This document shows, piece by piece, positions 1 to 64,000 of a DNA stretch of 64,000 bases. Position 1 is the stretch's first letter, and each line of letters begins with the position of its first letter. Where the stretch lies: NCBI RefSeq assembly GCF_947495255.1, contig NZ_CANLYI010000006.1, forward strand, positions 1 to 64,000, in the 5' to 3' direction. The DNA is from an uncultured Winogradskyella sp. (GTDB lineage: Bacteria > Bacteroidota > Bacteroidia > Flavobacteriales > Flavobacteriaceae). The notes under the pieces were generated by a model, which was given only the letters and a program-made list of their open reading frames with translations, did not search any database and was not told the DNA's origin. The translations under genes were made by a program, and so were the position numbers.

Positions 1-81
1 CGTTTTTGCAAGACAGAAATAGGAAAATCAGAAGTGAAATTGTCAGCAGTTTGTTCATTTCGGGTATGTTGTACAACAATA

Positions 82-107
82 GTATATAGAACATATGTTC
101 TATATAC
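82..107. repeat. Perfect 26-bp palindrome, first of a pair
   Basis: The 26 bases are an exact inverted repeat centred at 94/95, around the core AACATATGTT. A second perfect palindrome with the same core is centred 39 bp further on. Both lie just beyond the 3' end of the integrase gene. They could be an operator pair, a recombinase binding array near the element end, or a transcription stop; no T-run follows on either strand that would make a standard terminator. A shorter 12-bp palindrome (67-78) lies next to it. Confidence 0.6.
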
Positions 108-119
108 ACCCAAATATAA

Positions 120-147
120 GATATATATAACATATGTTATATATATC
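120..147. repeat. Perfect 28-bp palindrome, second of a pair
   Basis: An exact inverted repeat centred at 133/134 with the same AACATATGTT core as the palindrome at 82-107, but with AT-repeat arms. It ends 12 bp before the integrase stop codon. Sharing of the core and the fixed spacing between centres suggest one DNA-binding protein recognises both; this is inference. Confidence 0.6.
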
Positions 148-159
148 CTTTATATATTC

Positions 160-1290
160 TTAAATATCTAAAGGGTTCTTAATTTTCTTAAAAGTGGTCG
201 TGGCAACATGGGTGTAAATCTCCGTCGTTTTGGTAGAGCTGTGACCTAATAAAACTTGAATTTGTCTTAAATCCACTCCATCTTCTAAAAGGTGAGTTGC
301 AAAACTATGTCTTAGTATATGTGGTGTTACAGTAATTTGTATTCCTGCCTTTATTGCGGCATTTTTTACTATTTGGCCAACACTTTGTGCGGAATATTGT
401 TTTCCATATACGCCTTCAAAAATATAAGTTTCTGGTTTCCATTGTTTATAGTAGTCTCGTAAATCTTTTAATAAAGTATTAGAAAGTAACGTATAACGGT
501 CTTTTTTACCTTTAGCGGCTTCAATGAGTATTAGCATTCGCTTACTATCAATATCTGTAATTTTTAAATTGATTAATTCGTTTCTTCTAATCCCAGATGA
601 GTACAAAAGACTTACAATACATTTATGTTTTAAGTTATTTGTATTTGTAATGATTTTTAAAACATCCTCTTTTGAAAGAACTTTTGGCAATTTTTTTGCT
701 TTTCTAGGCCTTTCTATTTGATAAAAACGATTTGGCATACCTAATACAGATTCGTAATAAAATTTGATACTGTTGATCGCTATATTTATATAAGAATCAG
801 ATTTGTTTTCTTGAATTAATTTGAGAATATAGTTCCTAACATCATTTTCATTGATCTGTATCAATTCTTTGGCTTTGTGATCGTTTATGAAGGTTTCAAA
901 AGCAAGAATATAAGATTTTACAGTATTATTAGCGTATTTTTTTAATTGTAACTTATCTAAGTACGAAGTAGGACAGTGTCGAAAATTATTTGGTAGAGAT
1001 CGTTGTCTAAACCAAGTGATATCCATGGGCTCAATATTATCATTTATTGGTTTTTTATCAAAAAAGTAATTACAATTCACCCAAACAACACCACTAAAAA
1101 TATTAAATATTTTATTAAGGTTTTCATTTGAGTTTAAAATATAAGCCATGTTAAATTCATTGCTCCATCTTACGTTAGGCAACTCTTTAACAAGTGCCTG
1201 AATAATTTTGTCTGTATTGAATTGTAAGCCGATATATCTTTTATCTTTTATTAAAAGATGCTTTAAAGTAACGCTCCTTCCTTTTTCCAT
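160..1290 (-). CDS. Tyrosine recombinase/integrase of the element
   Basis: A 376-residue site-specific recombinase that would integrate and excise the mobile element through a phosphotyrosine intermediate. Residues about 105-190 form the SAM-like core-binding domain and 200-365 the catalytic domain. The catalytic set is visible: Arg235 in SSGIRRNEL, a Lys near 260, HILRH (His324, Arg327), LLGH (His350) and the nucleophile Tyr359 in EIYTHV. The first 100 residues are an extra N-terminal region, probably arm-type DNA binding. It is transcribed towards the left end of the window, away from the divergent gene at 1384, and is flanked by palindromes on both sides. Confidence 0.93.
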   Translation of the reverse strand: MEKGRSVTLKHLLIKDKRYIGLQFNTDKIIQALVKELPNVRWSNEFNMAYILNSNENLNKIFNIFSGVVWVNCNYFFDKKPINDNIEPMDITWFRQRSLPNNFRHCPTSYLDKLQLKKYANNTVKSYILAFETFINDHKAKELIQINENDVRNYILKLIQENKSDSYINIAINSIKFYYESVLGMPNRFYQIERPRKAKKLPKVLSKEDVLKIITNTNNLKHKCIVSLLYSSGIRRNELINLKITDIDSKRMLILIEAAKGKKDRYTLLSNTLLKDLRDYYKQWKPETYIFEGVYGKQYSAQSVGQIVKNAAIKAGIQITVTPHILRHSFATHLLEDGVDLRQIQVLLGHSSTKTTEIYTHVATTTFKKIKNPLDI

Positions 1291-1333
1291 AAAGTATTAT
1301 TTAATGCAATGTAGTGGATGTTAACGATTTAAT

Positions 1334-1357
1334 CGTATCTTATTCGAATAGGATACG
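1334..1357. promoter_or_regulatory. 24-bp operator-like dyad in the divergent integrase promoter
   Basis: An inverted repeat centred at 1345/1346 (TATTCGAATA core) with a single mismatched pair (1340/1351). It lies in the 93-bp gap between the divergent starts of the integrase (1290) and the zinc-ribbon gene (1384), where a repressor or excisionase could control both. An 8-bp palindrome ATACGTAT follows at 1353-1360. The position and symmetry are seen; the regulator is not known. Confidence 0.45.
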
Positions 1358-1383
1358 TATAACATACACTTAATATAAGGAAC

Positions 1384-1767
1384 ATGAGATTTTATAAAAC
1401 TTGTATATATTGTAAGAACGAGTTAAAGGGAAGAACCGATAAGAAATTTTGCGACCCACAGTGTAAAAGTGCTTATCAATATCAACAAGCAAAAGAAAAA
1501 CCGGAACGTTTTTATAATATAGTCGACAATCAGCTAAAACTTAACAGAAAAATATTGAAGGAATATAATAAAGGAGGTAAGGTAATAGTTAGGACAAGTA
1601 TGCTTACTCAAGAAGGATTTGATCCAAATTTTTTCACACATTATTGGAAAAACACAAAAGGTGATGTCTATTTTTTTGTTTATGAATATGGATTTTTAAA
1701 AAGAGTGGAGCATGGTGTTCATAAATATGTACTAATAAAATGGCAGGATTATATGGTTCAGAAATAG
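1384..1767 (+). CDS. Small zinc-ribbon protein of unknown function
   Basis: A 127-residue protein whose N-terminus carries two Cys pairs, CIYC (residues 7-10) and CDPQC (about 23-27), typical of a short zinc ribbon. The remainder is a mixed alpha/beta domain rich in aromatic residues (YFFVYEYGF). It is read divergently from the integrase and shares the dyad-containing promoter region. Similar small zinc-ribbon proteins are common next to integrases in Flavobacteriia, so a role in element control or DNA binding is possible but not shown. Confidence 0.75.
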   Translation: MRFYKTCIYCKNELKGRTDKKFCDPQCKSAYQYQQAKEKPERFYNIVDNQLKLNRKILKEYNKGGKVIVRTSMLTQEGFDPNFFTHYWKNTKGDVYFFVYEYGFLKRVEHGVHKYVLIKWQDYMVQK

Positions 1768-2092
1768 AAAGTCCTCATTGAACATTATGACTTTATGTAA
1801 AATGTTAGAACAGTACTATCAAGTTCTATAGAATATAATTATAGTAGTAGACTCATTTTTGTGGAATGATTCTTATTACGCTAGTTATAGATAATCTTCA
1901 ATAATGGGAACAAGTAGAAATTATTCTTTAGAGTATTTAGGATTTAGCTCTGTTACTACAGTAAAAATGTTTAAGGATTAAAAGTCATAATTAATCTTAC
2001 TTAGAATAAACGATTTTTTGCATCTTTATTTTGATAATTTACATTAAACACGCAGGGATAAAAATTCATCTTATTCCATTCAGCACATTTCT

Positions 2093-2362
2093 CTACATTC
2101 CGCAAAAAGCTTCATTCCCATAAAAGAGCTTCATTAAACAAGGTCTTGAACCTAATCCCCACTTTTGACGCTTCATTCCGTTAACCCTTTCCGCTCTGCA
2201 GGAAAGGAACACTCTATTCTCACGTAAAAAGCGTGAATCAAGTTCCCTAAAAAGGATAAAAATGTATTTGCATTTTGTTCCACTTCCCATGATTTTATAT
2301 TTCACAAAGTCTTTAGAATCACTTCCGTAATCCAACACCGTCAACTCTTTTTTTGACAGCAA
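2093..2362 (-). CDS. Doubtful 89-residue ORF in a gene-poor stretch
   Basis: An open frame in the 920-bp gap between the zinc-ribbon gene and ssb. The product has no recognisable domain, and its C-terminal part (residues about 63-89) is rich in Gly, Cys and aromatic residues. The local base composition is visibly less AT-rich than its neighbours. It may be a real small protein, a decayed gene, or conserved non-coding DNA that happens to be open. Otherwise the gap 1768-2687 shows only a short hairpin (2411-2425) and another small ORF at 2511. Confidence 0.2.
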   Translation of the reverse strand: MLSKKELTVLDYGSDSKDFVKYKIMGSGTKCKYIFILFRELDSRFLRENRVFLSCRAERVNGMKRQKWGLGSRPCLMKLFYGNEAFCGM

Positions 2363-2410
2363 AATAACAACATTCAGCTTTGAACGACAGCATAACCAGG
2401 CTCACTTCGA

Positions 2411-2425
2411 CTGCGCTAAGCGCAG
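2411..2425. repeat. Short GC-rich hairpin
   Basis: CTGCGCT, one base, AGCGCAG: a 7-bp stem with a 1-base centre in the gap before ssb. It has no T-run, so it is not a standard terminator. It may be part of a decayed repeat. Confidence 0.3.
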
Positions 2426-2510
2426 GCTACCCTCGCACTTTTTATATGTCTAAACAAAGCTGAATATCGAAAGCACTAAGCAACAAAAAGAAGGTAACAG
2501 CGTCGGCTCT

Positions 2511-2645
2511 ATGGGAAGTAAATCTAAAATGAATCTTATGAAATCTTACAAAATAAATAAAAAGGAAGCGGAACAAAAGTTAAAAAAACCAAAAAAGGAA
2601 AACGCTCTGGATATAATAAGTAAATCAATAATACAGCCTTTCTGA
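2511..2645 (+). CDS. Possible 44-residue basic protein upstream of ssb
   Basis: An ATG-started frame of 44 codons ending 42 bp before ssb, in the same direction. The product begins MGSKSKMNLMKSYK and is rich in Lys with a hydrophobic C-terminus (DIISKSIIQPF). No family is recognised. Its Lys content partly follows from AT-rich DNA, so coding status is uncertain; synteny with ssb in other elements would settle it. Confidence 0.3.
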   Translation: MGSKSKMNLMKSYKINKKEAEQKLKKPKKENALDIISKSIIQPF

Positions 2646-2687
2646 ATCGTTCAGATTGGTAAATATTAATCTTTAAATTTTTTAATT

Positions 2688-3041
2688 ATGAGTACTCTAA
2701 AAAACAAAGTACAGTTAATTGGTAACGTAGGATACATGCCAGAAATTACAAACCTTGAAAACGGTAAGAAAATTGCAAAATTTTCAATCGCAACCAATGA
2801 ATCTTATAAGGATTCTAAAGGTGAAAAAGTGACAGACACCCAATGGCACACTATTGTAGCATGGGGAAAGATTGCCGAAATCGTAGAAAAATATGTCGGC
2901 AAAGGAAAAGAGGTAGCAGTAGAGGGTAAATTGACCTCACGTTCTTATGAAACCAAAGAGGGAGAAAAAAGATATGTTACCGAAGTGGTAATTGATGAAA
3001 TTTTGCTTTTGGGAATTAAAGGCGAGGATAACGCTACCTAA
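2688..3041 (+). CDS. ssb: Single-stranded DNA-binding protein (element copy)
   Basis: A 117-residue OB-fold protein. The opening STLKNKVQLIGNVGYMPEI and the segments FSIATNESY, TQWHTIVAWGKIAE and GKEVAVEGKLTSRSYE are classic SSB landmarks. It lacks the long acidic C-terminal tail of chromosomal SSBs and ends soon after the last strand (EILLLGIKGE). It would coat single strands during conjugation and re-synthesis of the transferred strand. A clear hairpin terminator follows at 3054-3093, so it is probably transcribed separately from the genes below. Confidence 0.93.
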   Translation: MSTLKNKVQLIGNVGYMPEITNLENGKKIAKFSIATNESYKDSKGEKVTDTQWHTIVAWGKIAEIVEKYVGKGKEVAVEGKLTSRSYETKEGEKRYVTEVVIDEILLLGIKGEDNAT

Positions 3042-3053
3042 TAATTGAAAATT

Positions 3054-3093
3054 AAAAGAGAGCGTTCCTGTCAAAAAGTAGCGCTCTCTTTTT
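3054..3093 (+). terminator. Rho-independent terminator after ssb
   Basis: An 11-bp stem (3054-3064 with 3082-3092, GAGAGCG/CGCTCTC core), a 17-nt loop and a run of T. It begins 12 bases after the ssb stop codon. Confidence 0.75.
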
Positions 3094-3119
3094 CATTATT
3101 AACTAATAAAAAAAATATA

Positions 3120-3500
3120 ATGAACGAAAAAGTTAACAAAATAAAAGCCGATTTACAACATTTTTGTGGTATCGAAATGGTCTTTAAAATTCCATTAATT
3201 GGAACGCGTTTTACTGACGGATTAAAATATTTAGCCAACGAAGCGGAATGCTTTTGGCTGATTACAGATGTATCCGTAATTGCAAAAAGTCTGTCAAATA
3301 GAAGTCATTTTATTACCATTGATTTTAAACGACTTTCTGAAAAGGAACAGTTTGAAAAGCAATGCGAAGCCATCATTAATTATAGTGATGGAAACGATAA
3401 CATTTTTGAAACACATAGATATAATGTAACTGATTTTCCGTTGGATGAATTGCTATTATTTTTTGTAAATAATACGCTTATGCTTCCAAGTGAATACTAA
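3120..3500 (+). CDS. DUF6876-type protein
   Basis: A 126-residue protein resembling the DUF6876 family often found on Bacteroidetes mobile elements. Recognisable features are the segment TRFTDGLKYLANEAECFWLITDV (split by an invariant-looking Gly-x-Lys-Tyr) and a C-terminal hydrophobic helix. The frame is open further upstream, but that part overlaps the ssb terminator. ATG 3120, preceded by an A-rich leader, is therefore the better start. The biochemical role is unknown. It overlaps no neighbour and lies just upstream of a second small gene. Confidence 0.75.
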   Translation: MNEKVNKIKADLQHFCGIEMVFKIPLIGTRFTDGLKYLANEAECFWLITDVSVIAKSLSNRSHFITIDFKRLSEKEQFEKQCEAIINYSDGNDNIFETHRYNVTDFPLDELLLFFVNNTLMLPSEY

Positions 3501-3510
3501 TTTTTTAGTC

Positions 3511-3708
3511 ATGGTATATCTCAATTATACAAACCTCGATAACGAAACCCAAGAACGTTTGGTTTCGGTTTCCAAAAAAGATGTTGAGCATAAATTTGGA
3601 AATGATTTGAAACGTTACGCCAAAGAACATCATGTTGAATATGATATACTTTTGGAAGAAGAAGCTCTAAGAAATTTATATTCTTATGACTATATTTTTA
3701 ATATTTAA
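3511..3708 (+). CDS. Small hypothetical protein
   Basis: A 65-residue acidic-basic protein (MVYLNYTNLDNETQERLV) read just after the DUF6876 gene. An upstream ATG at 3490 overlaps that gene by 11 bp; ATG 3511 fits better and gives no overlap. The sequence predicts helices with no known motif. A strong terminator follows within 20 bp, so 3120-3708 is probably a two-gene unit. Confidence 0.6.
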   Translation: MVYLNYTNLDNETQERLVSVSKKDVEHKFGNDLKRYAKEHHVEYDILLEEEALRNLYSYDYIFNI

Positions 3709-3727
3709 GATCGAATTATTAACCTAG

Positions 3728-3759
3728 GACCTTTAAGTTTATTAAAGGTCTTTTTTTTT
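3728..3759 (+). terminator. Rho-independent terminator
   Basis: GACCTTTAA (3728-3736), loop GTTTA, TTAAAGGTC (3742-3750), then nine T. It closes the small two-gene unit upstream. Confidence 0.85.
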
Positions 3760-3870
3760 GTCCTGTTATTTTATATTCTGCAACAAAAAGTGTGGTTTGT
3801 TAAAGATACTTTTAAACTTCAAGAATAACACTCTTAAAAAATCGAATTACAATTAGCATTCGTTAAAAAG

Positions 3871-3902
3871 CCATTACATTTTTGGATGTAATGGTATTTT
3901 TT
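3871..3902 (+). terminator. Hairpin with T-run before the oriT candidate
   Basis: CCATTACAT (3871-3879) pairs with ATGTAATGG (3886-3894) and is followed by a T-rich run. It may insulate the mobilisation genes from upstream transcription. Confidence 0.6.
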
Positions 3903-3903
3903 T

Positions 3904-3961
3904 GTCCAGCGCGCTGGACGAAAAGGAATAGCAAGAGGGTAACACGCTAGCGCGATGTTAC
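3904..3961. other. Candidate origin of transfer (oriT)
   Basis: A GC-rich island in AT-rich DNA, 140 bp upstream of the mobilisation operon. It holds a perfect 16-bp palindrome GTCCAGCGCGCTGGAC (3904-3919) and, 19 bp on, GTAACA (3939-3944) with TGTTAC (3956-3961) enclosing the palindrome CGCTAGCG (3945-3952). Inverted repeats next to the relaxase genes are the usual layout of Bacteroidetes oriT regions. The nick site cannot be named from sequence. The rest of 3709-4098 shows only the hairpin at 3871 and AT-rich spacer. Confidence 0.5.
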
Positions 3962-4098
3962 AATTTTTAGTTTTTACAAAACACTAGTAATTTCAACACC
4001 TATCGGCGATTGGTTGTTTTGATTTTTGAATTTTCAACATGGTTTTTTCAGAAAAAACCCTCGCAGGCCAATAAAAACAACAAATATTTTCAGAAAAA

Positions 4099-4491
4099 AT
4101 GGATAAAGGATATGAAAAAGAGCGGTTTGAGAAGCTCGGTATTAAAACTTCAGTCGCAGAGCGTTTTCGAGTGTTTTGTAAAAAAATATCTAAATCACAA
4201 TCGATGACGTTGCTTCTGATGCTGGACTTTTTTGAGGACAATGGCATTTCGCCATATGAAACTTTAGGACCTAATATGAAAACCTTAGAAAGTCAAATCA
4301 AGAAGCGAATCAATGCGGTAATCGCCATTATAAAAGACATCGAGAAGAACCATGACAAACCCACAACTGCCATGTTACAATCTTTGTTTATGGAGTTTGA
4401 ACCAAAGCAAGAAAAGTTGATTTTAGAAAAAGAAGTTGAAGAGAAGGAAGTGCTATTTGTAGAAAAAAATGATTCAAATAATCAATTATAA
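4099..4491 (+). CDS. BfmA/BtgA-type mobilisation protein
   Basis: A 130-residue accessory protein of the BfmA/BtgA family, which binds near oriT and helps the relaxase. The N-terminal core contains GIKTSVAERFRVFCKKISKS and a hydrophobic MTLLLMLDFFEDNG stretch, resembling a ribbon-helix-helix DNA-binding fold. The C-terminal third is coiled and acidic (KEVEEKEVLF). It is the first gene of the mob operon: the relaxase starts 4 bp after its stop, and the oriT candidate lies just upstream. Confidence 0.85.
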   Translation: MDKGYEKERFEKLGIKTSVAERFRVFCKKISKSQSMTLLLMLDFFEDNGISPYETLGPNMKTLESQIKKRINAVIAIIKDIEKNHDKPTTAMLQSLFMEFEPKQEKLILEKEVEEKEVLFVEKNDSNNQL

Positions 4492-4495
4492 TATT

Positions 4496-5524
4496 ATGTA
4501 TATCACAATCACGGCTCAAAAATTAGGAGGAGATTATTCGCAAAGCTCTGCCGATTTCGCTGAGTATCTGGAGAAGGAAAATCAAGGTTTGGAGCAAGCA
4601 GATGTAGAGCATTTTTTTAATCAATATGGCGATGAAATTGAAGCTAAAGACGTTGTGAAAGAAATTGATGGCAATACGGCGAAATTAAAAAGGAAAGAGC
4701 CTAAATTTTATTCAATTACCGTAAACCCAAGTCAGTCAGAATTACGAAATTTACAAAACAGTTCTGCCGATTTAAAGCAATATACCAGAGCCATAATGAA
4801 CGATTATGCAAGGTCCTTCAATCGAGAAATTAATGGTAAGCCGATAACCGTTGACGACATAAAATATTTTGCAAAAATTGAACATCAACGAACATTTAAA
4901 GGCACAGATAAACAGGTAAAAGAAAACCAACTTTTTGCCACTAAAATACTTCAGCTAAAAACAGATATTCGGAAAATAGAGAATCATCAATTAGATGGAA
5001 ATATCAAGAAAATGAAATCTAAAATAATCAAACTCGAAGCCGAAGCACCACATCAACAAAATGGAAAACGGATTGTTCAAGGCATGAAAAAAGCGGGTAA
5101 TCAAAGTCATATTCACATTATCGTGAGTCGAATAGATGCCTCAAATTCTGTGAGTCTATCACCAGGATCTAAATACAAAGGTTCGGAAGTTGAGATGCAT
5201 GGTAAAATTGTAAAACGTGGGTTTGATAGAGATGCGTTTTTCTCAAAAGCTGAAACCACTTTTGACAAAACTTTTAGCTACAAACGCAACTTTGCAGAAT
5301 CCTATAAATCGAAAAAAGATTTTATTAAGAATCCAAAGTTGTACTTCGCAACATTGTTGGGTTTGCCAGCAAGTGAAAAAGCAGTTGCTTTTAAAATGCT
5401 TGCAAAATCTGGAGTCCCTAAGGCGAGTATTCCAACAAATCAAGTGCAGTTAGCGCTTAAAACTATACGATATTTAAAACGTGGTGTGGACGTTGCAATT
5501 AAATCGGGTTCAATAGGTATATAA
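4496..5524 (+). CDS. Relaxase, MobB/BtgB-like (DUF5712)
   Basis: A 342-residue protein of the BtgB/DUF5712 group that would nick oriT and pilot the strand. The HUH-like metal-binding motif is QSHIHIIVSR (His205 and His207 from this start). Upstream segments include an N-terminal YITIT strand and KQYTRAIMNDYARSFNREI, which could supply the catalytic Tyr. The C-terminal part (FSYKRNFAESYKSKKDF) is basic. The frame opens at 4469 inside btgA, but ATG 4496 directly after the btgA stop is more natural. The coupling protein starts 1 bp after its stop codon. Confidence 0.83.
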   Translation: MYITITAQKLGGDYSQSSADFAEYLEKENQGLEQADVEHFFNQYGDEIEAKDVVKEIDGNTAKLKRKEPKFYSITVNPSQSELRNLQNSSADLKQYTRAIMNDYARSFNREINGKPITVDDIKYFAKIEHQRTFKGTDKQVKENQLFATKILQLKTDIRKIENHQLDGNIKKMKSKIIKLEAEAPHQQNGKRIVQGMKKAGNQSHIHIIVSRIDASNSVSLSPGSKYKGSEVEMHGKIVKRGFDRDAFFSKAETTFDKTFSYKRNFAESYKSKKDFIKNPKLYFATLLGLPASEKAVAFKMLAKSGVPKASIPTNQVQLALKTIRYLKRGVDVAIKSGSIGI

Positions 5525-5525
5525 C

Positions 5526-7118
5526 ATGGAAATACAAGGAATCACATTTACGATTGGATTAGTATTTGGAATGAGCTTGGTGTTCTCAAGTCTTTTCAAA
5601 ATGACCCGATATGCCTTTTTTATAAATCTAATTTTAACTGTTATTTGTTTAGGGCTACTTTTCAAAATGAGCCCTTATTTGATACAATGGGTTATACAGT
5701 TGCTTTATATTGGTTGTCCACTTTTGCTTATCAATACGGTTCTATATGTGTTTCTTCACAAGGAAAATGAAATTTTAGATTCAAATGATAAACACCAAGT
5801 TCATTTTAAAGTAAAGTGTGGAAATTTCAAAATAAACAACATTAAACGAGGCGCTTCAATAATTGGTTCTGCAGGAAGTGGGAAAACCGAAAGTGTTGTT
5901 TTTAATTTTCTTCAGCATTTCAGTAAACATAAATTTTCTGGTGTGATTCACGATTATAAGAATTTTGAAATCACAGAAATGGCATTTCCTTTATTTGAAA
6001 AAAATGAAGTTGATTTTAAAGTGATTTCATTTAATAATATTCATGACCGAGTGAATCCAATAGCGCCAAGATACATGACCAATGAAGAAAGCGTAAATGA
6101 AGTTGCAAGAGTTCTAATTGAAAACCTTTTAGAGCAAAGAGAGTCCGGAAGTATAGGAACAACAAAATTTTTTAATGATGCAGCTGAAGGCTTAATAGGT
6201 GGGTTGATTTGGAAATTGAGAAGCTCATATCCGCATCTTTGTACACTGCCACATCTCATAGCCATTTATCAATTCTTGGACACAGACAGTATGATTGCTT
6301 TTTTGAGCTCTAATACAACTTCGAGAGCAATGGCAGACGCTTTTATTAGTGGTAAGGATTCCGACAGACAAACCGCTGGTGTAAAAAGCACTTTGGCCAA
6401 TGCGCTCAAAAAAATAAGTACGCAACGTATTTTTATGGCACTTTCTTCAGATGATGTTCCGCTAGATATTAATAGCCAGGACAAACCTTTAGCTATTTCA
6501 GTAGTCAATAACCCAAAATATGAAACAGCCTATTCGCCCATCATAGCCACTATTATTCATACGATTACAAAACAAATGAGTGTGCGGAATTCAAATGCTT
6601 CATTTTTGTTGATGGAAGAAGCACCAACAATCAGATTATTAAATATGCACCGTATTCCAGCCACATTGCGTAGTTATGATATTGCCACGATTTACGTGAT
6701 GCAAGACAAAATTCAAAATGATATGATGTATGGAGATAAGGCGAGTAAAGCCATTTTGAGTAATTTATCGTATCAGTTCTTTGGTAAAGTAAATGATCCA
6801 GACACCGCAAAATATTATGAACGCTTTTTTGAAATTGTAAAAAAAGAAACCACTAGCGTTAATCGAGGTCATAATCTCAATTTTGACACCCGAATTACAA
6901 CCGGAGAACGTGAAGTCTCCAAAATTAGAGCTGATGTGTTTTTTAGACTAAAAGAAGGCGAATTTATTACGTTCGCTGATGGAAAGGACAAAAAAGTTCA
7001 ATTTAAATTGCCTAAAATTGAAAAACGATTACCAAGAAGGTCACGGGATTATTCTGAGGTTGACTTACAAGCTAATTTTGATAGGATTTATGAAGAGGTA
7101 CAATCAATTTTTAAGTGA
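5526..7118 (+). CDS. Type IV coupling protein (TraG/VirD4-like ATPase)
   Basis: A 530-residue inner-membrane ATPase that hands the relaxase-DNA complex to the transfer channel. Two or three hydrophobic segments occupy residues 1-78. Walker A GSAGSGKT lies at 114-121 and a Walker B-like FLLMEEAPT at about 358-366. The TraM-recognition segment surrounds the latter, including RIPATLRSYDIATIYVMQD. It is the third gene of the tightly spaced mobilisation operon after btgA and the relaxase. It is shorter than VirD4 proteins that carry a full all-alpha domain, as is usual for Bacteroidetes mobilisation ATPases. Confidence 0.88.
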   Translation: MEIQGITFTIGLVFGMSLVFSSLFKMTRYAFFINLILTVICLGLLFKMSPYLIQWVIQLLYIGCPLLLINTVLYVFLHKENEILDSNDKHQVHFKVKCGNFKINNIKRGASIIGSAGSGKTESVVFNFLQHFSKHKFSGVIHDYKNFEITEMAFPLFEKNEVDFKVISFNNIHDRVNPIAPRYMTNEESVNEVARVLIENLLEQRESGSIGTTKFFNDAAEGLIGGLIWKLRSSYPHLCTLPHLIAIYQFLDTDSMIAFLSSNTTSRAMADAFISGKDSDRQTAGVKSTLANALKKISTQRIFMALSSDDVPLDINSQDKPLAISVVNNPKYETAYSPIIATIIHTITKQMSVRNSNASFLLMEEAPTIRLLNMHRIPATLRSYDIATIYVMQDKIQNDMMYGDKASKAILSNLSYQFFGKVNDPDTAKYYERFFEIVKKETTSVNRGHNLNFDTRITTGEREVSKIRADVFFRLKEGEFITFADGKDKKVQFKLPKIEKRLPRRSRDYSEVDLQANFDRIYEEVQSIFK

Positions 7119-7141
7119 TTAGAAGTAAAGTGTATCGATTA

Positions 7142-7192
7142 TTGTCGCTTATTTGTAGCAATATATCTATATTTGTTATAAATAAGCGACAA
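7142..7192. promoter_or_regulatory. Long inverted repeat at the hipBA promoter
   Basis: TTGTCGCTTATTT (7142-7154) and AAATAAGCGACAA (7180-7192) form an exact 13-bp inverted repeat with a 25-bp spacer. The right arm ends 1 bp before the hipB start codon. HipB-type antitoxins repress their own operon through such dyads, so this is the probable autoregulatory operator. Confidence 0.65.
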
Positions 7193-7193
7193 A

Positions 7194-7481
7194 ATGAATT
7201 CTAAGAAAACCATTCTTCTTCCTAAATATCAGAAGATTTTTGAACAGATAGGTGAGAATATAAAGTTGGCAAGAAAAAGAAGAAAGTTAACAACAGAGCA
7301 GGTTTCTGAACGTGCAGGTATTCACAGAGCAACGCTTTATCGTATAGAAAAAGGAGACCCAGCTGTAGCTATAGGTCACTATTTTAATGTGTTTAGAGTG
7401 TTGAATCTTCAAGATGATTTTCTTAAGCTCGCCATTGATGATGAGTTTGGACGAAAATTACAGGATCTTGATTTATTATAA
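7194..7481 (+). CDS. HipB-like antitoxin, XRE-family HTH
   Basis: A 95-residue helix-turn-helix protein. The HTH lies at about 20-75 (IGENIKLARKRRKLTTEQVS, HRATLYRIEKGDP). It starts next to an exact inverted repeat and ends 5 bp before the HipA-like gene, the standard antitoxin-first order. It would bind the operator and neutralise the kinase. The pair sits between the coupling protein and the tra operon and may stabilise the element. Confidence 0.85.
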   Translation: MNSKKTILLPKYQKIFEQIGENIKLARKRRKLTTEQVSERAGIHRATLYRIEKGDPAVAIGHYFNVFRVLNLQDDFLKLAIDDEFGRKLQDLDLL

Positions 7482-7486
7482 GCAAA

Positions 7487-8737
7487 ATGGCTAAAGGAAA
7501 ATTTGACATATACGTATTTGCAGACTGGGATGGTTTAGAAACTCCAACGCTCGTTGGTGTGCTTTCTGCGCATTTTGCGAAAGGTAAAAAGGCATTTAGT
7601 TTTGAGTATGATAAAGATTGGCTAAAGACCGATGCGCAACGATTACTAGATCCCGATATCGTTTTTTATTCGGGACCTCAATATCCTAACAACAAGGAGA
7701 ATTTTGGGATTTTTTTGGATAGCATGCCAGACACTTGGGGGAAGACCTTAATGAAGCGTAGGGCGGCGCAAGAGGCTAGAGCAAATAATGAAAAAGCAAG
7801 TACACTCTATGAAATAGATTATCTGCTTGGGGTTTATGATGAGAGTAGGATGGGAGCTCTGCGCTTTAAAACGGAAATGGATGGTCCTTTTTTAGATAAT
7901 GATAACCAAAATCCAACACCTCCTTGGTCTTCACTTGGTGAGCTTCAAGAGGCTGTAAATCAATTAGAAAATGATGATTATAGTGATGCTATAAGAAAAT
8001 GGATAGCCGTTTTGATAGCGCCTGGATCTTCTCTAGGTGGCGCAAGACCAAAGGCGAATATTCTGGACGCAAAGAAGAATCTTTGGATTGCAAAATTTCC
8101 ATCAAAGACCGATACCGTTGATAAAGCCGCTTGGGAATTTTTAGCATATCAACTAGCGACTGCTGCAGGAATTCAAATGGCAGATTCTAAAATAGAAAAG
8201 ATTAGTGGTCAATATCACACCTTTTTAACTAGACGATTTGATAGAAACAATAGAAAACGTATTCACTTCGCGTCTGCAATGACGATGACAGGAAACACCG
8301 AAGATATTCTAAAAAATTCTGCACCAAGTTATCTTGAGATTGTTGAGTTTATTGAGAATTATGGTGCCGATGTAGACGCTAATTTACATCAACTTTGGCG
8401 TCGAATCGTATTCAATATCGCGATTTCTAATACGGATGATCATATGCGTAATCATGGATTTATATTAACGCCTAACGGTTGGGTTTTATCACCAGCGTAC
8501 GATTTAAATCCTTCAATAGAAAAAGAAGGATTGTCTTTGAATATAGATATGGACGATAATGCTCTAAGCTTTGATCTTGCTAAAAGTGTTGGCGCGTATT
8601 TTAGATTAAATGATACAGAAATGAATGCCATACTTACAGAAGTATTAACAGTAGTTAAAGATTGGAAGATCGTTGCAAAGGACATCGGAATTAAAAACTC
8701 GGAAATAGCGCTAATGTCTGCGGCTTTTAGGATATAA
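7487..8737 (+). CDS. HipA-like serine/threonine kinase toxin
   Basis: A 416-residue HipA-family kinase; characterised members phosphorylate targets such as GltX and arrest growth. The N-terminal couple domain is followed by the Gly-rich SSLGGARPKA loop (181-190), the Lys in WIAKFPSK (about 203), the catalytic NTDDHMRNHG (315-324, Asp318) and the metal-binding AYDLNPS (337-343). All key motifs look intact. It is translated from just behind the antitoxin gene. It converges on traN, with a 126-bp gap lacking a convincing terminator. Confidence 0.88.
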   Translation: MAKGKFDIYVFADWDGLETPTLVGVLSAHFAKGKKAFSFEYDKDWLKTDAQRLLDPDIVFYSGPQYPNNKENFGIFLDSMPDTWGKTLMKRRAAQEARANNEKASTLYEIDYLLGVYDESRMGALRFKTEMDGPFLDNDNQNPTPPWSSLGELQEAVNQLENDDYSDAIRKWIAVLIAPGSSLGGARPKANILDAKKNLWIAKFPSKTDTVDKAAWEFLAYQLATAAGIQMADSKIEKISGQYHTFLTRRFDRNNRKRIHFASAMTMTGNTEDILKNSAPSYLEIVEFIENYGADVDANLHQLWRRIVFNIAISNTDDHMRNHGFILTPNGWVLSPAYDLNPSIEKEGLSLNIDMDDNALSFDLAKSVGAYFRLNDTEMNAILTEVLTVVKDWKIVAKDIGIKNSEIALMSAAFRI

Positions 8738-8863
8738 GTAAATCCAAATAGGGAAGTGCATATTCACTCTATGTTTAAAAATTGTAACTCTTCTGTTTTT
8801 TTGACACAAAAAAAAGGTTAAAAATCCTCCAATAGGAGCATGGCGATGGCTTTCATTATCCTA

Positions 8864-9697
8864 TTAATTGGGGTTATTGATATATTTATGGGATACTTTT
8901 AGTTCAATATTGCGTTCGCCACGTTTCTCGTTCAATTCTAAAATGACCCTTCTGTCATTAGATAATGAAAATTTAGGCATAACATATATAAGTCTTACCG
9001 TTTCATTTACTACAATTTTCGAAGGCAGATGATGTTTAAAAATTGGCTCTATGTACAAACGTTGTAAAGATTTTCTTTTCCCTTTTTGTCTTGTTTCAAC
9101 GGAAATGTTCAAGAAATTCAAATCATAATCCAAAGTGGAATTATTCCTAATTTGAATAACAAAATAAAGCGCTTCTTTATCAAAAACAATAGTTTCAAGT
9201 CTCATGACAACACCATTATTTCGTCTTGTGTGTCTTCCTAGATATTGTCTTCTATCAAGAAGGTAAGAGCAGAAGTTTTGGTAATAATAGGTGCTATTAT
9301 CAATACTTTTTTCGAAAGTTTTAGACTGAATCGAATCTTCAACTTTTGGTTTTTCATTCCCAATACTACTTGTCATTGGGATAAAATAATTAAGCTTTGA
9401 AAGCTGCGCTTTATATCTTACAATATACGAAAAAACTGAGCCATTTATATTGATTACCAGTAGATTACTTTCTTTTCCTTGTTTGGCTTGTAGTAAGCCA
9501 AAATATTGTTCTTTTTCACGATTGTAGGTAAACACAAAATTATCTGAACCTGTGATGCCTTGGCGTATAGGTTCTGGAAAAAAGAGAACCACATTTTTGG
9601 TGTCATTGGCGTAAATAGTGTCAAGTATTGTTGATGTTTGGGCTTCCATAAAAACGGAAGTGATAATAAGTGTTAGAATGCTCATATACTTTTTCAT
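8864..9697 (-). CDS. traN: Conjugative transposon protein TraN (DUF4138)
   Basis: A 277-residue exported protein with an N-terminal signal segment (about 1-19, ending in MEAQ). The DUF4138 signatures TKNVVLFFPEPI and VINGSVFSYIVRYK-like strands are visible (VININGSVFSYIVRYKAQLS region). TraN is a VirB9-like outer component of the Bacteroidetes transfer channel. It is the last gene of the leftward tra operon, 31 bp after traM. The downstream traO, traP and traQ genes of CTnDOT-type elements are absent. Confidence 0.88.
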   Translation of the reverse strand: MKKYMSILTLIITSVFMEAQTSTILDTIYANDTKNVVLFFPEPIRQGITGSDNFVFTYNREKEQYFGLLQAKQGKESNLLVININGSVFSYIVRYKAQLSKLNYFIPMTSSIGNEKPKVEDSIQSKTFEKSIDNSTYYYQNFCSYLLDRRQYLGRHTRRNNGVVMRLETIVFDKEALYFVIQIRNNSTLDYDLNFLNISVETRQKGKRKSLQRLYIEPIFKHHLPSKIVVNETVRLIYVMPKFSLSNDRRVILELNEKRGERNIELKVSHKYINNPN

Positions 9698-9728
9698 AAG
9701 AGTGTGTTTTTAAATGCTCATTATGAGC

Positions 9729-10658
9729 TCATAATTTTGGTTTTAAAATAAGTTTATAATTGTTCAATACGGTAACCTTCACATTTCGATTACTACGTTT
9801 CAATACTTTTGTTATGCCACCGACCTGTGGAACTGTTGGAATATTGATATCTCCTATAACATCGTCCAGAACTTCACTGATAGCTTCGGCTCTGAAGTTG
9901 TTTTCCACATAAATGCCTTCGCTGCCATCTTGTAAATCGAAAGCTTTGAGTTTTGTGGGGTGATGGTTGATATTCTCAATCTCAATTAATGCACGATTGG
10001 GCTGAAAGCTTATAAAACCAAATAAAAGTGTGTTCTTGGGCATTTGTTTTCCATTGACCATTGCAGCTTTAGTAAGTCGCATTCGCAATCGCGTATTTGC
10101 TTTTACAATTTGGTCGCCATCAACAACGGCGTAAATTGTGGTATCCGTATGACCCATGATTGAAAATGTATTGGGTTTTGGTGCAGCCGCAAAAAATAGT
10201 TGATGTTCCAGGCCCAATGCTTTAGCTTGTATTTTTAACTCTCTGATTATTTCTGAAGAATCAATAGCTATAGGGGGCTTTGTTTTTAGGTTATGTCGTC
10301 CAAAGTTTTGATATTTTAATTCTGAATATTGAATTTTTCCAGCGGCGTAAATACTGTCTACAATACGTTTTTTATGACGTTCTGGTAGTTCTGGATCGTA
10401 ATACCCCATGGAGTCCATTAATTTTTCATCATAGATACTAGGAGCGTTGGTTTCGCGTACTTCTTTTAAATCATTAAGCGCATCTAATTTGGAGTCATAT
10501 GTTTTCTGGTTGTCTTCTAAATCAGGAATCAACGTCTGTTCAAGGCTGTCTTTTTCATTATCGTCATTTCCCATGAGCATTAGGCTATAAGAAATAAGGA
10601 ATATGAACACCATTGCTAATACTGCTATAAATACTATTTTGTTCTTTTCTACTTTCAT
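9729..10658 (-). CDS. traM: Conjugative transposon protein TraM (VirB10-like)
   Basis: A 309-residue protein with one N-terminal membrane helix (about 9-28), a charged coiled linker, and a C-terminal beta-rich domain. That domain contains GDQIVKANTRLRMRLTKAAMVNG and NTLLFGFISF, typical of the TraM/VirB10 fold that spans the periplasm. In larger relatives the linker is longer, so this is a compact version. It is 20 bp downstream of traK and 31 bp upstream of traN. Confidence 0.88.
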   Translation of the reverse strand: MKVEKNKIVFIAVLAMVFIFLISYSLMLMGNDDNEKDSLEQTLIPDLEDNQKTYDSKLDALNDLKEVRETNAPSIYDEKLMDSMGYYDPELPERHKKRIVDSIYAAGKIQYSELKYQNFGRHNLKTKPPIAIDSSEIIRELKIQAKALGLEHQLFFAAAPKPNTFSIMGHTDTTIYAVVDGDQIVKANTRLRMRLTKAAMVNGKQMPKNTLLFGFISFQPNRALIEIENINHHPTKLKAFDLQDGSEGIYVENNFRAEAISEVLDDVIGDINIPTVPQVGGITKVLKRSNRNVKVTVLNNYKLILKPKL

Positions 10659-10678
10659 TTGCGGATTTTTTTAGGGAC

Positions 10679-11293
10679 TCAATTTTTAGTGTTTAGCTTT
10701 TTTAAGGTGTTTTCAAAATAATTGGTAATCAGAAGACCATGTGGATTGTTTGGGAAATTCCGGTCAACGCTAATTAAGTTCCCTTTGGAAACTAATTCAT
10801 AAGTATCGACAATAGAGCCTCGATTAATTTCAAAAATGGTGGTTGTAGTAAACGTATATGAGCCATTGTGTTCTTTTAATTGCGTAGTAATTTGTAGTAC
10901 TTTCTGAACTAAGGAATATTGTAATAATCGGTTATAAACACCGTCTGCTTTTTTTTGACGATACAAATTATCTACAGAACTGTTGCCTAACCAAAGCGCC
11001 TTTTCCAGATTTTTTTCATAGTTGCTGGCATCAATATTATAGAAGTAGTTGTGAAACAGTTCTAAATGTGCCAAAGCTTCCACTTTAAAATTTTCCTTTT
11101 GGTTAATGAGTTTCAGCGGAATAATGCTACCATCTGTGTTGATGGCAAAAGCACTATTCAAGGCATTTTTATATGTCCTAAAGGCCACCAAAACGGAAAA
11201 AGTACTCGATAGTAAGGCACAACTAACGACGACTAAAACTATAAATCGATTGAGCTTTAATACGTTATAGATGTTTTTGTATGGTGTTTTCAT
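10679..11293 (-). CDS. traK: Conjugative transposon protein TraK (VirB8-like)
   Basis: A 204-residue bitopic membrane protein. It has a short cytoplasmic N-terminus, a membrane helix at about 17-37 (FIVLVVVSCALLSSTFSVLV), and a periplasmic NTF2-like domain with LAHLELFHNYFYNID near its start. TraK corresponds to VirB8, which nucleates channel assembly. It is 11 bp from traJ and 20 bp from traM in the same operon. Confidence 0.88.
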   Translation of the reverse strand: MKTPYKNIYNVLKLNRFIVLVVVSCALLSSTFSVLVAFRTYKNALNSAFAINTDGSIIPLKLINQKENFKVEALAHLELFHNYFYNIDASNYEKNLEKALWLGNSSVDNLYRQKKADGVYNRLLQYSLVQKVLQITTQLKEHNGSYTFTTTTIFEINRGSIVDTYELVSKGNLISVDRNFPNNPHGLLITNYFENTLKKLNTKN

Positions 11294-11304
11294 ATTGAGT
11301 TGGA

Positions 11305-12147
11305 TTAGCTGGTAAATAATCTTAGCGTAAATGATGTGGCTCGCTTATAGAGTTTAAATTTCAAGAAAACTATAAAGCCAACGGTGCCTAGTTGTACAAC
11401 GGGTGCAAAAAAGCCTTGACCAAAATCGGTCCCAAATAGGTTGGTCCAGAAATTGGTGTTTAATTCCGTATAGATTGCATTGATAAATACATTGACTAAG
11501 AAGAAAGCGGGAACTAACATATAGACGGCTGCATAGAGTTTAAAAAAGGTATAGGCTAGTGAACGGAACTTTTCAAATACGGCTAGACTTATAACCAAAG
11601 GAAAAAAGGCTTGCATAATTCCTAATAGAAAGAAGCGTTCTGCTAAAAACAGAGGGTAGATAAATAGGTCAAGAATCCACAGCATGGTGCTTATTATAAA
11701 GGCTAATATCTTAAATCCATAGAGTGGTGTAAGCAAAGCTTCATAAAGAAGCGTCATTGCCATACTTGCAGCATCTAATAATCCTACATCTTCTTCAAGT
11801 GGTAAATCTTGTAGTTGTAATGGTAATAACGCAGGTGCAGTCCCTCTGTATTGCCCTTCAATGGCTACTAATATGCCATCAAAAAAAACTAATACCTGCG
11901 TTGAGAAAATAACCAAGAGCACGACAGCAAAATTCTTTGCGAGCTCACCAGGACTTAATCCCCAAGAGTACCCATCTTTATCTGCAACACCTTCATTGTA
12001 TTTTTTTAGAATATTGATTAAGAAAAACAAAACCGCTAGCGTTTTCATTCCTGCAATGGTGTATTGCGAGAAGCTGCTGTTTTGTATGGTTTGAAATACC
12101 GTATCGATATATTCAAGTCCAATTCCTAAAATGAAGGCTGCAGTCAT
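11305..12147 (-). CDS. traJ: Conjugative transposon protein TraJ (VirB6-like)
   Basis: A 280-residue polytopic inner-membrane protein. At least six hydrophobic segments are visible, for example ILAFIISTMLWILDLFIYPL and FFLLGIMQAFFPLVISLAVF. An acidic loop (LPLEEDVGLLDAAS) lies between the second and third. TraJ is the likely VirB6 counterpart in the Bacteroidetes channel. It starts 2 bp downstream of the traI stop codon, consistent with coupled translation. Confidence 0.85.
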   Translation of the reverse strand: MTAAFILGIGLEYIDTVFQTIQNSSFSQYTIAGMKTLAVLFFLINILKKYNEGVADKDGYSWGLSPGELAKNFAVVLLVIFSTQVLVFFDGILVAIEGQYRGTAPALLPLQLQDLPLEEDVGLLDAASMAMTLLYEALLTPLYGFKILAFIISTMLWILDLFIYPLFLAERFFLLGIMQAFFPLVISLAVFEKFRSLAYTFFKLYAAVYMLVPAFFLVNVFINAIYTELNTNFWTNLFGTDFGQGFFAPVVQLGTVGFIVFLKFKLYKRATSFTLRLFTS

Positions 12148-12149
12148 TA

Positions 12150-12776
12150 TTAATAGTTTGTTTCGCGATTATTTACTTTATCCTGCATTTTTCTGAAGGA
12201 AATAATATCCTTGTAACGTCGCGTTTTTGTTTTGATATTGGAAACCATTTCCTTCGATTCTAATTCTTTTTCTTTTAGGACTTCGGCACGTTCGGCATCG
12301 GTCATTTTAAGATTATCGCTGGATAAAATTTCGCCCATAAATTCAACGGTGTCTAAAGCATTTTGAACTATCGCATCAAAGGATTCTGCAACTCGAGTTA
12401 CTTCATCAGGTTTTATATATGGCGAGTTCAAAATGTCTTGTAAATCAGTTTGCATAACCTGAATAAGACGTTGGTTGTTTTGTGCAATTTCCTCAACCGC
12501 TCGGAGTTGTTGTACCACGCTGGATACTTTTTCTAGCGCTTCTTTAGCGTCTTTCAAAAATTGTACAGACTTAATCATCTGCGCAGTTTGTTTGCCCGAT
12601 TCTACAAGTTGTTTTACCAAACTTATAAAATTGGTGTTGTCATAAGTCGGCATGCCTTGGCTTGTTGCCTTTAATGGAATTAATAGCATTAATGCTACTG
12701 CTAGTACTAAAATTCTGATTTTCTTTTTACTCATTGTAAAAAATTTGTTCTGGTATTCGTGAATCTTGGATTTCAT
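12150..12776 (-). CDS. traI: Conjugative transposon protein TraI (DUF4141)
   Basis: A 208-residue exported coiled-coil protein with a VirB5-like position in the operon. ATG 12776 lies 4 bp after the traG stop. The internal ATG 12734 gives a better signal peptide (MSKKKIRILVLAVALMLLIP) and may be the true start. Residues 50-200 are mostly helical, with repeated Glu/Gln/Lys patterns (SVVQQLRAVEEIAQNNQRLI). It ends 2 bp before traJ. Confidence 0.82.
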   Translation of the reverse strand: MKSKIHEYQNKFFTMSKKKIRILVLAVALMLLIPLKATSQGMPTYDNTNFISLVKQLVESGKQTAQMIKSVQFLKDAKEALEKVSSVVQQLRAVEEIAQNNQRLIQVMQTDLQDILNSPYIKPDEVTRVAESFDAIVQNALDTVEFMGEILSSDNLKMTDAERAEVLKEKELESKEMVSNIKTKTRRYKDIISFRKMQDKVNNRETNY

Positions 12777-12780
12777 AATA

Positions 12781-15183
12781 TTACGTTTTAGATGTGAATT
12801 GAATTATTGCTTTTTGCATATCGTGATGCTCTTCGTAGAGCTTCATGATATCCTCATTTTCTCGTCCATCGGTTAGATATGCTGCATACACTTCTTTAGG
12901 GACCTCAAGCCTGAAAATGTTGCTTTCCTTTCCGATTTTGATGAACATTTCAGTGTACTTCCGTGAACCAGAAAGATTATTTTTAATGGATTTTAATTGG
13001 TTTAAGTCATGGCTTGATAGGTTGAGTCTTTTTACAAGTTCCTCATAACCTTTTTCATTATTCAGACTATAGATAACTTGGGTGTTTTCCAAAATACTTG
13101 CTGAGGTTGCATTGTCGGGAAGTTGATTAATGGATTGTAGTATGATCCCAATAGCTCCATTTTGTTTTCGTATCGCTTGATAGTAAAATTCAACACTTTC
13201 TAGTACGTTGTCAAACTTCAGTTGTTTCGCAAACTCATCGAATAAAATGATGCCTTTTTCGGCTCTGTTTTTCCATATAGTTCTTTGGATCGCTGATTTA
13301 ATTAACTTCAACATTACCGACAAAATTTCTTTATTGTCTTTCACTTCATCCAGTTCAAAAACAATTAAGCGTTTGTCTTCGATTTTATACGTCTGGTCTT
13401 CACTTACTTCAAATAGAAAACTATATAGACCATCGCCAACGTACTCAGACATAACGTGCAAAAAGCTGGTCACATTAAAGTAGTCGGGATGGATTTTTAA
13501 GCGACTCAGAAGGTCTTTCTGGTGCTTTTCTATATAATTATAGAAACCTTCGAGCGAATGTTGTTTAGAAGTATGACGATAATAATGACGCAATATTTTC
13601 TTAACCGAAACCGATTGTGCTTTGGTGACTTTTATATCTGAAGCAAACAGTTCAAATAGAAATACGGATAAATCCTCTAAGCGTTCTGGAGTCAGATCTT
13701 TGACATCGCTGATATAAAAAGGATTGATCCCTAAGTTTTGTCCGCTCTCATAACGCAATACGGTATACTTTTCAGGATAGAGTTTGGCAAATTTGGTATA
13801 AGAACCCCCCAAATCAATGATGACTAATCGTACACCACTTTCAAAATATTGCCGTAAGATGTTATTAGCTAAAAACGATTTGCCTTCACCTGTGGGAGCG
13901 AAAATGGCGAAATTCCGAGCTTTGATGCGCTTCTTTTTTTCATCCCAAACATCTTTTAATACTGGAATGTTATGCTCTCTATCATTAAAAATAATGCCGG
14001 TTTTATCGGATTTGTAATTGGTGTTATTAATGAACAGACAAAGCGCGTGTTTCAAATCGGTAACGTACAAATCGTTGTTTGAGAAATTGGATGAAAAACA
14101 ACAGTAACTGTTCAGGATATAATTTTTGCGTTCTTCACCTCTTGGATAATAAGGAATAATATCCAATTCCTTAAATTCAGTCTTAATTTGTGAGGTGATC
14201 TTATCTAAAGTTTTAGCGTCTTTTGACCAATAGATAATATTGAGATGACCACGAATGATTCGTGAATTATCATCGGCATTAATTTGATCTAGAATGTGTT
14301 GAATTTTTCCTAGAACGACTTTGTTTTGTGAACCAAAATTGGAACTCTTATTAAGTTCCTCGATTTTCTTATCCAATAGCTTACGCCACTTTTGCTTGTC
14401 GTCCAGATAAAGAATCTGGTTAACAATGTGATTCTCGTTAAGTGTAAGCCCTATACCATCAATAAATCCTTGATGAAATACAAAATCGTCCGAAGTAAAT
14501 TTTTCATTGGTTTTGCTACTTTGTACATGTTCTCCAAAGCATAATTCACTGTTGACGGCAAGCGCATCAAAATGGTTTTCGCCTATGGTGACGTTTTTCT
14601 TTTCCAATAAAATGTCCGTGTCAAATCCTTCGTTGAAACCATTGAAATATTGTCGTGTTAATTGCTGAATATCTTCTGGTGGTAGTGGACGAAATTCCAT
14701 TTTACGACTGTTGTTGATAAAGGAAACGGAATCGTTTACGGCGTTGGCGAAGCTTTTAATATTTTCATCTAGTTCTTGTGCAATCACTTTTGAAATTGTC
14801 TTGAAAGGATTGACATATTTAGGATGGTTTAGAGCCTTGTTCTTGGTTAAGATGAAGAACAAATAACAGTGGTGTTTTATATGCTCACGACCTTTAAAAT
14901 GTGCGTTTGTGGCTTTTTCGAGAAAGGTGGTGTTTGGAAGCGGTTCTGAGTGATATGTTTTTTTAAGATAAATGTCTTGTTTATGGACCACGGTGCCAAT
15001 AGGTAAGGATTTGAACGCCTGAAACCATGCACTATGTATATCTTCAAAATCCTTTTCAGATAAGGAATAGATTTCTGGCAGATGCCCCTCATAGCAAAAC
15101 ACTACATTACCATTGTTGGCAAATACCATATGGTCTTTAATAGCGACAATGGGTTGATATTTTGAAAGGTTAATCGTGTTCAT
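12781..15183 (-). CDS. traG: Conjugation ATPase TraG (VirB4-like)
   Basis: An 800-residue VirB4-type ATPase that powers channel assembly. An N-terminal domain of about 400 residues precedes the P-loop, whose Walker A APTGEGKS sits near residue 430. The Walker B-like segment GIILFDEFAKQL follows near 650, then GAIGIILQSINQL. The length matches TraG of CTnDOT-like elements. Its start overlaps the traF stop by 14 bp, and traI follows 4 bp downstream. Confidence 0.92.
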   Translation of the reverse strand: MNTINLSKYQPIVAIKDHMVFANNGNVVFCYEGHLPEIYSLSEKDFEDIHSAWFQAFKSLPIGTVVHKQDIYLKKTYHSEPLPNTTFLEKATNAHFKGREHIKHHCYLFFILTKNKALNHPKYVNPFKTISKVIAQELDENIKSFANAVNDSVSFINNSRKMEFRPLPPEDIQQLTRQYFNGFNEGFDTDILLEKKNVTIGENHFDALAVNSELCFGEHVQSSKTNEKFTSDDFVFHQGFIDGIGLTLNENHIVNQILYLDDKQKWRKLLDKKIEELNKSSNFGSQNKVVLGKIQHILDQINADDNSRIIRGHLNIIYWSKDAKTLDKITSQIKTEFKELDIIPYYPRGEERKNYILNSYCCFSSNFSNNDLYVTDLKHALCLFINNTNYKSDKTGIIFNDREHNIPVLKDVWDEKKKRIKARNFAIFAPTGEGKSFLANNILRQYFESGVRLVIIDLGGSYTKFAKLYPEKYTVLRYESGQNLGINPFYISDVKDLTPERLEDLSVFLFELFASDIKVTKAQSVSVKKILRHYYRHTSKQHSLEGFYNYIEKHQKDLLSRLKIHPDYFNVTSFLHVMSEYVGDGLYSFLFEVSEDQTYKIEDKRLIVFELDEVKDNKEILSVMLKLIKSAIQRTIWKNRAEKGIILFDEFAKQLKFDNVLESVEFYYQAIRKQNGAIGIILQSINQLPDNATSASILENTQVIYSLNNEKGYEELVKRLNLSSHDLNQLKSIKNNLSGSRKYTEMFIKIGKESNIFRLEVPKEVYAAYLTDGRENEDIMKLYEEHHDMQKAIIQFTSKT

Positions 15184-15454
15184 AATTTAAAACAATAATT
15201 CTTTTGTTACTTATAAGTTTTGGAAAGGCTTTTGTCATCTGGAAAAGCTGTGGATGGTTTGTGATCCGTGTTAAAGCCACATATAAGCTGGCATTAAAAA
15301 ACATCAGACCAATTATAACCCCAAAGCTGAATGAGAAAATGATGATTAATAATGACGCAAGAATAGCCACCATCATTAAAGCAAATAGGGAAATGGGCAA
15401 TCCAAAAATGGCTGCCCGTTTTCTTATGTTCTTATAGACCTCAAACCGTTTCAT
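15170..15454 (-). CDS. traF: Conjugative transposon protein TraF (DUF4133)
   Basis: A 94-residue membrane protein, VirB3-like in size and position. It has a basic N-terminus (MKRFEVYKNIRKRA) and two adjacent hydrophobic helices (about 18-60). It overlaps traE by 1 bp and traG by 14 bp. VirB3-type proteins anchor the VirB4 ATPase, and here TraF precedes TraG directly. Confidence 0.87.
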   Translation of the reverse strand: MKRFEVYKNIRKRAAIFGLPISLFALMMVAILASLLIIIFSFSFGVIIGLMFFNASLYVALTRITNHPQLFQMTKAFPKLISNKRIIVLNYEHD

Positions 15455-15741
15455 TAGACAACGATGCTTATGAGGTAAGTAAAGATGCCTACCACTGCAC
15501 CTGCAATCAAGACAAATACGAGAACTCGGGTAATGCCTTTTTTAAGATCTGCGTTTTCTCCAAAAAAATGACCAGCGTTAAAGAGGAATCCAATTAAAAA
15601 AATGACGCCCAAAATGATGGGGAATATGGCTCTTATGGTATCTGAAACATCATTAACGGAGTCTTCAATACCACCGATCTGAGCAAAGCTTGTGGCTGTT
15701 GCCAGTAAAAATGTGAATAGCGTAAACATTAATTTTTTCAT
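15454..15741 (-). CDS. traE: Conjugative transposon protein TraE (DUF4134, VirB2-like)
   Basis: A 95-residue candidate pilin. It has an N-terminal signal segment (about 1-20, ending ATSFAQ), then two hydrophobic helices (IFPIILGVIFLIGFLFNAGH and VLVFVLIAGAVVGIFTYLI). This is the layout of VirB2-like TraE proteins. It is the first gene of the operon running from 15741 to 8864. The 182-bp gap before the divergent amidase gene should hold the tra promoter, but no clear consensus is visible there. Confidence 0.87.
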   Translation of the reverse strand: MKKLMFTLFTFLLATATSFAQIGGIEDSVNDVSDTIRAIFPIILGVIFLIGFLFNAGHFFGENADLKKGITRVLVFVLIAGAVVGIFTYLISIVV

Positions 15742-15923
15742 AAGTGCTAGATTTAGCCATTTATCGATGGAATCGAAATGGCAGGTTTTGATTAATACGT
15801 TATGAAATCTAGTGCGAAATGAATCTGACGGAAGAAAATCTCTAAATTTTAACGCTTAGGGGTGTTAAACTTTTGAAGATTGTTAAGGAAGTGGTTGATT
15901 TCTTGAATATTGTGTAATCTAAA

Positions 15924-16583
15924 ATGATTATGATGTATACGTTAAATCAAATGCTACTTGCGTTATTATGTTTGTTTTTTATTAATATTTCTTTTACACA
16001 GAATGAGAAAGATCAAGAAAAGAAACCCATTGTTGTAATAGATCCAGGACACGGAGGCAAAGATCCTGGGGCTATAACCACACAAGGTATAAAGGAAAAA
16101 GATATCGTTTTAGCAATCGTTTCTAAAATGGTAGTTCTCAATGATACTTTATTTGATGATCCGTTGAGGTTATTTTTCACTAGATATACAGACACCTTAA
16201 TAGCCCTTCGTGATAGAACTCTTTTGGCAAAAACATTGAAAGCGGATATTTTTATTTCAATCCATTGCAATCAAGCTATAAATACAACCGCAGCAGGAAC
16301 AGAAGTTTTTATTTATCCTAAAAGTGAAGCGCAGGCATCAGCATCTACTTATTTAGGGCTTACTATACAAAAAGGATTAGTTGATATCCTAGGTATTAGA
16401 AATCGAGGATTGAAATATGGAAACTTTCAGGTATTACGAGATAATGATAGTAATGCGTCAATACTATTAGAGTTAGGATTTTTATCTAAATCCGACGAGG
16501 CTATTTATTTGAGTAATGAAGAATCTCAAAGCGCTATTGCTTTGGTTATACTTCAATCGATTATTAAATTTTTGGGGTTATGA
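15924..16583 (+). CDS. N-acetylmuramoyl-L-alanine amidase (Amidase_3)
   Basis: A 219-residue zinc amidase that cleaves the peptide from MurNAc. A signal peptide (about 1-25, ending FTQ) is followed by VVIDPGHGGKDPGA (zinc His), the zinc Glu in GIKEKDIVLAI, ISIHCNQAIN (second zinc His), and ILLELGFLSKSDEA (catalytic Glu). It is divergent from traE. Because it lies with the tra genes, it may open peptidoglycan for the channel, a role given to lysozyme-like proteins in other elements. That role is inferred. Confidence 0.9.
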   Translation: MIMMYTLNQMLLALLCLFFINISFTQNEKDQEKKPIVVIDPGHGGKDPGAITTQGIKEKDIVLAIVSKMVVLNDTLFDDPLRLFFTRYTDTLIALRDRTLLAKTLKADIFISIHCNQAINTTAAGTEVFIYPKSEAQASASTYLGLTIQKGLVDILGIRNRGLKYGNFQVLRDNDSNASILLELGFLSKSDEAIYLSNEESQSAIALVILQSIIKFLGL

Positions 16584-16703
16584 GTGAGTTGTATTTAAGA
16601 GTACTAAAGAGTTTGAAGGAATTATTAGTTACGTTTTTAACTTCCATAAAACACTTATTAAATAATCATAAAACGGACATATAAATAATCCCATCAACTT
16701 ATT

Positions 16704-17369
16704 CTAAGAAACATTTTCTATTTTGCTTTCTGAAATTTTATTGAAAGTAATTAAATCACTTTCAAGTTGTTGCTTACCGTAAAGGCGTAATTTATTTACC
16801 AGAGGTCTACAACACTTTTTATATTTAGGGTTGCCACATATTGGACAATCTTTATTGGCTTCAAATTTATCACCCTTAATTGCTTTGTTAATCAAATTGA
16901 TTATATATAAAGGGTCTTTAAGTCCTAACTTTGTTCTGTAATATTGTATAATTCCAGCTTCATGATGATCATATTCACCATTTGCGTAATGACCTTTGGA
17001 TATTCTATATTGATGATTAGCGAAAAACGGATAGATAACATCTCTATAAAACTCGATTAAATTTATACCAGTGTTTCGTTTAAGAATAAGGTCATGAGTT
17101 ATATCTAAACAGCATGCGCCTTTTTTAGAAATATGAAAATCCCAATCTCGTTCAATAACGTCACTCATCTCATATACTGAAGGGATGGTGTGAGGATAGG
17201 ATGTATTTATTGTTATGAGCACTTTATAGTTTTTCCAATGTTGCTTTTTCTCGTCTACAACAGATATCTCTCCATAAAGTGCTTCACAATTATGTTTGTC
17301 AAGAGTTACATTATCAAATTTATGATAGACCTCTAAAAATTTTGCTATATCTCTTTTTAATAGCGACAT
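16704..17369 (-). CDS. E2-like (ubiquitin-conjugating fold) protein with SEC-C zinc knuckle
   Basis: A 221-residue protein. Residues about 5-120 fit a prokaryotic E2 pattern: WKNYKVLITINTSYPHTIPSV, then DWDFHISKKGACCLDI. Cys86/Cys87 are at the position of the catalytic Cys of E2 enzymes, with His79 before it. The C-terminus has a SEC-C-like zinc motif CPIC (175-178) and KKCC (184-187). It is the last gene of the cyclase operon, starting 3 bp after pycC. E2 proteins modify the cyclase in type II CBASS; here a similar role towards PycC is inferred. No E1 or deubiquitinase gene is nearby. Confidence 0.7.
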   Translation of the reverse strand: MSLLKRDIAKFLEVYHKFDNVTLDKHNCEALYGEISVVDEKKQHWKNYKVLITINTSYPHTIPSVYEMSDVIERDWDFHISKKGACCLDITHDLILKRNTGINLIEFYRDVIYPFFANHQYRISKGHYANGEYDHHEAGIIQYYRTKLGLKDPLYIINLINKAIKGDKFEANKDCPICGNPKYKKCCRPLVNKLRLYGKQQLESDLITFNKISESKIENVS

Positions 17370-17372
17370 TCT

Positions 17373-18353
17373 CTAATAATTAAAATATGGTTTACTGATT
17401 GAAGCAATTGGTACAAGATTAATAGGGTCAAGTTTTACTTTTGGACTGCCAATTGTTAGAATAACATTACCATTTTGATCTTGGACAGCGAAATCATTTT
17501 CTGTGATGTACTTTTCCCAATCAAAGTCATAATGATTGTAAAATCTACCATCTTCGTAATCCCAGATGGGTTTTGACTTTTGTTTGAAATATTTGTCATT
17601 AGACAATTGATTAAGGATGTGTTGACCAACAACGATTCCATTACTTAATGCAGTGGCTTGCATTTTAGGTGCTAAACTAGTGTGAAGACTAGAAGTAGTA
17701 ACCTCTCCAGCCTCTCCTAATCCAGAATACATCCAAAGCACTTGGTTATCATGACCTAGATCTAGACCAGCTCTGGTAAAAATATCTTTGATCCCATTGG
17801 CTTCGAAATACTCTTTAAGGTCATTTTTCACGAAATAAGTAATCAATGCAAATGCTTTTAAAGCATCTTTGGTTGCTTGTATTTTCTCGATATTTTTTCC
17901 TCCAAAATAAACCATCAAGCCATCTCCTTGAATTCTATGTACATAGCCACCACATAAATTAACAGCAAATATTGATGCTTTGACAATGCCTTCAGTTATA
18001 AGCGCAACGGTTTGCAAGGTAAATCGATTATTCAATTGAGTACTTTTTCGAACATCAACAAAACCACTAATTATCCAATGCTTTTCGGTATTAGTAGTTC
18101 CACGTAAGTATGAGAAATCTGGGTGATTTCCAAGACTGGGTAAATTATTGATTGCAGGTGTTCCGAGTCCCTTAATCAATCTTGTAGATTCATTTAAGCT
18201 TTCAAGTCCAGGAAGTTCTGCTCGTAAACCTTTTATGTAACTTAAGTCATAATCTGAATCTTCTTGATGCAGACTAAAAAGTTTATTCATTCGTTTTGGG
18301 TCTTTGTCGACCGCTTTTTTGATTACGTCCAAATAAGGATTAAAAATGTTCAT
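17373..18353 (-). CDS. Pycsar-type class III nucleotide cyclase (PycC-like)
   Basis: A 326-residue protein with a class III cyclase domain at about 90-255. The first metal Asp is Asp100 in GFVDVRKST, and the second is Asp144 in HRIQGDGLMVYFG. RAGLDLG (194-200) and the helix EVTTSSLHTSLAPKMQA (217-233) are further family landmarks. Pycsar cyclases make cCMP or cUMP upon phage infection; which one cannot be read here. The adjacent DUF5706-type membrane protein is the strongest support for a Pycsar rather than a cAMP role. The spacing is 12 bp from the effector gene and 3 bp to the E2 gene. Confidence 0.87.
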   Translation of the reverse strand: MNIFNPYLDVIKKAVDKDPKRMNKLFSLHQEDSDYDLSYIKGLRAELPGLESLNESTRLIKGLGTPAINNLPSLGNHPDFSYLRGTTNTEKHWIISGFVDVRKSTQLNNRFTLQTVALITEGIVKASIFAVNLCGGYVHRIQGDGLMVYFGGKNIEKIQATKDALKAFALITYFVKNDLKEYFEANGIKDIFTRAGLDLGHDNQVLWMYSGLGEAGEVTTSSLHTSLAPKMQATALSNGIVVGQHILNQLSNDKYFKQKSKPIWDYEDGRFYNHYDFDWEKYITENDFAVQDQNGNVILTIGSPKVKLDPINLVPIASISKPYFNY

Positions 18354-18365
18354 GGTATAGGGTTT

Positions 18366-18851
18366 TTATGAATTAATTAATATGAAATATAATGTGGGTA
18401 AAAGAAGAATGAATTGCACAACCAATAGTACACCGGCGAATTTCAATCTTGAAAATTTTGTTGTTAAACCGTTAGAAAGTATGTAGACTTGGGACCTTAA
18501 ATCTTGCAGCTCATCTTTGTCACTATAGTTTTTTGATGTACTATTGAATTCAGACCGCTTCATTTTAGAAATAGCGCCGAAATAATATAAAGAATCTGGC
18601 TTTTTTGAGAAAAAAGGTATGCTTGCTATTGAAAGTACAATTAAACTGAAAACACCAATAAATAGCAGAACACCAATGCTGACTTTACCAATTGTTGACA
18701 TGTCGCAAACAATTTCAGTTTGATTTAACAATGCAATAATACCACCAGTAATAAAAGTGTTTATTGCAATATATACAGCCGACTTATTGTTGACACTATC
18801 AAAATAGTGGTCAAATCTATCTATTGTGTATTTTAGTCTATCTTTCTCCAT
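18366..18851 (-). CDS. Pycsar effector PycTM-like membrane protein (DUF5706)
   Basis: A 161-residue protein with an N-terminal helix (about 1-20), two central membrane helices (about 24-42 and 52-75), a soluble loop with RSEFNSTSKNYSDKDEL, and a C-terminal membrane helix (about 137-158). This matches the Pycsar effector domain family (DUF5706). In known systems it binds the cyclic pyrimidine and disrupts the inner membrane, killing the infected cell. Its start overlaps the upstream LRAT gene by 14 bp, and pycC follows 12 bp after its stop. Confidence 0.85.
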   Translation of the reverse strand: MEKDRLKYTIDRFDHYFDSVNNKSAVYIAINTFITGGIIALLNQTEIVCDMSTIGKVSIGVLLFIGVFSLIVLSIASIPFFSKKPDSLYYFGAISKMKRSEFNSTSKNYSDKDELQDLRSQVYILSNGLTTKFSRLKFAGVLLVVQFILLLPTLYFILINS

Positions 18852-19263
18852 CGTTACTTGCTATTATTTGTATTGTAACCAAACCAGCAGCTATCCAAAG
18901 ACCATTCTTAACTTGGTTGCTGGATTCTTTACCATATTGAACCCAATTAGCAAAATGCTCGCAATTAAAGCCCAGAAAACTATATTTATGTCCGAGTTTT
19001 TGTCTAGCTCTTATTATGGCATGTTGTACTTGAAAATGATTGCCATTAAAGCGTCTTATTTTTACAGGTTCATATTCTTGTAGCAATTCAAGTAATTCTG
19101 AATGAAAGACTTGTTTTACACTGCCTTTCAAGTTTCCTATGAAGACTCCATTTCCGAGGTGTACTATGTAATGGTCTAGTATGCGACCTAAACCACTTTT
19201 CTTTTTGGCTACAATAACATCTATTGGTTGCAAGCCATTAATTAACTGCAAATAATTTGTCAT
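18838..19263 (-). CDS. LRAT-fold protein with C-terminal membrane helix
   Basis: A 141-residue protein of the LRAT branch of the NlpC/P60 superfamily. The catalytic His is His31 in DHYIVHLGNGVFIG, and the nucleophile is Cys101 in the hallmark NCEHFANWV. A hydrophobic C-terminal helix (about 121-135) would anchor it in the membrane, as in eukaryotic LRAT/PLAAT enzymes that act on phospholipids. It is translationally coupled to the PycTM gene (14-bp overlap), so it is part of the defence operon. Possible roles are lipid acyl transfer or phospholipase activity acting with the membrane effector, or peptide cleavage. Confidence 0.78.
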   Translation of the reverse strand: MTNYLQLINGLQPIDVIVAKKKSGLGRILDHYIVHLGNGVFIGNLKGSVKQVFHSELLELLQEYEPVKIRRFNGNHFQVQHAIIRARQKLGHKYSFLGFNCEHFANWVQYGKESSNQVKNGLWIAAGLVTIQIIASNDGER

Positions 19264-19271
19264 AACTAATT

Positions 19272-19397
19272 CTATTTTCCTTTACTATCTTTTCTATTGC
19301 TTCTAATATGCTCCTTAATAGTTATTGTTTTACCATTAACCTTTCTCTTGTGTTCTGGTATCCTATTGAATTTTTTACCTGTTGAATCTTTTGCCAT
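19272..19397 (-). CDS. 41-residue basic protein heading the Pycsar-like operon
   Basis: A short ATG frame of 41 codons, MAKDSTGKKFNRIPEHKRKV at its start, ending 8 bp before the LRAT gene. About one third of the residues are Lys or Arg, with a conserved-looking NGKTITIKEHIRSN segment. The position at the head of a tight operon and the sensible start and stop support coding. Function unknown: a nucleic-acid-binding small protein or a modification target are possible. The final residues SKGK do not give a di-Gly tail, so a classical ubiquitin-like protein is unlikely. Confidence 0.55.
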   Translation of the reverse strand: MAKDSTGKKFNRIPEHKRKVNGKTITIKEHIRSNRKDSKGK

Positions 19398-19507
19398 AAT
19401 TTTTGTTTTTAAGTTTATAAGGATTTTTTATTATATTTGAATCTCCCTATTAATTATTTGCTAGTATTTTATTGTTTTAACCAAAGGCTATATGTGCCCA
19501 GCTACTC

Positions 19508-19541
19508 ATATACCCTAATAGATATATCCGTTTTGGTATAT
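19508..19541. promoter_or_regulatory. Inverted repeat upstream of the sigma-like gene
   Basis: ATATACC (19508-19514) and GGTATAT (19535-19541) are an exact 7-bp inverted repeat with a 20-bp spacer. The right arm ends 2 bp before the ATG at 19544. It lies in the 146-bp gap between the divergent Pycsar-like operon and the sigma/ImmA trio, so one regulator could act on both. Confidence 0.35.
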
Positions 19542-19543
19542 AA

Positions 19544-20227
19544 ATGAATACAGATCTGAATCAAGACATAGATTTTGAAAAAATACCTAGTATAGAATTG
19601 CTTGAGTATATTTCTTTCAAAGATGAATTTCCTGCAGAAGCACAGAGTGCCTTTGTGGAATTTTGCTTCAGGTTTGAGAAAGAATTAAAGCGTAAATCAG
19701 AAATCTATTGTAATAAGTATGGATACAGTGAAGTTGTTGCTTTGGAAATAGCACATTGCACTTTTTCAAGAGTTTGGAAATATGGAAGTTTCAATAAAGA
19801 AAAAGCTAAATCCAATGATATGGATAAAGCCATACTATTATGGATGTATCCTATCGTATTTACCCAAATCATAAAGTATGGAAAAGAAAATACTTGTGCA
19901 GAACCGACAGAGGAAGAAGACTTAAGTTTAATTAATAATGCAGAAGAATTGGCTGAAAAATTGGATATCATCAATGTTGAAGCCAAAAGAGAAGTTGTTG
20001 CTAAATTAAAGACAATTGAAAGGGCTTTAACTCAATTGACAGTTAAACACCGTATTATTTATTTTACATATAGAGGATACAAAAAACAAGGAAAGAAAGT
20101 ACCTCGAACAATTACTGCTCTGTTAAGAGAAAAGCTCTCATTAACTCAGAAATCTGTAAATACTTATTATGGAGATGCTGAAAGACACATTACAACCTAT
20201 TTAAATATTATCAATGGCAAAGCTTAA
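19544..20227 (+). CDS. Sigma-factor-like protein
   Basis: A 227-residue protein with an ECF-sigma-like outline. The N-terminal helical part (about 30-110) resembles sigma region 2, including YSEVVALEIAHCTFSRVW. After an acidic linker (EPTEEEDLSL), a C-terminal helix-turn-helix resembles region 4 (LTQLTVKHRIIYFTYRG ... LTQKSVNTYYGDAERHI). It opens a three-gene operon ending in an ImmA/IrrE protease; its end overlaps the next gene by 14 bp. It could be a transcription factor controlled by proteolysis. Assignment is by pattern only. Confidence 0.6.
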   Translation: MNTDLNQDIDFEKIPSIELLEYISFKDEFPAEAQSAFVEFCFRFEKELKRKSEIYCNKYGYSEVVALEIAHCTFSRVWKYGSFNKEKAKSNDMDKAILLWMYPIVFTQIIKYGKENTCAEPTEEEDLSLINNAEELAEKLDIINVEAKREVVAKLKTIERALTQLTVKHRIIYFTYRGYKKQGKKVPRTITALLREKLSLTQKSVNTYYGDAERHITTYLNIINGKA

Positions 20228-20552
20228 AAAAATAGAGCTTATTGAAATTGAACAATTAGATACTTGGCTGAGTTCAACTGGTTTTCTGTTCCCAAGTAGT
20301 GAACTTGAATTAGATAGATTTAATAAGCTTTATGAAGACTATAATTATAAATTAGATAATTTTCATTTAGATCCAATCTCAATTATCAATAATACATTCC
20401 ATAGAGAACCAAAGGTTATTACTATGTTCGAAAGTGACGTTGATAAAGAAATAGAAGGTTTGAGAATGGTTGCTAGAAAAGGTAATCAGAATCTGCCTCA
20501 GCATATTATAGAAAAAATGCGTAAAAAACATAATCAAGATCCAAGTGATTAA
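20214..20552 (+). CDS. Small hypothetical protein between sigma-like and ImmA genes
   Basis: A 112-residue soluble, charged protein with no recognised domain. It starts inside the end of the sigma-like gene (14-bp overlap) and ends inside the start of the protease gene (8-bp overlap). Such tight coupling suggests stoichiometric production. A role as inhibitor, adaptor or substrate of the protease would fit other ImmA operons but is not shown by the sequence. Confidence 0.65.
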   Translation: MAKLKKIELIEIEQLDTWLSSTGFLFPSSELELDRFNKLYEDYNYKLDNFHLDPISIINNTFHREPKVITMFESDVDKEIEGLRMVARKGNQNLPQHIIEKMRKKHNQDPSD

Positions 20553-21339
20553 TAAAAGCAAAAGCCTTAGCATAAAAAATCTAGCTGAAGTAATTGCTTT
20601 AGAATATAAGGATAAGATAACTCCGCTTGATAAGATTATTGAAGATGAAGGTTTAAAAGTATTCTATGATAGTTATGGAAAAGATACTTTTGATGGGATG
20701 ACTCTATATGAAAATGGAAAATTTTCTATTCATATAAATACTGATTTAGGGAACTTGCATAATTCCGCCCGAGGCCGATTTACATTGGGACACGAGCTTG
20801 GGCATTACTACATTGATTCGCACAGAATAGGTTTGAAAAAAGGATTATTGAAGCCGCATCCCTCTAGAACTAATCGAAAACAATTTAATCAAATTGAACA
20901 CGAAGCAGATTTTTTTGCATCTTGCTTATTAATGCCTGAAGAAAGATTTAATAAGGATTTTCAAAAGAAACCATTTAATATTGGATTAATTGATTTTTTG
21001 AAAGAAGAATATAAAGTTAGCCGAACAGCTTGCGCCTTCAGGTTTGCTGATATAGGGAATCATTCAATAATGATAATCTACGGAGAGGCAGGTAAGATTA
21101 AATGGTATAATTGTAGCGAAGGGTTCCTTTATAAATACCTTCTCTATGAAAAGACTGTAGCTCCCAATACAGTAATGGGAGAATTCTATAAAGATATCAA
21201 AGATGATATCTTTAAAACAGAAGAGATTTGGGCTGTAGATATTTTTAAGTATGTAAAGGATGATGACATAAATAAAAAATTTCTTGAGCATTGTATTACA
21301 TATAAGAATAAGGCTCTTAGTATTATTTGGGGGGATTAA
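20545..21339 (+). CDS. ImmA/IrrE-family metallopeptidase
   Basis: A 264-residue protein with a GTG start overlapping the previous gene. The zinc motif is HELGH in RFTLGHELGHYYIDSH (about 80-95), and the third ligand is in EHEADFFASCLLMP (about 115-130), both typical of ImmA/IrrE. Family members cleave XRE-type repressors to switch on ICE or prophage genes, or damage responses. The C-terminal 100 residues form a separate domain without known motif. It could release the sigma-like protein or another regulator on this element. Confidence 0.83.
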   Translation: MINKSKSLSIKNLAEVIALEYKDKITPLDKIIEDEGLKVFYDSYGKDTFDGMTLYENGKFSIHINTDLGNLHNSARGRFTLGHELGHYYIDSHRIGLKKGLLKPHPSRTNRKQFNQIEHEADFFASCLLMPEERFNKDFQKKPFNIGLIDFLKEEYKVSRTACAFRFADIGNHSIMIIYGEAGKIKWYNCSEGFLYKYLLYEKTVAPNTVMGEFYKDIKDDIFKTEEIWAVDIFKYVKDDDINKKFLEHCITYKNKALSIIWGD

Positions 21340-22454
21340 ACCTTAATCTTCCCCCAAACCAAAGGATGCGCACTAGCAGCCACATTTTTATTAGAAACAG
21401 ATTTGTAGATAGACCATTGTGGTTGTTTTTCTGGCCACATCGCTTTACGATTTAAACCACACGAAGTTATCTTACCAAATAGAGAAGGGGAGAAGAGCAT
21501 ATAATCGTTTTGCTTAATATTTACACCCATACGATAAGCACCAAGTCTAAAATAATTAGCATCATTCCCTTTATCAGAATCCACGTGAAAAGAGTGATGT
21601 TTAGTAATGTCTTTTAAGTCTGTGTCTTGGATTATTGGAGATAAAGAATTGCAATAAGGAGGAGCATTAAATGTGCCTGCAATGATGATATTGGTTTTAC
21701 CTTCTGCTTTAAGCTGATTATAAATCGCTGCAATTCGGGTAACTTGATTTTTTCTAATGGTGTCAGAATAGGTTTTATCTTGTTTGTCTTTTATGAGGTA
21801 GACATTGAGCAGCCAAATTGTTTTTTTGGAAGGTGTGGTAATTTCATATACGATGAGGTTTTTACCATCGTCGTTTAGGGTGGTGTTGATGTTGTGCGTT
21901 CTCACAGACTCAAGATGATACCCTTCTCTAAGCGCAATACCCATTTCTAAACTATTCATATCATTGCCTTGTATGACAAATGATTGTGGATACGGTTGAC
22001 ATCCATATTTTGGAAGGATAAGCTGATTGAATTCTTCAAAAGAGGCTCTGTCTTCAATTTCTTGTAATAACAAAATATCAGGATTTACATTAGCAATAAC
22101 CCGTGCTTTGTGATCTGTTGCCTTCGATTGGATGGGAATAGTTTGAAGTTCCACCCAACCATTCCAATTGGTAATATCATTTGCTTTATTTTCTAAAGAA
22201 TGACTTAAGCCTTTCATATAGAGAAATCCTGCTTTTCTTCGTAAAATAGCATAAGGGCGAGGGCTTGGTTTTTCAAAACCAATGAGAAATGATAACTCTT
22301 TAATGCGGTCTTGTTGGTTCAAAGATTTAGAAGAATGAAGCATTAAAGCATCAAGTTCATGTACCCAATCGTTGATATTCTTTCCATAAGGTTTTTCTAG
22401 AAGACTTTTGTCTCTGTGAAATAAATTCTGAATGTTAAAGGTGGCGATTTTCAT
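21336..22454 (-). CDS. Endonuclease/exonuclease/phosphatase-fold protein with altered active site
   Basis: A 372-residue EEP (DNase I-like) protein. It keeps the N-terminal MKIATFNIQNLF and the Glu motif LLLQEIEDR. The usual GDFN motif, however, reads AGTFNAPP, and the usual C-terminal SDHxP reads SAHPLV. Two catalytic Asp positions therefore appear replaced. It may have lost hydrolysis, use a different mechanism, or act on a different substrate. It overlaps the convergent ImmA gene by 4 bp and is followed upstream by the ATPase/replication genes, with an 11-bp gap. Confidence 0.78.
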   Translation of the reverse strand: MKIATFNIQNLFHRDKSLLEKPYGKNINDWVHELDALMLHSSKSLNQQDRIKELSFLIGFEKPSPRPYAILRRKAGFLYMKGLSHSLENKANDITNWNGWVELQTIPIQSKATDHKARVIANVNPDILLLQEIEDRASFEEFNQLILPKYGCQPYPQSFVIQGNDMNSLEMGIALREGYHLESVRTHNINTTLNDDGKNLIVYEITTPSKKTIWLLNVYLIKDKQDKTYSDTIRKNQVTRIAAIYNQLKAEGKTNIIIAGTFNAPPYCNSLSPIIQDTDLKDITKHHSFHVDSDKGNDANYFRLGAYRMGVNIKQNDYMLFSPSLFGKITSCGLNRKAMWPEKQPQWSIYKSVSNKNVAASAHPLVWGKIKV

Positions 22455-22465
22455 AATACGTGTTT

Positions 22466-23122
22466 TTATTTGCGTTTATCATTGGTGTTTTCATCAAAGG
22501 GAATAAGGTTGAATAGCTCGCGCATACGACTTCGGACGCGATGACCATATAAATCTTCCAATTCTTGAGCATTTAGATTTGTGGTGGCATGTGTTTTTAT
22601 CTTGTGGTCTATAAAAAGCTCATGACGCGAGATCAGAATTTCGCCCATAACATTACAGTCTTTTCCATAATGTCGTCCCATAGGTTCAACACCTAAATCA
22701 TCGAAGCAAAAGAATTGTCTACAGCCATAATCTTCAATAGTTTTATAACCAATATGATTAAACCCAAATACAATATTTCTACAAGGAATTAAAATATATG
22801 GTTTTTGTAGAGGGACGATATGTTTTAGCAATAACATTAAGCTTGTTTTACCGCAGCCCACAGGGCCGGAAAGTAGAATGCCTTTGTTGATGTCAATATC
22901 ATTTTTAGCGCAATTGTCTTCATCTTTTATAACGTAATGACAGAGTTTTAAAATAATGTCGTGGTCTGCTTCATAGATTTTAAAACGGTTACCGAATAGC
23001 AATTTTCCTTTAATATCGAGGTAAATTAATATTTTTTCAAAGTCATAAATCACTTCTTTGCCATTTAAGGATCCAATAGAATATTCTATGTTTTGTTCAA
23101 TGAGTTTACAAGGGTTGACCAT
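22466..23122 (-). CDS. DnaC/IstB-like AAA+ ATPase
   Basis: A 218-residue ATPase. Walker A GPVGCGKT lies at 86-93, a Walker B-like FFCFDDLGVEP at about 137-147, and an arginine-rich sensor/finger region near GHRVRSRMRELF. The layout resembles helicase loaders of the DnaC/IstB group. It overlaps the upstream DnaD-like gene by 17 bp, so the two probably act together in replicating the excised or transferred element. Confidence 0.82.
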   Translation of the reverse strand: MVNPCKLIEQNIEYSIGSLNGKEVIYDFEKILIYLDIKGKLLFGNRFKIYEADHDIILKLCHYVIKDEDNCAKNDIDINKGILLSGPVGCGKTSLMLLLKHIVPLQKPYILIPCRNIVFGFNHIGYKTIEDYGCRQFFCFDDLGVEPMGRHYGKDCNVMGEILISRHELFIDHKIKTHATTNLNAQELEDLYGHRVRSRMRELFNLIPFDENTNDKRK

Positions 23123-23753
23123 AATTTTTTTGTTTTGAGGTTCTCAAGTTGTCCTTTTTATGAAACACTGCATTTTTAGTTTCAAGTTCCTTTGCTTTAA
23201 GCATCCAATTACTGGCGCTGGCTTGCCAATCTTCAATTTTTATTTTACCACCAATTTTCCAACCAATCGCTTGATAGTGATTGTAAAATTTTGAAGCTTC
23301 AATCGATGGCCATTTTTTACTTTTAAAAAAAACAAAAACTTCAAATTCATTTTTTGGTAGCTTAGTTTTATTTATGTTTTCTTTTTGTTTAGTAATGTTT
23401 GTATTAGGTACTAATGCTTGTTCAGTGCTTGTTTCATGCTTGTTTAGAACTTGTTTAGAGCTTGTATCAAAAATGAGCATCCTAATTTTGCTCCCTTTAT
23501 AGGGGTTATGAGATGGCAAATAATGTATGTAGTCCCAACTGTTTAATTGCTTAAGGCAACGATGATAGGTTGCTTTTGATCCAATTTTAGATTGTAACAT
23601 AATTTCTTGTCTATCCATATAAAATTCTTTTGGAAACCGGTTAACGTTCCAACATTGAAATAGTGCCATATATAAACTGACATGTGTTGGATTTAATCGC
23701 TTATCTAAATAGAATATTTGAAATATTGAATTGAGATGTTTTATATAGTTCAT
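23106..23753 (-). CDS. Replication-initiator-like winged-helix protein
   Basis: A 215-residue protein. The N-terminal 100 residues look like a winged helix of the type seen in plasmid replication and DnaD-like proteins (LNPTHVSLYMALFQCWNV, then GSKATYHRCLKQLNSWDYI). A low-complexity linker precedes a C-terminal helical segment with PSIEASKFYNHYQAIGWK and WQASASNWML. This is a known arrangement on Bacteroidetes elements. The downstream gene is a helicase-loader-like ATPase, supporting a replication role. Confidence 0.72.
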   Translation of the reverse strand: MNYIKHLNSIFQIFYLDKRLNPTHVSLYMALFQCWNVNRFPKEFYMDRQEIMLQSKIGSKATYHRCLKQLNSWDYIHYLPSHNPYKGSKIRMLIFDTSSKQVLNKHETSTEQALVPNTNITKQKENINKTKLPKNEFEVFVFFKSKKWPSIEASKFYNHYQAIGWKIGGKIKIEDWQASASNWMLKAKELETKNAVFHKKDNLRTSKQKNYGQPL

Positions 23754-23761
23754 AAAGCGTT

Positions 23762-24040
23762 TTAAATGGTATTGTCCACGCGGTTCTTATCCATTACCTT
23801 TTGAATTTCTGCGGCGTCATAGTATATAATACCTCCAACCTTCGTAAAAGGAAGGGTGCCATTTACTCTGAGATTCTGTAATGTGCCTGGACTAATTTTG
23901 AGTAAATCCATGAGTTCTGAAGATTTTATATATTTCTTCAGTTGGCCTTGTGATTGTTTGCTGAGAATGTGTTTAATATCAGAGAGTAATTCTAATTTAA
24001 ATTCTCTGAGATCATCGGTCGTGATTATAGTTGCTGGCAT
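23762..24040 (-). CDS. Excisionase-like helix-turn-helix protein
   Basis: A 92-residue protein with a MerR/Xis-like HTH in its second half: LMDLLKISPGTLQNLRVNGT and PFTKVGGIIYYDAAEIQKVM. Such proteins act as excisionases or local regulators in CTnDOT-type elements. It is 8 bp upstream of the DnaD-like gene and is the first gene of the 24040-21336 unit. The preceding 324 bp (24041-24364) contains no gene; it would hold the promoter and has an 11-bp palindrome CCCAACTTGGG at 24342-24352. Confidence 0.8.
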   Translation of the reverse strand: MPATIITTDDLREFKLELLSDIKHILSKQSQGQLKKYIKSSELMDLLKISPGTLQNLRVNGTLPFTKVGGIIYYDAAEIQKVMDKNRVDNTI

Positions 24041-24341
24041 AATAAAAGGGTTTTAAAGAAAGAGACTAAAAAATGGTCTTAAAACATTTTGATAGTTTCT
24101 ATCTCGATTTAGCTCACGACCATTACTATTTGACTAAATTAATGTTCGTGAATCTGTTGATTTGACTTTCGTTATGCAAATTTGTGGGTGATTATTCTAT
24201 TGTCTTCAATAGTTTATCCAGAGATGGGAGTTTTTTTTAATATAAGTTTTGAATAGTTTTGGAGATGAGAAGGGCGAGTTCAATAAATTTATTGCCCTAT
24301 TTTGTATTAAAAATAATGGAGTTTTTAGGAGGTATGGTATT

Positions 24342-24352
24342 CCCAACTTGGG
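24342..24352. promoter_or_regulatory. Short palindrome downstream of rteC
   Basis: CCCAA, C, TTGGG: an odd-centred palindrome 12 bp past the rteC stop codon, in the regulatory gap before the excisionase-like gene. It could be part of a regulator site or a weak terminator; the evidence is positional only. Confidence 0.25.
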
Positions 24353-24364
24353 GAAAACTTAGGG

Positions 24365-25210
24365 TTATTCATCCAAATCCTTAAAGCGCTTTAGAAGTAC
24401 TTTTGTCAACCAATCTAAAAATTTTGTTTTACTGTTTTTTCTAGCTCTTATTTCTATAAAAGTGTGATAGTAATTGCCAAGTTCAATGTTAAATACCTGC
24501 TCAAACATAGAGGCTAATTCTTTAATGTCGGCAGTTCCGCTATTTATGGAGCCACTACTGTGGAGTGCATAAATTAATTCGGTTAACTCTGTTTTGCTTC
24601 CTGTCCAAAAAAGTTTTGAAGATGTTTGCTTCATCGTATTGGTTTTAGTGTCTTTATGCGACTGTAATTTTTCAATTTCTTGTTGCAGATAAACAATCAA
24701 CATATCATAAGCAATAATGGTAGCTACTGTGGTGTCTTGACATGTAGAAAACTGATCGTCAATAAAAAAATGGAAGAATTCAGTTGGTAATCGTAAATCA
24801 GATTTACCTCTAATAAAATATTCTTCATCTAGGGTCGTTGCACCTCTGCGATAATAATGATAGAACTCTAAGTTATCATTGAAAAAGACTTGTAATTTGT
24901 TGATGTGATTATTTAAATATTCTATTTGGTACTTTGAGCTACTTCGAGGACGTTTGCTTTCAATATTAAAGAGCCTAACATAATAAATAAGTCTGCTAAA
25001 TATTTGAGGTTTTATATGCTTAAAAAAACTAATTTCTTCATTTTTTGAACTAAACCCTTTTTTAAGGACTCTTTTTCGAAGTTTTTTAATGCATTTTTCA
25101 GTTTTAGTAATCCCATTTTCTGCTTTATATAGAATATCCTCAGTACGGGACTCTAAAGACTCCAGTGTTGTTTCAAATTCTGATATTAATTCTTGGTACC
25201 TCATAACCAT
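24365..25210 (-). CDS. rteC: RteC-like regulator of element excision
   Basis: A 281-residue protein of the RteC family, which in CTnDOT activates excision genes. It has the family pattern of YQELISEFETTLESLE near the N-terminus, a middle part with NDNLEFYHYYRRGATTLDE, and a C-terminal winged-helix-like TELIYALHSSGSINSGTADI followed by FIEIRARKN. The frame extends to a TTG at 25234, but ATG 25210 or 25204 is more likely. It lies 20 bp downstream of the AOS-GNAT gene, in the same direction, suggesting co-transcription. Confidence 0.85.
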   Translation of the reverse strand: MVMRYQELISEFETTLESLESRTEDILYKAENGITKTEKCIKKLRKRVLKKGFSSKNEEISFFKHIKPQIFSRLIYYVRLFNIESKRPRSSSKYQIEYLNNHINKLQVFFNDNLEFYHYYRRGATTLDEEYFIRGKSDLRLPTEFFHFFIDDQFSTCQDTTVATIIAYDMLIVYLQQEIEKLQSHKDTKTNTMKQTSSKLFWTGSKTELTELIYALHSSGSINSGTADIKELASMFEQVFNIELGNYYHTFIEIRARKNSKTKFLDWLTKVLLKRFKDLDE

Positions 25211-25230
25211 ACAAAACAAACTATTTGATT

Positions 25231-27633
25231 TCAATTACTTTCTAGTAGTCCCAATAGTTCCAAAGTGTAATTGTCTGAAGTTTGTATATAGGCATATTTC
25301 TCTTCTACCACAGCACCAAGTTTCTTTTTCTCAAAGGAAGCAGTCATTCCCAAATCAATGGTTTTAAATTTTAACTGGATCGCCCTTTTAAGCGTTTGAT
25401 ATAATAATTGTCTGTAAGTTTGAAAGATTTTAAGGTAATCATAGTCAATACCAACTAAGGAAGGAGCATAGGTTTGATTCTTGTTTTTATAACAAAACAT
25501 AACTCCAATGATTTTGTTTGTTTGCTCAGGATGATGTATGAGTATAAACTCCCAATTGGAATGCTCAGACATGTTTTTGAACAGGTTTATGGGGTACGGA
25601 AAGGTATTTAGTCCAAGGTTGTTTAAGCGGACATTGTTATACAATAGATGAACTTGGTTGAGTTGGTGATTATTGAGTGTTTGTAAGATTGAGATCTTTA
25701 AGTAGGGTTCGTAAGCTAAAATGTCTTTCCTCAAATGTTTTCTGTTTCTTGAGGAAAGTCGAGATACATAAGCTTCAATGGATTCATTAGCTCTTAAATT
25801 AATGCGACATGAATTTGGCATTTGTATTCTAACAAAACCCTGACCAAGAAAATAACGATTTAAGCGATTGTTCATGCTAAAATCCCGAAGCGCAATCATT
25901 TTAGAATTAGAGCGCTGTTCCAATGTCTCTAAAGTTTGCATAAGCATATTTAGAGCTTCTTGTTTACTCGGATGATTAGCTTTGATATAAAGATGTTTGC
26001 CCTCAGTAAATAAACACCCTAAACTTAAAATTTTTGAGGTCATGTAATAAGGGTCTAATATGCGCTTTTTCTCAATAATTTTAGAGGCGTTTAAATTAGC
26101 TAACATATCATCCTTCCAAAGCGATGATGACAAAACTGTAGCCAAAATAGGGTGTCCATGTTGGTCATAGATTATTACATACCAAAAATCCCAATTATTT
26201 TCTTTAAATGCGTTATTACTGAAGGTGTGTTCAATAAATTTAAGTCCTTCATAATCCTGAACTCCTGAAGTTCCAACCAATTTGTTCCAGGTGACTTTGT
26301 CTATATTCGAAATGCTAGTTTCAATTTGCATTTTTAATTCTGAGCTAGATGAGGTATCTGTGGAGGTTTTTGGCTCTAATTTGAATGCTTCATAAACACG
26401 ACGTAAGTTCGTATGGGTTTCCTCGATAGCTTTAGGTAAATGGTATTCCATAGCATCCACCAAAGCTTTTATTTCTTCCCGTTGATTGTGTCTAGAGATG
26501 GTTATTCTAACGCCAGTATTTTTTACAGGTACAGCTGGAAACATTCCTAAGTTCACATAGAAACCTTCGTTCATTAATCGATTGATAAAGTTATAACCAG
26601 TCTTTGGCATGCCAGTGCCGATAAAAAACACAGGAGATCTGTTCTTATCGACAAGCGGTAGAACCGTTTGTTTTACCAATTCATTAAAATAATCAATTCT
26701 GAGCTTTAGATCCTCCTGAAGTTCGTTGATTTCTGGTGAGAGATGAATCTCAGCAGAAGCCGTGGCAGCCGCAACAGATGCTGGCTCTAATTGCGCAGAG
26801 AATGTCAAAGGCCCTCCAAAGGTTTTTATCTCTTGATACAATTTTTTATTTGAGCAGACCAACACCGAACCGCTCGCGCCAAAGGTTTTACTTAAGGTTC
26901 CGAAAAGTAGCATGTTTTCTGATAGTTCATCTATTTCACTCATGACGTAACCTGTCCCATTTTTTCCAATCCAACTCATGCCATGGACATCATCAAAATA
27001 AAGATGTAATTGCGGATATTTTAAGCTTAATGTCTTTAATTCTTTTACAGGAGCGAAGTCGCCGAACATGGAATAAATACCATCAGCCATATACCATATT
27101 TTATTTTTAGTATTTGAATACAATTTAATTTTATCTTCTAACATGTTCAAATCGTTGTGCCGAACCATATCTACAGGAACACTTCTTAATTTTAAAACTT
27201 TAGCTGCGCTCTGAACACTCCAATGTACTTGGTGATCGAGAATAATGGCATCTTGATCTCTGACAGCGCTAGGAATCACACCAAGATGACCCAAGGTGCT
27301 ATTTTTTGTGATGACAACGGGGTGATTGTACATTTCTGAAACCTTTTCCTCTAGTTGTCTATACAGTGGATTGGAGATGTACGATTTTGATAAAGGAAAC
27401 TGAGTCCCGTATCGTTGTATTGCACTAATTGCGGCATCTTTCAATCTGGAGTCTTGTTCCAGCCCCAAATAACCTGTTGTGCCAAAATGGAATAATTTTT
27501 TGTTTTTTACTCCTATAGTTCTTCCGTTAAAACTTTCGCCTTCGGCATATAGATGAAGTATGCCCTCATCTATCGCATCTGTAAATACATTATTTACTGT
27601 ATCTAAAAAGTTGTTGTGCTTAATTTTTGCCAT
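25231..27633 (-). CDS. Bifunctional alpha-oxoamine synthase-like PLP enzyme fused to GNAT acyltransferase
   Basis: An 800-residue fusion. Residues about 1-420 resemble alpha-oxoamine synthases (KBL, AONS, SPT, CqsA): FHFGTTGYLGLEQD, DDVHGMSW and the PLP lysine in FGTLSKTFGASGS. Residues about 470-800 form a GNAT-type region with KIIGVMFCYKN and RQLLYQTLKRAIQLKFKTIDLG. The first part would condense an amino acid with an acyl-CoA, and the second could acylate the product. The natural product is unknown. A TTG lies 2 codons upstream; ATG 27633 is preferred. It precedes rteC directly. Confidence 0.85.
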   Translation of the reverse strand: MAKIKHNNFLDTVNNVFTDAIDEGILHLYAEGESFNGRTIGVKNKKLFHFGTTGYLGLEQDSRLKDAAISAIQRYGTQFPLSKSYISNPLYRQLEEKVSEMYNHPVVITKNSTLGHLGVIPSAVRDQDAIILDHQVHWSVQSAAKVLKLRSVPVDMVRHNDLNMLEDKIKLYSNTKNKIWYMADGIYSMFGDFAPVKELKTLSLKYPQLHLYFDDVHGMSWIGKNGTGYVMSEIDELSENMLLFGTLSKTFGASGSVLVCSNKKLYQEIKTFGGPLTFSAQLEPASVAAATASAEIHLSPEINELQEDLKLRIDYFNELVKQTVLPLVDKNRSPVFFIGTGMPKTGYNFINRLMNEGFYVNLGMFPAVPVKNTGVRITISRHNQREEIKALVDAMEYHLPKAIEETHTNLRRVYEAFKLEPKTSTDTSSSSELKMQIETSISNIDKVTWNKLVGTSGVQDYEGLKFIEHTFSNNAFKENNWDFWYVIIYDQHGHPILATVLSSSLWKDDMLANLNASKIIEKKRILDPYYMTSKILSLGCLFTEGKHLYIKANHPSKQEALNMLMQTLETLEQRSNSKMIALRDFSMNNRLNRYFLGQGFVRIQMPNSCRINLRANESIEAYVSRLSSRNRKHLRKDILAYEPYLKISILQTLNNHQLNQVHLLYNNVRLNNLGLNTFPYPINLFKNMSEHSNWEFILIHHPEQTNKIIGVMFCYKNKNQTYAPSLVGIDYDYLKIFQTYRQLLYQTLKRAIQLKFKTIDLGMTASFEKKKLGAVVEEKYAYIQTSDNYTLELLGLLESN

Positions 27634-27829
27634 CTTCAATAATTTAGAATATTAAGTTAATATCTTTTGTTAGACAATGAGAAATCTTGATACTTCTAAA
27701 TCCTTTAGAGTCAATTCTTAATCCTTTGTAAGCAAATATTAATCCATATTGACTAATGCTAATTGAGAAATATGCAAATGTTATATTGATTATTTCGTAA
27801 TTTTATAATCAACCAGTTTTCTAATCATT

Positions 27830-28204
27830 ATGCCAATAGCTATTGAAAATGAATATGCTTCATATAAACTTATTGATGGCATTTTATATGTAACATATAC
27901 TAAAGATGTTATTTTAGATTTGCCTGCAGCAGTTTATATTGTAAAAGAACGACTTTCAATCCATGAGGGACTTTATTTACCAGTGCTCTGTGATGTTCGG
28001 CATATTAAGGAAGTTAACAAAGCGGCCAGGTCTTATTTAGCTATAGAGGGGTCTATTTTAGTCAAAGCAGTAGCATTTATTGTAGATTCTCCAGTTTCAG
28101 AGATGTTATCAGAATTCTATTTACGTACCAACACACCTACAATCCCCACAAAAGCTTTTAGTAATTTTGATTTGGCCTTAAAGTTTTTAAACTCATATAA
28201 ATGA
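27830..28204 (+). CDS. DUF7793-like STAS-fold protein
   Basis: A 124-residue protein resembling the small DUF7793/SpoIIAA-like family: GILYVTYTKDVILDLPAA, VLCDVRHIKEVNKAAR and a C-terminal FSNFDLALKFLNSYK. These proteins are often found beside regulators on Bacteroidetes mobile elements. It is divergent from the AOS-GNAT gene (196-bp gap, no gene) and 29 bp upstream of the AraC gene. It may modulate that regulator; this is inference. Confidence 0.68.
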   Translation: MPIAIENEYASYKLIDGILYVTYTKDVILDLPAAVYIVKERLSIHEGLYLPVLCDVRHIKEVNKAARSYLAIEGSILVKAVAFIVDSPVSEMLSEFYLRTNTPTIPTKAFSNFDLALKFLNSYK

Positions 28205-28233
28205 TTTTCAGAATAGAGCAATTTACAGAATGA

Positions 28234-29205
28234 ATGGATACCAGTTTAAATCATAGAATGCAAGTCATCAATACGATGTTGCTGGAAATGGCTTCTGGTA
28301 ATTTCTTCTATCGTATTGAGCGTAATTCTGAAAATGATGATATTGAGGCACTTATATTAACGCTCAATATGTTGGCCGAAGAGATACAGGATACTATAGT
28401 ACATCAAGGCTATGCAAATACTGATCAAACCACTCTTGATATTGTTCAAATGAGTTTTATACTTGATGACAGGGGAATTATACAAATGATTAATCAACAA
28501 ACCTGTAACGTTTTATCTCGTTTACAACACGATATTGTTGGTCATAATTTTAAAAACTTCATAACCGAGAAATCTATAAAAAAGTGGAACGTCATATGGA
28601 AACAGCTTAAAAATAAAGCGTTTTTTGATACTTCAATCGCAATACAGTTTAAGTCTAAAGGAAATCTTATTATTCCTAAAATTGCATATATCTCAAAATT
28701 TAATGATTCTACAATAAATGATAAGAAGACACTTATAACCATCGTACACCATTCTAATTTTCGAAATCAATTGGATGCAGATTTAAAGCAACGCGTTATA
28801 AAAGTTGGTAAATTTAATTCAGAAATCAAAAGTAAATCTAATAAGCCAAAAATAAGATTGAGTTTTGAGGATATTCGCAAAATACGCGAAGGTCATGATA
28901 CAATCATCAATAATTTGGAGAGCGATTTCCCTTCTCTAAAAGATTTTGCACTACAAATTGGAACTAATGAATTTAAATTAAAATACGGATTTAAAGAATT
29001 GTATGGAACTACTGTTCATCGGTTTTTAATGCAAGAACGATTACGAAAAGCTCAAATGATGATTCAATATAGCGATGTATCGCTCAAATCAATTGCTTAT
29101 ACCGTTGGATTTAAAAGTATGCCCCATTTCTCTAGATCTTTCAAAAAGCGATATGGGTATTCTCCAAGCGCCTTGAGAAATAATTCGATCTTACCCTCTG
29201 ACTAA
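28234..29205 (+). CDS. AraC-family regulator with HAMP/PAS-like sensor
   Basis: A 323-residue protein. The N-terminal part has a HAMP-like stretch (EMASGNFFYRI ... EALILTLNMLAEEI, residues about 13-50), followed by a PAS-like domain (about 70-180, FILDDRGIIQMINQQTCNVL). The C-terminal AraC DNA-binding domain (about 225-315) has two HTHs, including DVSLKSIAYTVGFKSMPHFS. No membrane helix is visible, so it would be a cytoplasmic sensor. It could respond to a small molecule, for example from the neighbouring AOS-GNAT enzyme. Confidence 0.83.
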   Translation: MDTSLNHRMQVINTMLLEMASGNFFYRIERNSENDDIEALILTLNMLAEEIQDTIVHQGYANTDQTTLDIVQMSFILDDRGIIQMINQQTCNVLSRLQHDIVGHNFKNFITEKSIKKWNVIWKQLKNKAFFDTSIAIQFKSKGNLIIPKIAYISKFNDSTINDKKTLITIVHHSNFRNQLDADLKQRVIKVGKFNSEIKSKSNKPKIRLSFEDIRKIREGHDTIINNLESDFPSLKDFALQIGTNEFKLKYGFKELYGTTVHRFLMQERLRKAQMMIQYSDVSLKSIAYTVGFKSMPHFSRSFKKRYGYSPSALRNNSILPSD

Positions 29206-29301
29206 TTTCTTAGTCTATAATTACTTAATCCCTTATAGTCAATAGATTAAACTCTGAAAACAATTTTTTATACTGAATTTTACCATATTAAACTAAATGA
29301 T

Positions 29302-29748
29302 ATGATTAAGTTCAATAATATAGTTGATAGTATACCAACAATAGCAAGAACTCTATTAATAATATTATTTGTGTATGCTGCAAGTAGTAAGTTTTTAGAT
29401 TTTAGCAATTTTCAGATTCAATTAGGGCAATCACCAATATTAACAGCTTATGCAGAGTGGGTCTCATGGGGAATACCAATATTAGAATTACTAATTGTTG
29501 CATTTTTGTCTTTTCCTAAATATGTGTATTACGCATTTTTTGCTAGCTATTCATTAATGATAATGTTTACTACCTATATAATTATCATTCTAAATTTCAG
29601 TGATTTTATACCATGTTCTTGCGGTGGAGTGTTGGAGAAATTAAGTTGGACAGAACATATGTTACTTAATGTTCTACTTATTGCAATTGCAATCTTAGGT
29701 ATTGTTTTTACCACTAATAAAAATCACAAGACAAATAAACTCTTATGA
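29302..29748 (+). CDS. MauE/DoxX-like membrane protein
   Basis: A 148-residue protein with four membrane helices and a CSCGG motif near the end of the third (about residues 104-108). It resembles the MauE/DoxX redox-associated family, which supports disulfide formation or protein maturation in the envelope. Its stop overlaps the next gene's start by 4 bp (ATGA), so the two are translationally coupled. Confidence 0.75.
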   Translation: MIKFNNIVDSIPTIARTLLIILFVYAASSKFLDFSNFQIQLGQSPILTAYAEWVSWGIPILELLIVAFLSFPKYVYYAFFASYSLMIMFTTYIIIILNFSDFIPCSCGGVLEKLSWTEHMLLNVLLIAIAILGIVFTTNKNHKTNKLL

Positions 29749-30839
29749 AAACTCGAGAAATAATCATTTTGTTCAGTGTTGGAATTTTCAGTTCTCTAAC
29801 GGTTATTGTTCTGTTTTTATTATCAGAACACACAGTCCACCGAAATAATGCTTTTACAAGACGATATCCACATCATCCAATAACTAAAAAATACGATTTA
29901 TCTGTCAGATTTAATTCTTACTACGTTTCTGGTTTTGATGGTGATCATTTATATTTGGGAAACAAAACGGCTCCTTTGCATCTTCTTGAAATTAATCTTA
30001 AAACGAAGGATACAAACCATATTCAACTCACCTTAGAAAATAATAACTTTACGTTTCGGTCATTAAAGGTAAAATTAAAACCACCTTACTTTTTTATAAT
30101 GGACGGAACCGTGCCTTGCATATATAGAGGAAGAATTGGTGACTGGAAAGCACATTTATGGATGGAGAATTACGCCTACTTTAGCAATGCCATTCCAATT
30201 GATAGCAACAAGGTTTACATTAGTACAACGGATAGCGAAAGCCTGATGACAACGCTTGGATTAATACAAAAACAAGAGAGCGATACAGCTTCAATATTTT
30301 TAAATTCTGATCTTCTTGAAAAGCAATTCGATGGTGTTTTTGACGTTGATGGACTTATGGTGTCTTCTTCCAAATCAAATTCTCAAGGATACGTTTATTA
30401 CTATCGAAATGAATTTATGTTGATGGATTCAGATCTCAATCTTATTAAACGACAACGCAGTATTGACACAATAAAAATTGCTCAACTTCAAATTGTCAAT
30501 ATAGAAAATAGCAATGTGACTAAATTTAATGCGCCTCCAACTATCGTAAATAAACTTGCAATAATGTATGAAGATTTGATTCTAATTAAATCGGACAGGC
30601 TAGGGAAGTACGAGGATGAAATAATGTTAAATGAAGCTTCTATTGTCGATGTTTATAATTGGCAAAAAGAATCCTATGAATTTAGTTTTTACTTCTATGA
30701 TATTGGTAAAGAAAAAATGAGAGAATTCAGTATGAATGACACATTCATGATTGGACTTATCGATGATAAAGTTTCTGTTTATGAAATCAATAAAGAACAA
30801 TTTAAAACCACACCTAGGAACTCTGATGAGATTAATTAG
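29745..30839 (+). CDS. Membrane-anchored extracytoplasmic protein of unknown function
   Basis: A 364-residue protein with a single N-terminal membrane segment (about 6-27), then a long beta-rich exported domain. Repeats such as DGDHLYLGNKTAPLHLLEI suggest a propeller-like fold, but no family is recognised. It is coupled to the MauE-like gene (ATGA overlap). Similar pairs occur with DUF6520 peptides, as here. Confidence 0.6.
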   Translation: MKTREIIILFSVGIFSSLTVIVLFLLSEHTVHRNNAFTRRYPHHPITKKYDLSVRFNSYYVSGFDGDHLYLGNKTAPLHLLEINLKTKDTNHIQLTLENNNFTFRSLKVKLKPPYFFIMDGTVPCIYRGRIGDWKAHLWMENYAYFSNAIPIDSNKVYISTTDSESLMTTLGLIQKQESDTASIFLNSDLLEKQFDGVFDVDGLMVSSSKSNSQGYVYYYRNEFMLMDSDLNLIKRQRSIDTIKIAQLQIVNIENSNVTKFNAPPTIVNKLAIMYEDLILIKSDRLGKYEDEIMLNEASIVDVYNWQKESYEFSFYFYDIGKEKMREFSMNDTFMIGLIDDKVSVYEINKEQFKTTPRNSDEIN

Positions 30840-30859
30840 AAGATGATAAAAATATTTAT

Positions 30860-30873
30860 CTACTGGCCAGTAG
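30860..30873. promoter_or_regulatory. Perfect 14-bp palindrome before the DUF6520 gene
   Basis: CTACTGGCCAGTAG lies 65 bp upstream of the DUF6520-type gene. A short CGGG/CCCG pairing follows (30875-30895). The region could be an operator, or an attenuator between the 364-residue protein gene and the peptide gene. Confidence 0.35.
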
Positions 30874-30937
30874 CGGGATTAAGATTGAAAACCCGTAAAA
30901 AAGAGTAAATCACAATTTTTAATTTAAATTATATATT

Positions 30938-31213
30938 ATGAAAATTCAAAAATTCAAATTTTTAATGCCAGTAATTGCAATAATTTTTGCGTTTACTGCT
31001 AGTGCCTTTACGACTCCTGATCATACCAATGTCGATGACGATTTTGCCATGATCACTGGTTATACTGCGAATACTATTCCAGGACAACCATGTCAATCGG
31101 TCAATGTGGATTGTTCTGTGGGAGGCGATGAGTTGTGCACCGTTAATGGTCAGCAAGTATTTAGATTGTTAAATGGAACCTCTTGTATTATTCAGTTGAA
31201 ACGAACGAACTAA
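30938..31213 (+). CDS. DUF6520-type secreted cysteine-containing peptide
   Basis: A 91-residue exported protein. The N-terminal signal segment (about 1-27, FLMPVIAIIFAFTASAFT) is followed by a short mature part with four Cys (PGQPCQSVNVDCS, DELCTVNG, TSCIIQ). This matches DUF6520. With the MauE-like protein upstream it may be a disulfide-bonded secreted peptide. A role as bacteriocin or signal has not been shown; the family has no settled function. Confidence 0.7.
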   Translation: MKIQKFKFLMPVIAIIFAFTASAFTTPDHTNVDDDFAMITGYTANTIPGQPCQSVNVDCSVGGDELCTVNGQQVFRLLNGTSCIIQLKRTN

Positions 31214-31309
31214 TACAAGTCCATTTTGAGATTTAAGAGGTTACGCATCAATATAATTGCAGTTAGGATAACTTGATTGCTCTAGATATTTTTGGTAACC
31301 TCTTATTGA

Positions 31310-33586
31310 TTAATTTAATGGTATCTTCTTTAGACATAAATTCAAATGGCCCAAAACAATTTGGTTATTTATTTTTGTTTTCAAGTCTCGTATGACATCA
31401 TTTAAAATCAATAATTCTCCAGCGTAAATACTTTTTATATACGAGCTATAAAATCCATAGGTATGGCCTAATCCTACATATAGGTAATTCTTTTCTTGAA
31501 GAATCGACGCCTGAAGTAAGCTGATATAAGCAAGTTGTAGTTCTAATTTGCGGCTATCAGTAAGTGAGTTACGCCAATCAAAATCGATAAAAAGTTTATT
31601 TCTTAATGTTTCTAATATTTCAGTTGTAATTCCATTGTAAGCGTCGTGTTTTTCCATTTCCTCTAGTCTGTTCATCCTATAGGGTTCTATTAGTTCCGAC
31701 ATTATTTTTAATTGGTAATTCATTAAAAGATCAGCATCCGTAGAATACTGTAATTTGTTCAAAAAAGAGGGGTGCTTTAACCAGTCTGGAACTTCAAAAA
31801 CATGACTTAACAAAAAATCTAGCGCTTCTAACTGAACTTCCCTCGGAATAGGAGTATAAACAGGTCCCGATTGTGAGCCCGATTTATACTGTATGGTATA
31901 TCCACCTATTAATGAGGTAACTTGACTCATTTGATGATACCATAGTTCTAACGTTTTTTTATGTAATCTATCCAATAGAACATAATCTTTTTGACTTTCG
32001 TTTATTTTTGGTAAGAGTTCCAACACCCTTTTTATATTTTTTAAGCCAAGTTGGGTACTTTTAATAGGATCATTGCTCTCAACGACTTCATTTGTATTAC
32101 CTGGACCAATGGTTTTAGGGTATTGATTATGATAACGATAATAAGGTGTAGCATCTTGTACCAAAATTAAATTTTCAAGATTTGATTTCTCATTTTCCGT
32201 AAAGATTTTATATCCCCATTTTATTTGATAATGATCTGTTGGGCCAACTTTCTGAATTAGCAAGTCCGGAGAAATACGGTCTTCAGGTTGCACAATATAA
32301 TTGTGTCTTGCATAACTCATTATGCTCGGTGTATGCCCCATGTCCTCCAACCATTTTTCGTCACGCATCATTTCAAATGGATACGCAAATTCCCCAAAAT
32401 CGGCATCTTTAATTCCAAAGGCATGTCCTGCTTCATGAGCAGTAACGAATTGTATGAGCTTACCCATAAGTTCCTCTCCAAACGGATAGTGTTGGGCGCG
32501 TTTATCCATAGGGGCACATCGTACTAAATAATTATCTGATAAATTCTGGTAAGAACTGTTTAAAATAATATCTGATTTCAATATTTCTCCTGAACGATGG
32601 TCAGATATAATATCTATCGTCGACCCACTATTATTTTCACCTCCACGTATATTTGATGGGCTCGCCCAACGTATAATGGAATAGTTAACGGAGTTTAGCA
32701 TCCAAAGGGAGTCTTTAATAGGAAATTCTCTAATTTCAATTGCATTTGTAAATCCAGCAGCTTCAAATGAGGGCAACCATTCCATAACACCAGCTTTTAC
32801 ATAGGGTTTCCATTGCTCTGGCATCATTGGGTCAAAATAGAATACGATGGGTTTTAAAGGGTTTTTTAGTTTGCTTTTGTCCCCTTCCTTCTCTAAACGC
32901 CATCGCATAATGTTTGCTCTGGGAGATGCAGCGAAGCCGTTAATTCTGTCATATTCATCTTCAATTGTGAAACCCATGCGATGATCAAATGCCCTTGATT
33001 TCATTAAATTCGGTAATTTATAGAAACTGAAATTTACATTATCTGTTTTTTGATTACTGTCTCGCTGAATAGTTTGCACAGTACTAACGATTGTTTCATT
33101 TTTTAAGAAATGAATACTTTTCACATAAGATCTTTCAGTTAAGACTGGATCTAAATTTTTAGGATTCCATTTTAGAGTTGAATTAAAAAGAAGTTTAGTG
33201 ACATCAATATAAAATAAATCAGAGTGGCTTTTCTCTTCAATAATTGGAAATCTACCTATAAGATTAGATTCATTTCTATAATCGTAGTTTACTGGAATAA
33301 GTACTCCAGAGGACGATTTTATTTGCGGAATTGTTAAAAGAATATGATTGCCTTCTTTAGACCAAACGACTTGATTATGTCCAATATCATGCCTTACAAA
33401 AAGCATGGGAGTATCAAGGTGTTCATTTTTTATTTCTAGATATGCCTTATCATTTTCCAAGTAGGCATTGATAAATTTGTTGTCCTGCCCCATTGTGGAG
33501 CAGGTGACTAACAAACTAATCAAATGAAACAAAAGTTTACCTTTGAAAAATGGAATACTATGGCTGGGATTATTGAGTTTTTGCAT
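31310..33586 (-). CDS. Zinc-dependent metalloprotease (DUF5117/DUF4953 type)
   Basis: A 758-residue exported protease. A signal peptide (to about residue 33, CSTMGQ) precedes an N-terminal DUF5117-like domain. The catalytic motif is TAHEAGHAFG (His384, Glu385), followed by a Met-turn region around PSIMSYARHNYIV. The last 250 residues are helical. It is the last gene of the SusD-SusC unit, 12 bp after susD, so it would digest proteins or peptides at the surface for uptake by the SusCD pair. ATG 33586 is preferred over the upstream GTG. Confidence 0.85.
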   Translation of the reverse strand: MQKLNNPSHSIPFFKGKLLFHLISLLVTCSTMGQDNKFINAYLENDKAYLEIKNEHLDTPMLFVRHDIGHNQVVWSKEGNHILLTIPQIKSSSGVLIPVNYDYRNESNLIGRFPIIEEKSHSDLFYIDVTKLLFNSTLKWNPKNLDPVLTERSYVKSIHFLKNETIVSTVQTIQRDSNQKTDNVNFSFYKLPNLMKSRAFDHRMGFTIEDEYDRINGFAASPRANIMRWRLEKEGDKSKLKNPLKPIVFYFDPMMPEQWKPYVKAGVMEWLPSFEAAGFTNAIEIREFPIKDSLWMLNSVNYSIIRWASPSNIRGGENNSGSTIDIISDHRSGEILKSDIILNSSYQNLSDNYLVRCAPMDKRAQHYPFGEELMGKLIQFVTAHEAGHAFGIKDADFGEFAYPFEMMRDEKWLEDMGHTPSIMSYARHNYIVQPEDRISPDLLIQKVGPTDHYQIKWGYKIFTENEKSNLENLILVQDATPYYRYHNQYPKTIGPGNTNEVVESNDPIKSTQLGLKNIKRVLELLPKINESQKDYVLLDRLHKKTLELWYHQMSQVTSLIGGYTIQYKSGSQSGPVYTPIPREVQLEALDFLLSHVFEVPDWLKHPSFLNKLQYSTDADLLMNYQLKIMSELIEPYRMNRLEEMEKHDAYNGITTEILETLRNKLFIDFDWRNSLTDSRKLELQLAYISLLQASILQEKNYLYVGLGHTYGFYSSYIKSIYAGELLILNDVIRDLKTKINNQIVLGHLNLCLKKIPLN

Positions 33587-33598
33587 AATCACGTTTTC

Positions 33599-34999
33599 TT
33601 AATAGCCGTCATTTTGAGGCAATAGGTTAGGGTTTAATAGGAGTTCTGAATCAGGTATTGGCAGTAATAAATCCGTAGTATTCCAATTTGGCTTTATAGG
33701 CGAAAGAATGTCGTTGGCTCTTCCATTACGTTTAAGATCAAAAAAGCGATGTCCCAGTTCACTGAATAATTCAATTTGTCTTTCTTTTAGAATAGCGTTA
33801 AGAATTTCGCTCTGATTGTTGGACGTTATTGAATTGAGCATGGCTCTATCTCTAATGACGTTCAGTAAATTTTTTGCTTCGGATAGATTTCCTAATTGCG
33901 CATGTGCTTCTGCAGAAATAAGATATAATTCAGCTAATCTGAATAAGATTGAACACTCTTCAGTACTTCCAGTAGGCACATTTAATCTATATTTGAAAGG
34001 GAAATACCAAGTCTCTGAGCCTTCCGAAACCGATCCTACCCAATTTGTAAATCGGGCATCGCCAGCTTCAAAATCATTCAGTAAAAAGTTAGATAAAGAA
34101 GAGTTTGGTGGAGGTCCTGATACAAAGATAAATGTAACAGCCTCTTTTGTATTTGTTCCAAAAAATCCAGAACCCAATTGCCACAGTGTTTCAGTACTGC
34201 TTTTTACAAAAACCTGACTTAAATCAGAATTTAAATTGTAGTTCCCACTGTCAATAATTTCAAGAGATTCACTAAGGGCCATTTGCCATTCTTCTTGATA
34301 AAGATAAACTCTCGATAATAATGCAGATGCCACAAATCGATTAGGTTTTAGATTAGAAAAAGTGGTATCGTCCCCTGTTAGTAATGACTTTGCTTGTAGT
34401 AAGTCAGAAATGATTTTAGTATAGACTTCACTTTCTTCCAATCTTGAAACACTACTATTTAGCCTATAATCTGTATGTTCAATGTAGGGAATATCACCAT
34501 AAAGATTCACTAAATAAAAATGAATAAATCCCCTTAAGAAATAGGCTTCACCCAAAAATCGAGATTTTTCATCTAGTGTGAGTGTTGTGGAATTCTCAAC
34601 GCCTTCAAGAATGCTATTCGTTGCATAGATGAGATTATAACTCGTATCCCACCATTTTTTAATCGTTTGATCAGAGGGCAGAACAGTGTTATTTGTATAG
34701 GTTTCAACGGATGGCAAACTCCCACTATAAAGCGTCAATTCATCAGTGTAATGCCCCATTAAATAAGATAGGCCAGAAATAGAACCATCCGTAAATGCAT
34801 TTTCTCTTAATTGACTATATATGTGCGCAAAGGCGGCGTCAACAGTATCCGCATTTTCAAATACATCAGAACCATTCAGTTGATTGTTAGGGGCGTCAAC
34901 CTCTACAAAATCTTCACATGAGTTAAAAATGGGAATAATAAGTATTAAGGTTACCCACAGTATTTTAAATGTTTTAGTATTTATATATAATATATTCAT
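33599..34999 (-). CDS. SusD/RagB-like nutrient-binding lipoprotein
   Basis: A 466-residue outer-membrane lipoprotein. The lipobox Cys is near residue 28 (IIPIFNSCEDF). TPR-like helices follow (GEAYFLRGFIHFYLVNLYGDIP) and a C-terminal LKERQIELFSELGHRFFDLKR typical of SusD. It forms the lid on the SusC pore encoded just upstream (10-bp gap). With a protease in the operon, peptides are the likely cargo, as in RagAB. Confidence 0.92.
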   Translation of the reverse strand: MNILYINTKTFKILWVTLILIIPIFNSCEDFVEVDAPNNQLNGSDVFENADTVDAAFAHIYSQLRENAFTDGSISGLSYLMGHYTDELTLYSGSLPSVETYTNNTVLPSDQTIKKWWDTSYNLIYATNSILEGVENSTTLTLDEKSRFLGEAYFLRGFIHFYLVNLYGDIPYIEHTDYRLNSSVSRLEESEVYTKIISDLLQAKSLLTGDDTTFSNLKPNRFVASALLSRVYLYQEEWQMALSESLEIIDSGNYNLNSDLSQVFVKSSTETLWQLGSGFFGTNTKEAVTFIFVSGPPPNSSLSNFLLNDFEAGDARFTNWVGSVSEGSETWYFPFKYRLNVPTGSTEECSILFRLAELYLISAEAHAQLGNLSEAKNLLNVIRDRAMLNSITSNNQSEILNAILKERQIELFSELGHRFFDLKRNGRANDILSPIKPNWNTTDLLLPIPDSELLLNPNLLPQNDGY

Positions 35000-35009
35000 G
35001 ACTTTGGTT

Positions 35010-38000
35010 TTAAAATGTTATTTGAGTGCCCAACGTTATCATCTTTAAAGTAGGCAGGGTTTGATTATTTCTAGTCTCTGGGTCTAAACCAATGTAATTG
35101 GTCAATGTCCAAAGGTTTTGTCCTCTTAAAAACACAGTACATCCAAATCTTGAGTTTTCTTTTTTCGATAATTCAAAAGCCAGCGATAACGTTTTTAATC
35201 TCAAATAGGAAGCATCAGAAATTGCAGCATCACTTTGTGTATAAGTATTGAATGCTTGTAAACCATCTGGGTCTAGGCCAGAAGAGAACCGTTGAATAGA
35301 CGATTGATCTCCCGGATTTTGCCATCGTTGGAGAACTAGATCAGGTTGATTGGCCATACCGCCAGGAAGAACTCCGCCATTAGACCAATAATTAAAGCCA
35401 AGCTGTTTTGTGAATTGAAACAATACATCCATGGTGAATTTACCATAAGTTAGAGTATTGGTGAATCCACCAAAATATTTAGGATTTAGGTCTTTAACCA
35501 ATTGTCTGTCATCTGGGCTAGAAATGATGCCATCGTTATCGAAGTCTTCAAATTCATATAAGCCAGTTTCGGAATCAACACCATTTAACTGATATGTTTT
35601 TATAATATTTAAAGGCTCTCCTATAACCAATTGATTGGCATAGGTAGAGCCTTCTAGGTCAGGGAATCCTATTAATCTATTCTTAGGGATGGTAAGATTA
35701 AAAGATGTTGACCATTTAAAATTATGAGTCTTAATATTAATTGTATTTATAGAAAATTCCCAACCCGTGTTTTCGACAGTCGCATTAAGATTTGCATTAA
35801 TGGAACTAAACCCTGTAGTAGAAGGCAATGGAATACCAACCAGCTGATTGGAAGATCTATGACGATAATAATTCCCACTGATAAAAATAGTATCATCTAA
35901 TACCCCAAGTTCCATTGAAAATTCTAACTTTTTATTTGATTCCCAACTGTAATCAGGATTGAACAATCGGGTAGGTAATAGGCCAGTCGTATTTTGGTAT
36001 TGGTTACTTCCAAACGAATAGGTGTCTAGATATTGATAGTCCCCAATTTGGTCATTCCCTGATGTCCCGTAACTCGCTTTTAACTTCCCAAAACTTAGCC
36101 ATGGTATAGCGGATTTGATAAATTCTTCTTCTGAAAAAATCCAAGCAGTTCCTAAGGCTCCAAAGTTTGAAAAGCGTTTGTTAGGCCCAAAACGACTCGA
36201 TCCGTCTCTTCTACCCGTTAGGTTCAACAAATACTTTCCTTTATGATTAATATTGATACGTCCAAAAAAGGCTTGATAACGGTAATTTTCATCGATGTCT
36301 GCAAGGGGAAACAAATTGGAGGCAGCTGAAACGTTTTCAATAAAGTTATTGTTAGAGAACCCAAACGCAAATTGAGATATACGGCTATCTTTTTGATCCT
36401 GAAATGATAGTCCAGCCAAGACTTCTAAACGTGTATCGTTTAAATCATAATTCCAGTGCAATTGTGGCTCAATAATCCAAGAGGTACGATTCGATGTGTT
36501 ATGTACAGCATACGATGATTCTGCACCCACACCGAAGGCTGGATCGTAGATGGTGGATGGTACCGTATTTAATTCTGTTAGATGATTTTCCGTAAAGCCG
36601 AAATTTGAAACAAATTTGAGATTATTGAGAATTTCATAATGGACATTAAAATTACTTATTAAAGCTGAGGCATTGGCATTGTAAACACCTTCTAGTCTGC
36701 TCAAAGGATTACTCCAAGTGGAGTTTTCCCAATTTAAACTGCCGTCATCTGTATATAGAGTTGGTGGGTTAGGAGCTAGTTGAAAAGCTTCGAATACTAA
36801 CAGACCGTCGCTTGGAAGATTATTTTTGTTGGAGGTATAGCTCGTTGAAAATTGAATAGACAATGTCTCATCTTTAGAAGTGTGAGTCAAATTTGCTAAT
36901 CCAGATATCTTATCATTTTGATAATCGTTTGGAAAGACGCTCGTTTGTTTATGCGCATTACCACTAATTAAAAAGCGCGTTTGCGCATTACCACCAGATA
37001 TTGAGCCTTGATAATTTGTGATGTATGAGGTTTTTCCGAATAATACTTTTTGCCAATCTGTATTTTTGGTTTCATCCCAAGTGCCATTGATATCATAAGC
37101 GTTGAAAGGCACAGGGTCAATACCATCATTAAAAAAGGCCTCTCTACGCATATTTAAATAATCGGCAGTGTTAAGTAGATCCATAGTATTGGTAACACTT
37201 CCGAATCCTGAAAGGACATTCAACTGTACCTTAGTATCTCCATAGTTGCCTTTTTTCGTCGTAATTAAAACGACACCATTCGCACCACGAGAACCATAAA
37301 TAGCCGTGGCATCTGCATCTTTAAGTATTTCAATACTTTCAATATCTGTAGGATTGATGTTGTTTAATGGACTTATACCAGTTCCTGGAATGATTATAGA
37401 AGCTTGTTGCTCCCCCAGACTTGACGATGAAAAAGGGACACCATCTATTACAAATAAAGGATTATTTCCATTAGTACGAATACTATTCTGCCCTCTAATT
37501 TTTATATCAAACCCAGCACCTGCCACGCCAGAGGTTTGCACAATCTCTACTCCAGAAACTCTTCCCTGCAGCGCAGCCAATGGGTTAGAAATCGGTTGTT
37601 GTTCTATATCCTTTTGGGTTACTTTTACTATGCTACCGGTGCTTTCGCTTTCATTAACAGAGTAATACCCAGCATTAAGGGTAACAGCATCAAATGCGGT
37701 AACATCGTCTTGCAACTGTACATTAATGTCTTGTTGGCCATCAACAGGAATAGTCTGGGTCAAAAAACCTAAATAAGAAAAGACAAGGATATCATCAGCT
37801 CTAGCATTTATACTATAGGTGCCATCAATTAACGACGTAGTGCCTCTATTCCTGCCTTGTATAGCTATAAACGCACCAGAAATAGGAAGTCCTGCGGTGT
37901 CTGTAATTTGGCCCTTAACTTCAATTTGACGCTGTTTTGTTGGTGTTGACACCTTTTTACTAATGGTAATATAAGTGTCGTTAGTCGTTGTGATAGTGTA

Positions 38001-38318
38001 ATCCGATTCTGGAAGATATTGCTGTAATAATTCTATAACCTTAATTACACCCTTCGTTAGAGGAATAACTGGTACATCTTTAAATATATCAGACTGGTAA
38101 ATAAATGTACATTCTGTTTGTTTTCCTATTAGTTCCAACACCTCATAAATAGTCATAGTCTTATCTGAGTTGATGGTCACTTTCTCATTTTGCGAAAAAG
38201 TAGCGCTTGGTACAAGACTAAAAGCAGTAGTGCAGAATAGTAGTAAAAAAGTTTTCATGATGAACATCGAAATTCCTTTCCATCGAAAGAAATGCATGCT
38301 TGTAAATTTAATTTGCAT
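35010..38318 (-). CDS. SusC/RagA-like TonB-dependent transporter with STN domain
   Basis: An 1102-residue outer-membrane importer. After a signal peptide (to about residue 42) come an STN domain (about 45-120), which signals to FecR, a carboxypeptidase-regulatory-like domain (about 130-215), the plug (YSVNESESTGSIVKVTQKD, then GSRGANGVVLITTKKG) and a 22-strand barrel ending in aromatic residues (GTQITF). The STN domain fits the adjacent FecR/FecI genes: substrate import would induce transcription of the locus. Confidence 0.94.
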   Translation of the reverse strand: MQIKFTSMHFFRWKGISMFIMKTFLLLFCTTAFSLVPSATFSQNEKVTINSDKTMTIYEVLELIGKQTECTFIYQSDIFKDVPVIPLTKGVIKVIELLQQYLPESDYTITTTNDTYITISKKVSTPTKQRQIEVKGQITDTAGLPISGAFIAIQGRNRGTTSLIDGTYSINARADDILVFSYLGFLTQTIPVDGQQDINVQLQDDVTAFDAVTLNAGYYSVNESESTGSIVKVTQKDIEQQPISNPLAALQGRVSGVEIVQTSGVAGAGFDIKIRGQNSIRTNGNNPLFVIDGVPFSSSSLGEQQASIIIPGTGISPLNNINPTDIESIEILKDADATAIYGSRGANGVVLITTKKGNYGDTKVQLNVLSGFGSVTNTMDLLNTADYLNMRREAFFNDGIDPVPFNAYDINGTWDETKNTDWQKVLFGKTSYITNYQGSISGGNAQTRFLISGNAHKQTSVFPNDYQNDKISGLANLTHTSKDETLSIQFSTSYTSNKNNLPSDGLLVFEAFQLAPNPPTLYTDDGSLNWENSTWSNPLSRLEGVYNANASALISNFNVHYEILNNLKFVSNFGFTENHLTELNTVPSTIYDPAFGVGAESSYAVHNTSNRTSWIIEPQLHWNYDLNDTRLEVLAGLSFQDQKDSRISQFAFGFSNNNFIENVSAASNLFPLADIDENYRYQAFFGRININHKGKYLLNLTGRRDGSSRFGPNKRFSNFGALGTAWIFSEEEFIKSAIPWLSFGKLKASYGTSGNDQIGDYQYLDTYSFGSNQYQNTTGLLPTRLFNPDYSWESNKKLEFSMELGVLDDTIFISGNYYRHRSSNQLVGIPLPSTTGFSSINANLNATVENTGWEFSINTINIKTHNFKWSTSFNLTIPKNRLIGFPDLEGSTYANQLVIGEPLNIIKTYQLNGVDSETGLYEFEDFDNDGIISSPDDRQLVKDLNPKYFGGFTNTLTYGKFTMDVLFQFTKQLGFNYWSNGGVLPGGMANQPDLVLQRWQNPGDQSSIQRFSSGLDPDGLQAFNTYTQSDAAISDASYLRLKTLSLAFELSKKENSRFGCTVFLRGQNLWTLTNYIGLDPETRNNQTLPTLKMITLGTQITF

Positions 38319-38407
38319 AAATTTGTGCGTTAATTGGTTTAAAACCGGTTAATGTATAAAGGGGATTTAGCGCGTTACTGTCCAGGTAGTAGCTTTATTC
38401 CCTTTTC

Positions 38408-39577
38408 TTATTTAATTGTAATCGTCTTGTTTTTTAGGTCATAGTCATTTATAAATTTTGTGTTTTTAATTCCGTTTAAAATATCTTCAATATTCTGTTT
38501 CTTATGGAGTAGCCCACTGAATTTTACATGTTCTAAAGCTTGTGTTTCAAAGGTGATAGTAACATCATACCATCGGGATAGAACGCGCATAATATCTTTT
38601 AAAGAGGTATCTTTAAAATTAAAGTAGCCCTTAACCCAAGCCACATCATAATCCACGTTCACTATAGACTTAGTCAACTGGTTTGTTCTCAGGTCTATCT
38701 GAGTTTGTTCATTGGGGATTAATACCTCTAAGGTATCGCCTACAAGAATATTTATATGGCCCTCAACCAACGTGGTATACATATAGGGCTCATCATTGTA
38801 GGCCTTTATATTAAATATTGTGCCGAGAACGTCCACCTCTTGTTGTTTTGTTAGCACTTTAAAATGATTACCTTGATGCTCGGCACTAGGTGATACTTCA
38901 AAGTAAGCCTCGCCATAGACTAACTCAACAGTGCGAGGCTCTCCTTCAACAAAATTTACAGGATATTTTAGTTTACTGTCTGCATTTAACCAGACTAAAG
39001 TGCCATCAGATAATGCAATTTGATACTGCCCACCTCTAGGAACTGTGAGATAATTAAAAGAGCGTTTAGACGAGGTATTGGCTTTGGTATACGTTAAGCG
39101 CTCGCCGTCACTTTTAACCATAGCATTTTTATATTGTTTTTTCTCATCAAGAACTATAGCGCTACCATCATCTAGCGTTAAAATGGCTTTATCCGTTCCT
39201 GCTAAAATTTCGGTAGTTGAGGTATCTAAATCCTCATTTTCGATGCTATTGTTAATTGTCAGATAACCAATAGAAATAAATATCAGAATAGCAGCGGCTA
39301 TTTTGTAAAAAGAAGAAATAGAAGAATGCTTTTTAGGTTTTACTTTACCATAACCAGAGATACCTTCCGCTACGTTTTTCCAATCCGCCTCTTTATCAAT
39401 TTGGTTAAGTAGTTCTAAATTTTCTTTAATGGCTTCGTTAGACAGATGTTGTATAATATGCGTCTTGGCATCATCTGAAAACAAATCAGACGCTTCCAAA
39501 TCTCGGAAGCCTTTATTTTCAAGCAAAGCTTTAGATAGCTTCTTGCTGAGTTTAAATATGTCTCTAAAAATTGTCAT
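38408..39577 (-). CDS. FecR-family anti-sigma factor
   Basis: A 389-residue inner-membrane regulator. The cytoplasmic N-terminus binds the sigma factor, one membrane helix lies at about 88-105 (FYKIAAAILIFISIGYLTI), and the periplasmic FecR domain follows (YLTVPRGGQYQIALSDGTLV, YGEAYFEVSPS). The C-terminal DUF4974 part ends in DYDLKNKTITIK. It would relay the STN signal from SusC. ATG 39577 is preferred over the earlier TTG. It is 60 bp downstream of the sigma gene. Confidence 0.9.
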   Translation of the reverse strand: MTIFRDIFKLSKKLSKALLENKGFRDLEASDLFSDDAKTHIIQHLSNEAIKENLELLNQIDKEADWKNVAEGISGYGKVKPKKHSSISSFYKIAAAILIFISIGYLTINNSIENEDLDTSTTEILAGTDKAILTLDDGSAIVLDEKKQYKNAMVKSDGERLTYTKANTSSKRSFNYLTVPRGGQYQIALSDGTLVWLNADSKLKYPVNFVEGEPRTVELVYGEAYFEVSPSAEHQGNHFKVLTKQQEVDVLGTIFNIKAYNDEPYMYTTLVEGHINILVGDTLEVLIPNEQTQIDLRTNQLTKSIVNVDYDVAWVKGYFNFKDTSLKDIMRVLSRWYDVTITFETQALEHVKFSGLLHKKQNIEDILNGIKNTKFINDYDLKNKTITIK

Positions 39578-39637
39578 TATAAACCTTGGGTTATAACACC
39601 AAAACGACAAAAGTTAAAAAGAGGGTGTAAAAAAGAA

Positions 39638-40171
39638 TTAAAAAATATTTAGGAGGCTGCCAAGAGCATGCCTTAGCTTCTTATAAGCAATACGCTTTTG
39701 AGATTTAACGGTGTTTTTGCTTATAGAGAGTTCTTCAGCGATTTCTTTATTAGTATAGGCATTTAGAGTTAGTCTAATAACAGCTTCACTTTTTTTGGGC
39801 AGTTGCTTTATGGCAGTCTCTAGCTGGGCATAGGTATCAATAAGTGTTAATTGGGTATAAAAAAACGTGTTGGTTACCATATGGTCAAAGTCAATATCAG
39901 GAGGCTGAACCATACTTCTATGATATTTACTTTTCAGATAGTCTAAACAGCGGTTTTTAACGGATTTATACAACAAAGATTTTATCGCATAAAAATTTGG
40001 ATATGGGGTGTCTCGTTCCCAGATCTTAATAAATACCTCTTGTACAATATCCTTAGCCATATCCATATCATTGAGATATTTGTTGGCAAATAAGCACAGC
40101 GAAGGGTAGAGGGTCTCAAAAAGTGACTTAAACCCGTCCAAATTTTTGGGGTGTACTTTGCCTTCAGACAT
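39638..40171 (-). CDS. FecI-like ECF sigma factor
   Basis: A 177-residue sigma-70 family protein. Region 2 is visible in FETLYPSLCLFANKYLNDMD and DIVQEVFIKIWER, and region 4 in EAVIRLTLNAYTNKEIAEELSISKNTVKSQKRIAYKKLR. It would direct RNA polymerase to the susCD operon downstream. It is the first gene of the unit running 40171 to 31310. Confidence 0.92.
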   Translation of the reverse strand: MSEGKVHPKNLDGFKSLFETLYPSLCLFANKYLNDMDMAKDIVQEVFIKIWERDTPYPNFYAIKSLLYKSVKNRCLDYLKSKYHRSMVQPPDIDFDHMVTNTFFYTQLTLIDTYAQLETAIKQLPKKSEAVIRLTLNAYTNKEIAEELSISKNTVKSQKRIAYKKLRHALGSLLNIF

Positions 40172-40321
40172 AATGCATTGGTATTTAAAGGGAATTTTTA
40201 AAATTTCCTTTTAATGTAGAGTACCATGCGTTTTATTAATTTTCAAACTATGCAGAAAAAATAGGGCGTGGAACTCAACTTATCCAATAGAGGTACTGGT
40301 ATACCGTGCAGAGATAAGAGA

Positions 40322-40342
40322 GCTCACGCCCGGGACGTGAGC
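40322..40342. repeat. Hairpin with overlapping alternative pairing
   Basis: GCTCACG (40322-40328) pairs with CGTGAGC (40336-40342) around CCCGGGA. The left arm can instead pair with GGGCGTG at 40264-40270 through CACGCCC (40325-40331). Two exclusive stems in a leader upstream of the HTH gene are reminiscent of an attenuator, or may be part of a recombination site. An open frame runs through it but looks non-coding. Confidence 0.35.
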
Positions 40343-40528
40343 CTATCTACTTATCATCTCATCTGCAAAAATTACCAGTTTTCTATTGAGAGACTCAAAG
40401 CGATGGCTTCAAATATTTTTAAATACGAAGAATCGCAAATTTATGTAATTGATTACAAATATAACAAATTTATTTTTTGTCATCCAAATGGATTACAACA
40501 TTTATTAATTAAATGTCAAAATTGCAGT

Positions 40529-40783
40529 ATGTCCAAATTGAAGTCAGAAGATATAGAATTTAATAAAAGAGTAGCATTAAGAGTGAAAGAATTAAGATTG
40601 AACGTGAATAAAAGTCAATCTAAATTTGCTGAAGCTCATTTTGTAGATAGACAAATAATTAGCCGTTGGGAAAACACTAAAGATAGCAGAGGTATTTCCA
40701 TACATACTATAAACCGATTCTGTAAAATGATTAATATATCATTAAAAGATTTTTTTGATAGTGAATTATTTTCTGATTGTTAA
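40529..40783 (+). CDS. XRE-family transcriptional regulator
   Basis: An 84-residue HTH protein starting MSKLKSEDIEFNKRVALRVK. The HTH spans about residues 14-70 (SQSKFAEAHFVDRQIISRWE), followed by HTINRFCKMINISLKDFF. The frame is open from a GTG at 40268, but that extension covers a hairpin region and lacks protein character, so the ATG at 40529 is chosen. It is divergent from the sigma-factor gene. Target unknown. Confidence 0.7.
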   Translation: MSKLKSEDIEFNKRVALRVKELRLNVNKSQSKFAEAHFVDRQIISRWENTKDSRGISIHTINRFCKMINISLKDFFDSELFSDC

Positions 40784-40864
40784 AATAATATTTAATTATA
40801 GTATTAATGATATCAATTATAACGTCTTAATTTGAGGATTCGTTATCGTATAAGTTAAGAAGAC

Positions 40865-40996
40865 TTAATTTCTCTTTTTCCATTGTTTCGTAAAGTCGTC
40901 TTCTTCGGCACCTAATGGAAACAAAACATAGTACCACAAGCAATTTAGATAATAGCGAAGGATTCTAATCCATCTCGGGAGTTTTGATTTTGCCAT
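40865..40996 (-). CDS. 43-residue basic/aromatic small protein
   Basis: A short ATG frame starting MAKSKLPRWIRILRYYLNCL, then a hydrophobic-aromatic LWYYVLFPLGAEED and a charged tail (DDFTKQWKKRN). Charge pattern and start context look real, but no family is recognised. A short amphipathic or membrane-associated protein is possible. The rest of 40784-41756 has no gene: it holds a hairpin (41084-41124) and a short direct repeat (41562-41582). Confidence 0.45.
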   Translation of the reverse strand: MAKSKLPRWIRILRYYLNCLWYYVLFPLGAEEDDFTKQWKKRN

Positions 40997-41083
40997 AGTT
41001 AAAGTTAGGAAAAACATTTATTTCTAAGTTTGAGTTTTTCAAAGTAGCTTATGCTTTTCAAGAGCTATAGTTGTTTCATGACA

Positions 41084-41124
41084 TTCTCCGTCATACTGAA
41101 TTCGATTCGGCATGACGGAGAATC
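41084..41124. repeat. REP-like long hairpin
   Basis: ATTCTCCGTCAT (41084-41095) and ATGACGGAGAAT (41113-41124) pair perfectly, and the intervening bases form a further CTGAAT/ATTCGG stem with one G-T pair. Such extended palindromes containing CGTCAT/ATGACG occur as dispersed repeats in Bacteroidetes genomes. Only one copy is in this window. Confidence 0.5.
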
Positions 41125-41561
41125 TTTACACAATTAAACATTAAATTTCATCATTTATTTTAAAAGAAAACTTTTTAGTAAGTTGGTTGTTTATTGTGAT
41201 TTTTGCCAACTGAATTGAGACAAGTGATAAATTGAAAGAAATATACAGACGGAATATTAAATGCTTAATAAAAGGCTTTGTCATGAAATGCCGTGTTAAA
41301 AACCAATTAAGCCCTTATAAATTATTCATCAAATTACTTTGATAAGTATTGCCATATGTTAATCCAGTTTTAGCATTTGGTAGACCTGTTTTAAATGTTT
41401 ATTTACTACTATTAACAAGATAGTAAACATCTAGCAAGCTTTGTGGTATTGACAACCGTAAAATAGCATATAAACAAAGATTTTCTTGGTTTTTGATTTG
41501 TACCTATCAATTATTAATAATTACTATCAAATTTTATTAAAATAGTGTTAAAAATCAATTT

Positions 41562-41582
41562 GTGTGCGTAAAGTGTGCGTAA
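41562..41582. repeat. Direct repeat GTGTGCGTAA x2
   Basis: Two exact 10-bp copies (41562-41571 and 41573-41582) separated by one base, in the gene-poor DNA between the accessory block and the tRNA cluster. This is a possible integrase arm site or remnant of an element end; no matching copy was noticed at the left of the window. Confidence 0.3.
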
Positions 41583-41721
41583 TCGAGAAATCCTACTAAA
41601 ATTATTTTACTCATTAATTAATATATAGTTATAATTTTCGTGAAATTTAGGCTTGTTTTTATTAATAATAAAAAAGTGTAACTTTCTGACTTACAAGCTC
41701 ATGAGGGTGTTTATTAAACAC

Positions 41722-41755
41722 AAAAAAGCCTTAACAATAAATGTTAAGGCTTTTT
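41722..41755. terminator. Bidirectional terminator after the tRNA cluster
   Basis: GCCTTAAC (41728-41735) pairs with GTTAAGGC (41743-41750), flanked by A6 and T5. For the leftward tRNA transcript it begins 2 bases after the tRNA-Arg 3' end. Confidence 0.85.
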
Positions 41756-41756
41756 G

Positions 41757-41830
<74 letters not shown>

Positions 41831-41863
41831 ATTTAGAGTGAAACTCCAAATATTTCAAAAAAG

Positions 41864-41938
41864 TCGGGGTGGCAGGATTCGAACCTGCGGCCTCCACGTC
41901 CCAAACGTGGCGCGATAACCGGGCTACGCTACACCCCG
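41864..41938 (-). tRNA. tRNA-Pro (TGG anticodon)
   Basis: A 75-nt cloverleaf: acceptor CGGGGTG/CACCCCG, anticodon stem-loop CCACGTTTGGGACGTGG with anticodon TGG, and T-arm GCAGGTTCGAATCCTGC. It is 33 bp upstream of tRNA-Arg in the same transcript. CCA is not encoded. Confidence 0.95.
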
Positions 41939-41991
41939 AATTGATTATCTTAAAAATTATACTTACAGTCGTATTACTGCAGTAAATTTTG

Positions 41992-42080
41992 CGGAGAGAC
42001 AGGGATTCGAACCCTGGGTAAGTGTTTCCACCTACGACGATTTAGCAAACCGCTCCTTTCGGCCACTCAGGCACCTCTCC
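41992..42080 (-). tRNA. tRNA-Ser (GCT anticodon)
   Basis: An 89-nt class II tRNA with a long variable arm: acceptor GGAGAGG/TCTCTCC (one G-T pair), anticodon loop TTGCTAA (GCT), variable arm around CGTAGGTGGAAACACTTACC, and T-arm CAGGGTTCGAATCCCTG. First gene of the tRNA cluster. The 470 bp to its right (42081-42550) hold no gene apart from promoter sequence. Confidence 0.95.
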
Positions 42081-42486
42081 AGTATTTAAATGAACGTAAT
42101 TCGTTAAAATTGCGGATGCAAATGTAGTACTTCAAATTAAAGAAAACAACATTTTTATTGAGTTTTTAATAATTTTTATTGGTATGATTGATAGCTTGTT
42201 TATAAAGGGATAATTATCAGACTTATAAGTGTTAAAAAAAAATATTTTTTTATTTTTTATGTTCTTTTCAAATTAATGAAAACTGAATTGCAATTGCTCT
42301 TATTTGACCTAATCTAAAATTTAAGCATAAAAAAAATGAGATAACTATTTGATAACGAAGCTCTCTTTTAAAATATTAAGAGCATATTTTACCGTTAAAA
42401 TGAATTTCAAAGTTCATTTTGTGTCAAAAATCGTGCATTTCGTCGAAAATATGGAACTTTTTATCGGTGTTTTGTTTTTGGTTTTA

Positions 42487-42494
42487 TATGTTTG
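42487..42494 (+). promoter_or_regulatory. Bacteroidetes -7 box upstream of lipoprotein gene
   Basis: TATGTTTG fits the TAnnTTTG consensus of the Bacteroidetes primary sigma factor, 57 bp before the ATG at 42551. No convincing -33 TTTG at the standard distance was found. Confidence 0.4.
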
Positions 42495-42550
42495 CCGTCC
42501 CAAATTAAAATGATCTAAGTTTTAAAACTTATTTCAAAAATTAAATAAAA

Positions 42551-42982
42551 ATGAAAAACCTACTAAAGTTAACGGCTAGTCTTGGCCTAATTTTATTGTT
42601 CACTGATTGTACAGCTTCAATCGAAGATTACACAATTGAAAGTGAAAGTACTACAGAAATTGAAAGTACTACAGATGCTACCTTAGATCCTTGTAGTAAT
42701 GAAGATCCAAAAACGAGAGTTATTAATAATGGAACTGTTTCATTTAATTTAGAAGTTTTAGAAGCAGATGGTACAACTGTTGTATCTATTATTAATATTC
42801 CTCCAAACTCAACAACATCTTGGGCGAGCTTTAATGAAGGTCCTGTTATGTTTTCTTTGAAGGGAACAGATTTTAACGTGGCTGACGATAAAGTTTTAAT
42901 ACAAATGGATAATTGTACAGCTTATGAAATCGAAGTAGATGCTAATAATGAAATAGTATCTTATCTTCCTATAGTACTTTAG
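42551..42982 (+). CDS. Hypothetical lipoprotein
   Basis: A 143-residue protein with a lipoprotein signal ending LILLFTDC (Cys near residue 21), a Ser/Thr/Glu-rich linker with a short repeat (ESTTEI/ESTTDA, encoded by an 18-bp tandem unit at 42644-42675), then a compact beta-rich domain with two Cys (DPCSNED, MDNCTAYE). No family recognised. The 3' end overlaps the convergent methyltransferase gene by 14 bp. Confidence 0.7.
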   Translation: MKNLLKLTASLGLILLFTDCTASIEDYTIESESTTEIESTTDATLDPCSNEDPKTRVINNGTVSFNLEVLEADGTTVVSIINIPPNSTTSWASFNEGPVMFSLKGTDFNVADDKVLIQMDNCTAYEIEVDANNEIVSYLPIVL

Positions 42983-44150
42983 AGCAAATAATTACAGATT
43001 TGTTGTCATTAATATCTGTCGTAAAAAATAGGTAAGACTGACCTCCATCTTTAATTTTAAGTTTTTTACGTATCTCACTAACTGAAAGCGGAAAGTTCCT
43101 TGTGGTGATATTTGCTTTACTTATATTTTCTTTTGCAATAATTTTCTTATTGTAAGGTAATATTCGTTCTATTTTAAATCTCCTACCAGGAAACTCTAAA
43201 AGTTCTTGTGAAGTATAAAGATGTGAATGTTGATGCAGTTTGTAGATTTTAATAAGTTCACTTACTGAATTGAATCCACCTGATTTTAGCACTGCCGAAT
43301 TTGGCTCATATAAATAGGAGAGTGGCATACTATACGTAACATTTGCTTTCGATTCTTCTTTAAAATAATATTCAAAAAACTGTGGGTTTACATGTTTTAA
43401 ATTCACAGTTTTTATTATTGTTTCTCCTTTGTAATCTCTTTCTAAAATCCATAATAACTCTTTAACTTCATTATTACTGGCTACAATATGGATTTCTTTT
43501 ACATGTTGTAAATCACTTAATGTTGCTGTTAAATCTAATAAAGGCGATGTTTTTATCATTACATTTTTTGAATATTTTAAAAATAATTCTTGAAATGTTT
43601 TTATATTAGGTTCACAGTCAGCTAATAAAAACACCTTATTTTTTAAATCATCTCTTCTCGATGGATCAATATAAATCCAATCAAATTGTTGGTCAATTTG
43701 TTTTAAAGCTTCTATACCATTTTGGTTTAAACACTTTACGTTAGAGATTTTAAGCGCTTCATAATTGTATTGAACAATATTAGAAAGCTCACTATTTATT
43801 TCGCAATGTGTTACGTTTTCTACTTGTTTCGAAAAATGAAAAGTATCTACACCAAATCCGCCAGTTAAATCAATAAGACTTTGACCTGAAACTAAATTAG
43901 CTTTATAATTTGCAGTAGTTTCAGATGATGTTTGTTCTATATTTAGTTTATTAGGAAAATATATGTTTTGGGTATTAAACCAAGTGGGTAGTTTTTTTAA
44001 GCATCGTTTTTTAGCTTCAATTTGCTCTACAATTAATTTTGAACCTACATTTTTAAAAGGAACCCCTTTTAATAATAATTTTGTAGTATCGGAATTTATG
44101 TTGTCATTTATAAATTCTTGAATTTTAGTATTTAATATGTCTTTTTTCAA
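42969..44150 (-). CDS. Class I SAM-dependent methyltransferase (THUMP-like)
   Basis: A 393-residue protein. The SAM-binding motif is DLTGGFGVDTFHFS (about 92-105), with CEINSEL after it, and the catalytic-type motif is WIYIDPSRRD (about 155-164). A C-terminal THUMP-like domain ends RNFPLSVSEIRKKLKIKDGG. It probably methylates RNA; the exact substrate is not clear. It lies 6 bp downstream of the AI-2E transporter gene. Confidence 0.83.
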   Translation of the reverse strand: MKKDILNTKIQEFINDNINSDTTKLLLKGVPFKNVGSKLIVEQIEAKKRCLKKLPTWFNTQNIYFPNKLNIEQTSSETTANYKANLVSGQSLIDLTGGFGVDTFHFSKQVENVTHCEINSELSNIVQYNYEALKISNVKCLNQNGIEALKQIDQQFDWIYIDPSRRDDLKNKVFLLADCEPNIKTFQELFLKYSKNVMIKTSPLLDLTATLSDLQHVKEIHIVASNNEVKELLWILERDYKGETIIKTVNLKHVNPQFFEYYFKEESKANVTYSMPLSYLYEPNSAVLKSGGFNSVSELIKIYKLHQHSHLYTSQELLEFPGRRFKIERILPYNKKIIAKENISKANITTRNFPLSVSEIRKKLKIKDGGQSYLFFTTDINDNKSVIICSKVL

Positions 44151-44156
44151 ATTGAA

Positions 44157-45245
44157 TTATAAACCTTTTGTGAACTTTTTAACGATATTACAATCTGATA
44201 AAAATTCTTTTAGAATCACTTTAATAGCAGTATACGTTGGTACAGCCACAATCATTCCTACAATACCAAACAGAATACCAGCAATGATAATTACTAAAAA
44301 AATTTCTAAAGGATGAGATTTTACACTTTTTGAGAATATATAAGGTTGACTAAAAAAATTATCTACCAATTGCGCAATGATAAAACCAATCATTACATAA
44401 GTTGTTTTTGGTAAAATAACGTCACTAAAACTCTCTCCTAAATTGCTAGACATACTTAATAGCAACATTAAAAATCCACTAACTAAAGGACCAACATAAG
44501 GTACTAGATTTAGTAGAGCACACAAAAAAGCAATGACGATGGCGTTATCAATTCCGAAGATTAATAATACAACAGTGTAAATTACAAATAGAATTAATAT
44601 TTGAAATATTAGGCCAACGAAATAACGTGAGAGTAAATCTTTTATAGCATTAATAGAGCGTTTAGAGCGTTGTTCGTTTCCACTTGGCACAAATGTCATT
44701 ATGCCATCTTCAAATAACTTACTGTCTTTTAAAAAGAAAAAAGAAATAAATAATACCGAAAATAATCCAATACTAAAACTGCCTAACCCACTAATAAAAC
44801 TGTTAAGGAAATCTGGTATAATGGCAAAATCTAGTTTTGAGAGCACGTTAGAGTCTTTTATAGATTGCTCTACGTCAATATTGTTAAATTCAAAATACGT
44901 AACTATTTGGTCGTATAAATCTTCAACATTTAGTTGTAATTGCTCAATATTTAAAAGTGAAAGGTTATGACCTTGTTCTACTATTAGAGGAATAAATAAA
45001 CCAACCAAGCCAACTAATAAACCAAGTAATAAAACCATTGTAACAACAACCGAAACTGTATTGTTGAATTTTAATTTACGTCTTAAAAATAATATGATTG
45101 GTCTGCCTATTAATGAGATTACAGCCGCAATAGCAATGTAAATTATTACAGATTGAATTTTAAAAAGAAAATACAATATTAAAGCGATTGCCAAAATAAT
45201 GCCTAATGCTCTTAAGATACCGTTGGCTAAGGTTTTTGAATTCAT
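44157..45245 (-). CDS. AI-2E family transporter
   Basis: A 362-residue membrane protein of the PerM/AI-2E family with about eight helices. It has the family pattern VSGFLMLLLSM and a C-terminal DNFFSQPYIFSKSVKSHPLEIFLVIIIAG. Family members export autoinducers or ions, with varied substrates. The name should not be taken to mean AI-2 transport here. Confidence 0.88.
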   Translation of the reverse strand: MNSKTLANGILRALGIILAIALILYFLFKIQSVIIYIAIAAVISLIGRPIILFLRRKLKFNNTVSVVVTMVLLLGLLVGLVGLFIPLIVEQGHNLSLLNIEQLQLNVEDLYDQIVTYFEFNNIDVEQSIKDSNVLSKLDFAIIPDFLNSFISGLGSFSIGLFSVLFISFFFLKDSKLFEDGIMTFVPSGNEQRSKRSINAIKDLLSRYFVGLIFQILILFVIYTVVLLIFGIDNAIVIAFLCALLNLVPYVGPLVSGFLMLLLSMSSNLGESFSDVILPKTTYVMIGFIIAQLVDNFFSQPYIFSKSVKSHPLEIFLVIIIAGILFGIVGMIVAVPTYTAIKVILKEFLSDCNIVKKFTKGL

Positions 45246-45293
45246 TTCTTTTTATTTACTCAAAGATGCTGAAATTAATTCAGCAAGACAAAT

Positions 45294-45797
45294 TTAAGAA
45301 TTAAGTTGTTTTGTTATTTCATAAAGCGCAATACTTGTTGCTTGTACCACATTCATACTACTATTATTTCCATACATATTAATGTGTACAACAGCATCAA
45401 CTTGTTTTAAAATGGTCTCAGAAACACCGAAATTTTCATCTCCTAAAATTAGAGCAATGGGTTGATTCGTTTTTAATTTGAATTCAGTTAATGGTTTGCT
45501 GTTTTCTGTAATTTCTAATGCTATGAGGTAATAATTATTTGCTTTTAAAGTCGCTATTTGAGTTTCTATATTTTCCGTTATGCTATGCTGAACATATTTT
45601 TCTGTAGAACGTGATGTTCTTGAGACTCGTTTACCAATAGAAATTTCTGCACCACAAAAAATAAGTTCTTCAATTCCAAATGCATCTGCTATTCTAAACA
45701 AGCTCCCAATATTAGGCGCATTGGTTACGTTATCACAAACAACTAATATTGAATGTTTCTGTTTTTTGAAATTCGACGTATAGTGGGTGAGTTGCAT
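45294..45797 (-). CDS. SPOUT-family RNA methyltransferase (TrmH-like)
   Basis: A 167-residue SpoU/TrmH-type enzyme for 2'-O-methylation of RNA. Motif 1 is CDNVTNAPNIGSLFRIADAFG, motif 2 IALILGDENFGVSE, and motif 3 INMYGNNSSMNVVQATSIALYE (the last spans the knot). There is no extra RNA-binding domain, so it is a compact TrmL/TrmH-like form. The substrate cannot be named. Confidence 0.88.
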   Translation of the reverse strand: MQLTHYTSNFKKQKHSILVVCDNVTNAPNIGSLFRIADAFGIEELIFCGAEISIGKRVSRTSRSTEKYVQHSITENIETQIATLKANNYYLIALEITENSKPLTEFKLKTNQPIALILGDENFGVSETILKQVDAVVHINMYGNNSSMNVVQATSIALYEITKQLNS

Positions 45798-45818
45798 TTC
45801 AATAATTGAATTAAAAAT

Positions 45819-46013
45819 CTAAAAATTACAATTGTATAAACTACAATGAAATGCTAAATGAGCTGGAGTAGGAGATATGTATGAGTAATCTAAATGATAA
45901 CTATTGATAACTATTGAATAAGAATGTTCATTTATAGATTCCATGGTTTGAAATGTGAAAATCAAAACAAGTAATAAAGCAATTATCTTATATTTAAGTG
46001 AAAACTTTTCCAT
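45819..46013 (-). CDS. Small membrane or exported hypothetical protein
   Basis: A 64-residue frame with an N-terminal hydrophobic segment (KYKIIALLLVLIFTFQTM) and a short tail containing two Cys. It starts 3 bp after the stop of the zinc-ribbon protein gene upstream. No family is recognised; its coding status is plausible but uncertain. Confidence 0.4.
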   Translation of the reverse strand: MEKFSLKYKIIALLLVLIFTFQTMESINEHSYSIVINSYHLDYSYISPTPAHLAFHCSLYNCNF

Positions 46014-46016
46014 AGT

Positions 46017-46349
46017 TTATTTTACCATTGTGCCGTTAAATTTACTAGACTTTCTTTTCATTTCTGACCAAAACCAAATAGGAATTGTTCCTGTTAAGGT
46101 TGAAATAAAACCAAAATCCCACATAAAGTATGTCGCAACTGCAGCAATAGCAAGTCCGGCTATAACATATGTGTAATTATCGTCTGCATATAATCGGTTA
46201 ATATGCTTTTTAGTGAAATGGCCACAATGTTTACAGCGTTCATTAAATTCATTACTTCCTCGTTCCATTAGCAAACCATATCTGTCTGTTGCTTTGGTTT
46301 TTATAGTATTATCTTTTTTGCAAGAACTACAACGGTAACTTAATTTCAT
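46017..46349 (-). CDS. Zinc-ribbon membrane protein
   Basis: A 110-residue protein with a zinc ribbon (CSSCKK near residue 7 and CKHCGH near 39) followed by two membrane helices (about 60-95). Function is unknown. It is 5 bp downstream of the secreted-protein gene. Confidence 0.65.
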   Translation of the reverse strand: MKLSYRCSSCKKDNTIKTKATDRYGLLMERGSNEFNERCKHCGHFTKKHINRLYADDNYTYVIAGLAIAAVATYFMWDFGFISTLTGTIPIWFWSEMKRKSSKFNGTMVK

Positions 46350-46354
46350 ATAAA

Positions 46355-47020
46355 TTATTGATAGCTAATATAGGCTTCTGCTAACTCCATGTAGTCTACA
46401 CACTTAAATTCTTTATTTTCAATTCTAATTAATAACTGAGGTGTATCCTTAAAATATTCAGAAGCTCTATTTCTAAATCCTCTGTTTTTATTAATGTGAC
46501 CAAAACCCTCTCCATATGTTGTTATGAAAGTCGGTAATTCTTCTCCTGGACGTTTAAATAAAAATGAAATAGTATCAATGATGAAACTACTATTACCAGT
46601 TCTAGAAACTAATACATTGTTATTGTTAAAAAAATAAGTCTCTGCTAGATTATAAACATTTAACTCAGGCTCATTTAGTCTAACTAAAAACCAAAATTTA
46701 CCACCCATCATTTTTACTTTTTTATTGGGCTTGTTTTTTTTAGATTTATATGGATATGTGTAATTATTCCTTTCAAACAAATATTCTAAATTATTATAAT
46801 AATAAGAGACTTGATAAATGGTATTATTTTTAATTTTCTTTGTCTTTCCTTCTATTGTTGTTTTGTAAGTAATTGAACTTTTTAGCATTGCATTGGAGGG
46901 AAGTGTAGCAAAACCTTCTATAGTTTCACCATTTGTAAATACTATGCTTGTTTTGTAATATTCTTTAGCAGATACGTTGATGGTTGTCAATAACACTATA
47001 ATAACAAGTAGATTTTTCAT
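46355..47020 (-). CDS. Exported hypothetical protein
   Basis: A 221-residue protein with a signal peptide (MKNLLVIIVLLTTINVSA) and a lysine-rich, beta-strand-dominated body. ATG 47020 gives a clean signal peptide; an upstream ATG at 47041 is also possible. It follows the DUF4159 gene immediately. No domain is recognised. Confidence 0.65.
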   Translation of the reverse strand: MKNLLVIIVLLTTINVSAKEYYKTSIVFTNGETIEGFATLPSNAMLKSSITYKTTIEGKTKKIKNNTIYQVSYYYNNLEYLFERNNYTYPYKSKKNKPNKKVKMMGGKFWFLVRLNEPELNVYNLAETYFFNNNNVLVSRTGNSSFIIDTISFLFKRPGEELPTFITTYGEGFGHINKNRGFRNRASEYFKDTPQLLIRIENKEFKCVDYMELAEAYISYQ

Positions 47021-47041
47021 ATTAAAAATTATATTTTTCAT

Positions 47042-47692
47042 TTAATTTTCAAAAGCATATTTTATAATATTGGCGCCCATTTTCAAAGCCTTTTCCCTAA
47101 CATCTTCTGGGTCATTGTGTACTTCTTGGTCTTCCCATCCATCACCTAGATCACTTTCAAAAGTGAATAACAAGACGAGTCGATCTTCTTGGAATATTCC
47201 AAAAGCTTGAGGTGCTTTACCGTCATGCTCATGAATTTTTGGTAATCCATTTGTGAATTCAAAAGCTGAACTAAAAATTTCATGATTCTTGGGTATTTCA
47301 ACCAATTCACTATTTGGAAATACTTTCTTTAGTTCTTTGGTAATATAAGGTTCCATTCCGTAGTTATCATCAATATGAAGAAATCCACCAGAAATTAAAT
47401 AACTTCTTAAGTTCTCAGCATCATCATCACTGAAGAAAACATTTCCATGACCTGTCATATGCAAAAAAGGAAATTGAAAAATATCAGTACTTCCAACTTC
47501 AACAGTTTGCACACTTTGGTTAATATTTGTATCAATATTATCATTACAGTATTTTACCAAATTTGGTAATGCGGTAGGATTACTGTACCAATCTCCACCA
47601 CCTTTGTATTTTAGAATGGCTACATCCTGAGAAAAAAGGATTAAAGAAAATATAGAAAAGGCGATAGTGAAATAAACTTTCATATTACTCAT
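47042..47692 (-). CDS. DUF4159 domain protein
   Basis: A 216-residue exported protein (signal about 1-20, ending LFSQ). DUF4159 landmarks include FPFLHMTGHGNVFFSDDDAE, LRSYLISGGFLHIDDNYG, and a C-terminal NIIKYAFEN. It resembles a glutamine-amidotransferase-like Rossmann fold, often found with gliding and MoxR genes in Bacteroidetes. Its start overlaps the rsmE stop by 8 bp. Confidence 0.85.
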   Translation of the reverse strand: MSNMKVYFTIAFSIFSLILFSQDVAILKYKGGGDWYSNPTALPNLVKYCNDNIDTNINQSVQTVEVGSTDIFQFPFLHMTGHGNVFFSDDDAENLRSYLISGGFLHIDDNYGMEPYITKELKKVFPNSELVEIPKNHEIFSSAFEFTNGLPKIHEHDGKAPQAFGIFQEDRLVLLFTFESDLGDGWEDQEVHNDPEDVREKALKMGANIIKYAFEN

Positions 47693-48389
47693 TAGTATAG
47701 GCTACAGAATGACAAGCTGCAATTGCTGCTGTTTCAGTTCTAAAGCGTGTCTCACCCAAAGTTACAGGAATAAAGTTGCGATGCAAAGCCATTTCAATTT
47801 CTTTAACGCTAAAGTCGCCTTCTGGTCCGATTAAAATAGTACAATCAATAGCCGCTTTTAATTGAGATTTTAATGATTTTTTATCCGTTTCCTCGCAATG
47901 CGCAATGAAAATTTGATTATTAAATTCTTGAATAATAAATTCTTTAAAACCAATAGGAGGATTCAGCTTTGGTAAATAACATTGTAAGGATTGCTTCATT
48001 GCAGACTGAATAATTTTTTCAAATCGCTCTGTTTTTACAACCTTACGTTCACTATGGTCACAAATAATAGGTGTAATGGTTGCTATACCTATTTCTGTTG
48101 CTTTTTCTAAAAACCATTCGTATCTATCATTCATTTTTGTAGGCGCAACAGCCAAATGTAAATTGTAATTTCGTTTAGGTTGCAAGGTTTTAGAAATAAT
48201 AGAAACAACACAGTTTTTTTGTTCTGCAATAGTTATTTCTGCGGTAAAAAGCCAACCCTTTCCGTTAGTAATGTGTAAAATGTCACCTTCTTTTTTTCTT
48301 AAAACTTTGGCAATATGTTTGCTTTCGTCTTTGTCGAATTTAAAGCTGATGTCGTTATCAGAAATATTTGGATTATAAAATAGTTGCAT
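47685..48389 (-). CDS. rsmE: 16S rRNA m3U1498 methyltransferase RsmE
   Basis: A 234-residue SPOUT enzyme that methylates N3 of U1498 in 16S rRNA. The N-terminal PUA-like domain precedes the knotted domain with CTILIGPEGDFSVKE and TLGETRFRTETAAIAACH. Length and motifs are standard. It shares a 1-bp overlap with the PPIase gene upstream. Confidence 0.92.
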   Translation of the reverse strand: MQLFYNPNISDNDISFKFDKDESKHIAKVLRKKEGDILHITNGKGWLFTAEITIAEQKNCVVSIISKTLQPKRNYNLHLAVAPTKMNDRYEWFLEKATEIGIATITPIICDHSERKVVKTERFEKIIQSAMKQSLQCYLPKLNPPIGFKEFIIQEFNNQIFIAHCEETDKKSLKSQLKAAIDCTILIGPEGDFSVKEIEMALHRNFIPVTLGETRFRTETAAIAACHSVAYTNE

Positions 48390-49021
48390 TAATCTAAATC
48401 TTCAGAAAATTTTAAAACTGTTATCTCTTCAATAGGTGTTTTTACTTCGGTTTTAACAACTAAATAGTATTTGTTATTTTCTATGTCATCAACAGTAAAT
48501 ACTTCGTTTAAAGGATGCTTTTCGTTAAAAGCTACTTCGTCAAAAGCAGTAGACATATCACCAGTTTTTATCCAACCAGTATCGCCTCCCATTTTCGCTG
48601 TAGGACCAGAAGAATTATGCTTTGCTAAATCTTTAAATCTATAGCCTTCATTATGCAGGGCTAGGACTTTATTTCTTTTTACAATGACATCTTCTAAAGA
48701 AGTTTTTGAAGCATCAAATACAATAATGTCGAATTTTGAATACATCACTTCAGACTTATCAATGACTTTATAGTAGGTTTTTTTAAAGTCAGTTTTAATT
48801 ACTTTTTTTCCGCCTTTGGCTAAATTAAATAAATCGTTAGCTAATCTGGTTTTGTGTTTTGCTTTGTTAAAGGTGAAAATTTTGCCTTGTTTTGGTTTAT
48901 TTTCTTTTAAAAAAGTCGTTGCTTCTTCAGAGCTAGAAATTGAATCTAGTTGTTGTTCTAATGTGTCTTGAGAAAAACTGAATAACGGAATAAATAGGAA
49001 AAGCGTAAATAAATACTTCAT
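48389..49021 (-). CDS. Parvulin-type peptidyl-prolyl isomerase
   Basis: A 210-residue exported protein with a signal peptide (about 1-17, FSFSQ) and a PpiC-like rotamase region near the C-terminus (DLAKHNSSGPTAKMGGDTGWIKTGDMSTAFDEVAF). It would help fold envelope proteins. No gene lies in the 125 bp to tsaD. Confidence 0.78.
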   Translation of the reverse strand: MKYLFTLFLFIPLFSFSQDTLEQQLDSISSSEEATTFLKENKPKQGKIFTFNKAKHKTRLANDLFNLAKGGKKVIKTDFKKTYYKVIDKSEVMYSKFDIIVFDASKTSLEDVIVKRNKVLALHNEGYRFKDLAKHNSSGPTAKMGGDTGWIKTGDMSTAFDEVAFNEKHPLNEVFTVDDIENNKYYLVVKTEVKTPIEEITVLKFSEDLD

Positions 49022-49146
49022 GTTTAATTAGGTTTTGATTTAAGGTATTACAAAACAACTAAAATTAGAGATACAATAAAAGTAAAGTGATAAAGATGTT
49101 AACAGATGTTTTAACAATTTAGAAAATTATGCAAGTATTTAGTTTA

Positions 49147-50169
49147 TTACAACTTCAAACGTGCTGTAGCCATTACATCAAAATCTGAAAAATCCTTTTC
49201 TAAGTATTTCAAATAACCAACAATGGCAATCATTGCAGCATTATCAGTAGTGTATTCAAATTTAGGAATGTAGCTCGTCCAGCCAAATTTGCCTTCAGCA
49301 TCTTTTAATGCTTTTCTAATACCCGAATTTGCAGAAACGCCTCCACCAATTGCAATATGGCTAATTCCGGTTTGTTTCACGGCTAATTTTAATTTTGCAA
49401 TTAAAATTCCGATAATAGTATATTGAATTGAAGCACAAATATCATTAATATTCTCTTTAATAAAATTGGGATTAGCTTTCACTTCACGCTGAACAAAATA
49501 AAGAATATTGGTTTTTAATCCAGAAAAGCTAAAATTCAATCCATCAACTTTTGGTTTTGTAAACTGATATGCTTTGGGATTTCCCAGTTGCGCTCTTCTG
49601 TCTATTTCAGGACCAGCAGGATAGCCTAGTCCTAAAACTTTTCCGCTTTTATCATAAGCTTCGCCAACAGCATCATCAATAGTTTCTCCTAAAACTTCCA
49701 TTTCAAAATGGCTTGTTACTTTTACAATCTGAGTATGCCCTCCAGAAATGGTCATTGCTAAAAAAGGAAATGGAGGCTTGTTATGGTCTTTTTCGTCTAT
49801 AAAATGTGCTAAAATATGCGCTTGCATATGGTTAATATCTATTAAAGGAATATCTAAACCGTAAGCCAAAGATTTAGCAAACGATGTACCAACTAACAAA
49901 GAACCCATTAAACCAGGACCACGTGTAAAAGCAATTGCGCTTAGCTCTTCTTTTTTAATTCCTGCTTTTTCAATTGCTTGGTGAACCACAGGAACAATAT
50001 TTTGTTGATGTGCACGCGATGCTAATTCTGGTACAACACCACCATATTCTGCATGGATTTTTTGGTCTGCTACTACATTGCTTAAAATACGGTCGTTACA
50101 TAATATTGCAGCTGATGTATCGTCACAAGATGACTCAATTCCGAGGATGTAAATATTTTCTTTTTCCAT
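49147..50169 (-). CDS. tsaD: tRNA t6A threonylcarbamoyltransferase TsaD
   Basis: A 340-residue enzyme that places the t6A modification at A37 of ANN-decoding tRNAs. ILGIESSCDDTSAA opens the ASKHA fold. The metal-binding HMQAHILAH follows at about 112-120, and IGGGVSANSGIR near 275. ATG 50169 is the natural start, since the upstream start is TTG and adds 6 residues without family support. It is divergent from tamB. Confidence 0.95.
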   Translation of the reverse strand: MEKENIYILGIESSCDDTSAAILCNDRILSNVVADQKIHAEYGGVVPELASRAHQQNIVPVVHQAIEKAGIKKEELSAIAFTRGPGLMGSLLVGTSFAKSLAYGLDIPLIDINHMQAHILAHFIDEKDHNKPPFPFLAMTISGGHTQIVKVTSHFEMEVLGETIDDAVGEAYDKSGKVLGLGYPAGPEIDRRAQLGNPKAYQFTKPKVDGLNFSFSGLKTNILYFVQREVKANPNFIKENINDICASIQYTIIGILIAKLKLAVKQTGISHIAIGGGVSANSGIRKALKDAEGKFGWTSYIPKFEYTTDNAAMIAIVGYLKYLEKDFSDFDVMATARLKL

Positions 50170-50331
50170 AGTCGATATTAGGCACAATAATTGTTAATTT
50201 TACAAGTTAAAGTCCGGCACCTCATTTAACAACGTATTGTAAGGACAAAGGTAATAAGTTTTCAAACATTAAATCGTAATAATTTTATCAAACGGATACT
50301 CAAAATATTAGGTAAAATAGTAGCAATAATA

Positions 50332-53300
50332 TTGCTGCTTTTTTTCATTTTGTTTTTGGTACTTTCTATACCGGCTGTTCAAACTAAACTAGGTAAATAC
50401 GTCACAGATAGATTAAATAATGATTTTAAAACAGATATCAACGTTGGTAGAGTTGGTTTACAGCTCAATGGCGATGTAGAGCTAAAAGAAATCTTAATTA
50501 GAGATTATAAAAAAGATACGCTGATTAGTGTTGGTGAATTAAATAGTTCAATAATTAGTTTTAAGAATTTAATTGATACTAAATTGAATTTTGGAGATAT
50601 TGATCTTCAGAATGTAATTTTTAATCTTAAAACCTATAAAGGAGAAACAGATACCAATTTAGATATTTTTGTTGCTAAGTTCGATGATGATAATCCTAGA
50701 GTTGGCCCAAGTGAATTTCTTTTTTCTTCTAGTGATTTATCAATTGAAGGTGGCATTTTTAGATTAACTGACGAAAATTTAGAAACTCCAGATATTTTTG
50801 AGTTTTCTGAGCTCAACGCTAATGCTACTAATTTTCTAATTAATGGTCCAGAGGTTAGTACTCGTATAAATAAATTTAGTTTTAGGGATAGCAGAGGTAT
50901 TGCTGTTAAAAATCTAATGGCAAATTTTGAATATACGCTAGATCACATGACGTTTGGTGATTTAAATATAAAAACAGAAGCATCTGAATTAAAAGGTGAT
51001 TTAAGGTTTAATTATAAACGAGAAGATTTAAAATACTTTAAAGATAAAGTTAATGTTGTCGCTAGTTTTAGAGATTCGGACATATCACTCACAGAACTTA
51101 ATGCGTTTTTTGACGAATTTGGTACTGACCAACATGCTAAATTAAATGCAGATTTAACAGGTACTTTAAATAACCTTTACGCAACTAACCTAAATGTAAG
51201 CACAACTACTAATACAAGAATTATTGGTGATATAACGTTTAAAAATTTATTTAGTAGAGAGGATGATAGTTTTGCATTACAAGGAAATTTCCAAAATTTA
51301 GCTTCAAATTACAGAGATTTAACGGCTTTATTGCCGAGACTTTTGGGTAATTCTATTCCTAGTGTGATTTCTAAAGTTGGTAATTTTAATATTAAAGGTA
51401 CCTCTTTTATAACCGCAAAAACTGTCGAAGCAGATATTGAAATAAATACTGATTTAGGTTTTATTAAATCTGACTTAGAACTCACCAATATTGATAATAT
51501 AGATAATGCTAATTACATTGGTAATGTTGTTTTAAAAGAATTTGATATAGGTAAATTAATTAATGATCCATTAGTTAAAAGAACTTCATTAAATCTAGAT
51601 GTAGATGGAAAAGGCTTTACAATAGATAATCTTAGAACCGATGTAAAAGGAGCCGTTTCTACATTAGAATACAACGGTTATACTTATAGGGATATTGAAC
51701 TATCGGGTGATTTAGGAAACAAAATATTCAATGGAATTATTAATGCAGAAGATTTAAATCTTCAACTTAATTTTAATGGATTAATAGATTTTTCGCAAGA
51801 CGTTAAAAAATTCGATTTTAAAGCCAAAGTAGGTTATGCTAACCTTAACGAATTAAACTTTGTAACAAGAGATAATATTTCGGAATTTAGAGGTTTAGTA
51901 ACTATGAATGGTACGGGCTCTACGTTTGATAATGCAGAAGGTGCCATTAATATTAAAAATACCACTTATAAAAACCAAGACGGAAGTTACGACTTTCAAG
52001 ATTTTGATATTGTGTCTTCATTTAAAGGCAACGAACGTACTATTGCAATTAATTCACCAGATATTATTGACGGAAACATTACAGGTCAATTTAATATTGA
52101 AGATGTTAGAGGTTTAATTGAAAATTCAGTAGGTAGTATTTATACCAATTATGTACCTAATGTTTTAGAAGAAGGACAGTATCTTGATTTTAAATTTAAT
52201 ATCTACTCCAAAATTGCAGCTGTATTTTATAAAGAACTTATACTTGGAAAGAATACTTTTATTGAAGGACGTATTGAGACGGATGAAAAAGGATTTGAAC
52301 TTTCCTTTAATTCGCCAGAGATTAAGTTTAAAGATTATTTTGCTAATAAAATCAATGTAAGCATAGATAATAGCAACCCTTTATATAATACATTTATAGA
52401 AATAGATAGCATTGGTACAGGTGTTTATAATGCTTCACAATTCAGTTTAATTAATGTTACGAAGCGCGATACATTATTGATTAAATCAGAATTTAAAGGA
52501 GGAACAAATAATGCAGATAATTATAACCTAAATCTGTTTTATACTATAGATGAATTAAATCAATCTGTTGTTGGGATAAGAAAGTCAGATGTGAAATTTA
52601 AGGGTTATGAATGGCTTTTAAACTCAAAAAAAGATACGCTTAATAAGATTCGTTTTGATAGAAAATTTAAAGCTTTTGACGTCTTTCCTATTAGTATAAC
52701 CCAAGGGAATGAAGAAATTTTGTTGTCGGGAAAAATAACGGATTCCGTCAATAAAAACTTTAATGTCGATTTTAAAGATGTCGAGTTAGTAAAAATTACA
52801 CCTCGTATAGATAGTTTAGCACTTAAAGGTTTGGTGAATGGTAAACTCCAAGTCTTGCAAAATGATGGTGTTTATTTGCCAAAGTCTAATGTAGAAATTA
52901 GTGGGCTATTTGTAAACGATTATGATTTAGGGAATCTGAAAGCCAAAATAGAAGGCAACAATTCTATTACAAATTATAAGGTAGACGTGTCTCTTATAAA
53001 TGATAATATAAAATCATTAGGAGCAAAAGGTACTATTGATGTTGCAGAAAATAATCCTACCATAAATTTAGATGTTGTTTTCGAGGAATTTTTACTAGAT
53101 CCACTAAATCCGCTTGGAGAAGGTGTTATAAATAATATAAGAGGTTTAGTTTCAGGAAAAGCAAAGGTTAGTGGAAGTCTAAATAAACCGAGTATAGATG
53201 GCGAATTATTACTAGATAGAGCAGGTATGTCTATTCCTTATCTAAATGTAGATTATGGCTTTGATTTTGATTCTAAAGTAGAATTAAAAGGTCAACAATT

Positions 53301-54744
53301 TATATTTAAGAATGTGGCTATGACCGATTCTAAGTATTTCTCAAAAGGAAATCTAAATGGTTTTATTGAGCACCATAATTTTTCTAAATGGAGATTAGGT
53401 TTAAGACTTAATACAGATAGACTCTTAGTTTTAAATACCGAAGAGTCTGAGGACGAGCTATATTATGGTACAGGTTTTATTTCTGGTACCGCAGAAATAA
53501 AAGGACCAACAGAGCAATTAGTTATTGAAGTAAATAATGGTAGAACAGAAGCTGGTACAGAATTTTTTATTCCGCTTAATGATGCCGAAAGTTTTGGTGA
53601 TAACTCATTTATACATTTTTTAAGTCCTGAAGAGAAGGAAGCAAGAATTAAAGGTGAAATTTCAGAACAAATAGAAGTAAAGGGGTTGATTTTAGATTTT
53701 GATTTAAATGTTAACCAAAACGCAACCATAGAAATTGTAATAGATAAAGAAGCAGGTAGTACTATAAAAGGAAAAGGTGAAGGAACCCTTAATTTCTTTA
53801 TAAATACTAACGGAACCTTTAATATGTTTGGTGATTTTACAGTCTATGAAGGTTTTTATAATTTTAAGTATGGTGGCTTTGTAGAGAAGAAATTTAAGGT
53901 TGAAGAAGGCGGAAATATTGTTTGGCAAGGTGATCCTTTGGGCGCAGAATTAAATTTAAAAGCTGTTTATTCGGGTAGTGCCAATCCTTCAGTCTTGTTA
54001 GATAATCCAATAACACAGAGTATAGATGTAGATGTAGAAATACATTTAACAGGCCAATTAGAGCAGCCAGAACCTACATTCGATTTTAGATTTCCAGGAG
54101 TGAGTTCAACCGTTAAATCTGAGTTAGACTATAGATTATCCTCTAAAGAAGAAAAGGACAACCAAGCCCTAATCTTTTTAGCAACAGGTGGTTTCTCTAA
54201 TGGTATACAAGGTGCTAATTTTACTGGTACAATATCTGAGCGACTTACAGGTATTGTAAATAATTTATTTGGCACAAACAACGGTAACTTAGATGTTGGT
54301 TTCGATCTAGAACTAGGACAAGATACACCAAACCTACAAACAGATAATAAGTTTGGAGTAACACTTCAAACTAAAATTAACGACAAAATATTAGTTAACG
54401 GAAAAGTTGGTGTACCATTTGGTAGCGCTAGTCAAACTGTAATTAGTGGTAATGTGCAAATAGACTTTTTATTAAACGAAGATGGTACTTTAAGAGCCAA
54501 GGTCTTTAATAGAGAAAATAGTATTGTAAACCTTGGTGATGAAATTGGTTATACCCAAGGTGTCGGTTTATCTTATAATGTAGAGTTTGATACTTTTAAA
54601 GAACTTCTTCAAAAAATCTTTTCAGGTAAAGATAAAAAGAACAACCCAACTAAAAATGAGGCGGAAAAAGACGCAAATGATAAGAGCGATTTTATGCCAG
54701 ATTTCATGTCAGTGAAAGAAAAAAAGGATAAAACCAAGTCTTAA
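50332..54744 (+). CDS. TamB-like translocation and assembly protein
   Basis: A 1470-residue (at least) envelope protein of the AsmA/TamB group that bridges inner and outer membranes. An N-terminal membrane helix is followed by long beta repeats and a C-terminal DUF490 region (IHLTGQLEQPEPTFDFRFPG). No ATG precedes the membrane segment. The frame stays open upstream to an ATT at 50236, which would add 32 residues with a basic RILKILGK stretch. TTG 50332 is used here but the true start is uncertain. Confidence 0.88.
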   Translation: MLLFFILFLVLSIPAVQTKLGKYVTDRLNNDFKTDINVGRVGLQLNGDVELKEILIRDYKKDTLISVGELNSSIISFKNLIDTKLNFGDIDLQNVIFNLKTYKGETDTNLDIFVAKFDDDNPRVGPSEFLFSSSDLSIEGGIFRLTDENLETPDIFEFSELNANATNFLINGPEVSTRINKFSFRDSRGIAVKNLMANFEYTLDHMTFGDLNIKTEASELKGDLRFNYKREDLKYFKDKVNVVASFRDSDISLTELNAFFDEFGTDQHAKLNADLTGTLNNLYATNLNVSTTTNTRIIGDITFKNLFSREDDSFALQGNFQNLASNYRDLTALLPRLLGNSIPSVISKVGNFNIKGTSFITAKTVEADIEINTDLGFIKSDLELTNIDNIDNANYIGNVVLKEFDIGKLINDPLVKRTSLNLDVDGKGFTIDNLRTDVKGAVSTLEYNGYTYRDIELSGDLGNKIFNGIINAEDLNLQLNFNGLIDFSQDVKKFDFKAKVGYANLNELNFVTRDNISEFRGLVTMNGTGSTFDNAEGAINIKNTTYKNQDGSYDFQDFDIVSSFKGNERTIAINSPDIIDGNITGQFNIEDVRGLIENSVGSIYTNYVPNVLEEGQYLDFKFNIYSKIAAVFYKELILGKNTFIEGRIETDEKGFELSFNSPEIKFKDYFANKINVSIDNSNPLYNTFIEIDSIGTGVYNASQFSLINVTKRDTLLIKSEFKGGTNNADNYNLNLFYTIDELNQSVVGIRKSDVKFKGYEWLLNSKKDTLNKIRFDRKFKAFDVFPISITQGNEEILLSGKITDSVNKNFNVDFKDVELVKITPRIDSLALKGLVNGKLQVLQNDGVYLPKSNVEISGLFVNDYDLGNLKAKIEGNNSITNYKVDVSLINDNIKSLGAKGTIDVAENNPTINLDVVFEEFLLDPLNPLGEGVINNIRGLVSGKAKVSGSLNKPSIDGELLLDRAGMSIPYLNVDYGFDFDSKVELKGQQFIFKNVAMTDSKYFSKGNLNGFIEHHNFSKWRLGLRLNTDRLLVLNTEESEDELYYGTGFISGTAEIKGPTEQLVIEVNNGRTEAGTEFFIPLNDAESFGDNSFIHFLSPEEKEARIKGEISEQIEVKGLILDFDLNVNQNATIEIVIDKEAGSTIKGKGEGTLNFFINTNGTFNMFGDFTVYEGFYNFKYGGFVEKKFKVEEGGNIVWQGDPLGAELNLKAVYSGSANPSVLLDNPITQSIDVDVEIHLTGQLEQPEPTFDFRFPGVSSTVKSELDYRLSSKEEKDNQALIFLATGGFSNGIQGANFTGTISERLTGIVNNLFGTNNGNLDVGFDLELGQDTPNLQTDNKFGVTLQTKINDKILVNGKVGVPFGSASQTVISGNVQIDFLLNEDGTLRAKVFNRENSIVNLGDEIGYTQGVGLSYNVEFDTFKELLQKIFSGKDKKNNPTKNEAEKDANDKSDFMPDFMSVKEKKDKTKS

Positions 54745-54879
54745 AAACCTAAAATCTTTCTTTTTATTAAAATACTTGTTAACGAAAACGTTTGAATTGT
54801 TTCTTCGCGTAATATTTATGACAATAGTCACTTTTTTCTATATATTGTTTCTTAATTTTACTGTAAATAAATTATAAAA

Positions 54880-55866
54880 ATGCTACATACAATTAAAAAA
54901 ATAGGTGTTTTAACATCTGGAGGAGATGCTCCAGGAATGAATGCCGCAATTAGATCTGTAGTAAGAGCTTGTGCTTTTCATGATATAAAATGTTACGGTA
55001 TTTATAGAGGCTATGAAGGAATGATTGATGGTGATTTCATAGAAATGGATGCACGAAGTGTAAAAGGTATCATTAATAAAGGTGGTACAATTTTAAAATC
55101 TGCAAGATCAAAAAGTTTCAGAACTAAAGAAGGAAGACAAATAGCATACGATAAACTAAGAGAAGCCGGTATTGATGCTTTTGTAGTTATTGGTGGTGAT
55201 GGTAGTTTTACAGGAGCTATGATTTTTAATCAAGAGTTCAATTTCCCGGTAATGGGAATTCCTGGTACTATTGATAACGATATTTTTGGTACAACTCATA
55301 CACTTGGTTACGATACAGCTTTAAATACAGTTGTAGAAGTAATAGATAAAATTAGAGATACAGCAAGTTCACATAACCGATTATTCTTTATTGAAGTTAT
55401 GGGACGCGATGTTGGGCATATTGCTTTAAACGTTGGTGTTGGCGCTGGTGCTGAAGAAATTTTAATACCTGAAGAAGATTTAGGTTTAGATCGTTTAGTA
55501 GAATCTTTAAGACGAAGTAAAGCTTCAGGGAAATCTTCTAGTATCGTTGTAGTTGCAGAAGGTGATAAAATAGGTAAAAGTGTTTTTGAACTGAAAGATT
55601 ATGTTGATGAAAACATGGCGGAATACGAAGTACGTGTTTCTGTTTTAGGACACATGCAACGTGGTGGATCTCCATCTTGCTTCGATAGAGTATTGGCAAG
55701 TAGAATGGGAGTGAAAGCTGTAGAAAGTTTAATCACAGGTAAAAGTAATTACATGGTAGGTATTAAAAACGATATCATGGATTTAACACCATTTGACCAA
55801 GCAGTAAAAGGAAAATCAAAAATTAATATGGAACTTTTAAGAGTTTCAGACATAATGTCAATTTAA
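54880..55866 (+). CDS. pfkA: 6-phosphofructokinase
   Basis: A 328-residue ATP-dependent enzyme of upper glycolysis. It has LTSGGDAPGMNAAIR, VIGGDGSFTGA, PGTIDNDIFGT (catalytic Asp region) and EVMGRDVGHIAL. C-terminal LGHMQRGGSPSCFDRV completes the family set. It is 35 bp upstream of gap, so glycolytic genes are clustered and probably co-transcribed. Confidence 0.95.
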   Translation: MLHTIKKIGVLTSGGDAPGMNAAIRSVVRACAFHDIKCYGIYRGYEGMIDGDFIEMDARSVKGIINKGGTILKSARSKSFRTKEGRQIAYDKLREAGIDAFVVIGGDGSFTGAMIFNQEFNFPVMGIPGTIDNDIFGTTHTLGYDTALNTVVEVIDKIRDTASSHNRLFFIEVMGRDVGHIALNVGVGAGAEEILIPEEDLGLDRLVESLRRSKASGKSSSIVVVAEGDKIGKSVFELKDYVDENMAEYEVRVSVLGHMQRGGSPSCFDRVLASRMGVKAVESLITGKSNYMVGIKNDIMDLTPFDQAVKGKSKINMELLRVSDIMSI

Positions 55867-55886
55867 TAATTAAGAACACAAATTAA

Positions 55887-56903
<1,017 letters not shown>

Positions 56904-56921
56904 GACATATTATTAATTCTG

Positions 56922-56968
56922 AAAATTCCGTAGGATTATGTTTTGTCATAGACTACGGAATTTTTATT
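56922..56968 (+). terminator. Rho-independent terminator after gap
   Basis: A 12-bp stem (56922-56933 with 56953-56964, ATTCCGTAG/CTACGGAAT), a 19-nt loop and a T-rich tail. Confidence 0.8.
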
Positions 56969-56981
56969 TACACACATTATC

Positions 56982-57845
56982 ATGATTTTAATTACAGATG
57001 GTGGTTCTACAAAATGCGATTGGATTGCAATAGATGAAAACGGAAAACAAACCGTTGATAAAATTAGAACCAAAGGTTTGAATCCTGCTATTGTTGCAGA
57101 AAAAAAATTAAACAAAACAATTCGTAAGAGTAAAGAGTTAATGGCAATTGCCGACGAGGTAACGCATATATATTTTTATGGCGCTGGTTGTGGTACTGAT
57201 AAACCTACATTATTACTAAAGTCAATTTTAGAATTTTATTTTAAAAATGCTATTGTAGAAGTTAGAGAAGATACTTATGCAGCAGTAAGAGCATGTATAA
57301 ATACTAATGATGAAGCAGCGGTGGTTTGTATTTTAGGTACAGGATCTAACTGTAGTTATTATGATGGTAGAGATTTACACCAACGCGTATCTAGTTTAGG
57401 CTTTATATTAATGGATGATGCCAGCGGAAATTATTTTGGTAAGCAATTGATAAGAGATTATTACTTTAATAAAATGCCAGATACAATTAGCGTAGCATTT
57501 GCGCATAAACATAACTTAGAAGCTGACTATATTAAATACAACTTATATAAGCAAACTAATCCAAGTGCATATTTGGCAGATCATGCTGAGTTTATGTTTA
57601 TTAATAAAGATTCAGAATATATTAGCAATCTTATAACTAACGGAATTCGCTTGTTTACAGAAAATATGATTCTTCAGTATAAAGAAGAATTAAAAGAAGG
57701 AATTCCAGTTCACTTTGCAGGTTCTATAGCTTATTTTGGTCAAGATGAAATTAAGCAAGTTGCTGCAGAATATGGATTTAAAGTTGGTAACTTTGTAAGA
57801 CGACCAATAGAAGGGTTAGTGAATTATCACGTTAAGAATCTTTAA
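56982..57845 (+). CDS. BadF/BadG-type ATPase, N-acetylglucosamine kinase-like
   Basis: A 287-residue ASKHA-fold kinase. It has the phosphate motif LITDGGSTKCDW, then GAGCGTDK, VCILGTGSNCSYYDG and LGFILMDDASGNYFGK. N-terminal and adenosine motifs fit GlcNAc kinases of the Bacteroidetes. It starts 14 bp past the gap terminator T-run and ends 1 bp before mgsA. Confidence 0.83.
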   Translation: MILITDGGSTKCDWIAIDENGKQTVDKIRTKGLNPAIVAEKKLNKTIRKSKELMAIADEVTHIYFYGAGCGTDKPTLLLKSILEFYFKNAIVEVREDTYAAVRACINTNDEAAVVCILGTGSNCSYYDGRDLHQRVSSLGFILMDDASGNYFGKQLIRDYYFNKMPDTISVAFAHKHNLEADYIKYNLYKQTNPSAYLADHAEFMFINKDSEYISNLITNGIRLFTENMILQYKEELKEGIPVHFAGSIAYFGQDEIKQVAAEYGFKVGNFVRRPIEGLVNYHVKNL

Positions 57846-57846
57846 T

Positions 57847-58209
57847 ATGGAAATTGCAATAATTGCTCACGATGGTAAAAAAGCTGAAATGGTTCAGTTT
57901 TTAAATCAGAATAGTGAAATTTTAAAACAAAAAAAGATAACATTAATTTCTACAGGTACTACTGGAGAAAAAGTAAGTAAAGCAGGTCTTGAAGTTAAGG
58001 CCTTACTTTCTGGACCTTTAGGTGGAGATGCGCAAATTGCAGCGAGAGTAGCTGAAGGACAGTGTGATATGGTTTTGTTTTTTAGAGATCCATTAGATCG
58101 TCATCCGCATGAGCCAGATATTCTTATGTTAATGAGACTGTGTGATGTTCATAATGTTCCGTTAGCAACAAATCCTGCAACAGCAGAATTACTTATAAAA
58201 GCTATATAA
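57847..58209 (+). CDS. mgsA: Methylglyoxal synthase
   Basis: A 120-residue enzyme that converts dihydroxyacetone phosphate to methylglyoxal. ISTGTTGEKVSKA binds phosphate, SGPLGGDAQIAARVAEG contains the catalytic Asp, and FRDPLDRHPHEPDI has the catalytic His. It is shorter than E. coli MgsA (about 150) but has all key segments. It follows the kinase with a 1-bp gap in the glycolysis cluster. Confidence 0.9.
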   Translation: MEIAIIAHDGKKAEMVQFLNQNSEILKQKKITLISTGTTGEKVSKAGLEVKALLSGPLGGDAQIAARVAEGQCDMVLFFRDPLDRHPHEPDILMLMRLCDVHNVPLATNPATAELLIKAI

Positions 58210-58306
58210 TTTTTAATAACCTGTTAATAAAACTAGTCAAGGCTGTTGTAAAACTTATATTTTGGTTATATCTTTGTACTATTAAAACGTAAATGAAACA
58301 AGAATT

Positions 58307-58492
58307 ATGTTCGAATTTGATCAATATTTAGGATTTTTAGCATTTTTAACCATATTAACTATAGGGTTTTGGTTAATGATTTTCCTTTTAACCTTCGTTA
58401 TTCCTTACTGGGTGTTTGGTTCGGCATTTGAACGTTTAAAAGAAATAAAAGAAGAAAAGAAGGCTAAGCGTGAAGGTTTAACCCTAGATTAG
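58307..58492 (+). CDS. Small membrane protein
   Basis: A 61-residue protein with two closely spaced hydrophobic segments (about 7-40) and a charged C-terminus (KEIKEEKKAKREGL). Function unknown. A bidirectional terminator separates it from the convergent carboxylase gene. Confidence 0.6.
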   Translation: MFEFDQYLGFLAFLTILTIGFWLMIFLLTFVIPYWVFGSAFERLKEIKEEKKAKREGLTLD

Positions 58493-58507
58493 TATTCTAA
58501 ATTTTAT

Positions 58508-58547
58508 AAAAAAAAGAGCGCAAATTAAATTTGCGCTCTTTTTTTTA
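58508..58547. terminator. Bidirectional terminator
   Basis: GAGCGCAAATT (58516-58526) and AATTTGCGCTC (58528-58538) form a near-perfect stem with A- and T-runs on either side, between two convergent genes. Confidence 0.9.
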
Positions 58548-58561
58548 TAATAATTGTATTT

Positions 58562-60190
58562 TTAAACCTGCAAAACACCCATATTAAAAGGTTTTTCAAT
58601 AGGAGCGTGGTTAGCAGCTTCAATACCCATAGAAATCCATGTTCTAGTATCTAAAGGATCAATAACACCATCAGTCCAAATACGAGAAGCTGCATAATAA
58701 GGGGAGACTTGATCATCGTATCTCGATTTTATTTTATTAAATAATTCTTCTTCTTTTTCTTTAGTTATTGTTTCACCTTTCTTTTTAAGTGAAGCCGTCT
58801 CAATTTGAAGTAATACTTTTGCGGCCGAATTTCCGCTCATTACAGCCAATTCTGCACTTGGCCAAGCAGCAATTAATCTTGGGTCATATGCTTTTCCACA
58901 CATGGCATAATTTCCTGCGCCATAGCTGTTACCTAAAACAATTGTGAATTTTGGTACAACAGAGTTACTTACTGCATTTACCATTTTTGCACCATCTTTG
59001 ATTATTCCAGAATGTTCAGATTTACTACCAACCATAAATCCTGTCACATCTTGTAAGAAAACTAATGGAATCTTTTTCTGGTTACAATTGGCTATAAAAC
59101 GTGTAGCTTTATCTGCAGAGTCATTATAGATAACTCCACCAAATTGCATTTCACCTTTGGCTGTTTTTACTAGTTTTCTTTGGTTAGCAACAATACCAAC
59201 AGCCCAACCCTCAATTCTAGCGTAAGCTGTAATAATCGTTTTTCCGTAATCTTCTTTATATTCTTCAAATTCAGAATCATCAACTAAGCGTTTAATGATT
59301 TCTTTCATATCATATTGGTCAGCTCTACTTTTAGGTAGAATTCCGTAGATATCATCCGGATTCTCTTTTGGTTTTTTAGATTCAGCTCTGTTATATCCAG
59401 CTTTATCAAAATTACCAATTTTATCAACTATATTTTTTATTTTATCTAAAGCATCTTTGTCATCCTTTGCTTTATAATCGGTTACACCAGATATTTCACA
59501 ATGTGTAGTTGCACCACCTAAAGTTTCATTATCTATAGTTTCGCCTATGGCAGCTTTTACTAAATAGCTTCCGGCTAAAAATATGCTTGCTGTTTTATCA
59601 ACTATTATCGCTTCATCACTCATAATTGGTAAATAGGCTCCTCCAGCAACACAGCTTCCCATAACGGCTGCTATTTGGGTAATTCCCATACTACTCATTA
59701 CAGCGTTATTTCTAAAAATGCGCCCAAAATGTTCTTTGTCTGGAAAGATTTCATCTTGCATTGGTAGAAAAACACCAGCACTATCAACTAAATAAATAAT
59801 TGGTAAACGATTTTCTATAGCAATTTCTTGAGCACGTAAATTTTTCTTTCCTGTAATCGGAAACCAAGCACCTGCTTTTACAGTTGCATCATTTGCAACT
59901 ACAATACATTGTTTGCCGTTTACATAACCCATTTTTACAACAACACCTCCAGACGGACAACCACCATATTGCTCATACATGGCATCTCCTGCAAAAGCAC
60001 CAATCTCAATAGACTTAGCTTTTGAATCTAAAAGATAGTCCACACGTTCTCGAGCAGTCATCTTTCCTTTAGCTTTGTGCTTTTCTATACTTTTTTCACC
60101 ACCACCTAATTTAACTTTAGCAAACCGTTTTTTTAAGTCGGAAACTAATAGTTTGTTGTGATCTTCGTTTTGGTTGAATTTAATATCCAT
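58562..60190 (-). CDS. Acyl-CoA carboxylase beta subunit
   Basis: A 542-residue carboxyltransferase (propionyl- or methylcrotonyl-CoA type). The N-terminal GGGEKSIEKHKAKGKMTARE is typical, followed by the oxyanion-forming SSMGITQIAAVMGSCVAGGAY and GNSYGAGNYAMCGKAYDP. It would act with a biotin-carboxylase subunit encoded elsewhere. The substrate cannot be fixed; methylcrotonyl-CoA fits the length of about 540. It is divergent from the DoxX operon. Confidence 0.92.
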   Translation of the reverse strand: MDIKFNQNEDHNKLLVSDLKKRFAKVKLGGGEKSIEKHKAKGKMTARERVDYLLDSKAKSIEIGAFAGDAMYEQYGGCPSGGVVVKMGYVNGKQCIVVANDATVKAGAWFPITGKKNLRAQEIAIENRLPIIYLVDSAGVFLPMQDEIFPDKEHFGRIFRNNAVMSSMGITQIAAVMGSCVAGGAYLPIMSDEAIIVDKTASIFLAGSYLVKAAIGETIDNETLGGATTHCEISGVTDYKAKDDKDALDKIKNIVDKIGNFDKAGYNRAESKKPKENPDDIYGILPKSRADQYDMKEIIKRLVDDSEFEEYKEDYGKTIITAYARIEGWAVGIVANQRKLVKTAKGEMQFGGVIYNDSADKATRFIANCNQKKIPLVFLQDVTGFMVGSKSEHSGIIKDGAKMVNAVSNSVVPKFTIVLGNSYGAGNYAMCGKAYDPRLIAAWPSAELAVMSGNSAAKVLLQIETASLKKKGETITKEKEEELFNKIKSRYDDQVSPYYAASRIWTDGVIDPLDTRTWISMGIEAANHAPIEKPFNMGVLQV

Positions 60191-60274
60191 TAATAGAGAT
60201 TTGTTTTGTACGAATTTACAAAACGAAACTATTTTTGGAAAGCTAATGTTTTGTTAAAAAGTATTACATGGAAA

Positions 60275-60292
60275 TATATTCCTAGGTATATA
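60275..60292. promoter_or_regulatory. Operator-like dyad upstream of the DoxX-reductase-MarR operon
   Basis: TATATTCCTAGGTATATA is a palindrome with one mismatched pair, centred at 60283/60284. A TATATTTG box fitting the Bacteroidetes -7 consensus TAnnTTTG follows at 60307-60314. The operon downstream encodes a MarR regulator, a plausible ligand for this site. Confidence 0.4.
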
Positions 60293-60338
60293 AATATATT
60301 TTATTATATATTTGCACTCTAATTAAATTACAAATAGA

Positions 60339-60695
60339 ATGAAAAGAGATAAAATTATTTTTTATGTTGCCACAGGTTTATTGACATTATTAATATTGTT
60401 TTCAGTAAACATGTATTTTTTTAAGCACGATATGGTGTCAGAAATGTTTATAGGTTTTGGATATCCTTCGTATATTATTTACCCTTATGCAGTTGCCAAG
60501 TTATTAGGTCTATTTGCGCTATGGTATCCAAAGTTTAAAGCAATTAAGGAATGGGCATATGCAGGATTCTTTTTTGCATTTATTCTTGCCTTTTTTGCAC
60601 ATTATATGATTGGAGATGGAGGACAAATGACAGCATTAGTAGCATTAATACTTTTAATCGTTTCTTATATATTTAACAAAAAATCACAAAAGTAG
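60339..60695 (+). CDS. DoxX family membrane protein
   Basis: A 118-residue protein with four membrane helices, FIGFGYPSYIIYPYAVAKLLG-like family features in the second helix region, and a small size typical of DoxX. It is the first gene of an operon with an FMN-dependent reductase and a MarR regulator, a set seen with electrophile or quinone stress. Confidence 0.83.
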   Translation: MKRDKIIFYVATGLLTLLILFSVNMYFFKHDMVSEMFIGFGYPSYIIYPYAVAKLLGLFALWYPKFKAIKEWAYAGFFFAFILAFFAHYMIGDGGQMTALVALILLIVSYIFNKKSQK

Positions 60696-60696
60696 T

Positions 60697-61227
60697 ATGA
60701 AAAATATTATAGCATTTGCAGGAAGTAATAGTAAAAAATCCATAAATAAACAACTCGCTAGTTATGCAGCTAGCTTAGTTGATAATGCAAAAACAGAGGT
60801 TCTTGATCTTAACGATTATAATTTGCCACAATATAGCGTAGATTTTGAGCAAGAAAATGGTTTTCCGGAAAATGCTAAGCGTTTTGTAGAAGCAATTAGA
60901 AATGCAGACGGAATTATAATTTCCCTTGCAGAACATAATGGTGCTTATACATCTGTATTTAAAAATTTATTTGATTGGATGTCTCGAGTAGAGCAAAAAA
61001 CATTTCAAAATAAACCAATGTTATTAATGGCAACTTCTCCAGGAGTTAGAGGAGGTGCTTCTGTTTTAGCTATTGCAAAAGACAGATTTCCAAGACATGA
61101 TGCTGATATCGTTGGTGAATTTTCATTACCATCGTTTTTTGAGAACTTTTCAGAGGGAAAAATTAGTAATGATGGTTTAAATGAACAATTGCTAATTCAA
61201 GTTAAGCAATTTGAAAGCGCATTATAG
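60697..61227 (+). CDS. NADPH-dependent FMN reductase-like flavoprotein
   Basis: A 176-residue flavodoxin-fold protein: FAGSNSKKSINKQLA binds the FMN phosphate, and DGIIISLAEHNGAYTSVFKN and MATSPGVRGGASVL are typical of the NADPH-dependent FMN reductase family. It would reduce quinones or azo compounds. It starts 1 bp after the doxX stop codon. Confidence 0.9.
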   Translation: MKNIIAFAGSNSKKSINKQLASYAASLVDNAKTEVLDLNDYNLPQYSVDFEQENGFPENAKRFVEAIRNADGIIISLAEHNGAYTSVFKNLFDWMSRVEQKTFQNKPMLLMATSPGVRGGASVLAIAKDRFPRHDADIVGEFSLPSFFENFSEGKISNDGLNEQLLIQVKQFESAL

Positions 61228-61281
61228 ATTTTGGTATTAAACGTGTAATTTAAAAGCTAGTAGATAAATAAAAAGAAATAA

Positions 61282-61719
61282 ATGGGCGATTTTTCTAAAG
61301 ATATCAATTCAACTTTTCCTAATCAAAAGGTTAAGGCCATGCTGAACATTATGTTCACAGCAAATTGGATTAATAGTTACCAAACTTCATTTTTTAAACC
61401 TTTTAAAATTTCATCTCAGCAATATAATATTCTCCGAATTTTAAAAGGAGCAGACGAGCCTTTAAAAGTTCAAACTATAAAAGAGCGAATGATAGAAAGG
61501 TCACCGAATGTAACGCGTTTAATGGACAAACTCTGTTCAAAAAACTTAATAGAGCGTATTTCTTGTCCAGGAGATAGACGCGTCGTTCATATAAAAATTA
61601 CGGTAGAAGGATTAAACCTATTAAACGATATCTCTAAAGCAAATAAGAAAGATTTATTAGGGAATTTAACAGAAGAAGAGGCATCTCAGTTAAGTGACTT
61701 GTTGGATAAGGTAAGATGA
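61282..61719 (+). CDS. MarR-family transcriptional regulator
   Basis: A 145-residue winged-helix regulator: QQYNILRILKGADEPLKVQ, then the recognition region PNVTRLMDKLCSKNLIER and the wing SCPGDRRVVHIKITVEG. It probably represses its own operon (doxX-like, reductase, pirin) and responds to an oxidant or aromatic compound. The dyad at 60275 is a candidate operator. Confidence 0.92.
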   Translation: MGDFSKDINSTFPNQKVKAMLNIMFTANWINSYQTSFFKPFKISSQQYNILRILKGADEPLKVQTIKERMIERSPNVTRLMDKLCSKNLIERISCPGDRRVVHIKITVEGLNLLNDISKANKKDLLGNLTEEEASQLSDLLDKVR

Positions 61720-61781
61720 ACCAAGTATTTAAAATAGGTTAGCGTAAATACATTTTGTTAGAACCAAAAATTACATTAAAA

Positions 61782-62507
61782 ATGAGAAAAGTAATTCATA
61801 AAGCAGAGAGTAGAGGATTTGCCAATCATGGATGGTTACAAGCTAATCATTCTTTTAGTTTTGCTAATTGGTATAGTCCTGAAAAATTACATTTTGGAGC
61901 GTTAAGGGTATTAAATGATGATATTATTGCTCCGAAAATGGGTTTTGGAACACATCCACATGATAATATGGAGATTATCACAATTCCGCTTAAAGGAATC
62001 TTAAAACATCGTGATAATATGAATGACGATTGGCAAGCCGTTATACCAGGAGAAGTGCAAGTAATGTCTGCAGGAACAGGAGTTCAGCATTCTGAAATCA
62101 ATGGTTCTGTTGAAGAGCATTTAAGTTTGTTTCAAATTTGGATTATTCCTGAAAAGCGAAATGTTCAACCTCGTTACAGTCAAAAAATGTTTAAAGCTGA
62201 AAATAGAAAAGGAAAGCTTCAGACTTTGGTAACATCATTTAAAAATGAAGATAAAGAAAGTTTAAAAATTCATCAAGATGTAAAACTTTCAAGAATTGAT
62301 TTATCTGAGGAGGAAGAATTTACATATGATATTAAAAGTGAAGGTCATGGCGTTTATGTGATGATTATTTCAGGTGATATTAATTTTGAAACCGAAGATT
62401 TAAAAACGAGAGATGCCATTGGTATTTCAGAAACAAATAGCTTTCAACTTAAATCAAATTCAGACAGTGAATTATTATTTATTGAAGTTCCAATGATTAA
62501 AATATAG
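61782..62507 (+). CDS. Pirin family protein
   Basis: A 241-residue bicupin. The N-terminal cupin has GFGTHPHDNMEIITIPLKG with the metal His pair, and AGTGVQHSEINGS with further ligands. Members act as quercetinases or iron-dependent regulators. TTG 61755 adds nine residues; ATG 61782 matches the usual pirin N-terminus (MRKVIHKAESRGFANHGW). It follows marR by 62 bp. Confidence 0.9.
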   Translation: MRKVIHKAESRGFANHGWLQANHSFSFANWYSPEKLHFGALRVLNDDIIAPKMGFGTHPHDNMEIITIPLKGILKHRDNMNDDWQAVIPGEVQVMSAGTGVQHSEINGSVEEHLSLFQIWIIPEKRNVQPRYSQKMFKAENRKGKLQTLVTSFKNEDKESLKIHQDVKLSRIDLSEEEEFTYDIKSEGHGVYVMIISGDINFETEDLKTRDAIGISETNSFQLKSNSDSELLFIEVPMIKI

Positions 62508-62531
62508 TTTTTCGTTCATAATTATAGCAGA

Positions 62532-62560
62532 AGCATCACAAATCGTGATGCTTTTTTTAT
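62532..62560 (+). terminator. Rho-independent terminator after pirin gene
   Basis: AGCATCAC (62532-62539), a 5-nt loop, GTGATGCT (62545-62552), then a T-run. Confidence 0.88.
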
Positions 62561-62614
62561 TTAAAATGCGATATTTGTATAATAACTAACTAGTAAAACT
62601 AAAAGATTAAGAAT

Positions 62615-62797
62615 ATGGCGATGAATAAAAATACAGTATTGTCTTGGGCAACTTGGATAATGATATTTGTAGGATGTGGATTAATTGCTCTTGGCGCATT
62701 TAGATATGATGATGTAGCAGGTTGGGGATTTGCAGCTGTTGGTGGTGGATTTTTTTGTATCGCTTGGGTTTTTAACGCATTAAAAGGTCGCGTTTAA
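62615..62797 (+). CDS. CAL67264-type small membrane protein
   Basis: A 60-residue protein with two membrane helices (about 8-28 and 36-54, rich in Gly). It resembles the small CAL67264-type membrane protein family of Flavobacteriaceae. No function is known. It is 52 bp upstream of ettA, in the same direction. Confidence 0.75.
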   Translation: MAMNKNTVLSWATWIMIFVGCGLIALGAFRYDDVAGWGFAAVGGGFFCIAWVFNALKGRV

Positions 62798-62848
62798 TCC
62801 GATTAGATAATTTTAAACTATTTAAAAACAAACTTTTATACCTATACA

Positions 62849-64000
62849 ATGAGTGACGATAAAAAAGTAATTTTTGCTATGTCTGGTCTTACAAAGACCT
62901 TTCCTGGAGCAAACACACCTGTTTTAAAAAACATATATTTAAGTTTCTTCTATGGAGCTAAAATTGGTATTCTTGGTTTAAACGGGTCAGGTAAATCTAC
63001 CTTATTAAAGATAATTGCAGGCGTTGATAAAAATTATCAAGGTGATGTGGTTTTTCAACCAGGTTATACGGTTGGCTATTTAGAACAAGAACCACAATTA
63101 GACGATGATAAAACGGTTATGGAAATCGTTAGAGAAGGTGCTGCAGAAACAGTAGCAATTCTTGATGAATACAACAGTATTAATGATCAGTTTGGTTTAG
63201 AAGAAGTATATAGCGATGCAGATAAGATGGAAAAGCTTATGAATCGCCAAGCTGAATTACAAGATCAAATTGATGCATCAAATGCATGGGAATTAGATAC
63301 CAAGCTAGAAATCGCTATGGATGCTTTGCGTACTCCAGATGGTGATAAGAAGATAGGTGTACTTTCTGGTGGTGAGCGTCGTCGTGTTGCCTTATGTCGT
63401 TTATTACTGCAAGAACCAGATGTATTGTTATTAGATGAGCCAACTAACCATTTAGATGCAGAGTCTGTACATTGGTTAGAGCATCATTTAGCGCAATATA
63501 AAGGAACTGTAATCGCTGTAACGCACGATAGATATTTCTTAGATAATGTTGCTGGTTGGATTTTAGAACTCGATAGAGGTGAAGGTATTCCATGGAAAGG
63601 GAATTACTCATCTTGGTTAGATCAAAAATCTACACGTATGGCTCAAGAGAGCAAAGTAGCTTCTAAACGTCAGAAAACATTAGAGCGCGAGTTAGATTGG
63701 GTACGTCAAGGTGCAAAAGGAAGACAAACTAAGCAGAAGGCGCGTTTAAAAAATTACGATAAATTGATGAGTCAAGATCAAAAGCAACTTGACGAGAAGT
63801 TAGAAATCTATATTCCAAATGGTCCACGTTTAGGAACTAATGTTATTGAAGCCTCTGGTGTTGCAAAAGCTTATGACGACAAGTTGTTATATGACGATTT
63901 AAACTTTAATTTACCTCAAGCAGGAATTGTAGGTATTATTGGCCCAAATGGTGCAGGTAAAACTACCATTTTCAGAATGATAATGGGAGAGGAGAATCCT
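62849..64000 (+). CDS. ettA: Energy-dependent translational throttle EttA (partial, runs off the window)
   Basis: The first 384 codons of an ABC-F protein, cut by the window end. Start ATG 62849 opens [20 protein letters not shown]. The first ATPase domain has Walker [10 protein letters not shown], signature LSGGERRR, Walker [13 protein letters not shown] and the H-switch THDRYF. The linker region [15 protein letters not shown] and the second Walker [11 protein letters not shown] are present. EttA gates the ribosome's first elongation step according to energy state. Confidence 0.95.

Follow-up and report, generated by a model that had tools for sequence, protein, structure and literature searches.

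What turns Pycsar cyclases on is, to our knowledge, an open question. In these systems, a cyclic pyrimidine activates an effector and the infected cell is stopped. The window considered here (the whole 64,000-nucleotide stretch analysed, from an uncultured Winogradskyella sp.) carries a Pycsar operon with additional genes. The operon lies among Bacteroidota conjugative-transposon genes. Its five minus-strand genes, at 16704–19397, are packed with one 14-bp overlap and other gaps of 3–12 bp, as described in the first-pass annotation (Table 1). Sigma-like, CapH-like and CapP-like genes point away from the operon; these divergent genes, at 19544–21339, did not form part of that earlier finding. 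A search of NCBIfam with the five operon genes gave no match.

Table 1. Features of the Pycsar operon and of its divergent regulator genes, with positions in the window.
Feature	Position	Strand	Basis
E2-like protein with C-terminal SEC-C motif	16704..17369	-	E2 fold
SEC-C zinc motif core (C175..C186)	16812..16847	-	both Cys 73/73
E2 C87, proposed catalytic cysteine	17109..17111	-	kept 73/73
PycC, clade-E cytidylate-cyclase type	17373..18353	-	PDLC00767 4.2e-138
PycC C-terminal tail KPYFNY, residues 321-326	17376..17393	-	[KR]P[WYF] near C-terminus
PycC D144	17922-17924	-	metal Asp
PycC D100	18054-18056	-	metal Asp
PycTM membrane effector	18366..18851	-	Pfam PycTM 7.8e-9; PADLOC 2TM 4.5e-59
LRAT/PLAAT-like protein	18838..19263	-	Pfam LRAT 1.2e-6
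LRAT C101	18961-18963	-	conserved 12/12
LRAT N44	19132-19134	-	conserved 12/12
LRAT H31	19171-19173	-	conserved 12/12
41-aa Lys/Arg-rich protein, first gene	19272..19397	-	recognised in 2/81 loci
Imperfect inverted repeat TACC-N20-GGTA	19511..19538		between regulator and operon
Sigma-70-like regulator, divergent	19544..20227	+	homologue in L002 annotated sigma-70 family
CapH-like protein	20214..20552	+	PADLOC capH 1.2e-12
CapP-like M78 (ImmA/IrrE) metallopeptidase	20545..21339	+	PADLOC capP 9.3e-58

The operon is a clade-E (cytidylate-cyclase-type) Pycsar, in agreement with the core of cyclase and PycTM proposed in the first-pass annotation. Both metal Asp residues of class III pyrimidine cyclases (D100 and D144) were kept in 79/79 sequences, and F98, R140 and Q142 align with F100, R142 and Q144 of EaPycC (numbering from the accessible text of PMC11224242); these clade E residues for CTP were conserved in 79/79 (F98, R140) and 70/79 (Q142) sequences. 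They place the cyclase within the Pycsar clade, as does the nearest solved relative, EaPycC (PDB 8jsf), which belongs to the same cyclase family and shares the metal Asp and CTP-selecting residues. By analogy with EaPycC, which makes cCMP in vitro (Hou et al. 2024, PMC11224242, accessible text), the product is most likely cCMP. The effector adjoins the cyclase and its Pfam PycTM score is above the cut-off. Two partial PycC matches were found in phages. The accessible part of the clade E paper (PMC11224242) makes no mention of an E2, an LRAT protein, a small gene or a regulator, and the words “ubiquitin” and “operon” are absent from its main text.

Of 81 related loci, 80 contained PycTM, and in all 81 the cyclase was followed by an E2-like gene, encoding an E2 with a SEC-C motif in 75 loci and a second, short type of E2 in six. 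The neighbours of the cyclase are not there by chance, and the chance proximity for which the first-pass annotation had allowed was not borne out for E2 and PycTM, which are near-constant partners. Structural comparison of the model (VIA-align run on Foldseek's candidates) revealed an E2 fold in the SEC-C protein. Its H79, like C87, is invariant (73/73), and the G-x-x-C-L context of C87 suggests that this cysteine is catalytic; the SEC-C profile matched SecA SEC-C peptides at 4.8e-5. No E1 is encoded in the operon, and the sole ThiF match of the genome lies on another contig. The E2 belongs with the Pycsar core, as previously suggested, and the same E2 family also follows CD-NTases in E1-less CBASS operons. 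We found no experiments on any SEC-C E2, no relatives of the window E2 or of a Vibrio E2 in viral-contig scans and no match to the Vibrio E2 in phages.

In type II-short CBASS, exemplified by the Serratia marcescens CdnG-E2 system that Yan et al. are said to have described in 2024, a cyclase is reportedly followed by one E1-less E2. The Serratia protein (PDB 8hsb/8yjy/9kkb) has the same E2 fold and, as here, is encoded right after the cyclase; moreover, the SEC-C E2 family of the window occurs in type II-short CBASS after CD-NTases whose tails are of the same kind. By sequence, however, the characterised Serratia E2 is closer to the second, SEC-C-less E2 type, and the type II-short cyclase is a CD-NTase, whereas that of the window is of class III; the operon may therefore work like a type II-short system without being CBASS. 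Cap2 of type II CBASS is likewise an E2-type enzyme acting on the cyclase C-terminus but, unlike the window protein, it has an E1 part and relies on a C-terminal Ala/Gly that is absent from the PycC tail (accessible parts of PMC10097602 and PMC11153139).

From the type of E2 one can predict the C-terminal tail of the immediately upstream gene product, regardless of its fold. The motif [KR]P[WYF] was found within the last 15 residues of 69/75 PycCs linked to a SEC-C E2, a count to be read with the shared descent of the loci in mind (these are not 69 independent events). All regular expressions used for the tails were composed once the first of these had been inspected. The exceptions were L075, L070 (short, probably broken) and four more with P[WY] without a basic residue. 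EaPycC, which ends in GYKPYLR, has the same KPY tail as the window PycC. P[WY] tails were also present in 14/15 non-Pycsar partners of the SEC-C E2, as against 0/19 other CD-NTases; the exception was the CD-NTase of L090, and the tails of L152 and L164 had no basic residue. The Carnobacterium locus L163, with an IS30 transposase directly upstream, was left out of the count. A set of 28 loci comprised four SEC-C loci already counted, seven with the second E2 type and 12 other controls (Cap2, E1-E2, neighbour confirmed by PADLOC for L166, L172 and L173); L175 and L181 were excluded as broken or fused, and L186, L187 and L191 because no cyclase ORF was recognised. With the second E2 type, cyclases of either fold carry HRF(H)Y-like tails; of its seven CD-NTases, only L167, L168 and L184 clearly share this tail with the PycCs, the remaining tails (TKNYGG, FYGE, YGD) being looser. 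The codons of the PycC tail motif vary, and its origin as a ribosome-binding site was rejected on the basis of 22 different 9-mers in 69 genes, with four Pro codons.

All three E2-less PycCs tested carried an AGS_C sensor domain. Together with the pairing of tails with E2 types, this makes it most likely that the E2 acts on the PycC tail, by analogy with type II-short CBASS; covalent chemistry on the tail would follow the same model. EaPycC, with its KPY tail, makes cCMP in vitro and no E2 is mentioned for it in the accessible text of PMC11224242; the E2 is therefore dispensable for catalysis itself, and the in vitro activity of EaPycC may reflect the unregulated enzyme. The tail rule adds new evidence for the action of E2 on the cyclase postulated in the first-pass annotation, but the “priming” specified there is only one option, as tail processing, conjugation or a brake would suit the data equally well.

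The divergent genes resemble the CapH+CapP regulators, in which an M78 peptidase with HExxH and a small CapH-like partner are likewise encoded upstream and divergently; Pycsar has already been named among operons with such damage-responsive regulators (PMC13373217, accessible text), and CapP/CapH genes lie upstream from the B. cereus CBASS operon (accessible parts of PMC10097602 and PMC11153139). The CapP-like protein has the HExxH motif, with H83, E84 and H87 in 55/55 sequences and E118 in 54/55. The window differs from CapH+CapP in having a sigma-like third gene and a CapH-like protein in which no HTH was found and for which Pfam gave no match. A Pfam search with the sigma-70-like protein likewise gave nothing significant; its family occupies the divergent position in 19/81 loci. 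The inverted repeat is a candidate operator or promoter: TACC-N18..27-GGTA occurred in 7/19 sigma-type loci (mean of 0.3 and maximum of 3 in 200 shuffles) and in 0/20 c6-type loci.

Pycsar has been described as a cyclase plus receptor (PMC11224242, accessible text), but a plain two-gene system with other neighbours present by chance is very improbable and, as regards E2, already disfavoured by the constancy of this gene in the 81 loci and in 5/5 clade-E loci of a phylum sample. The LRAT gene is an optional cassette. Its product exceeds the Pfam cut-off (29.3 versus 24.3 bits), and the best PDB match of its AF2 model (pLDDT 80.6) is human AdPLA 4fa0 (E 7e-4, prob 1.00, TM 0.49/0.65); it shares with human PLAAT3, an LRAT/PLAAT acyltransferase-phospholipase, the fold, the conserved His and the Cys in N-C-E-H (N100-C101-E102-H103, 12/12), but it is bacterial and its gene overlaps that of PycTM. 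The LRAT/PLAAT catalytic triad includes a second His. Here the His-His-Cys triad is incomplete, an invariant Asn (N44, 12/12, placed by eye) occupying the expected position of that His. As to a C-terminal membrane segment like that of LRAT/PLAAT proteins, there is a C-terminal helix (116-137), and the best KD19 is 1.3 in the window protein and at least 1.6 in 8/12. LRAT, and perhaps also the small gene, might be a passenger or an independent gene, for defence or of toxin-antitoxin type, that shares only the promoter with Pycsar. This is rather unlikely, even though LRAT occurs in just 12/81 loci and is absent from the locus with the closest cyclase. The layered defence with LRAT first proposed is at best partly supported. 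The distribution of LRAT required nine changes on the PycC tree (shuffled mean 11.3, on a quick tree with long branches), indicating slight clustering; its profile found 456 proteins, versus 166 for a single PycC query (a different type of query), and one homologue had no Pycsar gene within the 3.4 kb examined. Against a passenger, the gene is upstream from PycTM in 12/12 loci, adjacent in 11 (a c42 gene intervenes in L077) and overlapping in eight, its active-site residues are kept throughout, dN/dS was 0.05 and 0.15 in the two computable pairs, and the slot takes just one of four families at once (34/81). A lipid-acting co-effector role for LRAT is a guess.

Two further readings concern the E2. 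In one, the PycC tail would serve the E2 as donor and a dedicated Lys-rich product of the operon, from the small first gene or else PycTM/LRAT, as acceptor, which would keep the cyclase close to its effector; in B. cereus CBASS, the cyclase is attached to PspA (PMC11153139, accessible text). The first-pass annotation counted the 41-residue protein (14 K/R) as an operon member; in a search covering the 81 loci, the protein itself was recognised in two, whereas a member of one of four small-protein families filled its slot in 56, including all 12 LRAT loci. An acceptor role is nevertheless improbable, because none of these families was present in 25/81 loci (four on contigs too short to tell) and the four families did not cluster with one another. 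Alternatively, the E2-like protein might bind the tail non-covalently and act as a scaffold, as a brake or as a sensor of infection. Structurally it is best matched by UEV domains of the TSG101 type, which are non-catalytic E2 relatives, not conjugating enzymes, and bind P-rich peptides; the tail has no C-terminal Gly/Ala; and in 13/13 pairs PycC is more conserved than the E2, as would fit an arms-race interaction surface. UEV domains lack the E2 cysteine, however, whereas C87 and H79 are both invariant here, and Serratia CdnG-E2 is also among the structural matches; we consider non-covalent binding unlikely.

We favour, with a probability of about 0.6, an E2-regulated Pycsar in which a regulator cascade, the PycC messenger and PycTM are combined with an E2 acting on the PycC tail. 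It is supported by the constant gene association, the intact active-site residues, the E2 fold and, in unrelated enzymes, the correspondence of tails with E2 types. The sigma/CapH-like/CapP-like cascade would probably boost expression upon DNA damage, as inferred from CapH+CapP; PycC would make a cyclic pyrimidine, most likely cCMP, activating PycTM, and the infected cell would be stopped, as in known Pycsar systems. The E1-less SEC-C E2, as third core gene, would recognise the [KR]-P-[YW] tail and, through C87, trim and/or conjugate it, making cyclase activity or location E2-dependent, by analogy with type II-short CBASS. As a guess, the SEC-C motif could serve to read the tail, and LRAT would be an optional PycTM partner occupying a variable slot.

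A broader proposal, for which we consider the odds to be even, is a tail code: two E1-less E2-like families would each recognise a short C-terminal tag of their own, and these tags would have been added to immune enzymes of unrelated kinds (class III cyclases, CD-NTases, plus one MBL-fold hydrolase) in place of the AGS_C sensor domain of the tested E2-less PycCs. Pycsar, like CBASS, would then exist in E2-gated and sensor-gated forms, tails could be exchanged together with their own E2 as portable switches, and the module would here be joined with an LRAT-type co-effector of PycTM. The tail rule points to the C-terminal residues to mutate and predicts the pairing of E2s with cyclases as well as further E2 clients, such as a Runella MBL enzyme with such a tail. 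With its constant E2 partner and the matching tail, clade-E Pycsar gains a concrete candidate switch that can be tested, and one ubiquitin-like control module would link two signalling defence systems.

Loci were collected by a contig scan with 19 PycC relatives as queries (79 loci), to which the window and a Chryseobacterium plasmid were added, and gene families were identified across these 81 loci by iterated profile searches. As the loci had been picked by PycC similarity, a second sample of 395 genomes from the phylum was also used; the two sets overlap by at least two genomes, and their counts are therefore not independent. PycTM was present in 80 of the 81 loci (the exception, L081, begins within the cyclase) and a SEC-C E2 in 75 (cut off by the contig end in L078). 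All six loci without a SEC-C E2 encoded, at the same place, a protein of 152–178 residues (cluster c26). The cluster representative, from L062, had as its best match the E2 end of the fused cyclase-E2 profile PDLC00816 (2.7e-51), and also matched an E2 profile (1.8e-43) and the Serratia E2 of 8hsb (1.3e-10). Because the c26 proteins match E2 profiles, every one of the 81 loci has an E2-like gene downstream of the cyclase. The phylum sample yielded eight PycC matches with E<1e-40, and the five best (E≤2.1e-119) all had an E2-like neighbour (four SEC-C, one c26 type). The other three (8.8e-71 to 1.4e-45) had PycTM and an AGS_C sensor domain at their end, and no E2 was found in the 0.9–1.2 kb downstream; no E2 was annotated beside the long PycC gene (1368 bp) of a Citrobacter plasmid. 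The co-occurrence of E2 genes with PycC, implied by the first-pass annotation, was borne out in all 81 loci and in the five clade-E loci of the phylum sample. The E2 is constrained but fast-evolving: it was less conserved than PycC in all 13 compared pairs (74% versus 96%, over 326 PycC residues, between the window and L003, the locus with the nearest cyclase), with omega <0.3 in every pair for which it was computable.

The products of the genes immediately preceding SEC-C E2 genes had similar C-terminal ends despite their different folds. The window PycC ends in SKPYFNY, CD-NTases end in PKPYGY (L088), NRPWGKAM (L086), DPKPWFKQ (L144) and AKPWKNI (L145), and the first MBL enzyme of a Runella cluster (L141) ends in NAKPWQRG. 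The idea of a common tail was derived from L086–L091 (5/6) and tried on nine loci seen later (L141–L145, L152, L162, L164 and L165), all of which had P[WY], preceded by K or R in seven. Overall, P[WY] lay within the last 12 residues in 14 of the 15 non-Pycsar partners of SEC-C E2s (14 CD-NTases and the MBL enzyme; exception L090), versus 0/19 CD-NTases with other partners (Fisher 1.1e-8). Among PycCs linked to SEC-C E2s, 69/75 had [KR]P[WYF] within the last 15 residues; four of the remaining six kept P[WY] but lacked the K or R, L075 was different, and L070 was short and looks broken. Just one of 830 other ORFs (≥100 residues, picked in the loci) contained this motif.

A different tail accompanied the c26-type E2: HRFHY was found in 6/6 of the PycCs concerned and [KR]P[WYF] in none, and the phylum-sample locus L115 ended in HRFHYGK. 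CD-NTases with a c26-type E2 ended in HRFYGE (L167 and L168) or HHYFGS (L184), with looser versions in L170, L171, L182 and L183. A profile built from five PycC tails matched three of these seven CD-NTases (2.1e-9, 3.1e-9 and 1.3e-7), with no further match below 0.7. The solved CD-NTase 7ljo ends in GVKNVSHRNYG, resembling the tails of c26-linked PycCs.

Within one CD-NTase family, the first 270 residues of the SEC-C-linked L169 were 52% identical to those of the Cap2-linked L172 and 40% identical to those of the SEC-C-linked L174, itself 55% identical to the Cap2-linked L173. L169 and L174 nonetheless have P[YW] in common, although L169 is closer to L172; in this family, the tail tracks the E2 partner rather than descent. 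The codons for the motif vary, with 22 distinct 9-mers among 69 genes, which makes its origin as a ribosome-site artefact unlikely.

The E2 family extends beyond Pycsar. Profile PDLC00833 had matches in 284 of the 395 genomes; among the matches listed, all beyond ten places were partial, mostly to the SEC-C part. The ten near-full matches followed PycC (four) or a CD-NTase (six; PADLOC Cyclase, E 2.7e-78 to 3.5e-121). On plasmids, the partner was a CD-NTase in Haliscomenobacter, Cytobacillus, Vibrio, Aliarcobacter, Ligilactobacillus, Enterococcus and Roseivivax; in Runella it was an MBL-fold hydrolase, whose cluster may represent a third type of system with an E2 client. A quick E2 tree required two label changes to separate 68 Pycsar E2s from 15 others. 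The regulator layout of the Roseivivax operon (L165) resembles that of the operon in the window.

The LRAT gene, included in the operon by the same annotation, is recurrent but optional (12/81 loci and two of the five best phylum-sample loci). The model of the window LRAT (pLDDT 80.6) best matched human AdPLA, H-REV107 and HRASLS3, with 4fa0 the sole match under 0.001 (E 7e-4). H31, N44 and C101 were kept in 12/12 homologues, so the His and Cys are intact, as had been claimed. The PLAAT triad includes a second His; the window protein has Asn (N44) at what we take to be that position. LRAT and PycTM genes overlap in 8/12 LRAT loci (14 bp in the window), and LRAT presence required 9 changes on the PycC tree (shuffled mean 11.3). 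L003 lacks LRAT and has a different small gene, and its DNA match with the window ends about 21 bp before PycTM; the upstream half of the operon therefore behaves like a cassette. In 34/81 loci the slot preceding PycTM was filled, never by two families: 12 had LRAT, 19 a small hydrophobic protein (c12 or c40) and 3 an HNH-like protein whose end is hydrophobic. The first slot held one of four small families, including DUF2188 and DUF1508, in 56/81 loci, among them each of the 12 that have LRAT. Such distributions point to interchangeable PycTM partners; action of LRAT on lipids, as a lipid-cutting co-effector, remains a guess, with the odds leaning against it. The C-terminal helix of the window LRAT (KD19 1.3) is less hydrophobic than in 8 of the 12 homologues, making a membrane anchor unsure. 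In L060, L062 and L073, a 139-residue protein in the LRAT slot gave weak HNH-like and glycine-zipper matches, below the cut-off.

An M78 peptidase was found anywhere in the locus in 57/81 cases (HExxH kept in 55/55 CapP-like proteins), a CapH-like gene in 19/81 and a sigma-like gene in 21/81 (in the divergent position in 19 loci). The inverted repeat between regulator and operon (7/19 sigma-type loci) is a candidate operator. CapH and CapP have been described as responding to DNA damage, and operons named as being regulated in this way already include Pycsar (PMC13373217); we infer a sigma-factor version of this regulation here. Conjugative-transposon genes surround the operon, and the defence genes appear to be carried as cargo by a mobile element. 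Upstream of PycTM, L016 and L012 have cluster c61 ORFs after the regulator, possibly a mobile-element insertion, and the PycTM ORF of L012 is short (90 aa).

Coordinates of features in the window and in compared loci
Sequence	Coordinates	Feature	Remark
Window	8864-25234	Conjugative-transposon genes (TraM, DUF4138, RteC)	Surround operon
Window	19511-19538	TACC..GGTA inverted repeat	
Window	21336-22454	Exo/endonuclease/phosphatase-like gene	Adjoins regulators; also in 2/80 other loci (L003, L008)
Window	25231-27639	802-aa ORF, Aminotran_1_2 part and weak FemAB-like part	Adjoins RteC
L015 (Pycsar locus)	8935-9656	E2 as two overlapping ORFs	Broken gene or assembly error
L141 (Runella plasmid)	2899-8546	Three MBL-fold hydrolases, SEC-C E2, serine protease	From annotation
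L165 (Roseivivax CBASS)	1-1537	SEC-C E2, divergent ImmA/IrrE peptidase, two small genes	
L196 (LRAT locus)	1492-2010	LRAT homologue, longer C-terminal hydrophobic part	No Pycsar gene within 3.4 kb

A search of one paper library found no paper joining Pycsar with LRAT, SEC-C or E2-like proteins, nor CBASS with SEC-C, and the passages covered on Pycsar with ubiquitin and cyclase contained no E2-Pycsar link. E2 genes may have been mentioned by Tal et al. 2021, who defined Pycsar, and the families are probably among the PADLOC seeds, because the PADLOC E1-E2 and 2TM profiles match the operon genes so well.

Our reading is that the target of the E2 is the C-terminus of the cyclase. C-terminal processing and poly-cGASylation were reportedly described by Yan et al. 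2024. EaPycC (8jsf), the nearest solved relative of the window PycC, ends in GYKPYLR, and its CTP-binding F100, R142 and Q144 correspond to F98, R140 and Q142 of the window enzyme. Conjugation by Cap2 of the last cyclase residue, typically Ala or Gly, to lysines has been demonstrated (PMC10097602, PMC11153139; excerpts). Purified EaPycC produced cCMP (PMC11224242; excerpt), and the E2 should therefore control the cyclase or its location, rather than enable catalysis.
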